Below are positions 1-32,484 of a DNA stretch of 32,484 nt, piece after piece (the first letter of the stretch is position 1; every line of letters starts with the position of its first letter). A program made the translations under genes and the position numbers. The stretch spans positions 1 through 32,484 of the forward strand of contig MEDZ01000039.1 of assembly GCA_001724275.1 (NCBI GenBank), written 5' to 3'. A model generated the notes under the pieces. That model was not told the origin of the DNA, did no database searches, and saw only the letters and a list, made by a program, of their open reading frames with translations. Source of the stretch: Gemmatimonadetes bacterium SCN 70-22 (lineage in GTDB: Bacteria > Gemmatimonadota > Gemmatimonadetes > Gemmatimonadales > Gemmatimonadaceae).

Positions 1-4
1 CCCC

Positions 5-760
5 GTGCCCCTCCCTCCCCCCACCCGCACCCTCCTCGCCTCCGCCGCCCTGGCGATCCTCGCCGCCCTCCCCGCCCACGCCCAAATCGGCTCCGGCGAC
101 GGCTTCCTCTTCCGTACCCCCACCGTCCGCCTCGCCCTCGCCGCCGGCTACGCTTCCCCCCGCGGCCAGAGCGACATCTTCGACTTCCTCACCGACGAGC
201 TCACGCTCGATCGGCGCGACTTCGCCTCGGCGGCGTTCTCCCTCTCGGCCGCCTACCGTGTCGCCCCGCGCGTCGAGATCGGGCTCGGCACGACCTATGC
301 GGGACACACGGCCGGCTCGGAATCGCGCAAGTTCACGGGAGAGGACAACCTCCCCGTGCTGCAGTCGACGACGCTCGACCGCGTCACGATCATGGCCACG
401 GCGCGACTCTCGCTCCGTGCCCCGGGGCACGCCATCGGGCGCTATGCGTGGATCCCCAGCCGAGTGGTCCCCTTCATTGGAGGAGGCGCCGGCCCCGTCT
501 GGTACCGGCTCCGCCAGTCGGGGGAATTCGTCGACCCGGAAACGCTCGACATCTTCGAGGACCAGTTCGAGTCGAAAGGGTGGTCGCTGGGCGCCACGGG
601 CTTCGGTGGGGCCGACATCTCCCTCTCTCCCCGCTTCGGGGTGACGGCGGAAGGGCGGTACCTCTGGGCCCGGGGGCCGATGAACGGCGACTTCGCCACC
701 TTCAACAAGATCGACCTTTCGGGGTATGATGCCTCGATCGGCTTGTTCGTCAGGTTCTGA
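5..760 (+). CDS. Outer-membrane beta-barrel protein, secreted
   Basis: The 251-residue product opens with a clear Sec signal peptide (basic start, Leu/Ala-rich core, Ala-His-Ala-Gln cleavage region near residue 27). The rest is alternating polar/hydrophobic stretches rich in Gly, Tyr and Phe, and it ends in Val-Arg-Phe. A C-terminal Phe is the usual recognition signal of BAM-assembled outer-membrane barrels. No enzymatic motif is visible. The start is a GTG only five bases into the window, so a start further upstream cannot be excluded, but the signal peptide begins naturally here. The next gene starts 15 bases after its stop with a good GGAGG site, so the two are probably co-transcribed. Barrel fold is well supported; a specific role such as porin or adhesin cannot be assigned. 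Confidence 0.75.
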   Translation: MPLPPPTRTLLASAALAILAALPAHAQIGSGDGFLFRTPTVRLALAAGYASPRGQSDIFDFLTDELTLDRRDFASAAFSLSAAYRVAPRVEIGLGTTYAGHTAGSESRKFTGEDNLPVLQSTTLDRVTIMATARLSLRAPGHAIGRYAWIPSRVVPFIGGGAGPVWYRLRQSGEFVDPETLDIFEDQFESKGWSLGATGFGGADISLSPRFGVTAEGRYLWARGPMNGDFATFNKIDLSGYDASIGLFVRF

Positions 761-774
761 CCGGAGGCACGCAC

Positions 775-1899
775 ATGGTCCGACACATCACACACCTGGC
801 CCTGGTCTCGGCGGCCCTCACGCTGGCCCCGGTGGCGGGGGCGCAGGGGGACAGCTCGCCCTTTTCGCCATGGATCGGCTGCTGGGACCTGGTGCCGCGC
901 GGCGACGCGCCGGCCAGCAGTGAACGCGTCTGCATCCTCCCCACGGAAAACCCCGCCGCGGTGGACCTGGTCTCGCTCGCCGGCGACAGCGTGCTCTCCC
1001 GTCACCGGCTCGACGCCTCTTCGACTAACCACACAATACAGCAAGGGAGCTGCACGGGGACCGAGAGCGTGCACGCCACCGGCGCGCGCGTGTACCTGCG
1101 CACCGATATGCAGTGCGGCGGGGAGCAGCGCCTGGTGAACAGTGTGATGGCGATGTCGCGCGACGGGGAATGGCTCGACGTGCGCGGCGTGGCCTTCGGC
1201 TCAAACGTCGGCGTGCGGGCGTCACGCTACCGCGAGGCGCCGCCCTCCACGCCCCTTCCGGCCAGCATCGCCGCCGCCCTCAGCGGGCGCCCGCGCGGAA
1301 TGCACCCGGCGCGCCTGGCGGCGATGGGGCCGGTGCAGCTGTCGGACGTGGTCGAGGCGTCGCGCTTTCTCGAGGTCGGTGTGCTGCAGACGTGGCTCGC
1401 CGAGCGGGGGCAGGGCTTCGGGCTCGACGCCGGGCGTCTGGTCGCGCTCGAGAATTCGGGGGTGGCCCCGTCGGTGATCGACGTGATGGTCGCCCTCTCG
1501 TACCCGGAGGTCTTCGCCCTCGATCGCACCATGCTCGGCGACCCGCCCCCCGACACGCGGGGGGAGATGCGCGGTGGCGACTACGTCGGCGACGGCTACT
1601 ACGACGGCAGCTGGGGCTACGATCCCTACGGCTACGGCTACGGCCGGGGCTACGGCCGGGGCTACGGCTGGTACTCCGGACGACGCCCGATCGTGGTGGT
1701 GCAGCGTCCGGCCGATGACGGCGGCGCCGAGCACGGCAAGGTGGTGAAGGGGCGCGGCTACGTGTCGGGGCGCAACCCCTCCAGGGGGTCGGGCGGTTCG
1801 TCCGCCGGGAGCTCCGGATCGGCGGGACGCGCCAGCTCCTCCGACTCGGAAAAGGGGAAGAGCACGGGGCGCAAGGCGAAGGCGAAGCCGGGGGAGTAG
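775..1899 (+). CDS. Secreted protein of unknown function with Gly/Tyr-rich and Ser/Lys-rich tail
   Basis: The 374-residue product has a Sec signal peptide (cleavage near Ala-Gly-Ala-Gln, about residue 24). A GGAGG at 763-767 sits a good distance before the ATG. Residues about 25-150 form a compact domain with four cysteines that could make two disulfides. Residues about 150-250 look helical. A Gly/Tyr-rich tract (about 275-305) follows, encoded partly by 12-bp tandem repeats, and then a Ser/Gly/Lys-rich disordered tail. I do not recognise the family. The tail resembles flexible segments of envelope or matrix proteins. It lies 15 bases after a beta-barrel gene and probably shares its transcript, which suggests an envelope role (inference). 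Confidence 0.75.
   Translation: MVRHITHLALVSAALTLAPVAGAQGDSSPFSPWIGCWDLVPRGDAPASSERVCILPTENPAAVDLVSLAGDSVLSRHRLDASSTNHTIQQGSCTGTESVHATGARVYLRTDMQCGGEQRLVNSVMAMSRDGEWLDVRGVAFGSNVGVRASRYREAPPSTPLPASIAAALSGRPRGMHPARLAAMGPVQLSDVVEASRFLEVGVLQTWLAERGQGFGLDAGRLVALENSGVAPSVIDVMVALSYPEVFALDRTMLGDPPPDTRGEMRGGDYVGDGYYDGSWGYDPYGYGYGRGYGRGYGWYSGRRPIVVVQRPADDGGAEHGKVVKGRGYVSGRNPSRGSGGSSAGSSGSAGRASSSDSEKGKSTGRKAKAKPGE
1636..1668 (+). repeat. 12-bp tandem repeat coding Gly-Tyr-Gly-Arg
   Basis: The unit ggctacggccgg occurs twice in full (1636-1647, 1648-1659) and once in part (1660-1668). It is in frame and encodes Gly-Tyr-Gly-Arg within the tail of the secreted protein at 775-1899. Slippage here would change tail length without breaking the frame. 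Confidence 0.8.
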
Positions 1900-1994
1900 G
1901 CCTCGTACGTCGACCGGACCTGGGACCACCGGGGCGGCTACCGGTCTTGTGGGGGATGACACCGGGCGTCCTCACTCGGTAGGGACAACGAAGT

Positions 1995-2032
1995 GGGGGG
2001 CGCGCACGGGATGATCCCCATGCGCGCCCCCC
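1995..2032. terminator. Perfect 12-bp inverted repeat between convergent genes, likely bidirectional terminator
   Basis: The arms ggggggcgcgca (1995-2006) and tgcgcgcccccc (2021-2032) are exact reverse complements around a 14-base loop that can itself fold (ggg/ccc). It lies between the stops of the plus-strand gene ending at 1899 and the minus-strand gene ending at 2056, where a shared terminator is expected. No clear T-tract follows on either strand, so it is not a textbook intrinsic terminator. Confidence 0.6.
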
Positions 2033-2055
2033 CGACTTCCATCGCAGCCTTCTCC

Positions 2056-5000
2056 CTACGGCACGATCCCCCTCGGCGTCGGCGCAATCACGTGCTCCGT
2101 CCCCGCCAGCAGCGAATTGATCTTCCCCACTCGCACGCTGATGATCTGGTCGAGCCGTCCCTGTGCGCCGTCGGTCTCGTCGCCCAGCTCCTTCGACCGC
2201 AGCCGCTCCCCCGCGGTCACCGGCCACTGCGTGCGCGACACGGAGCCGCTCACCGACTGCACCTCCTCGCGCAGCCGCGGGTACTGCCGGTAGCCCAGCC
2301 CCGCGAGCGGACGCGCGAGGACGGAATCGCGGAAGTGGCGCAGGTCCGTGATGGTGCTGTCCACCTGCGCCAGCACGGCGGGCGTGTTGGGACCGCGAGG
2401 CGAACGCCTGAGCGTCGACTGCAGGTTGCCGAGCTGCGTCAGGATGTCGTCGGCGTTGGCGATCACCCGGTTGACGCGCTGGCCGAGTCGGTCGAGAGTG
2501 ACCGATGCCTCATACTGGGCAGCCACCTGCGCCGGCGTCATCTCGATGCGCGGGTCGTTGCGCACGGTGACTGGCTTGGTGTAGCGCTTGCCGCCGACCA
2601 TCAGCGTCACCTGGTAGGTGCCGGGGGTGACCGCCGTCCCGGCCGGCCCGCGGAAGAAGCTCTCCTCGTCGTCGCCACCCCCCTCGGAGGCGCGCTCGTC
2701 GGCGGCACGCCGCTGGGCGCGCAACGCGGCGAGTGATGTGTCGGCAGGGGGGCGCTGCGCCGCTGCGGCGCCTCCACGACCGAAACCACCGCCCCCACCG
2801 GCGAGCGGCGTCATGCGCAGGTCCCACGTCATCCGGTGCACCCCCGCCTCGTCGCGCACGCGGCGGTAGCGGCGCACCACCTCGCCCTTGCTGTCCGCAA
2901 TCTCGATGTTGACCTCGCCCGCGGGCTGCGCCTCGAGCCGGTACGAGATCATCGCGCCGTTGGGCGGGTTCTCGCCGGCCCAGATGCGCATCCCGAGGTT
3001 CCCGTCGCGGTTCCACGACGTCCAGTTGGTCGCCGGACGGATGTCGAAGAGCACCGCCTCCTGTCCCTGCGCCGCCGCCAGCTGCTGCACCGGCGTGAGG
3101 TCGTCCAGGATGTACAGCCCGCGCCCGTGCGTGGCGACGAGGAGGTCGTTGTCGCGCGGTTGCACCTGGATGTCGCGCACGGGGACGGCCGGCATCTTCC
3201 CCCGGATGGAGACCCAGTGCGTCCCGCGGTCCCACGACGCCCACACCCCCGCCTCGGTCCCGGCATACAGCACGTTGCGGTTGCGCGGATCCTCGCGGAT
3301 CACGTGGCTCCACCACGCGCGGTCGGGAAGGTCGCCGCGGATGCTCTTCCACGTCTTCCCGTAGTCGGTGGTCATGTAGAAGTACGGCGCGTAGTCGTCG
3401 TCCTGATGGTGGTCGGCGCTCACGTACGCCGTCCCGGCGTCGAAGTGCGATGCCTCCACGGTGGCGATCCACGCGTTGGGCTTGAGCCCGGGGACGTTGG
3501 TGAAGACGCTGTTCCACGTCTTGCCGCCGTCACGGGTTACGTGCACCATCCCGTCGTCCGACCCGGTCCAGATGACGTTGGAATCCACGGGCGACGGGGC
3601 GATGCTGAGCAGCGTGGTGTGGAACTCGGCGGCGGTGTTGTCGGTCACGATCTCGCCCCCGGACGACTGCTGCTTCTTCGGATCGTTGGTGGTGAGGTCG
3701 GGAGAGATCACCTCCCAGCTCAGGCCGTAGTCGCGCGACCGGAAGACGACGTTGCCGCCGAAGTACACCGTCCCCGGGTGCTGCGGCGAGAGGACGATGG
3801 GCGAGTTCCAGTTGAAGCGGTACTTGTGCGAGAGCATCGCGTCGCCCACCGAGCCGACGCGGTTGGGATACGGATAGATGTTCTTGCGGACGCCGCTCCG
3901 CCGGTCGGTGATGGTGATCATCCCCCCCTGCGCGTCGGCGAAGACGAGCCAGTGCTTGTCGAGCACGGGGACGCCGAAGAAGCCGTCGCCCCCACCCACG
4001 TTGACCCAGTCGGCCGGACGGATCCCCTGGCCGGAGAGCGAGTTGCTGGTCCCGCACCACGTCCCGTTGTCCTGCAGCCCGCCGCAGACGTGATACGGCT
4101 CCTGCATGTCGTAGTTGATGTGGTAGAACTGGGTGAAGGGGAAGGTGTTCACCACCTCGAAGGTGAGCCCGCCGTCGCGGCTCACCTGCCACCCGCCGTC
4201 GCTCCCGCTCAGGACGTAGCGCGGGTCGACGGGATCGATCCACATGGCCTGGTGGTCGCCGTGGATGCCGCGGGCGATGGTCCGGAAGTTCCGCCCGCCG
4301 TCTTCCGACAGGTACAACCCGCCCGAGAGCGAGAAGAGCTTGTTCGGGTTCTTCGGGTCCACGCGGATGTCGGCGTAGTAGAAGGGGCGGAAGTTGATGT
4401 TGGGATCGCGGTTCACCGTGACCCAGCTCTTCCCGGCGTCGTCGCTGCGCCACAGCTCCCCCTCGTCCTTGGTCTCGCTGATGACGTAGACGATGTTCGG
4501 GTTGCTGGGGGCCACGGCGACGCCGATGCGGTCCATCGCCTTGCGCGGGAGGCCGCGGTACTTGTCGGGGCCGGAGAGCGCCTCCCACGTGGCGCCGCCG
4601 TCGACGGACTTGTACACGCCGGTCTTGCCGCTGCCGGACGCGAGGTACCAGGCCCACCGGCGATAGGTGTACATCCCGGCGTACACGATGTTGCTGTTGT
4701 CCGGGTCGGCGGAGATGTCGGAGCAGGAGGTCTGCTGGTCCAGGTAAAGGACGCGCTTCCACGACGCACCGCCGTCGGTGGTCTTGTAGACGCCGCGCTC
4801 CTCGCTCGGCCCCCACTCGCGCCCCAGGACGCAGGCGTAGACGATGTCGGGATCCTTCGCGTCGATGACGAGGCGGGCGATCTTGTCCGACTTCTCGAGC
4901 CCGATGTGCGTCCAGTGCTCGCCGCCATCCACCGATTTGTACATCCCGTCGCCCACCGAGGCGTTGTTGCGCGGGTTCCCCTCGCCGGTGCCGACGTACA

Positions 5001-5352
5001 CCACGTTGCGGTCGCTGGGGGCGACGGCGATGGCGCCGATGGAGATCGCCCCCTGGTCGTCGAAGATGGGGGTGAAGGTGGTGCCGCCGTTCGTCGTCTT
5101 GATGATCCCGCCGTTGGCCCCGGCCACGTAGTAGGTGAGCGGATCGCCGGGGACGCCGGTCACGACGGAGATGCGTCCGGCGTTGTTGATGGGACCCACG
5201 GAGCGCCAGTCGAGGCGCGCGAGCTGGTCGGCGAACGACTGCTGCGCGCCGGCGCTGGTGGCGGCGAGGGTGCAAGTGGCGGCCAGGAGGAGTCCCGCGG
5301 CGACGTGTCGCCGTGCGCGAGGGCTCGATGCGTGAGGGGGGCGTGGCGTCAT
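2056..5352 (-). CDS. Secreted BNR/sortilin (VPS10)-type beta-propeller protein
   Basis: The 1098-residue product starts at the ATG at 5352, chosen because it opens directly into a signal peptide (basic n-region, Ala/Leu core, cleavage near Ala-Gly-Ala-Gln, about residue 37). Residues about 45-770 hold many Asp-box/BNR-like repeats of the pattern T-x-D-G-G-x-x-W, typical of the sortilin/Vps10 propeller group often labelled 'glycosyl hydrolase'. A beta-sandwich FlgD/Ig-like segment follows (about 780-870), then a Gly/Ala-rich linker and a helical C-terminus. No sialidase or other glycosidase active site is evident, so an enzymatic label would be unsafe. Such proteins are common in Gemmatimonadota and Acidobacteriota and are thought to act at the cell surface. 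A related propeller that carries a dockerin lies at 19045-21558. Confidence 0.85.
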   Translation of the reverse strand: MTPRPPHASSPRARRHVAAGLLLAATCTLAATSAGAQQSFADQLARLDWRSVGPINNAGRISVVTGVPGDPLTYYVAGANGGIIKTTNGGTTFTPIFDDQGAISIGAIAVAPSDRNVVYVGTGEGNPRNNASVGDGMYKSVDGGEHWTHIGLEKSDKIARLVIDAKDPDIVYACVLGREWGPSEERGVYKTTDGGASWKRVLYLDQQTSCSDISADPDNSNIVYAGMYTYRRWAWYLASGSGKTGVYKSVDGGATWEALSGPDKYRGLPRKAMDRIGVAVAPSNPNIVYVISETKDEGELWRSDDAGKSWVTVNRDPNINFRPFYYADIRVDPKNPNKLFSLSGGLYLSEDGGRNFRTIARGIHGDHQAMWIDPVDPRYVLSGSDGGWQVSRDGGLTFEVVNTFPFTQFYHINYDMQEPYHVCGGLQDNGTWCGTSNSLSGQGIRPADWVNVGGGDGFFGVPVLDKHWLVFADAQGGMITITDRRSGVRKNIYPYPNRVGSVGDAMLSHKYRFNWNSPIVLSPQHPGTVYFGGNVVFRSRDYGLSWEVISPDLTTNDPKKQQSSGGEIVTDNTAAEFHTTLLSIAPSPVDSNVIWTGSDDGMVHVTRDGGKTWNSVFTNVPGLKPNAWIATVEASHFDAGTAYVSADHHQDDDYAPYFYMTTDYGKTWKSIRGDLPDRAWWSHVIREDPRNRNVLYAGTEAGVWASWDRGTHWVSIRGKMPAVPVRDIQVQPRDNDLLVATHGRGLYILDDLTPVQQLAAAQGQEAVLFDIRPATNWTSWNRDGNLGMRIWAGENPPNGAMISYRLEAQPAGEVNIEIADSKGEVVRRYRRVRDEAGVHRMTWDLRMTPLAGGGGGFGRGGAAAAQRPPADTSLAALRAQRRAADERASEGGGDDEESFFRGPAGTAVTPGTYQVTLMVGGKRYTKPVTVRNDPRIEMTPAQVAAQYEASVTLDRLGQRVNRVIANADDILTQLGNLQSTLRRSPRGPNTPAVLAQVDSTITDLRHFRDSVLARPLAGLGYRQYPRLREEVQSVSGSVSRTQWPVTAGERLRSKELGDETDGAQGRLDQIISVRVGKINSLLAGTEHVIAPTPRGIVP

Positions 5353-5655
5353 TGTGGACGCGCTCCGGTCTCGGAGGGTGGAGGGGGGCGAGCGGCGAAG
5401 GTGTGCAGCTGGTGGCGGCCGCACAGAAGGAGTACGGCCGTCGTCCATGCCGCGCTGCGATGCAATGGCGCGCGGTAGCATCGCCGCGAGGCGCACGCCT
5501 CGCGGCGGGGCGCAGCGAGCGGTCGCGCAAGGAAAGCACAAGGGATTGGCGGTTGGGGAGAGGCGAGTGGAGCGCATCCGCTGGTGCGCGCCACCGGCGG
5601 CGGGTGCATCATTGCGCGCGGCGCGCCGCCCCGGGCGCTCCGGCACCTCCGTCAG
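5353..5655. other. Intergenic region without a recognisable gene
   Basis: This is the upstream region of the minus-strand propeller gene and the region before the plus-strand permease remnant. Open frames run through it on both strands, but their translations are Arg/Ala/Pro-rich and resemble no protein. A ggag at a plausible distance from the ATG at 5352 may be that gene's ribosome site. I see nothing else I can support. Confidence 0.5.
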
Positions 5656-6293
5656 CTCGGTGCCCCTCCCCACGACACTCGCCCGCATGCCCCCGCGTCG
5701 CCTGCCCTTCGCCGCAACCTCTCGCTGCGCGACCTCGTCGTCTTCGGCCTCCTCTTCATCGGGCCGCTTGCGCCTGTCGGGGTGTTCGGCGTGCTCGACG
5801 CGCGGGGACGGTCTTCGTGGCGCAGACGTTCCTGGTTGCCGCGCTGAGCCCGGTGACGCCGGCGCAACTCGCCGCCGACCCAGCGCGCCAGGGGACGGCG
5901 TTCTACGACGTCACGCGCGTCGCGATCGGCGGCTGGCTGGCCACGCTCCTCGCCCTGACCAAGGCGATCGGGCCGGCGTTTTCGGCGATGACGGGGCAGG
6001 CGGCAGCGGCGCGCCGCGACGACGGGCTGTCGCTGCTGGTGTCGGTCGTCGACGTCGGCGCGCTCACCGCCTTCGTCCTCCTGCCCGCGTCGGTGGTGGG
6101 GTACTTCGTGGTGCGGCGGCTGGCAGCTGCAACGCCGTGGCACGTCGCCCTCCCGGTGGCCGGCGCGCTGGTGTCGTGCTGGGTCCTGGTCGAGGCGAGC
6201 GCGCTCGCCCTGGTCGTGGGAGCCGTGTGGGGGGCGCTGGGGGTGGCGGTGGTGGCCGCCGCGCGAGGGAGGGGGCGCCGCACCGAGGGGTGA
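5656..6293 (+). pseudogene. Remnant of an APC-superfamily amino-acid permease (internal deletions and frameshift)
   Basis: In one frame, about 5698-5805 encodes a typical APC-permease N-terminus (L-R-R-N-L-S-L-R-D-L, then a first membrane helix with G-P-L-A-P-V-G-V-F-G). That frame hits a stop at 5845. At about 5808 the homology jumps to a second frame (5808-6293), resuming at what is normally around helix 7 (F-V-A-Q-T-F-L-V) and continuing through T-K-A-I-G-P-A-F-S-A-M-T-G-Q. A second gap near 6012 removes the segment expected after that motif and runs straight into R-D-D-G-L-S-L-L-V-S-V-V-D-V-G, followed by the last helices. About 210 codons remain of a family usually near 450-500. The start is not resolvable. 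A non-functional relic is the simplest reading. The homology comes from family memory, so the deletion boundaries are approximate. Confidence 0.65.
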
Positions 6294-6376
6294 GGCGCGC
6301 CGCCCCTGGTCGTTCCGTCAGCGTGGGCACGTCGGCACCGACGGGACACCCGCCGCCCGCGTGTCCGTATCGCCTC

Positions 6377-7015
6377 CTACTCCCCCACCCCCACCCACCG
6401 CCGCGTCTCCTCATCCACCTCCATCCCCAGCCCCCGCACCACCGCCGCCGCCACCTGCAACGCGCGCCCCACCGCCTCCGTGCGGAACGGCGCCAGCAGC
6501 ACTTCCACTGCGTACCGTACCTCCCCGTCCCGCACGTACGTGTACCCGTAGGCGATGTGCCGCGCATTCATCTCGTTCGTCGCCGCCAGCAGGTCGCCGG
6601 GACACGCGCTCTCGGAGAAGAGCGGCGCGATGATGCGCGCCACCTGCCGGCGTTCTTCCACGACCACGGTGAGCAGTACGCCATGCACGCTCAGCCCGAA
6701 CGACTTCTCCCCTACCCTTTCCACGTCGTCGTCGGCCACCTGCGCCGCGGCTTCCATCACGCGCTGCGGCAGCGGCGTCTCGGGGGCGGCCAACTCGCTG
6801 ACTTGGACCACTTCGGCGGCGGCGGGGCGTGCCGCGGGCTTCGCTCGCCCGGCCGGCCTTGCCGATCCCGCGCGCTTCGCCGGCGACGAGCCCTTCACGG
6901 GCGACGGTCGTCGCGTCTTGGCCTGCGGCGGCTTGGGGACATGCTTGCGGCGAGCGCTCTCGCTCGCGACGCGCTTGACGGACTTCCGCGGGGCAGATTT
7001 GGCACGCATGGCCAT
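6377..7015 (-). CDS. YbjN-like domain protein with basic Lys/Ala/Pro-rich N-terminal tail
   Basis: The 212-residue product has a disordered, strongly basic N-terminal tail (about residues 1-70, rich in Lys, Arg, Ala, Pro and Ser, reminiscent of histone-H1-like tails). A compact alpha/beta domain follows (about 75-205) whose pattern fits the YbjN / type III secretion chaperone-like superfamily. I chose the ATG at 7015 because AAGGTG lies five bases upstream; ATG 7009 is an alternative. A GTG at 7045 would sit inside the candidate -10 box of this gene and lacks a ribosome site. The gene is divergent from the hydrolase at 7236. YbjN-domain proteins are linked to stress and motility regulation in enterobacteria. 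The basic tail suggests nucleic-acid contact here, but that is inference. Confidence 0.65.
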   Translation of the reverse strand: MAMRAKSAPRKSVKRVASESARRKHVPKPPQAKTRRPSPVKGSSPAKRAGSARPAGRAKPAARPAAAEVVQVSELAAPETPLPQRVMEAAAQVADDDVERVGEKSFGLSVHGVLLTVVVEERRQVARIIAPLFSESACPGDLLAATNEMNARHIAYGYTYVRDGEVRYAVEVLLAPFRTEAVGRALQVAAAVVRGLGMEVDEETRRWVGVGE

Positions 7016-7045
7016 GGCGACACCTTGTGCAATGGGACTATTCAC

Positions 7046-7066
7046 ATTGTAACACGAGTGACTCGT
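7046..7066 (-). promoter_or_regulatory. Candidate promoter with palindromic operator upstream of the YbjN-like gene
   Basis: On the minus strand a TACAAT (7046-7051, five of six matches to the -10 consensus) sits about 30 bases upstream of the ATG at 7015. Immediately upstream, in the spacer, is the perfect palindrome ACGAGT-g-ACTCGT (7054-7066). A spacer palindrome is a common repressor-site position. No strong -35 box is visible. The AT-rich patch (7020-7100) contrasts with the very GC-rich surroundings. Confidence 0.4.
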
Positions 7067-7089
7067 CGCAGAGAGAGATTCTTCTTCCT

Positions 7090-7142
7090 TATACTCCTCT
7101 CACCGCCGCCGCATGGCCCGCGTCTGAATCCGGCGGTAGCTT
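7090..7142 (+). promoter_or_regulatory. Candidate promoter elements upstream of the serine hydrolase gene
   Basis: Two candidate -10 elements face the hydrolase gene: TATACT (7090-7095) and TAGCTT within ggcggtagctt (7132-7142). The 11-base ggcggtagctt recurs exactly at 23860-23870 before the flavoprotein gene. Neither has a convincing -35 box, so both are suggestions based on position and recurrence. Confidence 0.3.
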
Positions 7143-7190
7143 CTGCGGGCTGTCGTCTCCCCTTCCCGCCACCCGACCCACGCGCCCCCG

Positions 7191-7247
7191 GCCATGCGCC
7201 TCCCCCGCGTTTCCTCCACCCTGAGCGCCCCTGCCATGCGCCTCCCC
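7191..7247 (+). repeat. 15-bp direct repeat duplicating a start codon
   Basis: The 15-mer gccatgcgcctcccc occurs at 7191-7205 and 7233-7247, exactly 42 bases apart and in frame. Each copy contains an ATG (7194, 7236) of the hydrolase gene, so the two candidate starts sit in identical context. Confidence 0.75.
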
Positions 7248-8852
7248 GTCGCGAGACACCTCCCGGCGCTGCTGGTGCTGGCGGCGCTGGCCCCGCAGGC
7301 GCTCCTCGCGACGTCGCTCCGGGCGCAGCGACCCCAGCCGAACGCCGCGGCTCGCCCCGCCCTCGCCTCCCGCACGGTCGACTCCATCGTCGCCGTCGCC
7401 CTCAGGACCTTCCCCACCCCGGGGGTCGCCGTCGCGGTCATCCAGGACGGCAAGGTGGTGGTCGCCAAGGGATACGGGGTGAAGAAGCTCGGTGACCCGG
7501 CCCCGGTGACGCCGCAGACACGTTTCGGCATCGCCTCCAACACCAAGGTCTTCACCGCGGTGGCGCTGGGGATGCTGGTGGAGGAAGGGAAGCTCGAGTG
7601 GGACGCCCCGGTCATCCGCTACCTCCCGCAGTTCGCGATGTACGACCCGTTCGTCACCCGCGAGATCACGATCAAGGACCTCCTGGTCCATCGCAGCGGG
7701 CTGGGGCTCGGCGCGGGTGACCTGCTCTGGTGGCCGGCGTCCACGTACACGCGCGCCGAGATCATGCGGCGGCTGCGCTTCATCAAGCCGGCCACGTCGT
7801 TCCGCTCGGCGTACGCGTACGACAACGTCCTCTACCTGGTGGCGGGCGAGGTAATCGAGACGGTGAGCGGGATGTCGTGGGAGCGGTTCATCGAGTCGCG
7901 CATCCTCCAGCGCGTGGGGATGACGCACAGCACCTCGCGCCACGGCGATGCGGCCACGCCGGGCGACGTGGCGCAGACCCACACGCTCCTCGAGGGGACG
8001 CTCGCGGCGATTGCCCCGATGACGAGTGACAACACGAATCCTGCCGGCGGGATCAACTCGGGGGCCGAGGACATGGCGAAGTGGGTGATGTCGCTCCTGG
8101 ACTCGGGGAGGGTGGGGGACGGGAGCCGGCTGTACCAGCCGGCGACGGCGCGCATGCTCCAGGCCCCGGTCACGCCGACGCCGAACACCCCGCCGCCGGG
8201 CTTCATCGCCCCGCTGGCGAGCGAGTTCTCGTTCTACGCGCTGGGGCTGGGGGTCGGGACCTTCCGCGGGCGCAAGCTCCTGCACCACACGGGGGGGCTC
8301 CCGGGCTACCTGTCGTCGGTGGCGTGGATCCCGTCGGAGCGCGCGGGCGTGGTGGTCCTCACGAACGACGAGTCGCCGACCTTCCTGGCCCTCACCTGGA
8401 CGCTGATGGACCGCGTGCTGCGCACGCCGCAGCCGTTCGACTTCATTGCCGGCTTCGATTCGCTGCGCGCGCGCCAGCAGGTGGCATTGCAGGGGGCTGC
8501 CCGCCAGGCGCAAGCGGCCCGCGACTCGGCGTCGCGCCCGTCGCTCGCCCTCGCGAAGTACGCGGGGCCGTACGCCGACGCGTGGTACGGCGACATCGAC
8601 ATCGCGCACGAGGGGGGCAGGCTGGTCATCCGGTTCTCGCACACGCCGCAGCTGGTGGGCGACATGATCCCGTGGCAGCACGATACCTTCCTGGTGCGGT
8701 GGCGCGACCGCGAGCTGCGCGCCGACGCCTACATCACCTTCATGCTCACGCCGGACGGCGGCATCGACCACGCGAAGATGCTGCCGGCCTCGCCCGACGT
8801 CGACTTCTCCTTCGACTTCCAGGACCTGGAGCTCAGGCCCAGGCGGCGGTGA
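7236..8852 (+). CDS. Secreted serine hydrolase, class C beta-lactamase/PBP fold
   Basis: The 538-residue product has the three family motifs: S-x-x-K (Ser101-Asn-Thr-Lys104), Y-x-N (Tyr195-Asp-Asn197) and His351-Thr-Gly353 in place of Lys-Thr-Gly. The C-terminal part (about 430-535) resembles the DUF3471-like beta-domain often attached to these enzymes. Family members act as D-aminopeptidases, DD-peptidases, esterases or amidases; the sequence does not tell which, and a true beta-lactamase is not implied. The start at 7236 gives a signal peptide of normal length (cleavage near Leu-Arg-Ala-Gln, residue 31). The in-frame ATG at 7194 would add 14 residues. It is the first of four exported hydrolase genes on this strand. 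Confidence 0.88.
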   Translation: MRLPVARHLPALLVLAALAPQALLATSLRAQRPQPNAAARPALASRTVDSIVAVALRTFPTPGVAVAVIQDGKVVVAKGYGVKKLGDPAPVTPQTRFGIASNTKVFTAVALGMLVEEGKLEWDAPVIRYLPQFAMYDPFVTREITIKDLLVHRSGLGLGAGDLLWWPASTYTRAEIMRRLRFIKPATSFRSAYAYDNVLYLVAGEVIETVSGMSWERFIESRILQRVGMTHSTSRHGDAATPGDVAQTHTLLEGTLAAIAPMTSDNTNPAGGINSGAEDMAKWVMSLLDSGRVGDGSRLYQPATARMLQAPVTPTPNTPPPGFIAPLASEFSFYALGLGVGTFRGRKLLHHTGGLPGYLSSVAWIPSERAGVVVLTNDESPTFLALTWTLMDRVLRTPQPFDFIAGFDSLRARQQVALQGAARQAQAARDSASRPSLALAKYAGPYADAWYGDIDIAHEGGRLVIRFSHTPQLVGDMIPWQHDTFLVRWRDRELRADAYITFMLTPDGGIDHAKMLPASPDVDFSFDFQDLELRPRRR

Positions 8853-8945
8853 CGCCGATTTCGTAGCGATAACCTGGTCGTCGCCGGGGTGGCGACCGCG
8901 CCGCTGGCGTGACAGTCTGCAGGATCCCTCCGCCCTTCCATCGTC

Positions 8946-10616
8946 ATGAGCCATTTCACGTCCCGTTCCTTCGCGCGCCTCGTTCCGGCGCTCGCCGCCC
9001 TCGCGCTTCCCTTCGTGGCGGCGCCGCTCGTCGCCCAGCAGGAGGTGGTCGACACCACCACCCTGCGCCAGCTCTACGACGATGAGATGGCCAAGGGGGA
9101 GGTGATGTCGATCGCCAGCTGGCTCACCGACGTCCACGGCCCGCGCCTCACCGGGTCGCCAGGCGCAAGGGCGGCCGGCGAGTGGGCGGTGAAGACGATG
9201 CAGGCCTGGGGGCTGGCCCACGTGGGCTTCGAGTACTGGAGCCCGAAGTTCCCGGGGTGGCGCAACGACCGCCTCTCGCTCCGCGTGGTGGCGCCCACGC
9301 CCTTCGACGTCGCCGTCGCACCCCGCGCCTGGTCGCCGGGCACCAGGGGGGAGGTGAAGGGGGAGGCGGTCGTCGCGACCATGACGACGTGGGGCGACAC
9401 GGCGAAGTACCGGGGGGCGCTCAAGGGGAAGTACGTCCTCCTCGGCGCCGCCCCCACGCTCGCGCCGCGAGCGACGCCGGACGCCAAGCGCTTCACCGAC
9501 GAGGAGCTCGACAAGATGGCCGCGGCCGGGGTGCCCGACCCTCGCACGGGGGGCTTCGCCATCCCGCGCGACCCTGCGGCGATGGGGGCCATGATGCGCC
9601 GCTTCGGTGGCAACGTCTTCCGCCCGGCCAACGACACCGCGGCGCTGCGCTGGTTCGAGCGGCAGGGAGTGCTCGGCATCCTCCTCCCCGCGCGCGGCGA
9701 CGACGGGACCATCTTCACCGACAACGGCTACCCGCGCACGGCGGGCGTGGCGCAGGTCCCGATGGTGCACGTGGCGGGCGAGCACTACGGGCGCATCGCG
9801 CGCATCCTCGAGAAGGGGGTGAAGGTCACGCTCTCGCTCGACATGGCCAACACCCGCACGCCCGAGGCCGAGTCGTTCAACATCGTGGCCGAGATTCCCG
9901 GGAGCGACCCGGCGGTGAAGGACGAGGTCGTGATGCTGGGGGCGCACTTCGACTCGTGGCACGCGGGGACGGGGGCCACCGACAATGCCGCGGGTTCGGC
10001 GGTGATGATGGAGGCGATCCGCCTGATCAAGGCGAGCGGGCTCAAGCCGCGCCGCACGATCCGCATCGCGCTCTGGACGGGCGAGGAGCAGGGGCTGTTC
10101 GGCTCGCGCGAGTACGTCGCGCGCCACTTCGGCGAGCGCGTCTTCCGCCGGGACTCGTCAGGCTTCGTCCCCACCGACACGGTGCTCGCGCTCCCGGCGT
10201 ACGAGAAGCACGCCGGCTACTTCAACGTCGACAACGGGACGGGGCGCATCCGCGGGGTGTACCTGCAGGGGAACACCCAGGTGAAGGACGCCTTCAGCGC
10301 GTGGATCGAGCCCTTCCGCGACAAGGGGGTCACGACCATCACCCCGGCCAACACCAGCGGGACGGATCATCAGGCGTTCGACGCCATCGGGCTGGGCGGG
10401 TGGCAGTTCATCCAGGATCCGGTGGAGTACGACACTCGCACGCACCACTCCAACCAGGACCTGTACGAGCGCCTCGTGCCCGACGACATGAAGCACAACG
10501 CGGCGGTGGTGGCCGGCTTCGTGTGGCAGGCGGCGCAGCGCGCCACCCGGCTCCCGGGGAAGGCGGGATGGCCCATCGTGATCACGGAGAAGAAGGCGAA
10601 GCCGATCTCGGAGTAG
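8946..10616 (+). CDS. Secreted M28-family zinc aminopeptidase
   Basis: The 556-residue product has a Sec signal peptide (cleavage near Val-Ala-Gln, about residue 31), a PA-like insert region (roughly 120-300), then an M28 peptidase domain. The di-zinc and catalytic residues can be placed: His334-Phe-Asp336, bridging Asp346 in G-A-T-D-N-A-A-G, Glu380-Glu381 in G-E-E-Q-G-L (first the general base, second a ligand), an Asp in N-V-D-N-G-T-G, and His500/His501 near the C-terminus. The site looks intact. Such enzymes remove N-terminal residues from peptides outside the cytoplasm. The gene lies 93 bases after the serine hydrolase. No good ribosome site precedes the ATG, but the signal peptide starts right there. 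Confidence 0.92.
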   Translation: MSHFTSRSFARLVPALAALALPFVAAPLVAQQEVVDTTTLRQLYDDEMAKGEVMSIASWLTDVHGPRLTGSPGARAAGEWAVKTMQAWGLAHVGFEYWSPKFPGWRNDRLSLRVVAPTPFDVAVAPRAWSPGTRGEVKGEAVVATMTTWGDTAKYRGALKGKYVLLGAAPTLAPRATPDAKRFTDEELDKMAAAGVPDPRTGGFAIPRDPAAMGAMMRRFGGNVFRPANDTAALRWFERQGVLGILLPARGDDGTIFTDNGYPRTAGVAQVPMVHVAGEHYGRIARILEKGVKVTLSLDMANTRTPEAESFNIVAEIPGSDPAVKDEVVMLGAHFDSWHAGTGATDNAAGSAVMMEAIRLIKASGLKPRRTIRIALWTGEEQGLFGSREYVARHFGERVFRRDSSGFVPTDTVLALPAYEKHAGYFNVDNGTGRIRGVYLQGNTQVKDAFSAWIEPFRDKGVTTITPANTSGTDHQAFDAIGLGGWQFIQDPVEYDTRTHHSNQDLYERLVPDDMKHNAAVVAGFVWQAAQRATRLPGKAGWPIVITEKKAKPISE

Positions 10617-10722
10617 GGCGAGCGCGCTCGTCCGGGGGCGGCGCCCTCGGGGGTGGCGAATCACCGTGCGGCGAGGGAGAATGGTGGGGAATCCACTCCC
10701 CGCCGTCTCTCCGTTCACGCTC

Positions 10723-11895
10723 ATGACTTCCCGCCGCTCCGTCATCAAGCTCGGCGCCGCCGCCCTCGTCGCCCCGATGTTCAATCGCGGGCGCTTCGCG
10801 CTCCCGCACATCCCGAACCAGGAGTACTCGAAGCGCGCCATCGACCTCATGCAGCGCGCCATCGTGATCGACATGCTGGCGCCGCTGCACATCGGGTCCA
10901 ACGGGAACCGGTGGCTGCAGAAGCCCGATTCCATCACCGCCGAGGACTTCGCGCCGTTCCGGGCGTCGGGGATCGACGTCTTTCACACCGCGGTCGGCTT
11001 CGGCGGGCCTAACGCGTACATCAGCGGGCAGCAGTTCTTTCACCGGCAGAACGCGATGATCGCCGGGCGCCCCGACCTCTTCATGCGCATCGACTCGGCC
11101 GACGACTTCGCCAAGGTGAAGGGGTCGGGGCGCATCGGTATCCTGCTGGGGGCGCAGAACTCGGATCACTTCATCCGCCCCGACGCCACGCGCGACCGGT
11201 TGGCGACCGTGGACGAGTTCTTCGTCTATGGGCAGCGCGTTTCGCAGCTCACCTACAACTCGCAGAACTGGTTCGCCAGCGGCTCCACCGAGCGCGTGGA
11301 CGGCGGGATCTCCGACATGGGGGCGGCGCTCATCGAGCGGATGAACCGGGCCGGGATGGCGGTGGACACCTCGCACTGCGGCGACCGGACCACGCTCGAC
11401 GCGTTCGCGCTGTCGAGGAAGCCGGCGCTGGTGACGCATTCCAATGCCCGCGCCCTGGCCAACGGCCACCCGCGCTGCAAGCCGGACGAGGTGATCCGCG
11501 CGGTGGGAAAGGCGGGGAGCGTCATGGGGATCACCGGCGTGCGCATGTTCGTGAAGGGGAGCGAGCCGACGACGATCGAGGACTTCCTGAACCACATCGA
11601 CTACGTGGCCCGGATGATCGGCGTGGAGCACGTCGGGATCGGGAGCGACAGCGACCTGCAGGGCTACGACGACCTGCCGCCTGACGAGTACAAGGCGCTC
11701 AAGGAGAGCTACAAGGGGAGTTACGGCTTCCGCGACAAGATCGACATCGAGGGCATCGACCACCCCCGGCGGATGTTCGACGTCACCGAGGGGCTCATCC
11801 GGCGCAAGTACGGCGACGACCAGATTCTCGGGATCCTGGGGGGGAACTTCCAGCGCGTGCTGGGCGACATCTGGACGGGGATCCCGGCCAAGTGA
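10723..11895 (+). CDS. Tat-exported M19 (membrane dipeptidase)-family hydrolase with atypical metal site
   Basis: The 390-residue product starts at an ATG giving a short Tat-like signal (S-R-R-S-V-I-K-L, then an Ala-rich stretch). Several renal-dipeptidase landmarks are present: His218 in D-T-S-H, His239 in T-H-S-N, and the G-S-D-S-D element at 308-311. The usual first metal motif (H-x-D in D-G-H-N-D) is not seen; the aligned stretch reads V-I-D-M-L-A-P-L-H. The bridging Glu appears to be Gln145 in L-L-G-A-Q-N. I recall an M19 branch with a similar G-F-Q-N motif, so this may be a subfamily trait rather than decay. Substrate could be a dipeptide or another amide/lactone. Its TGA overlaps the GTG of the next gene. 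Confidence 0.85.
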   Translation: MTSRRSVIKLGAAALVAPMFNRGRFALPHIPNQEYSKRAIDLMQRAIVIDMLAPLHIGSNGNRWLQKPDSITAEDFAPFRASGIDVFHTAVGFGGPNAYISGQQFFHRQNAMIAGRPDLFMRIDSADDFAKVKGSGRIGILLGAQNSDHFIRPDATRDRLATVDEFFVYGQRVSQLTYNSQNWFASGSTERVDGGISDMGAALIERMNRAGMAVDTSHCGDRTTLDAFALSRKPALVTHSNARALANGHPRCKPDEVIRAVGKAGSVMGITGVRMFVKGSEPTTIEDFLNHIDYVARMIGVEHVGIGSDSDLQGYDDLPPDEYKALKESYKGSYGFRDKIDIEGIDHPRRMFDVTEGLIRRKYGDDQILGILGGNFQRVLGDIWTGIPAK

Positions 11896-12149
11896 CGCCG
11901 AACGGGCCGTCCCGAACGTCCGTCGCCTTGCCGCTGGATTCGACGCTGACCTGCCCGGCGTGCGGGGCGCGCGAGACGGTTCGCATGCCCATCGATGCAT
12001 GCCGGTTCTTCCACGAGTGTCGGGGGTGTGGCACCCTCCTCCGGCCCAAGGCGGGCGACTGCTGCGTCTTCTGCTCGTACGGCGACGTGCCGTGCCCGCC
12101 CAGGCAGTCGGGCGGGTCCTCCCCCTGCTCCCCAACCCGAGCCCCGTAG
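11892..12149 (+). CDS. GDCCVxC-family small cysteine-rich protein (zinc-ribbon-like)
   Basis: The 85-residue product contains C-P-A-C, C-R-G-C and the signature G-D-C-C-V-F-C-S-Y-G followed by V-P-C-P-P. It matches the GDCCVxC domain family, some of whose members are annotated as selenoproteins at one of these cysteines. All positions here are Cys codons. The first two C-x-x-C pairs look like a zinc ribbon and the last cluster could bind metal or be redox-active. Function is unknown; homologues are often near metal-resistance genes, but none is seen here. It starts at a GTG overlapping the dipeptidase stop (GTGA), implying translational coupling, and the next gene starts four bases after its stop. 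The C-terminal 15 residues look unconserved. Confidence 0.8.
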   Translation: MTPNGPSRTSVALPLDSTLTCPACGARETVRMPIDACRFFHECRGCGTLLRPKAGDCCVFCSYGDVPCPPRQSGGSSPCSPTRAP

Positions 12150-12153
12150 GTCG

Positions 12154-14598
12154 ATGCCCTCTCGCTCCCTCCGCGCCGTCGCCCGCCTGGCCCTCTCCTC
12201 TCTCTGTGTCGCGCTGGCGCTCCCCGCCGGCGCCGCGGCGCAGCGCCCCGACACGCTGCGCATTGCCGGGCTGAGAGCCCCGGTGGAGGTGCTGCGCGAC
12301 GCCTGGGGGATTCCGCACATCTACGCGAAGAACGAGCACGACCTGTTCTTCGCCCAGGGGTACACGGCGGCGCGCGATCGCGCCTTCCAGTTCGAGCTCT
12401 GGCGCCGGCAGGCAACGGGGACGGTGGCCGAGCTGCTGGGCGAGCGCGAGCTCGCGCGCGACATCGGCGCCCGCCTGTTCAAGTATCGCGGGAGCCTGGC
12501 GGCCGACCTGGCGCACTACCATCCGCGCGGGGCGCTGATCGTCAACGCCTTCGTGGACGGAGTGAACGCCTACGTGGACGAGGCGGCGCGCAACCCGGCG
12601 CTCATTCCGCTGGAGCTCAGGATGCTGGGCGCCAGGCCCGGGCGGTGGACGCCGGAGGTGGTGATCTCCCGGCACCAGGGGTTGTTGGGCAATCTCACGC
12701 AGGAGCTGCAATACGGGCGCTTCGTGGCCCGCCATGGGGCGGAGCTGCTGAAGAAGGTCGAGTGGTTCCACCCGGGGCCGGGCGAGCCGGCGCTCGACCT
12801 CGATCCGGCCATCGACAAGGAGGGGCTCTTCGAGCCGATCCTCGACCTCTACAACGCGTACCGCAACCCGGTGCGCTTCGAGCCGCGCGACCTGCAGTCG
12901 GCGTATCGCGGGAGCGAGGAGGCGGGGCGGCGCCTGGCGCAGGTGCGCGCCGAGGCGGACTCGGTGCTGGCGTGGAACGCGCGGCGCGACATCGGGAGCA
13001 ACAACTGGGTCGTGAGCCCGCGCCTCTCGCTGAACGGACGCGCGATCATGGCCAACGACCCGCACCGGGCGCAGGCGGCGCCCTCGCTCCGCTACTTCGT
13101 GCACCTGGTGGCGCCGGGGTGGAACGTGATCGGCGGCGGCGAGCCGACGGTGCCGGGCGTGTCGATCGGGCATAACGAGTACGGCGCCTGGGGGCTCACG
13201 GTGTTCGGCACCGACGGCGAGGACCTGTACGTCTACAAGGTGAACCCGGCCAACCGCTCGCAGTACCGCTTCCGCGGGGTGTGGGAGTCGATGCGGACGG
13301 TGCGCGAGACCATCCCGGTGAAGGGGCGCCAGGCGGAGACGGTGACGCTCAAGTACACGCGGCACGGGCCGGTGGTGTACGAGGACACAGTGCGCGGGGT
13401 GGCCTACGCGGTGCGGGCGGCGTGGATGGAGCCGGGGGGTGCCCCGTACATGGCGTCGCTGCGCATGGACCAGGCGAGGACGTGGGAGGAGTTCCGCGAG
13501 GCGTGCAGCTACTCCAACATCCCCGGCGAGAACATGGTGTGGGCCGACGTGAAGGGGAACATCGGGTGGCAGGCGGTGGGGATCGCCCCCATCCGCCCGC
13601 GCTCGAGCGGGCTGGTCCCCGTCCCGGGCGACGGGCGCTACGAGTGGGCGGGCTACCTCCCCATCCGCAGCAAGCCTAACGCGTACAACCCCGCCGAGGG
13701 GTTCATCGCGACCGCGAACAACAACCTGACGCGGGAGGACTATCCGTTCCGCGACGCCATCGGGTGGTCGTGGGCCGACCCGTTCCGCTTCGCGCGCATC
13801 GCCGAGGTGCTGGGCTCGGGGCGTCGCGTCTCGATGACCGACATGATGAAGCTGCAGAACGACTACACGTCGCTCCCCGCGCGGGCGCTCGTCCCGCTCC
13901 TGGCCGGGTTGAAGGGGGGGAGCGAGGCGGTGGAGCGCGCGCGCGTGGCGCTGCTGGCGTGGGACCACGTGCTGGACCGGGAGTCGGTGGCGGCGGGGAT
14001 CTACGAGGCGTGGTACCGGCGGCTGGCGGAGAACACCCCGGCGGTGGTCGTCCCCGCCAGCGCCCGCGCCATGACGCGGGGGATCCCGGCCAAGCGCATC
14101 ATCGACTGGCTGATTGCGCCTGGCGGAGAGTTCGGCGCCGTCCCCACGGCCGGGCGCGACAGCCTGCTGCTGGGGAGCCTGGACGAGGCGGTGCGGGAGC
14201 TGACGCGGCGCTACGGCGCCGACATGGCGGCGTGGAAGTGGGGGAGCTACCACCAGGTGCAGCTCCTGCACCCCATGAGCGCCGCGCTCAGCGACCAGCT
14301 GCGCCGCAAGTTCGAGGTGGGGCCGTGGCCGCGCGGCGGCGACGGCAACACCCCCGGGGCCACCGGCGGCGGCGAGAACCAGACGGCTGGAGCCTCGTTC
14401 CGGATGATCGTCGAGGCGGGGGACTGGGACGGCGCCGTCGGCACGAACACACCGGGGCAGTCGGGCGACGTCGAGAGCGCGCACTACCGCGACCTGTTCG
14501 AGCTGTGGAAGGACGATCGGTACTTCCCGGTCAAGTACAGCCGGCAGGCGGTGGAGGGGGTGACGCGGGAGCGGGTGGTGCTGGTGCCGGGGTGGTGA
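12154..14598 (+). CDS. Penicillin acylase family (S45) Ntn hydrolase
   Basis: The 814-residue preproprotein has a signal peptide (cleavage near Ala-Ala-Ala-Gln, residue 28), an alpha-chain region (about 29-281) and a beta-chain starting at the predicted nucleophile Ser282 in I-G-S-N-N-W-V-V. Autocatalytic cleavage before this Ser yields the active heterodimer. Family landmarks include N-D-P-H after the nucleophile, H-N-E-Y-G-A-W-G-L-T, and T-A-N-N-N in the second half. Members hydrolyse amide bonds of penicillins, acyl-homoserine lactones or other N-acyl compounds; the substrate cannot be read from sequence. In this setting of exported peptidases, periplasmic use of acylated amino compounds or quorum-signal degradation are both possible. 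Confidence 0.92.
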   Translation: MPSRSLRAVARLALSSLCVALALPAGAAAQRPDTLRIAGLRAPVEVLRDAWGIPHIYAKNEHDLFFAQGYTAARDRAFQFELWRRQATGTVAELLGERELARDIGARLFKYRGSLAADLAHYHPRGALIVNAFVDGVNAYVDEAARNPALIPLELRMLGARPGRWTPEVVISRHQGLLGNLTQELQYGRFVARHGAELLKKVEWFHPGPGEPALDLDPAIDKEGLFEPILDLYNAYRNPVRFEPRDLQSAYRGSEEAGRRLAQVRAEADSVLAWNARRDIGSNNWVVSPRLSLNGRAIMANDPHRAQAAPSLRYFVHLVAPGWNVIGGGEPTVPGVSIGHNEYGAWGLTVFGTDGEDLYVYKVNPANRSQYRFRGVWESMRTVRETIPVKGRQAETVTLKYTRHGPVVYEDTVRGVAYAVRAAWMEPGGAPYMASLRMDQARTWEEFREACSYSNIPGENMVWADVKGNIGWQAVGIAPIRPRSSGLVPVPGDGRYEWAGYLPIRSKPNAYNPAEGFIATANNNLTREDYPFRDAIGWSWADPFRFARIAEVLGSGRRVSMTDMMKLQNDYTSLPARALVPLLAGLKGGSEAVERARVALLAWDHVLDRESVAAGIYEAWYRRLAENTPAVVVPASARAMTRGIPAKRIIDWLIAPGGEFGAVPTAGRDSLLLGSLDEAVRELTRRYGADMAAWKWGSYHQVQLLHPMSAALSDQLRRKFEVGPWPRGGDGNTPGATGGGENQTAGASFRMIVEAGDWDGAVGTNTPGQSGDVESAHYRDLFELWKDDRYFPVKYSRQAVEGVTRERVVLVPGW

Positions 14599-14769
14599 TG
14601 CCGGTGTCCTAAGGCGCGCGGGGACTTCTTCTCGAGACTCGCGCAGGTCGCGTTCTTGGCGACGCGTCTACTCACCGTCTCTCCAAGTTCCGACGGCGCA
14701 GGAGGCAGCGAAAGACATTCGAGAGACGCCTCCCTCAGACGATGCGCACGACGCGACTGGGGGAATGCC

Positions 14770-15129
14770 ATGCATCTGTACGCACAGGTGACAGTCAACG
14801 CCGCGCCACGGCGCAAGCGGGAGCGATGGCGGCGTCGCCTTCTCGTGCCCTCGATCCTCTGCGCCGGTGCACTGTCGTCACCGCTCTCGGCGCAACACGC
14901 AGCGATCGTACGGGTGACGAGTTCGAACCTGCGCGCACGGCCATCGACCGAGGCGAGGATCGTGGGTCGCGTGGCGCGCGGGGACACGGTTCAGCAGCTT
15001 GTAGGCCGAGAGGATGGATGGTCGCGCGTCCGTGTCGGCGTGCAGGAGGGCTGGATGCGCACGTCATTCCTTGTGCGCATCGAACTGCTGCCGCCGCCAC
15101 CACCGCGTGCCGACGCGTCCTCTCCTTGA
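14770..15129 (+). CDS. Exported bacterial SH3-domain protein, possibly the 5' part of a split gene
   Basis: The 119-residue product starts at an ATG preceded by GGGGGAA. It has an arginine-rich n-region, a signal peptide (cleavage near Leu-Ser-Ala-Gln, about residue 40) and one bacterial SH3 domain (about 45-100: V-T-S-S-N-L-R-A-R-P-S-T, then G-D-T-V, G-W-S-R-V and G-W-M). It ends in a Pro-rich linker. SH3 domains of this type bind peptidoglycan or stabilise envelope proteins. The frame continues open past the TGA at 15127-15129 directly into the barrel protein at 15178, so this may be the first part of an SH3-barrel fusion interrupted by a stop. Confidence 0.7.
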   Translation: MHLYAQVTVNAAPRRKRERWRRRLLVPSILCAGALSSPLSAQHAAIVRVTSSNLRARPSTEARIVGRVARGDTVQQLVGREDGWSRVRVGVQEGWMRTSFLVRIELLPPPPPRADASSP

Positions 15130-15177
15130 GGGGCAGAGGTACCGGAAGCGGTCGAGCGGACTTCCATCGACACCGCA

Positions 15178-15744
15178 ATGTCTGCGCCGAGTACCGAAAC
15201 GAGCGACGTCGATCCACGCCTAGCCGGGCGAAGCCGTGCGCGTGCGAATGGGAAGTCCACGATCCCCGGGAGCCGCGATCCTTCTCGGCTCGGGATCATG
15301 GGCGGAGTGGCATCGGGTTCGTTCGATTCCAACGCCTTGATGGGCCCCGCACTCCGTGCATATGCGCGGATTCCGATGTACGACGCACCGCTGGCCATGC
15401 GCGCCGACCTGGAGGTAAGTCGAGTCAGCGCGCGTGACATGTCACCAGGAGACGAATTCACCATCACGGATCTCCGCGCCATGCTCGGCGCCGATTTCGG
15501 TGTCCCGGTGAGTCGATCTGTTGAGGTCTTCGTGACCGGCGGCCTCGGGCTTTCGCGAAATACTCAGCGACTTCGTCTCGACCTGGGCAGCATCGTCGAT
15601 GCTCTCGACATTCAAGACGCCAGCTGGTCCTTGGCCCACGACATCGGATTCGGTGTGAAGCTCGGACGCATCCTGCTCATCGAGTCACACTTCCTCGCGA
15701 GCGACGGTGCGCCATATCGAGTCCTCGCGGGTATTCGCTTCTGA
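15178..15744 (+). CDS. Outer-membrane beta-barrel protein lacking its own signal peptide
   Basis: The 188-residue reading from the ATG at 15178 has a Ser/Arg-rich, linker-like N-terminus (about 1-35). It then shows alternating strands with G-G-V-A-S-G, D-L-E-V-S-R-V, F-V-T-G-G-L-G-L and a C-terminal V-L-A-G-I-R-F, a BAM-type ending. There is no signal peptide and no ribosome site before this ATG, which is unusual for a barrel. It is in the same frame as the SH3 gene upstream, with 16 open codons between the TGA and this ATG. It is therefore probably the C-terminal half of one precursor, expressed only by readthrough or inactivated. Confidence 0.6.
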   Translation: MSAPSTETSDVDPRLAGRSRARANGKSTIPGSRDPSRLGIMGGVASGSFDSNALMGPALRAYARIPMYDAPLAMRADLEVSRVSARDMSPGDEFTITDLRAMLGADFGVPVSRSVEVFVTGGLGLSRNTQRLRLDLGSIVDALDIQDASWSLAHDIGFGVKLGRILLIESHFLASDGAPYRVLAGIRF

Positions 15745-15777
15745 CCTCTTCCTCATGTCCCAAGGAGAGCTTTCGAT

Positions 15778-16122
15778 ATGCGCAAGTCACGCCTGTCCAT
15801 CGGAGCCGGGTACTTCCTCGCGGTCCTTGCCTCGAGTGGTTGCTACGCGGGGTTTGCATCAGGGGCCTCTGGCGTACCGGGATTCCTGTACGCCAACACG
15901 GTCACGCCCGAAGTGGGGACCTCTGTCACCTCGAACGTCGCAGGGACCAAGGTGGGGCAGGCCGAGTGCGTGAGCTATCTCGGACTCATTGCATCTGGCG
16001 ACTGCTCCGTCGAGGCGGCTGCGGCGTCTGGCAAGATCACTCGCATCCACTCCGTCGCCCGAAAGGTCGAGAACGTCCTCGGCATCTTCGCAAAGGTGAC
16101 GATCATCGTCACCGGAGAGTAG
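15778..16122 (+). CDS. TRL-like family lipoprotein
   Basis: The 114-residue product has an AAGGAGA ribosome site upstream and a lipoprotein-like signal ending at Cys22 (L-A-S-S-G-C; the -3 position is Ser, so the lipobox is imperfect). The mature part matches the TRL-like pattern: G-F-L-Y-A-N-T near the start, G-T-K-V-G-Q-A-E-C, a helix with L-G-L-I-A-S-G-D-C-S-V-E-A-A-A, then G-K-I-T-R-I-H-S-V and a final I-I-V-T-G-E. The family's function is unknown. The gene lies 33 bases after the barrel sequence and is probably in its transcript, in an envelope-protein neighbourhood. The name comes from a tRNA-associated locus elsewhere; no tRNA is visible here. Confidence 0.8.
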   Translation: MRKSRLSIGAGYFLAVLASSGCYAGFASGASGVPGFLYANTVTPEVGTSVTSNVAGTKVGQAECVSYLGLIASGDCSVEAAAASGKITRIHSVARKVENVLGIFAKVTIIVTGE

Positions 16123-16186
16123 GCGCTTCGGATCACGTTGCCGACTACGTGGAGAGCCACGGAGACAGCGGCCAGAGGTGTCGTCC

Positions 16187-16216
16187 TTGACAGGTCGACC
16201 GAGGATGCCGTATCGT
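16187..16216 (+). promoter_or_regulatory. Sigma70-type promoter for the cohesin-dockerin operon
   Basis: A perfect -35 box TTGACA (16187-16192) and a -10 box TATCGT (16211-16216, four of six matches) are separated by 18 bases in the 216-base gap before the operon. This is the best housekeeping-type promoter I see in the window. Transcription would start near 16223, leaving a leader of roughly 115 bases to the ATG at 16339. Confidence 0.6.
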
Positions 16217-16338
16217 AGCGTCCGCTTGCCGTGGGTCGTGGCGACGTGGATTAGCAGGTGATCGTGCGCAGCGCGCCGCATCTCAGGACCGACGGTCGCT
16301 CCGGCATCATCGCGGAACACGAACGAGAGGGGGTAGGG

Positions 16339-18030
16339 ATGGGGGTGGCATTCGGGAATGTGTGTGTTTGTGTCGTGCACGCGCGCAGATGTTCGGTATT
16401 TGCGGGTCAAGCCGTATCACGACGTCGGTGCATCGCCCTGCTCGCGGGCACCGTCGCCGTACTACAAGCCTCCTGTGGAGGCGGTGGCGGCAGCGACGGT
16501 CCATCCGCGCCACCCGTCAGCAACACGCCAGCGTCCGTCCGCCTCTCGCTGGCAGGGCCGGTCACCCTGACCTCGGGCTCGAGCAGCGTCGTGACTGCCC
16601 AGGTCTTCACGAGTGACGGGCGACAACTCACCAACGCCGCCGTCACGTGGGCGTCGACCGATGCCGCCATCGCCCGCGTGCAGGACGGGAACATCACCGC
16701 CCTGAAAGTGGGAACCGCGACGATCACCGCTACGGCTGGCTCGGTCGCGTCATCGGGCTTGGCGGTCACGGTCACGCCTGGGGCGCCCGCGCAGGTGGCG
16801 GTGACGATCCAGCCGGCCGGTGCTGCCGTCGCGCAAACGTTTGCGATACAACCCGTCGTGGAGATCCAGGACGGCAACGGCAACCTCGTGCCATCGTCCA
16901 CTCTGCCAATCACGGTGACGCTCGCGTCTGGCGGTGGTGTGCTCTCCGGTACTACGACAGTCACTGCGGCCGCAGGTGTCGCGAAGTACACCGACCTGTC
17001 GCTCTCTGGGGCGGTTGGGCCGCGCACACTGAGCTTCGTGGCGACGGGGCTCTCGACGGGGACGTCGAGCAGCTTCGTGCTGGCGCCGGGGGCACCGGCG
17101 CAGCTCCTGATCACGCGCCAGCCGGTGGGCGGCGCTGTGTCGGCACCGTTGCTGACGCAGCCAGTGGTCGAGCTTCGCGACGTCGCCGGGAACCTCGCGA
17201 CGACTGCGTCGACGCCCGTCACGGCAAGTGTGACGTTCGGCGGAGGGACGGTTGGCGGCACCTCGTCCGTCGTCCCTATCAGCGGCGTCGCTCGCTTCAC
17301 CGATCTGTCGATCTCCGGTCCCGTGGGCGATCGCGAGCTGACCTTCTCCGTTGCTGGCGCGCCCGCGGTGACGTCGACGCGTTTCCCGCTCGCACTGATC
17401 GTGTACGGCCTCACGAACCAGAAGATCCAGATTGTCGATGTGGGCGCATCGATCACGCCGGTGTCGTCAGCGGGCACGCCACCGACCTTCGTGTCGCGTG
17501 CGGGGACGCTCGCCAGCGTCGACAACGCGGGGAAGATCACGGCGCGGCAGGATGGTGAGGCGTGGGTCGTCTCGTCGCTTCCTGGTGGTGGTGATTCCGT
17601 GCTCACCATCATTCCGCGCGCGGCGGGAGTGCCGCTCCTGCGGACGAATCTCACAGGGTATGCGGTGCAGCGTGGTAGCACGGTGACCGTGGATCTGGTG
17701 CTCGACCCGCGGTCAACTCCGGTCGGATCGGTGAGCCTCTTCGTGACGGCGGCATACGATACCACCGAATTCGCAGGGGTGATCGCGCTCGTTCCGTCAC
17801 CGGGGGCGAACATATCCATAAATCAACCGACAACCCGGGTCGTTCGAGTGAGCATCGCATCGGCGACCGGGATCACGACGCCGATCACTTTTGCGCGCCT
17901 GCAATTCATCGCGGGGGCACCGGGTGATGTCCTGACCCTGAACCTCACTGCGATCGACGCGTACGCGCCCGACGGATCGGACCTTCGCTCCCGGATGACC
18001 TCCACCTACTATCCGTTGGTGCCAAGATGA
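16339..18030 (+). CDS. Ig-like repeat lipoprotein with C-terminal cohesin-like domain
   Basis: The 563-residue product starts at an ATG with GAGAGG eight bases upstream; an in-frame GTG at 16258 is less likely. A long n-region leads to a hydrophobic core and Cys46 followed by G-G-G-G-G-S, typical of a lipoprotein tether, though Gln at -3 makes the lipobox imperfect. Then come a Big_2-like Ig domain (about 64-147), two about 100-residue repeats of one Ig-like unit (147-249 and 250-354, each beginning P-G-A-P-A-Q) and a further Big-like segment (355-429). The C-terminal domain (about 430-563) follows the cohesin pattern: G-S-T-V-T-V-D-L-V, then V-T-A-A-Y-D-T-T-E-F and F-A-R-L-Q-F-I. It probably acts as a surface stalk presenting the cohesin. 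Its TGA overlaps the next ATG (ATGA). Confidence 0.75.
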   Translation: MGVAFGNVCVCVVHARRCSVFAGQAVSRRRCIALLAGTVAVLQASCGGGGGSDGPSAPPVSNTPASVRLSLAGPVTLTSGSSSVVTAQVFTSDGRQLTNAAVTWASTDAAIARVQDGNITALKVGTATITATAGSVASSGLAVTVTPGAPAQVAVTIQPAGAAVAQTFAIQPVVEIQDGNGNLVPSSTLPITVTLASGGGVLSGTTTVTAAAGVAKYTDLSLSGAVGPRTLSFVATGLSTGTSSSFVLAPGAPAQLLITRQPVGGAVSAPLLTQPVVELRDVAGNLATTASTPVTASVTFGGGTVGGTSSVVPISGVARFTDLSISGPVGDRELTFSVAGAPAVTSTRFPLALIVYGLTNQKIQIVDVGASITPVSSAGTPPTFVSRAGTLASVDNAGKITARQDGEAWVVSSLPGGGDSVLTIIPRAAGVPLLRTNLTGYAVQRGSTVTVDLVLDPRSTPVGSVSLFVTAAYDTTEFAGVIALVPSPGANISINQPTTRVVRVSIASATGITTPITFARLQFIAGAPGDVLTLNLTAIDAYAPDGSDLRSRMTSTYYPLVPR

Positions 18031-18563
18031 CTCTGACCCAGCGCTGCACCGCGCGAAGGCGGCTGTCGACGATGGCATGGATTGTCGCCGCTGCCGCCCT
18101 GGTCACGGCGTGCCGAGACTCGACGCCAGCGCTCCCGCGGACTCAGCTTCGCTCGCTAAGCGCGGTGCAAGCACGGCTGACCTTCTCGAACACGTCTCCC
18201 AAGAAAGGAGATGAGGTCGTGGCGTACATTGGCGTGCTGTCCGGCGTTGGCGTCCAGGCTGTCGGGAGCTTCACCGCCAGGATCGCGTACGATTCGACGC
18301 TACTTGCCTTCGTTGGCGAGGGTCCGCATCGCTCGGACGGAATGCGTGCCGTGAATCCGCTCCCCGGCGAGACCCGAGTGGCGGGGGTCTCCACGTCTGG
18401 ATTCCACGAAGGGGAGCTCGCTGCGCTTCGATTCGTCGCGCGCCGTGGAGCGCTGGTCGGCCAGCCATCCCTCGTGATCGATGAACTGCATTCCGTCGAT
18501 CGTGTCGATCTGCTGCCGAAGGTTTCGTCACGGCAGGTCGTTGCGCAGCCCGCAGGGCAATGA
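18027..18563 (+). CDS. Small cohesin-like lipoprotein
   Basis: The 178-residue product has a basic n-region, hydrophobic core and lipobox L-V-T-A-C with Cys29, so an anchored lipoprotein is likely. The mature part is a single cohesin-like beta-sandwich (about 50-170): F-S-N-T-S-P-K-K-G-D-E-V, then F-T-A-R-I-A-Y-D-S-T-L-L-A-F-V and E-G-E-L-A-A-L-R-F-V-A-R. This matches the cohesin order of an opening strand, the 'Y-D-x-x-x-L-x-F' strand, and a late 'L-x-x-L-x-F' strand. Cohesins bind dockerins, and a dockerin is encoded two genes downstream. It overlaps both neighbours by ATGA, which suggests coupled translation. The call rests on pattern, not on a profile search. Confidence 0.7.
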   Translation: MTLTQRCTARRRLSTMAWIVAAAALVTACRDSTPALPRTQLRSLSAVQARLTFSNTSPKKGDEVVAYIGVLSGVGVQAVGSFTARIAYDSTLLAFVGEGPHRSDGMRAVNPLPGETRVAGVSTSGFHEGELAALRFVARRGALVGQPSLVIDELHSVDRVDLLPKVSSRQVVAQPAGQ

Positions 18564-19048
18564 GCCATTCCCATGCTTGGCTCGCAACTCTCCTTGCGAG
18601 CGCGGTTGTGCTCTCGCCGGGGATCGCGTGTGGAGGGCGGGCGGTTCGCACTTCGGGAGGCGACCAGGGCGCGACGCGCGACAGCGTAACGGAAATCCGA
18701 AGCGATCTCCCCACCACGTCGTCCACAGCCCCCATCGGTGTCCCGCGCCTGATGCGAATGGAACCGGAATCCGCCCGGATTGGACCGGGCTCGCTCGTAC
18801 AGGTGCGCATCACCGGGGCAAACTTCGAACCGGGACGCTCCGGCGACAATGTCGTCGAGCTTGGGCCGATCCGCTTGACGCAGGTACCGGCCAACGAGGC
18901 GGGAACCGCGCTGCAATTTGTCGTGCCCGACCGAGTACCGGACACAACCGAGGCCCCTCCACGTCGGCTCTTTCCGGGTGACTATCCCGTGACGATCACG
19001 ACGCGAAAAGGGAAGAGTAACGCGCTGAAGTTCCGGGTGCTGCCATGA
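18560..19048 (+). CDS. IPT/TIG-domain lipoprotein
   Basis: The 162-residue product has a signal peptide ending at a possible lipid-modified Cys24 (P-G-I-A-C-G-G; only a moderate lipobox match). A Thr/Ser/Asp-rich linker follows (about 25-62), then one IPT/TIG Ig-like domain (about 65-160): M-E-P-E-S-A-R-I-G-P-G-S, V-R-I-T-G-A-N-F, and P-G-D-Y-P-V-T-I-T-T-R-K-G-K-S-N. TIG domains are adhesive or structural modules in surface proteins. It is the third gene of the ATGA-coupled operon, between the cohesin-like lipoprotein and the dockerin propeller, so a role as third surface partner is inferred. No catalytic motif is visible. Confidence 0.72.
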   Translation: MSHSHAWLATLLASAVVLSPGIACGGRAVRTSGGDQGATRDSVTEIRSDLPTTSSTAPIGVPRLMRMEPESARIGPGSLVQVRITGANFEPGRSGDNVVELGPIRLTQVPANEAGTALQFVVPDRVPDTTEAPPRRLFPGDYPVTITTRKGKSNALKFRVLP

Positions 19049-21558
19049 CGCGATCCTTCGTACATCGTGGGTTCCTGCTGCTCTGGGCCACTGGGGTGAC
19101 TGCCACGATTCTCCCGTCGAACGCTCTTGCGCAGCGCGGGGAGAGCGAAGCGGACGACGTGAAGGAGCGCGTCGCCGCGTTTCGCGAAGCGCGAGCTGAT
19201 GCGTCTGGGCAAATTCCGCCGGGCGCCTGGGCGACGGCATGGAATGAATGGCAATCCCTGTCGCCGTGGAGCGCTAGCCTGGCCACCGATGCATCGTGGC
19301 GCCCCTTGGGTCCATTTGGAATGTTCGGCAACCAGATCAACTTTGGCGGCATCGGCCAGTTGGTCGCGGGACGAGTGACCTCCATCAGCGTTCACCCCAC
19401 TGATCCGCAGACGCTCTACGTCGGCGCGGCGAGTGGAGGCGTCTGGAAGTCCACCACGGGTGGCGCGACATGGGCGCCGCTGACCGATTCACAGTGCTCG
19501 CCTGCAATCGGCGCTGTGGCGGTGGATCCGGTCAATCCTGCGTTGGTGTATGCGGGCACGGGTGAGATCAATACCTTCGAGTTTGCTGGATGCGGCGTGC
19601 TGAGTTCGACTGATGGAGGAGCTACCTGGTCGGCGCCGACGTCCAATCCCGTTGGCTCGTATCACGGCAAGATCCTTGTGGATCCGGCGACTGCGGGCAC
19701 GAGCGGGCAGACGACGCTGGTGGCGGCGACTTCGGGTGGCCTGTATGTCTCCACGAACAGTGGCGCGACTTGGACGCGGAAGGTTACCGGCGTCGCGTGG
19801 AGCGCGGTTGCCCTGCCCGGACGGCCGGGAACCTACTTCGCGGCGGTGACCAGCCCCTCGAGAACCCCTGCGTCCACCGTCTGGCGTTCCACAGACGGAG
19901 GCGCGACGTGGGTGGCTCTTCCGACTCCGTTGTCCAGTATGTATCAGGTGGCCCGCGTGGAGCTGGCCACGACTTCTGCGTCCAACAGCACGGTCATTGC
20001 CTTCGCCGCAGATTACAGCACTCGCAAGTTCGCGGGCCTGTATCGCTGGAGTGAAGTGACCCAGCAGTGGACGCAGCTCCCCTCCTCGGGGCTGGTGACA
20101 TCGGCGTCCAGTTACCCATTCACGATCGGCGAGCAGAGCGAATACAACCTTGTCGTTGCTGTCGACCCGCGGAACGCACAGCGAATCTGGGTGGCAGGTG
20201 TTGGTGCGTTCCTCTCCGAAGATGGCGGACTCACCTTCCGCAGCGTGGCCAAGACTGTCCACGTCGACTGGCATGCCATCGCCTTCAGCCCATCGGACCC
20301 CGATCACATGTACGCCGGGACCGATGGTGGGCTGTACGTGTCGTATGATGCCGGTCGCACCTGGCGGGCGCAGAATAACGGCTTGGCGATCGCACAGTTC
20401 TATCCCGGGATTTCGGTGCACCCTTCCGGGCAATGGATTTTCGGCGGGCTACAGGACAACCAGGCGGCGTACTTCAGCGGGTCGAAGGTCTGGAGCAACT
20501 TCGCCACGATGGGCGACGGAGGCTACACGGCGGTCAACTACCTCGACCCACGCATCGTGTACGTCACGCACGCATTCCTCAATTTCATCGAACGAAAAGG
20601 GTCAGGACTCGCGACAGAGTCGCGTTCGGCGGGGATCAGTTCGCTGGATCGGAGCGGGGCGAGGCGCCCGTTGGTGATGCATCCCCTCGTACCGACGACG
20701 CTCTACTTCGGCACACAACGGCTCTATCGGACCACGAACGAAGGGCAGTACTGGATCCCCATCTCGACGGACTTGACGCTCGGGTCTGGCTACATCACTA
20801 CCATCGCGATCGCCCCCTCCAATCCGAACGTGATCTACGTTGGGACCAGCGATGGTGTCATCTCGAGAACGCTTGACGGCGGAATCACCTACTCGCAGTT
20901 CGCCTTCGCCGTGAGCCGCTATTTCACGCGCATCGCGGTGAACCCCACCAATCCGCTGCACATCGTTGCCACCGCCTCGACCTTCGGGGCGCCGACGATC
21001 ACTCAGTCCACCGACGGCGGGGCGACCTTCTACTCGAGCATCAGTTCCAAGCTCGCAGGGATACCTGTCCACACCGCGCTCTTTCTCCCGGGGACGTCGA
21101 CGATGATGTTCGGGACGGAGTTCGGCGTCATCCAGACGGTCGACGGTGGAACGACGTGGACGGCGGGACCGCCCGGATTCCCCAACACCGTCGTCTACGA
21201 CTTGGCGTACGTCCCCGCAACCACGACGGTCGTCGCCTCGACGTACGGTCGCGGCATGTTCGCGTTCAATGTGGGACCCTCCGTGGCAGTACTTCGTGGT
21301 GACATCGATCGCGATGGTGCGATCACGGCCGCGGATGCGCTGCTGCTCCAACAGGCGCTGGTTGGCGTCGACCTGGCGCCGCTGACCCCGTATCCTCACG
21401 GTGACACAAACTGCGATAGAACGCTCGATGGGGTGGATGTGCTGCTCACTCTTCGACTTGCGGTCGGCCTGCCGAATTCCTCCAGTGCGTGCGTCGGTAC
21501 GGTCGCGCGACCCGGGACCATGGAGCCCGGGCGGAGGATCACGGTCCTCGCGAACTAG
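19045..21558 (+). CDS. Secreted BNR/sortilin-type beta-propeller with C-terminal type I dockerin
   Basis: The 837-residue product has a Sec signal peptide (cleavage near A-L-A-Q, about residue 30) and no lipobox. A short helical segment precedes repeated Asp-box motifs (T-x-G-G-A-T-W, S-x-D-G-G) over about 85-745, forming one or two propellers of the sortilin/BNR type. The last about 70 residues are a dockerin. Loop 1 has Asp753, Asp755, Asp757 and Asp764; loop 2 has Asp787, Asn789, Asp791 and Asp798, the EF-hand-like calcium spacing of type I dockerins, each followed by a Leu-rich helix. It has no obvious glycosidase residues. As the last gene of an operon with two cohesin-like lipoproteins, it is the likely secreted cargo held on the surface. 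Confidence 0.85.
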   Translation: MTRSFVHRGFLLLWATGVTATILPSNALAQRGESEADDVKERVAAFREARADASGQIPPGAWATAWNEWQSLSPWSASLATDASWRPLGPFGMFGNQINFGGIGQLVAGRVTSISVHPTDPQTLYVGAASGGVWKSTTGGATWAPLTDSQCSPAIGAVAVDPVNPALVYAGTGEINTFEFAGCGVLSSTDGGATWSAPTSNPVGSYHGKILVDPATAGTSGQTTLVAATSGGLYVSTNSGATWTRKVTGVAWSAVALPGRPGTYFAAVTSPSRTPASTVWRSTDGGATWVALPTPLSSMYQVARVELATTSASNSTVIAFAADYSTRKFAGLYRWSEVTQQWTQLPSSGLVTSASSYPFTIGEQSEYNLVVAVDPRNAQRIWVAGVGAFLSEDGGLTFRSVAKTVHVDWHAIAFSPSDPDHMYAGTDGGLYVSYDAGRTWRAQNNGLAIAQFYPGISVHPSGQWIFGGLQDNQAAYFSGSKVWSNFATMGDGGYTAVNYLDPRIVYVTHAFLNFIERKGSGLATESRSAGISSLDRSGARRPLVMHPLVPTTLYFGTQRLYRTTNEGQYWIPISTDLTLGSGYITTIAIAPSNPNVIYVGTSDGVISRTLDGGITYSQFAFAVSRYFTRIAVNPTNPLHIVATASTFGAPTITQSTDGGATFYSSISSKLAGIPVHTALFLPGTSTMMFGTEFGVIQTVDGGTTWTAGPPGFPNTVVYDLAYVPATTTVVASTYGRGMFAFNVGPSVAVLRGDIDRDGAITAADALLLQQALVGVDLAPLTPYPHGDTNCDRTLDGVDVLLTLRLAVGLPNSSSACVGTVARPGTMEPGRRITVLAN

Positions 21559-21629
21559 TCACTCCCGAAAGTCGCCGCCTTCCGTAGGGCGTCGTACTCA
21601 CCTCTGACTCCCGAAGTCGCTCCACACTG

Positions 21630-21661
21630 ATCGCTCGCCGTGCATCCGCTCGGCGAGCGAT
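21630..21661 (+). terminator. 11-bp perfect hairpin downstream of the dockerin operon
   Basis: The arms ATCGCTCGCCG (21630-21640) and CGGCGAGCGAT (21651-21661) pair perfectly around a 10-base loop, about 70 bases after the operon's last stop codon. It is followed only by a weak T-containing stretch. Its placement between the operon and the arginase gene supports a terminator. Confidence 0.5.
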
Positions 21662-21740
21662 ACTTATGCGCCAAACGCGCATTCCCCCTGCATACCCTGC
21701 AACTCCATGCGCTGCCCTTGGACGTTAGGCACCGGCACGC

Positions 21741-21746
21741 TACCCT
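21741..21746 (+). promoter_or_regulatory. TAnnnT -10-like element seven bases before the arginase ATG
   Basis: TACCCT (21741-21746) is followed by seven bases and then the ATG at 21754. There is no Shine-Dalgarno sequence. This is the layout expected of a leaderless transcript, and the same spacing is seen before the gene at 23878. No -35 box is evident. Confidence 0.35.
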
Positions 21747-21753
21747 TGGGCCC

Positions 21754-22665
21754 ATGACCTCCATCCGACTCATTGGCGTTCCCATGGACCTCGGCGCCTC
21801 GCGGCGCGGCGTCGACATGGGACCGTCCGCCGTCCGCTATACCGACCTCCGCGAACGCCTCGAACAACTCGGCCACTCCGTCGAGGACGCCGGCAACGTC
21901 GCCGTCCCGTTCCGCGAGGACGCGGCCAAGGGGGCCCAGCGCGGCGCCCGGTACCTGGGCGCCATTGCCGATGTCTGCACCGACGTCGCCCTCAAGGTGC
22001 GCGACGCCCTCGCCGCAGGCGCCACGCCCATCGTCCTCGGCGGCGACCACGCCCTCTCCGCCGGCTCGGTGGCCGGCGCCGCCGCCCACCTTGCCGCCAG
22101 GGAACAATCGTTAGGCGCGCTGTGGATCGACGCCCACGGCGACCTCAACACCCCCGCCACCTCGCGCTCCGGGAACGTGCACGGGATGCCGCTGGCCGCC
22201 CTCCTGGGTCACGGCGACAAGGCGATGGCGAGCATCGCCGGACGTACCGGTGCCGTGAAGGCGAGCGACGTCGCCCTGGTGGGCGTGCGCGACCTCGAGG
22301 CGTCGGAGAAGGACCACATCCGCAAGTGGAACCTCTCCGCCTTCACCATGCGCGCCCTCGACGAGCTGGGCGTCCGCAAGGTGATGGAGGACGCGCTCGC
22401 CATCGCCACCCGTTCCACGGCGGGGCTCTGGGTCTCGTTCGACATGGACGTGATCGACCCGTCCGACGCCCCGGGAGTGGGGACGCCGGTCCCCGGCGGG
22501 ATCACCTATCGCGAGGCACACCTGATGATGGAGATGATCGCCGACACCGGGAAGCTGGTGGGAATGGACGTGGTGGAGGTGAACCCGGTCCTCGACGTCC
22601 ACAACCGCACGGCCGAAGTGGCCCGCGAGCTGATCCTCAGCGCCTTCGGCAAGCGCATCCTCTAG
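21754..22665 (+). CDS. rocF: Arginase
   Basis: The 303-residue product has the full length of the family (about 300) and all ureohydrolase manganese ligands: His99 in G-G-D-H-A-L-S, Asp126, His128 and Asp130 in D-A-H-G-D, and Asp230 and Asp232 in S-F-D-M-D-V-I-D-P. The N-terminal I-G-V-P-M-D-L-G and the S-G-N-V-H-G-M-P segment point to arginase rather than agmatinase. It would hydrolyse L-arginine to ornithine and urea in the cytoplasm. The ATG at 21754 was chosen because homology begins there; a longer in-frame start at 21640 would fall in the upstream hairpin. The ornithine cyclodeaminase gene follows after 18 bases, so the pair is probably an operon. Confidence 0.93.
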   Translation: MTSIRLIGVPMDLGASRRGVDMGPSAVRYTDLRERLEQLGHSVEDAGNVAVPFREDAAKGAQRGARYLGAIADVCTDVALKVRDALAAGATPIVLGGDHALSAGSVAGAAAHLAAREQSLGALWIDAHGDLNTPATSRSGNVHGMPLAALLGHGDKAMASIAGRTGAVKASDVALVGVRDLEASEKDHIRKWNLSAFTMRALDELGVRKVMEDALAIATRSTAGLWVSFDMDVIDPSDAPGVGTPVPGGITYREAHLMMEMIADTGKLVGMDVVEVNPVLDVHNRTAEVARELILSAFGKRIL

Positions 22666-22683
22666 CCGCCCCCTCCCGCCGCA

Positions 22684-23781
22684 ATGCCGACGCCACGCTA
22701 CGTTCCGCCCGACTTCTCCACCCGCCAGCTGCAGCATGCCCCGCCGGCGCGCACGGTGAGCGCCGAGCGGGACGGCGTGCTCCCCGAGGGATTCTTCGCC
22801 ACCACCAACCTCCCCACCTACGTCAAGGGAGCCGACGGCACCTGGACCATGCCGCGCGAGCCGCGCATGGACGGCGCCCTCGTCCTCGATGCCGACGGCA
22901 CGTGGTGGGTGCGCGAGGGGCGGCGCGTGCGCAAGGGCGACCGGGTGGTGGTGGGGCTCGCCGAGGATGGGACGGAAGGGGTGCTGGTCCACGCCCGCGG
23001 CTTCCAGGTGGACGACGGGGCGCACGGCGACTTCCACTTCATGTCGTCGCAGGTGTCGCGCGAGAAGCCGATCGACTACCGCCAGATTGCCCGCATGCTG
23101 GTGGAGGAGAAGCGGCGCGGCGGCTACACGATCTGGGTCACGGGGCCGGCGGTGGTGCACTCGCGCGCCCGCGACAACCTGGTCTGGTTCATCCGCAATG
23201 GCTACGTGCAGGCGCTGCTGGCCGGCAACGCGGTGGCGGTGCACGACATCGAGGCGGCCATCGTCGGGACGACGCTCGGGATGACCAGTGAAGGAGAGCC
23301 CACCGCCGGCGGACACTCGGCGCACATGCGCGCCATCAATGCGGTGCGCCGCGCCGGATCGATCGCGCAGGCGGTGCACGATGGGCTCATCACCAGCGGG
23401 ATCATGCACGCCTGCGTGGTCGAGGACGTCCCGTTCGTCCTGGCCGGGTCGCTGCGCGACGACGGCCCCCTCCCCGACGTCATCACCGACATGATCGAGG
23501 CGCAGGATGCCACGCGCGCGCACACCCGGCGCTCGACGATGGCGGTGATGATCGCGACGGCGCTCCACTCCATCGCCGTCGGGAACATGCTCCCGGCGTA
23601 TTACGAGGACGCCGAGCGGGGGATCTCGGAGCTCCCCACCATCTGCGTGGACGCCAGCGAGTTCCTGGTGAGCAAGCTCAAGGACCGCGGGACGCACCAG
23701 GCGGTGGGGGTGGTGACCAACGCGCAGGACTTCATGAGCATCCTGCGGGGGGCGGTCGAGCGCGAGGTGCAAGGGGGGTGA
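22684..23781 (+). CDS. TIGR00300-type (LOR/SDH region) ornithine cyclodeaminase
   Basis: The 365-residue product belongs to the TIGR00300 / LOR-SDH conserved-region family, known from archaea and from the C-terminal part of cyanobacterial arginine-degrading AgrE/ArgZ. It is unrelated to the mu-crystallin-type ornithine cyclodeaminase. Recognisable stretches are the N-terminal F-x-x-R-x-L-Q-H-type segment, G-F-F-A-T-T-N-L-P-T, F-M-S-S-Q-V-S-R-E-K, the G-N-A-V-A-V-H-D-I-E-A-A nucleotide-binding region, and a long C-terminal part rich in conserved Gly, Asp and His. The proposed reaction is ornithine to proline plus ammonia. The arginase gene lies 18 bases upstream, supplying ornithine, which strongly supports this role over a general oxidoreductase label. 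Confidence 0.82.
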   Translation: MPTPRYVPPDFSTRQLQHAPPARTVSAERDGVLPEGFFATTNLPTYVKGADGTWTMPREPRMDGALVLDADGTWWVREGRRVRKGDRVVVGLAEDGTEGVLVHARGFQVDDGAHGDFHFMSSQVSREKPIDYRQIARMLVEEKRRGGYTIWVTGPAVVHSRARDNLVWFIRNGYVQALLAGNAVAVHDIEAAIVGTTLGMTSEGEPTAGGHSAHMRAINAVRRAGSIAQAVHDGLITSGIMHACVVEDVPFVLAGSLRDDGPLPDVITDMIEAQDATRAHTRRSTMAVMIATALHSIAVGNMLPAYYEDAERGISELPTICVDASEFLVSKLKDRGTHQAVGVVTNAQDFMSILRGAVEREVQGG

Positions 23782-23813
23782 CCAGCTGGTTGGGCGAGGG
23801 GAGGGGGCGATGG

Positions 23814-23854
23814 CGGCCAGGCGCAGGGCCGCTCGCGCGGCGGGCGCCTGGCCG
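23814..23854 (+). other. Perfect 11-bp stem-loop before the flavoprotein gene
   Basis: CGGCCAGGCGC (23814-23824) and GCGCCTGGCCG (23844-23854) are exact reverse complements around a 19-base loop. It lies in the 96-base gap between the cyclodeaminase stop and the ATG at 23878, just upstream of the candidate promoter element. It could end the arginase operon transcript, but no T-tract follows. An operator is the alternative. Confidence 0.5.
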
Positions 23855-23859
23855 ATTTC

Positions 23860-23870
23860 GGCGGTAGCTT
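23860..23870 (+). promoter_or_regulatory. ggcggtagctt element, seven bases before the flavoprotein ATG
   Basis: The 11-mer ggcggtagctt ends in TAGCTT (23865-23870), a TAnnnT -10-like hexamer, seven bases before the ATG at 23878. No Shine-Dalgarno site is present, so leaderless initiation is plausible. The identical 11-mer lies at 7132-7142, and TAGCTT recurs at 29341 before recC. Confidence 0.4.
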
Positions 23871-23877
23871 TGCCGGC

Positions 23878-26385
23878 ATGACCACCACAGCCCCGTCCCA
23901 CGCGGGCGCGTCGTCGCTCCCCGCGCATGCCCGGGTCGTCGTCATCGGCGGCGGCGTCATCGGCTGCTCGGTCGCCTATCACCTGGCGCACATGGGGTGC
24001 CGCGACGTCGTCCTGCTCGAGCGCCACCAGCTCACCGCCGGCACCACGTGGCACTCGGCGGGGCTGATGGTGACGTTCGGTTCCACGTCCGAGACGTCGA
24101 CCGAGTTCCGGAAGTACACGCGCGAGCTGTACGCGCGCCTCGAGCAGGAGACCGGGCTCTCGACCGGCTTCAGGCCCGTGGGCTTCATCGAGTGCGCCAT
24201 CGACGAGGGGCGCCTCGAGGAATACCGGCGGGTGGCGGCGTTCAACCGCTACTGCGGCGTGGACGTGCACGAGATCTCCGCCCGCCAGGTGCAAGACCTG
24301 TTCCCGGTGGCGCGCACCGACGACATCCTGGCCGGCTTCTACGTGAAGGAGGACGGCCGGGTGAACCCGGTGGACGTGACGATGGCGCTCGCCGCCGGGG
24401 CCAGGAAGCAGGGGGCGAGACTGCTCGAGGGGGTCGCGGCGACGGGGCTCGTCACCGCACGCGGGACGGTGGCCGGGGTGCGCACCTCGGCCGGCGACAT
24501 CATGTGCGAGATGGTGATCAACTGCGGCGGGGCGTGGGGGCGCGAGCTGGGGCTGCACGGCGGGGTCACGATCCCGTTGCAGGCGGCGGAGCACTACTAC
24601 CTGCTCACCGAGGAGATCGAGGGAATCTCGAAGTCGTGGCCGGTGCTGGAGGATCCGGCGTCGTACGGCTACTTCCGCGAGGAGGGGGGAGGGCTGATGA
24701 TCGGGCTGTTCGAGCCGGTCTGCGCCCCCTGGGGCGTGGAGGGGATGCCGGCCGACTTCGCCTTCGGCGAGATCGCGCCGGACTGGGAGCGTGTGGGCCC
24801 CTATCTCGAGACGGCGATGCACCGCGTCCCGATCTCCTTCCGCACCGGGATCCGCAAGCTCTTCTGCGGCCCGGAGTCGTTCACGCCGGACCTCAGGCCG
24901 TGCCTCGGCGAGTCGCCGGAACTGCGGAACTACTTCGTCGCCGCCGGCCTCAACTCCATCGGGATCCTCACGGGCGGCGGCGTGGGGCGGGCCATGGCGC
25001 ACTGGATGCTTGCCGGGCGCCCCGACTGCGACATGACGGCGTTCCACGTCGACCGGCTGCACCGCTACCAGGCCAACCCCGAGTACCGGCGCACGCGGAC
25101 GGTCGAGTCGTTAGGGCTGGTGTACCAGACGCACTACCCCAACCGCTCGATGGTGACCGCGCGCGGGGCCAGGCGGAGCGCGATCCACGACCGCCTGGCG
25201 GCGCGCGGCGCCTGGTTCCGGGACGTGAGCGGATGGGAGAGCCCGGACTGGTACAGCGCCGACGGACGCACGCCCGAACCCGAGCCGCTCACCTTCGGCC
25301 GCCCGCGTTCGTGGCAGAACTGGGAGGGGGAGCACGAGGCCTGTCGCACCGGCGTGATCCTGATGGACATGTCGTTCATGGCCAAGTTCCTGGTGCAGGG
25401 GGTCGACGCCGGGCGCGTCCTCGACTGGATCTCGGCCAACCGGGTCGACGGCGCGGCGGGGCGCACGACGTATACGCAGTGGCTCAACGCCGGGGGGACG
25501 ATCGAGGCCGACCTCACCGTGACCAAGCTGGAGGCGGGCTTCACGGGGGCGACCGACGAACAGGCGTTCCTCGTCGTCGCCTCGGACACCGCGCACCGAC
25601 ACGTCCTCACCTGGCTCAGGCGCCACACCCCGCTCGACGCGCACTGCGTCACGACCGACGTGACCGGCGCCTGGGCGCAGCTCAACGTGCAGGGGCCGCG
25701 CTCGCGCGAGCTGCTGCAGCGCCTCACCACCGCGGACCTCTCGAACGAGGCCTTCCCGTTCCGCCGCGCACGCGAGGTCGACATCGGATTTGCGCGGGTC
25801 CTGCTGGTCCGCATCACCTACCTCGGCGAGTTGGGGTACGAGCTGTACGTCCCCACCGAGCAGGCGGTGCATGTGTACGACCTCGTGGTCGAGGCGGGGC
25901 GGGAGGTGGGGATGCGCCACGCCGGTCTCAAGGCGCTTGCCTCGCTGCGGATGGAGAAGGGGTACCGCGACTACGGGCACGACATCGACAACACCGACAG
26001 TCCGCTGGAGGTGGGGCTGGGCTTCGCGGTCGACCTGCGGAAGCCCGGCGGCTTCCTCGGGAAGGAGGCGGTGCTGGCCATGAAGGCGGCGGGGGTGCGG
26101 AAGCAGCTGGTGCAGGTGCTGGTGAAGGACCCCGAGCCGCTGATGTTCCACGCCGAGGTCGTCAGGCGCAACGATGTGGCCATGGGGTACGTGCGGGCGG
26201 CGTCGTACGGGCACACGCTGGGCGGCGCGGTGGGGCTGGCGATGATCGAGCGGGCCGGCGAGCCGATCGACCAGCGGTGGCTCGATGCGGGGGCGTGGGA
26301 CGTGGAGATCGCCGGGCGGCGCTACCCGGCCGTGACGTCGCTGGCGCCGCTGTATGATCCGGGGATGGCGCGCGTCAAGGGGTGA
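23878..26385 (+). CDS. Dimethylglycine/sarcosine dehydrogenase-like flavoprotein with GcvT domain
   Basis: The 835-residue product has the full four-part layout: FAD-binding DAO domain (about 20-395, with V-V-I-G-G-G-V-I-G-C near the N-terminus), an FAO-middle segment (about 397-455), a GcvT aminomethyltransferase-like domain (about 458-730) and the GcvT C-terminal barrel (about 735-825). His59 in T-T-W-H-S-A-G-L is the position that holds FAD covalently in dimethylglycine dehydrogenases. The reaction would be oxidative N-demethylation with transfer of the one-carbon unit to tetrahydrofolate. Dimethylglycine, sarcosine or another N-methyl amine could be the substrate. It lies 96 bases after the arginase pair, separated by a hairpin and its own promoter-like element, so it may not be in that operon. 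Confidence 0.9.
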   Translation: MTTTAPSHAGASSLPAHARVVVIGGGVIGCSVAYHLAHMGCRDVVLLERHQLTAGTTWHSAGLMVTFGSTSETSTEFRKYTRELYARLEQETGLSTGFRPVGFIECAIDEGRLEEYRRVAAFNRYCGVDVHEISARQVQDLFPVARTDDILAGFYVKEDGRVNPVDVTMALAAGARKQGARLLEGVAATGLVTARGTVAGVRTSAGDIMCEMVINCGGAWGRELGLHGGVTIPLQAAEHYYLLTEEIEGISKSWPVLEDPASYGYFREEGGGLMIGLFEPVCAPWGVEGMPADFAFGEIAPDWERVGPYLETAMHRVPISFRTGIRKLFCGPESFTPDLRPCLGESPELRNYFVAAGLNSIGILTGGGVGRAMAHWMLAGRPDCDMTAFHVDRLHRYQANPEYRRTRTVESLGLVYQTHYPNRSMVTARGARRSAIHDRLAARGAWFRDVSGWESPDWYSADGRTPEPEPLTFGRPRSWQNWEGEHEACRTGVILMDMSFMAKFLVQGVDAGRVLDWISANRVDGAAGRTTYTQWLNAGGTIEADLTVTKLEAGFTGATDEQAFLVVASDTAHRHVLTWLRRHTPLDAHCVTTDVTGAWAQLNVQGPRSRELLQRLTTADLSNEAFPFRRAREVDIGFARVLLVRITYLGELGYELYVPTEQAVHVYDLVVEAGREVGMRHAGLKALASLRMEKGYRDYGHDIDNTDSPLEVGLGFAVDLRKPGGFLGKEAVLAMKAAGVRKQLVQVLVKDPEPLMFHAEVVRRNDVAMGYVRAASYGHTLGGAVGLAMIERAGEPIDQRWLDAGAWDVEIAGRRYPAVTSLAPLYDPGMARVKG

Positions 26386-26425
26386 CCGGCGACGTCGCCG
26401 CGACGCCCCTCGCGCGGGAGCCCCT

Positions 26426-26455
26426 CCCGTCAGCGCCGCTCCCGTCAGCGCCGCT
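26426..26455. repeat. 15-bp tandem duplication across the stop codon of the ATP-grasp/SET gene
   Basis: The unit cccgtcagcgccgct is present at 26426-26440 and 26441-26455, with a degenerate third copy at 26456-26470. On the minus strand it codes the last residues and stop of the ATP-grasp/SET protein. Because the unit is 15 bases, the copy after the stop is in frame and carries a second stop. Confidence 0.75.
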
Positions 26456-27926
26456 CCCGCCGGTTCCGCTCGCGCAGCGTGACCGAGTTCCCCGGCGTTC
26501 CGCGCACCGTCCCGCGGCAGCGGGCGGCGCCGCAGTTGCAGGTGAAGGAGGCGCTGGTGTCGGACAGGAAGGTGGCGAAGTCGAGCGTGAGCTCCTCGCC
26601 AGGCGCAATGTCGCGCAGCGCCTGCACGTCGAGCCCCACGAACGCCGTGTTGGGGTCGCACGAATGGTTCTGCGGCGCCCACTCCGAGGGGTTGGAGTCC
26701 CACAGCACGAAGACCTCGTCGGAGAGCGGGTAGGCGTAGTGCCGGAAGCTCTCCAGCTCGGCGCGGCTCCAGGTTGCCTCGACGTGCGAGCGGGTGACGA
26801 TGCGCTGGGCGCGCTCCTCGCCGTGGAAGACGATCTCCCCACGGGCAATGGGGCGGGTGGCGTGGATCCCGTAGCCGGCGATCGGCGATCCCTCGATGCG
26901 GAAGGGACGCACGCGGCGCCGGTGCCTGGCGAGCGCCTCGGCCACCATGAGCCGGGCGAAGCCGGCCTGGCCGATCCCGTCGTGCTTGAGGACGTAGTCG
27001 GCCGACCCCTCGTAGCCGTCGGCGTAGAAGATCGAGCAGCTGAAGTTCACCTCGAGGAAGTACAGGTCGCCCTTGCCGTCGAGGCGGAAGTCCATGCGCG
27101 CGTAGCCCACGGCGTCGAAGCCGTTGAAGACGTCGATCGCCGCTTCGTGCAGCTGCCGGACGAGCGCCTCGTCGGTGACCGGGACGTTGGCGTCGGGGTG
27201 CAGCTCCGACGTCTTGTGGGCGTAGGTCTTGAAGCGCGGCTCGCGGTCGAAGACCCACTCCACCGGACGAAAGGCGCGCACCTTGCCGTGCGCCGTCGCG
27301 TCGGCGATCACCAGCACGGTCAACTCGCGCCCGTCGATGTACTCCTCGACCAGGAGCTCGGGGTAGCCGGGAAGGGTGTCGGCGACCTTGGCGCGGAGCT
27401 CGTCGATGGTGGTCACGCGCGAGCGCGCGTCGATGCCGAGCGAGTCGCCGGCGTGCGCCGGCTTCACGAAGAGGGGGAACCGGAGCTTCCGGGCGGCCTC
27501 GTGCACCTGGTCCACGCTCGTCACCACCACGTGCGGCGACGTCTTCACCCCCGAGATGTGGGCGATGTACTTCATCAGGACCTTGGGCGGATCGTACAGC
27601 TCCGCGTTGGGTCCCGTGTACGGGAGTCGGAGGCGGTCGAGCGAATGGACGACGTCGATGGAAGGGATGTCCCAGTCGAGGTAGCCCTCGATGAGGTTCA
27701 CGTAGAGGTCGTATCCCTGCCTCGACAGCTCCCGCAGCTGGCGAAAGGTCGTCAGCTTGTTGATCTGGACGTGCGTGACCTCGTGCGGGGCGAGGATCCG
27801 CGTGAGGTCGCGCTTGGGATCGTAGTTGCCGTAGTCCACGTCCGACCGGGAGTAGTCGGGCTGCAGGACGCAGATCTTGAGGCGCTCGCCGCTGGCCGAG
27901 GTGCTCGTGGGCGCTCCCGGCGTCAT
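26445..27926 (-). CDS. ATP-grasp ligase fused to a SET-domain methyltransferase
   Basis: The 493-residue product has two modules. Residues about 15-330 are a D-Ala-D-Ala-ligase-type ATP-grasp fold: V-N-L-I-E-G and L-P-Y-T-G-P-N, Lys155 in F-V-K-P-A-H-A-G-D-S-L-G-I, V-E-E-Y-I-D-G-R-E-L, and metal-binding R-M-D-F-R-L-D with F-L-E-V-N. Residues about 340-480 are a complete SET domain: G351-Y-G353, the SAM-site motif N-H-S-C-D-P-N at 420-426, G-E-E-L-T-L-D-F (Phe where Tyr is usual), and a post-SET zinc cluster starting Cys463-Asn-Cys465, then Cys470-Arg-Gly. The protein could ligate a carboxylate to an amine and methylate a lysine or amine of the same or a partner substrate. It overlaps the upstream ATP-grasp gene by ATGA. 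The substrate is unknown. Confidence 0.88.
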   Translation of the reverse strand: MTPGAPTSTSASGERLKICVLQPDYSRSDVDYGNYDPKRDLTRILAPHEVTHVQINKLTTFRQLRELSRQGYDLYVNLIEGYLDWDIPSIDVVHSLDRLRLPYTGPNAELYDPPKVLMKYIAHISGVKTSPHVVVTSVDQVHEAARKLRFPLFVKPAHAGDSLGIDARSRVTTIDELRAKVADTLPGYPELLVEEYIDGRELTVLVIADATAHGKVRAFRPVEWVFDREPRFKTYAHKTSELHPDANVPVTDEALVRQLHEAAIDVFNGFDAVGYARMDFRLDGKGDLYFLEVNFSCSIFYADGYEGSADYVLKHDGIGQAGFARLMVAEALARHRRRVRPFRIEGSPIAGYGIHATRPIARGEIVFHGEERAQRIVTRSHVEATWSRAELESFRHYAYPLSDEVFVLWDSNPSEWAPQNHSCDPNTAFVGLDVQALRDIAPGEELTLDFATFLSDTSASFTCNCGAARCRGTVRGTPGNSVTLRERNRRERR

Positions 27927-29119
27927 GAGGCGAGCCGCACGCTCTCCTCGGCGTGGCGCAGCGCCTCGTGCAGGATCGCCTGCACGACGGCGGCGTAGGT
28001 CGTGCCGGCCAGGCGGATCACCGCTCCGATGGACGTGATGTTCTCGTCCTCGGAGAGTCCGCACTGGGCGTTGACCTCGAGGACGAACAGGTCGCCGGTG
28101 CGTTCGTCCATGCGCAGGTCGATGCGGCCGTAGCCGGTCCCCCCGACCGCCTCGTACGCCGCCCAGCTCACCTCCTCGATGCGCTCGCGCAGCGAGGCGG
28201 GGGGCGGGGCGTACCTCCAGAGGTCCCCGCCATTCCCCACCGGCGCCTCGCGCTCGTAGGTCTCCCACAGGCGGTCGAACGAGAGGAAGCGCTCCGTGCG
28301 GGGGAGCGCGCAATTGAAGACGCGCTCCACCGGCGGGTAGATGATGGCGTGGTCGCGCGCGCCGGCACTGCCGACGATGAACGTCGTGAACTCGGGACCG
28401 TCGACGAAGCGCTCGACGAAGAGCCCCCCGTCGGCGACCGACCACCCATGCACCCCCGCGCGGAGCGCGGCCAGCCGCACGTGCAGCGCGCGCGCCGTGG
28501 CGACGACGTTGTCGCACCCGATGCCGAGCGAGCCGGCGGAGATGGCGGGCTTGAGGATGAGGGGGGGAGCGATGCGCTGGAAGAGCCCGGGGACGCGCCG
28601 CGCACTCGGGGCGATCACTTCCCATGGTGCCGTCGGGACGCACGCCGCCTCGAAGGCCGACTTCATCGTGATCTTCGAGGTGGTGAGCGCGTAGAAGTGC
28701 TCGTCGGCCCCGGTGTAGGGGAGCCCGCTCTCCTCCAGGTGCCTGACGACCGAGATCCCGGGGGCGCCGTTGACCTCGTCGCCGTCGCAGAGGTTGAAGA
28801 CCACCGGGCGCTGGTCGCGCGTGGTGCGGCCGCGCGGCGCATGCTCGCGCGAGGCGTCGCGGATCGCGTCGATCACCGCTCGGAAATTCTCCATCGTGAC
28901 CGGCTGCCAGCGATAGGCGATCCCCAGTGCGGCGAAGGCGCGGTCGAACTCCGCTTCGCTCGACGAGTAGTCGTAGTAGTACTGGATCGTGGGGTCGTCC
29001 GACTCGACCTGGGGGACGAGGACCCAGACGAGGAGGGGCGGGGCGGGGCGCTCGCCGACGCGGCGGCGCGCACTGGACTTCGACGGCGGCGGTGGAAACG
29101 CGGAGGGTGATCGCCTCAA
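27923..29119 (-). CDS. D-Ala-D-Ala-ligase-like ATP-grasp protein, partner of the SET fusion
   Basis: The ATP-grasp fold begins with W-V-L-V-P-Q-V-E-S-D-D-P and continues with F-N-L-C-D-G-D-E-V-N, L-P-Y-T-G-A-D, L-I-L-K-P-A-I-S-A-G-S-L-G-I, V-E-R-F-V-D-G-P-E-F, R-I-D-L-R-M-D and F-V-L-E-V-N-A-Q-C. These match the D-Ala-D-Ala-ligase branch of carboxylate-amine ligases. The two ATP-grasp proteins share the same motif order and are likely paralogues. The start is uncertain: the frame is open to 29362, but conserved sequence begins near 29062 and the sequence above looks non-coding. I use a TTG at 29119 (398 residues); ATGs at 29350 or 29362 are alternatives. Its TGA overlaps the ATG of the SET fusion, so the pair is one coupled unit. 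Confidence 0.8.
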   Translation of the reverse strand: MRRSPSAFPPPPSKSSARRRVGERPAPPLLVWVLVPQVESDDPTIQYYYDYSSSEAEFDRAFAALGIAYRWQPVTMENFRAVIDAIRDASREHAPRGRTTRDQRPVVFNLCDGDEVNGAPGISVVRHLEESGLPYTGADEHFYALTTSKITMKSAFEAACVPTAPWEVIAPSARRVPGLFQRIAPPLILKPAISAGSLGIGCDNVVATARALHVRLAALRAGVHGWSVADGGLFVERFVDGPEFTTFIVGSAGARDHAIIYPPVERVFNCALPRTERFLSFDRLWETYEREAPVGNGGDLWRYAPPPASLRERIEEVSWAAYEAVGGTGYGRIDLRMDERTGDLFVLEVNAQCGLSEDENITSIGAVIRLAGTTYAAVVQAILHEALRHAEESVRLAS

Positions 29120-29151
29120 GCGCGCACGAAGGGTGCCACGGCCCGCTCCGC

Positions 29152-29173
29152 ACGCGTCTCCCGGTAGACGCGT
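29152..29173. other. 8-bp perfect inverted repeat in the ATP-grasp / recC divergent region
   Basis: ACGCGTCT (29152-29159) and AGACGCGT (29166-29173) pair around the 6-base loop cccggt. It lies just upstream of the likely start of the ATP-grasp gene. It could be an operator or a hairpin in the 5' leader of that transcript. Confidence 0.45.
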
Positions 29174-29252
29174 TGCCTGAGTGAATGGGCCCGGAATCGA
29201 TGCGCGACAGTATCGCGAATGCGAGGCGATTCGTCGAGGGTGAGTTTGCGAG

Positions 29253-29266
29253 GGCGAGGCCTCGCC
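29253..29266. promoter_or_regulatory. Perfect 14-bp palindrome, candidate operator
   Basis: GGCGAGGCCTCGCC is a perfect palindrome midway between the divergent ATP-grasp and recC genes. The position suits a dimeric regulator acting on one or both transcripts. No regulator gene is nearby, and in GC-rich DNA a chance palindrome is possible. Confidence 0.35.
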
Positions 29267-29340
29267 GCGCCGGCTGCCGGGGGGCGACGTCCGCTGTGGC
29301 GCGCGTCCCACGCCCCTCACCGCACTGTCACCCCCTCCCG

Positions 29341-29346
29341 TAGCTT
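29341..29346 (+). promoter_or_regulatory. TAGCTT -10-like element upstream of recC
   Basis: TAGCTT preceded by CG recurs here 42 bases before the recC ATG, as it does before the genes at 7236 and 23878. A transcript would start near 29354 with a leader of about 35 bases. The call rests only on recurrence and position. Confidence 0.3.
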
Positions 29347-29388
29347 CCATTCCGTCGAGCACGCCGCCGATCGCGCCAACGCCGCCGG

Positions 29389-32300
29389 ATGCCCCTTCAT
29401 CTCGTCACCTCGCCCAACCTCGCCCCGCTCTTCGATCACTTCGCGGAGTCGCTCGCGCACGCCCCGCTCCCCCCGCGCGAGTCCGAGGTCATCGTCGTCC
29501 AGTCGCAGGGGATGCGCCGCTGGCTCACGTTGCAGCTGGCCGACCGATTCGGCTGCGCCGGCTCGCTCTCCCTCCCATTCCCGGCGTCCTTCGCCCGCGA
29601 CCTGGGGGAGCGCCTGAGCCCTGAGCGCCCCCCGCGCGACGACCGCGACCCGTTCTCCCGCGACGCCCTGGCCTGGCGGATCGACGCGCTGCTCGCTGCC
29701 CTCCCCCAGGGGGACGACACCTTCGCCCCGCTCCGTGCCTACCTGCGCGGCAGCGACGGCCGCGCGCCGATCGACGAGCGTGCCCGCTTCGGCCTCGCCG
29801 CCCAGGTCGCCGCGCGATTCGACGACTACCAGATGTTCCGCGCCGACATCCTCCGCGAATGGGAGGCAGGGCGCGACACCCCGCCTGACCACCCGCACGC
29901 CCGCTGGCAGGCGGCGCTCTGGCGCACGCTCTGCGCCGACGTCGGCGACGGCGCCTTGCACCTCGCGGCGCGCATGCGGCGGATGATCGACACCCTCGAC
30001 GGAACGCTCCCGGCCACCCTCCCGCGGCGCATCACGGTCTTCGGCGTCAGCACGCTCCCCCCCGTCTTCGTCGAGCTCCTGGTCGCCCTCGCCCGCCACG
30101 TCCCGGTCACGATCTACAGCGCCGCCCTCGCCCCCGAGGCACCACACCCGCTCGCCGCGACCTTCGGGTCGCAGTCGCGCGAATTCCTCCTCGCGCTCGC
30201 CAGGCTCGGTGCCCGGATCACGCCCCTCCCCGCGCACGGGGCGAAGGGGGACGGGATCCTCGCGACGCTCCAGCGCGAGCTCGGCGCCAACGATGCCGGC
30301 GCCTCGGCGCTCACGCTGTCGGCCGGCGACCCCTCGCTCCGCATCCACGACGCCCACGGCCAGCTGCGCCAGGTCGAGATCATCCGCGACCAACTCCTCG
30401 CCGCCCTCGCCGCCGACCCCACGCTCCGTCCGCACGACATCATCCTCCTCGTCCCCGACGCCGCCGAATGGGCGCCGATCGTCGACGCGGTCTTCGGCGT
30501 GAGGGCGGACGACACTCCGCGCATCCCGTACCGCATCGCCGATCGTCCGCTGCGCCGCACCGAACCGGCTGCCGAGGCGCTGCTGCGCCTCCTCGCCCTC
30601 GAGGGGGGGCGCTTCGAGCGGAGCGAGGTCCTGGCCTTCCTCACCCACGCCCTTGCTCGTCAGGCGGCGGGGCTCACCGAGGGCGAGGTCGAAGCGCTCG
30701 AGGCACTCATCGACCGCGCCAACGTCCGCTGGGGCTACGACGACAAGTCGCGCGAGGCCCTGGGGCTCCCGCGCTACGAGGACGCGTCCTGGCGCGCGGG
30801 GCTCGATCGCCTCCTCCTCGGCACGGCGGTCGGGCGACTCGACGATCCGGTCCTCGGCGTCCTTCCCGAGGCCGGCGACACGGCCGGCGAACCGGAGATC
30901 CTCGCGACCTTCGCCGAGTGGGTCGACGCGTTGCACGCCACCATCGCCGGCTGGCGCGCCGCGCGCACGCTCGCCGACTGGAGCGCCGCGCTCCTCGCCA
31001 CCGTCGAGCGCTTCCTCGTGGCCGGCGACGTCGCCGAGCAGCAGACGGTCCTCGCCCTCACGGCGAGCGTCCGCCGCCTCTCGGCGCTGCAGGAGGTGGC
31101 GCGCTACGGTTCGCTCGTCCCGTTCGCGGTGGTGCGCGACTGGCTGGAGGGGGAGCTCGACGACGACGGCTTCGGGAGCGGCTTCCTCCAGGGAGGGATG
31201 ACGGTCGCTGCGCTCAAGCCCATGCGCTCGCTCCCGTTCCGCGTGATCGCCGTGGTGGGGCTCGACGACGGCGTCTTCCCCCGCCGCGAACGCCGGTCGG
31301 CCTTCGACCTCCTCGAGCACTCGCGGCGCGAGGGCGACCGCGACCTGCGGAGCGACGATCGCCAGCTCTTCCTCGACTTGCTCCTGGCGGCGCAGGACCG
31401 GCTGATCCTGGCGTACAGCGGGCGCGCCGTGAGCGACAACTCGCCGCGCGCCCCCTCGGTGGTGATCGACGAGCTGCTCGATCACCTCGACCGGCGCACG
31501 AGCGGCGCCGCGCGGGAGGCACTGGTGGTGGCGCACCCGTTGCAGCCGTTCTCCCCCAAGTACTTCGCCCCTGATCGCGACCCGCGCCTCGTCACCTACT
31601 CGCGCGCCCACGCCAGCGCCGCCCAGGCCACCACGCGCCAGCGGGACGGCGACCTCCCCTTCGTCACGGGAGCCATCGCGCCCACGCTCCCCATCGAGAC
31701 GCCTGTCGCGCCTTTCGTCGCGCCTTCCGTCGCGCCGTCCGTCGCGCCGTCCGTCGCGCCGTCCGCTGCGACTCCCATCACGACTCCCATCCCGCCGGCG
31801 GCGCCCGCGGCGACCGCGCCGGCACGACTCGAGCTCACCCTCGACGACCTGGTCGCCTGCTGGGAGAACCCGAGCCGCTTCTTCTGCACCCGCGTCCTCC
31901 GCCTCACCCTTCCCGGCGACGACGCCGGCGTCGCCGACGAGGAGATGTTCGAGCCCTCGCCGCTGGACCAGGGGAGCGTGAGGGCGAAGATGCTCGCCTC
32001 GGCGTTAGGCGGCGAGCGCGATGCCGAGCGCGAGCGCCGCCGACTGGTGGCCAACGGGGCGCTCCCACCGCAGGCGCTCGGGAGCGCCTGGCACGGCAAG
32101 CTCTGGGAGCAGGTGGACGAGGTGTTGACGCAGCTTCCTCCCAACCACACGCGGCAGGATCCGGTCGCCTTCGCCATCGACGGCGAGGGGTGGCGCCTCA
32201 CGGGACGCATCAACGGCATCCGCGACGGGCGGCGCTACGTGGTCCGCGCCGGCCAGGTCGGCCCGGGACACCGCATCCGCGCCTGGGTGGAGCACGTCGC

Positions 32301-32484
32301 GATGTGCGCGGCGCGTGACGCCGACGCCGGCTCGCTCCCCGCCGACACGCTCCCCGCCGGCACGGTGCTCGTCGGGAAGAAGAAGGACAAGGTGGTGTCG
32401 CTCCCCCTGGGACCGGTCGGCGACGCGCGCCGGCTCCTGCACGCGCTGGTCTCCGCCTACCGCGAGGGGCATGCGGCCCCGCTC
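29389..32484 (+). CDS. recC: RecC, exodeoxyribonuclease V gamma subunit (3' end outside window)
   Basis: An open frame runs from the ATG at 29389 to the window edge (1032 codons, no stop). The start matches RecC: L-V-T-S-P-N-L-A, V-I-V-V-Q-S-Q-G-M-R-R-W-L, then L-P-F-P-A-S-F. Further landmarks are the F-G-V-S-T-L-P-P-V-F segment (about residues 218-230) and V-V-G-L-D-D-G-V-F-P-R-R (about 622-635). RecC lacks catalytic residues; it splits DNA strands and scans for Chi in the RecBCD helicase-nuclease that repairs double-strand breaks. E. coli RecC has 1122 residues, so roughly 100 residues are missing beyond the edge. A Pro/Ala/Val/Ser repeat insert (about 773-805) is unusual. recB and recD would be expected downstream. 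Confidence 0.9.
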   Translation, partial: MPLHLVTSPNLAPLFDHFAESLAHAPLPPRESEVIVVQSQGMRRWLTLQLADRFGCAGSLSLPFPASFARDLGERLSPERPPRDDRDPFSRDALAWRIDALLAALPQGDDTFAPLRAYLRGSDGRAPIDERARFGLAAQVAARFDDYQMFRADILREWEAGRDTPPDHPHARWQAALWRTLCADVGDGALHLAARMRRMIDTLDGTLPATLPRRITVFGVSTLPPVFVELLVALARHVPVTIYSAALAPEAPHPLAATFGSQSREFLLALARLGARITPLPAHGAKGDGILATLQRELGANDAGASALTLSAGDPSLRIHDAHGQLRQVEIIRDQLLAALAADPTLRPHDIILLVPDAAEWAPIVDAVFGVRADDTPRIPYRIADRPLRRTEPAAEALLRLLALEGGRFERSEVLAFLTHALARQAAGLTEGEVEALEALIDRANVRWGYDDKSREALGLPRYEDASWRAGLDRLLLGTAVGRLDDPVLGVLPEAGDTAGEPEILATFAEWVDALHATIAGWRAARTLADWSAALLATVERFLVAGDVAEQQTVLALTASVRRLSALQEVARYGSLVPFAVVRDWLEGELDDDGFGSGFLQGGMTVAALKPMRSLPFRVIAVVGLDDGVFPRRERRSAFDLLEHSRREGDRDLRSDDRQLFLDLLLAAQDRLILAYSGRAVSDNSPRAPSVVIDELLDHLDRRTSGAAREALVVAHPLQPFSPKYFAPDRDPRLVTYSRAHASAAQATTRQRDGDLPFVTGAIAPTLPIETPVAPFVAPSVAPSVAPSVAPSAATPITTPIPPAAPAATAPARLELTLDDLVACWENPSRFFCTRVLRLTLPGDDAGVADEEMFEPSPLDQGSVRAKMLASALGGERDAERERRRLVANGALPPQALGSAWHGKLWEQVDEVLTQLPPNHTRQDPVAFAIDGEGWRLTGRINGIRDGRRYVVRAGQVGPGHRIRAWVEHVAMCAARDADAGSLPADTLPAGTVLVGKKKDKVVSLPLGPVGDARRLLHALVSAYREGHAAPL
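31705..31764 (+). repeat. Five 12-bp tandem repeats in recC coding Val-Ala-Pro-Ser
   Basis: Five consecutive 12-base units of the form gtcgcgccgtcc lie at 31705-31764; the first two differ by one or two bases and the last three are identical. They encode (Val-Ala-Pro-Ser/Phe)5, followed by more Pro/Thr/Ala-rich linker before the C-terminal region. The number of copies can vary without breaking the frame. Confidence 0.85.

Follow-up and report, generated by a model that had tools for sequence, protein, structure and literature searches.

Many genomes are known to encode cohesins and dockerins that belong to no cellulosome, usually without a clear partner or purpose, and the four-gene locus described here raises the question of whether such a system can be complete within one operon, and what it would hold on the cell. 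As two sockets (cohesins) and one plug (dockerin) apparently lie together in a single operon of one genome, it becomes possible to test directly which partners pair, whether pairing depends on calcium, and what the system is used for. The window analyzed is an entire contig of 32,484 nucleotides (32 kb), part of the 4.7-Mb genome, 99.98% complete, of a Gemmatimonadaceae bacterium. The operon is most probably a minimal non-cellulosomal cohesin–dockerin display unit with exchangeable cargo, for which we infer binding, calcium dependence, and a surface location.

Organization of the operon

The operon consists of four overlapping plus-strand genes (16339–21558; Table 1). An earlier reading of this DNA from its letters alone (hereafter, the sequence-only reading) had described four same-strand genes with ATGA at every junction, and exact 4-base ATGA overlaps are indeed present at 18027, 18560, and 19045; 4-base overlaps also occur at most junctions of the relatives L039, L040, L041, L047, and L049. 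Gene 1 may begin at either GTG 16258 or ATG 16339. The flanking elements proposed by the same reading stood only in part. The promoter match at 16187–16216 exists but can hardly be called clear, since 0.8 ± 0.8 such sites are expected by chance in this stretch, and the hairpin at 21630–21661 is real (−25.3 kcal/mol, z −4.6) but weak as a terminator, as it lacks a T run and is not recognized in scoring for intrinsic terminators. The neighboring genes are ordinary: a TRL-like family protein (PF13146; 15778–16122) lies just upstream of the operon, and an M28 peptidase, a penicillin-amidase family protein, and an arginase-family gene are found at 8946–14598 and 21640–22665.

Table 1 Features of the operon, with positions in the window
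Feature	Position	Strand	Evidence
Sigma-70-like promoter match, TTGACA-18-TATCGT	16187..16216	+	10/12 matches, upstream of operon; weak evidence
Gene 1, probable lipoprotein with Ig repeats and a cohesin at its C terminus	16339..18030	+	Big_2 (E 7e-7); canonical lipoboxes in orthologues
Cohesin domain of gene 1	17617..18027	+	A1 profile, E 8e-10; AlphaFold pLDDT 85.8, best Z 13.7
Gene 2, single-cohesin lipoprotein	18027..18563	+	Lipobox VTAC (standard)
Cohesin domain of gene 2	18123..18557	+	AlphaFold pLDDT 90.6, best Z 14.4; PF00963, 15.5 bits
Gene 3, small exported protein with weak IPT/TIG similarity	18560..19048	+	Cohesin fusions in L044 and L052
Gene 4, secreted Vps10/BNR propeller with C-terminal dockerin	19045..21558	+	Pfam domains; cleavable signal peptide, no lipobox
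Beta-propeller body (Sortilin-Vps10 PF15902, BNR, YCF48-like)	19366..21264	+	phmmer to GH74-fold chains
Type I dockerin, two calcium loops (D753..D764, D787..D798)	21283..21504	+	PF00404, loop residues
Calcium loop 2 residue Cys790, probably disulfide-bonded to Cys816	21412..21414	+	
Cys816 near dockerin C terminus	21490..21492	+	
Terminal hairpin, 11 bp, without T run	21630..21661	+	After last gene, folding energy

Identity of the cohesin domains

Searches with the Pfam cohesin profile PF00963 (curated cut-off, 24.1 bits), proposed by the sequence-only reading, gave a divided answer: the gene 2 domain stays below the cut-off (Table 1) and that of gene 1 has no Pfam match at all, PF00963 included, but relatives do match, namely 8 of the 19 gene 2 family members on their own (best 2e-7) and 2 of 13 gene 1 relatives (best 6e-6). 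As PF00963 found no cohesin in the host genome, a family profile was needed. A gene 2 query of 200 genomes of the phylum gave matches in 20, and profiles were made from 19 aligned cohesin domains of the gene 2 family (A1) and from those of the gene 1 family (A2). All eight PDB chains matched by A1 (E up to 10) are cohesins. The gene 1 and gene 2 cohesins are homologous (A1 against A2 in hhalign, 97%, E 2.6e-11), and A1 retrieves the gene 1 cohesin from the host genome with the E value given in Table 1.

Structure prediction addressed whether these domains fold as cohesins or as another beta-sandwich, and both are predicted as the nine-strand jelly-roll cohesin fold. The AlphaFold models (pLDDT and best Z in Table 1) superpose on cohesins with an rmsd of 2.3 over 124 residues for gene 2 and 2.9 over 132 residues for gene 1, and the top structural matches, the first 46 for the gene 2 model and the first 28 for the gene 1 model, are all cohesins. 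Foldseek and VIA-align also return YcnI, CLIPPER, p53, integrin, and pilin sandwiches, mostly below the cohesins. Judged by family profile and predicted fold, both domains are genuine cohesins. Conservation among the cohesins is higher in strands 3, 5, 6, and 8 than in the other strands (p 0.006); in known cohesin complexes, these strands form the dockerin-binding face.

The dockerin and the propeller

Two dockerin calcium loops of the canonical D-x-D/N-x-D...D form lie in the C-terminal 90 residues of gene 4, and the loop residues named by the sequence-only reading (D753/D755/D757/D764 and D787/N789/D791/D798) are exactly as stated. Against PF00404 (curated cut-off, 22.9 bits), the profile suggested for checking them, the excised domain scores 26.8 bits and passes, as does the gene 4 match in the genome search (25.4 bits), with the whole protein just under the cut-off (21.3 bits). 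All 15 family dockerins match PF00404, and a profile built from them retrieves 29 sequences from the PDB (E up to 0.01, best 6e-11), nearly all of them dockerins or dockerin-bearing enzymes. The residue two places ahead of the final loop Asp is Ala in 13 of 15 sequences in repeat 1 and 11 of 15 in repeat 2; the recognition positions thus resemble the symmetric Ala-containing pairs known from C. cellulolyticum. The family further has a conserved Cys pair, one as the fourth residue of loop 2 and one near the C terminus: of the 30 sequences with the loop Cys, 29 have both, and the reading frame of the sole exception, L058, apparently breaks off. This conservation suggests that Cys790 and Cys816 form a probable disulfide, giving a "stapled" dockerin. 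A dockerin stapled in this way, together with lipoprotein anchors, would be useful for protein display.

In the PDB, the propeller is most closely related to xyloglucanases of the GH74 type, and NCBIfam calls its nearest family a glycosylhydrolase, under its own cut-off; gene 4 might accordingly be read as a dockerin-bearing GH74-like glycoside hydrolase, and the operon as what remains of a cellulosome with a single enzyme. We consider this very improbable. The Asp of the GH74 RTDIGG motif, which we take to be catalytic, aligns with Ala129 of the propeller, and GH74 xyloglucanase activity was rejected on this ground. The genome contains no match to the cellulose-binding module CBM3 (PF00942; the positive control matched), and its one GH9 enzyme (contig C2) is without a dockerin, in agreement with the earlier claim that the system is non-cellulosomal. 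As for the other marks of a cellulosome, no scaffoldin with several cohesins was found, the only two cohesins detected in the genome being in separate proteins, and instead of dockerin-bearing plant-wall glycosidases there is a sole full dockerin, on the propeller. A cellulosome remnant was rejected on the CBM3, GH9, and dockerin findings. Ala129 at the position of the GH74 catalytic Asp makes a binding role for the propeller, presumably toward an extracellular polymer or protein, more likely than hydrolysis of the GH74 type on xyloglucan.

Probable envelope anchors and the proposed display mechanism

Genes 1–3 had been described as three lipoproteins, which holds fully for gene 2 with its standard lipobox; those of genes 1 (LQASC) and 3 (GIAC) are irregular here, but most orthologues of genes 1–3 have good lipoboxes. 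The IPT/TIG assignment of gene 3 is likewise weak, as the protein has no Pfam match and its homologues match TIG at only E 0.013–0.027. Since the domain of gene 3 is fused to a cohesin in a single protein in L044 and L052, gene 3 probably has an accessory role in the anchor. The assignment of anchor and cargo roles fits, because the propeller carries a signal peptide that can be cleaved and not a lipobox; the description of a one-scaffold device does not, as genes 1 and 2 encode two separate cohesin proteins.

In the proposed mechanism, genes 1 and 2 would provide envelope-anchored lipoproteins with one cohesin each, the former a long form on an Ig stalk and the latter a short form, with the gene 3 protein as a probable accessory. 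The propeller, soluble and secreted, would plug its calcium-loaded C-terminal dockerin into either cohesin and by this docking would stay on the cell. Across the phylum, plug and socket recur as a general module, whose exchangeable cargo is a peptidase in several of the sister operons.

It may be asked whether the complex faces outward. Diderm lipoproteins may face the periplasm, the only export signals visible are the signal peptide and lipobox, with no sign of surface export in the sequence, and the propeller has a YCF48 assembly-factor chain as one of its weak relatives; the complex could thus be an envelope scaffold or assembly device that assembles in the periplasm. The long Ig stalk and the M6 and S8 peptidases that serve as alternative cargo (see below) fit an extracellular setting better, and we regard the periplasmic arrangement as rather unlikely, with display on the outer surface as the preferred reading.

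Cohesins and dockerin in the host genome

One full dockerin and two cohesins were found in the host genome, all in this operon, which is therefore a complete and exclusive plug-and-socket set as far as the searches reach. The genome searches scored loosely preselected candidates (A1, 19/77; A3, the dockerin alignment, 28/62; PF00404, 14/14; A2, 52/52), so that an additional cohesin or dockerin of highly divergent sequence may have escaped detection. Below the cut-off, two separate open reading frames at G000:C45:29863-30953 (L002 and L004) each give a partial PF00404 match to a single loop; these are possibly other EF-hand-like loops.

Propeller relatives are abundant in the same genome (51 matching stretches in some 20 proteins), and none of these paralogues has a full dockerin in searches with PF00404 and the dockerin profile; it is thus the cohesins, and not the propeller, that the dockerin accompanies. 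No cohesin lies beside the dockerin-less paralogues, whereas dockerin-peptidase genes elsewhere do adjoin cohesins. These observations bear on the view that the beta-sandwich domains act as adhesion modules of a general type, cohesin-like in fold but binding no dockerin, the operon then encoding separate surface adhesins. Such a view can draw on the weak PF00963 similarity of this copy and on Foldseek, which aligns YcnI and the CLIPPER adhesin domain well too. However, cohesins rank above the other folds in the structural matches, and cohesin genes track the dockerin rather than the propeller, being found beside dockerin-peptidases as well; we consider the adhesion-module view improbable and retain the cohesin–dockerin unit. 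One of the dockerin-less Vps10/BNR propeller paralogues lies in the window itself (2056–5688, minus strand).

Comparison with known systems

The locus shares with the type I pairs of cellulosomes (Clostridium thermocellum, C. cellulolyticum, and C. acetobutylicum) the cohesin fold, the two-loop dockerin, the Ala-rich recognition positions in both repeats, and a secreted cargo with a C-terminal dockerin. Unlike cellulosomes, the operon has no multi-cohesin scaffoldin, CBM3, or dockerin-bearing glycosidase; its anchors are lipoproteins and not SLH or sortase modules, and its dockerin has the conserved Cys pair. Among the closest matches to the predicted folds (Z 13–14) are the cohesins of Archaeoglobus fulgidus (2xdh) and of Clostridium perfringens glycosidases (2jh2, 2vo8, and 2w1n), systems that similarly have few cohesins, outside any cellulosome, but differ in that here a single operon encodes all the parts, including lipoprotein anchors of its own and a propeller as cargo.

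A "planctosome" has been proposed for freshwater Planctomycetes, comprising a cohesin anchor and dockerin-bearing peptidases with no link to cellulose (PMC6461901); its anchor is a lamin-tail protein of 2,210 residues, accompanied by a cohesin/dockerin adaptor (PMC6461901). Sister Gemmatimonadota operons also carry dockerin-bearing peptidases, in resemblance to the planctosome (PMC6461901), whereas the present operon has small lipoproteins and a propeller cargo, with neither a peptidase nor a lamin-tail anchor. Cohesin/dockerin proteins are also present in ANME archaea (PMC9012536), their syntrophic sulfate-reducing partners (PMC10553843), and Cloacimonadota (PMC8542988), where plug and socket are likewise put to non-cellulolytic or peptidase-bearing uses, but in multi-cohesin or scattered sets, and the four-gene layout is not described (PMC9012536, PMC10553843, PMC8542988). 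The Gemmatimonadota operon thus belongs to the known non-cellulosomal cohesin–dockerin kind, as a compact Gram-negative variant. What sets it apart is the closed four-gene unit with small lipoprotein sockets, exchangeable cargo, and a probably stapled dockerin; a search by title and abstract found no published description of cohesins, dockerins, or Vps10 proteins in Gemmatimonadota, the main 2009 review lying outside its scope.

Linkage and cargo exchange across the phylum

Among the 200 genomes of the phylum, 25 have both cohesin and dockerin, 8 cohesin only, 5 dockerin only, and 162 neither (Fisher p 3e-20, kinship ignored). Within the class, 31 of 35 dockerins lie no more than 6 kb from an A1 cohesin; of the other four, one is beside an A2-type cohesin (L124), two form part of longer arrays, and the last sits where a contig ends. 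Conversely, some cohesin-positive genomes (G086 and G120) show no clear dockerin in the vicinity, and in five distant genomes dockerins occur but cohesins of this family do not. The relatives that share the operon are assigned to Gemmatimonadaceae, Gemmatimonas sp., and Gemmatimonadetes/Gemmatimonadota. The full four-gene order is kept in L039, L040, L041, and L047, and about ten other loci show it with losses, rearrangements, or fusions. The sequence-only reading had held that homologous operons lacking the dockerin would speak against it; those found by the gene-order search keep the dockerin.

The cargo, by contrast with the single propeller envisaged in that reading as one cargo of unknown use, varies between sister operons, which carry peptidases and other bodies. 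M6-type metallopeptidases with HExxH take this place in L051, L054, L058, L119, L120, L123, and L126, S8 subtilases with catalytic motifs in L133 and L135, RCC1 repeats in L057 and L122, and beta-helices in L121. This exchange between sister operons is natural evidence for a modular plug. Domain identity and fold, conserved linkage, and cargo exchange all come directly from the computation. We put forward tentatively a wider possibility, that in Gemmatimonadota a single disulfide-stapled plug serves phylum-wide as a general envelope docking port, lipoprotein cohesins in each operon receiving an exchangeable secreted cargo, and that calcium, and perhaps also the redox state of Cys790–Cys816, controls docking.

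Two loci carry dockerins in other settings. In another class, an M4 thermolysin-type protein has a dockerin (L131 in G009), and its short contig contains no cohesin of this family. In a genome of the same order (G013), L121 has four consecutive large open reading frames (5928–19951), each with an N-terminal dockerin, adjoining a cohesin lipoprotein; a cohesin was detected just before the dockerin in three of the four, and both of the frames scanned for their bodies have beta-helices. Such proteins could chain head to tail.
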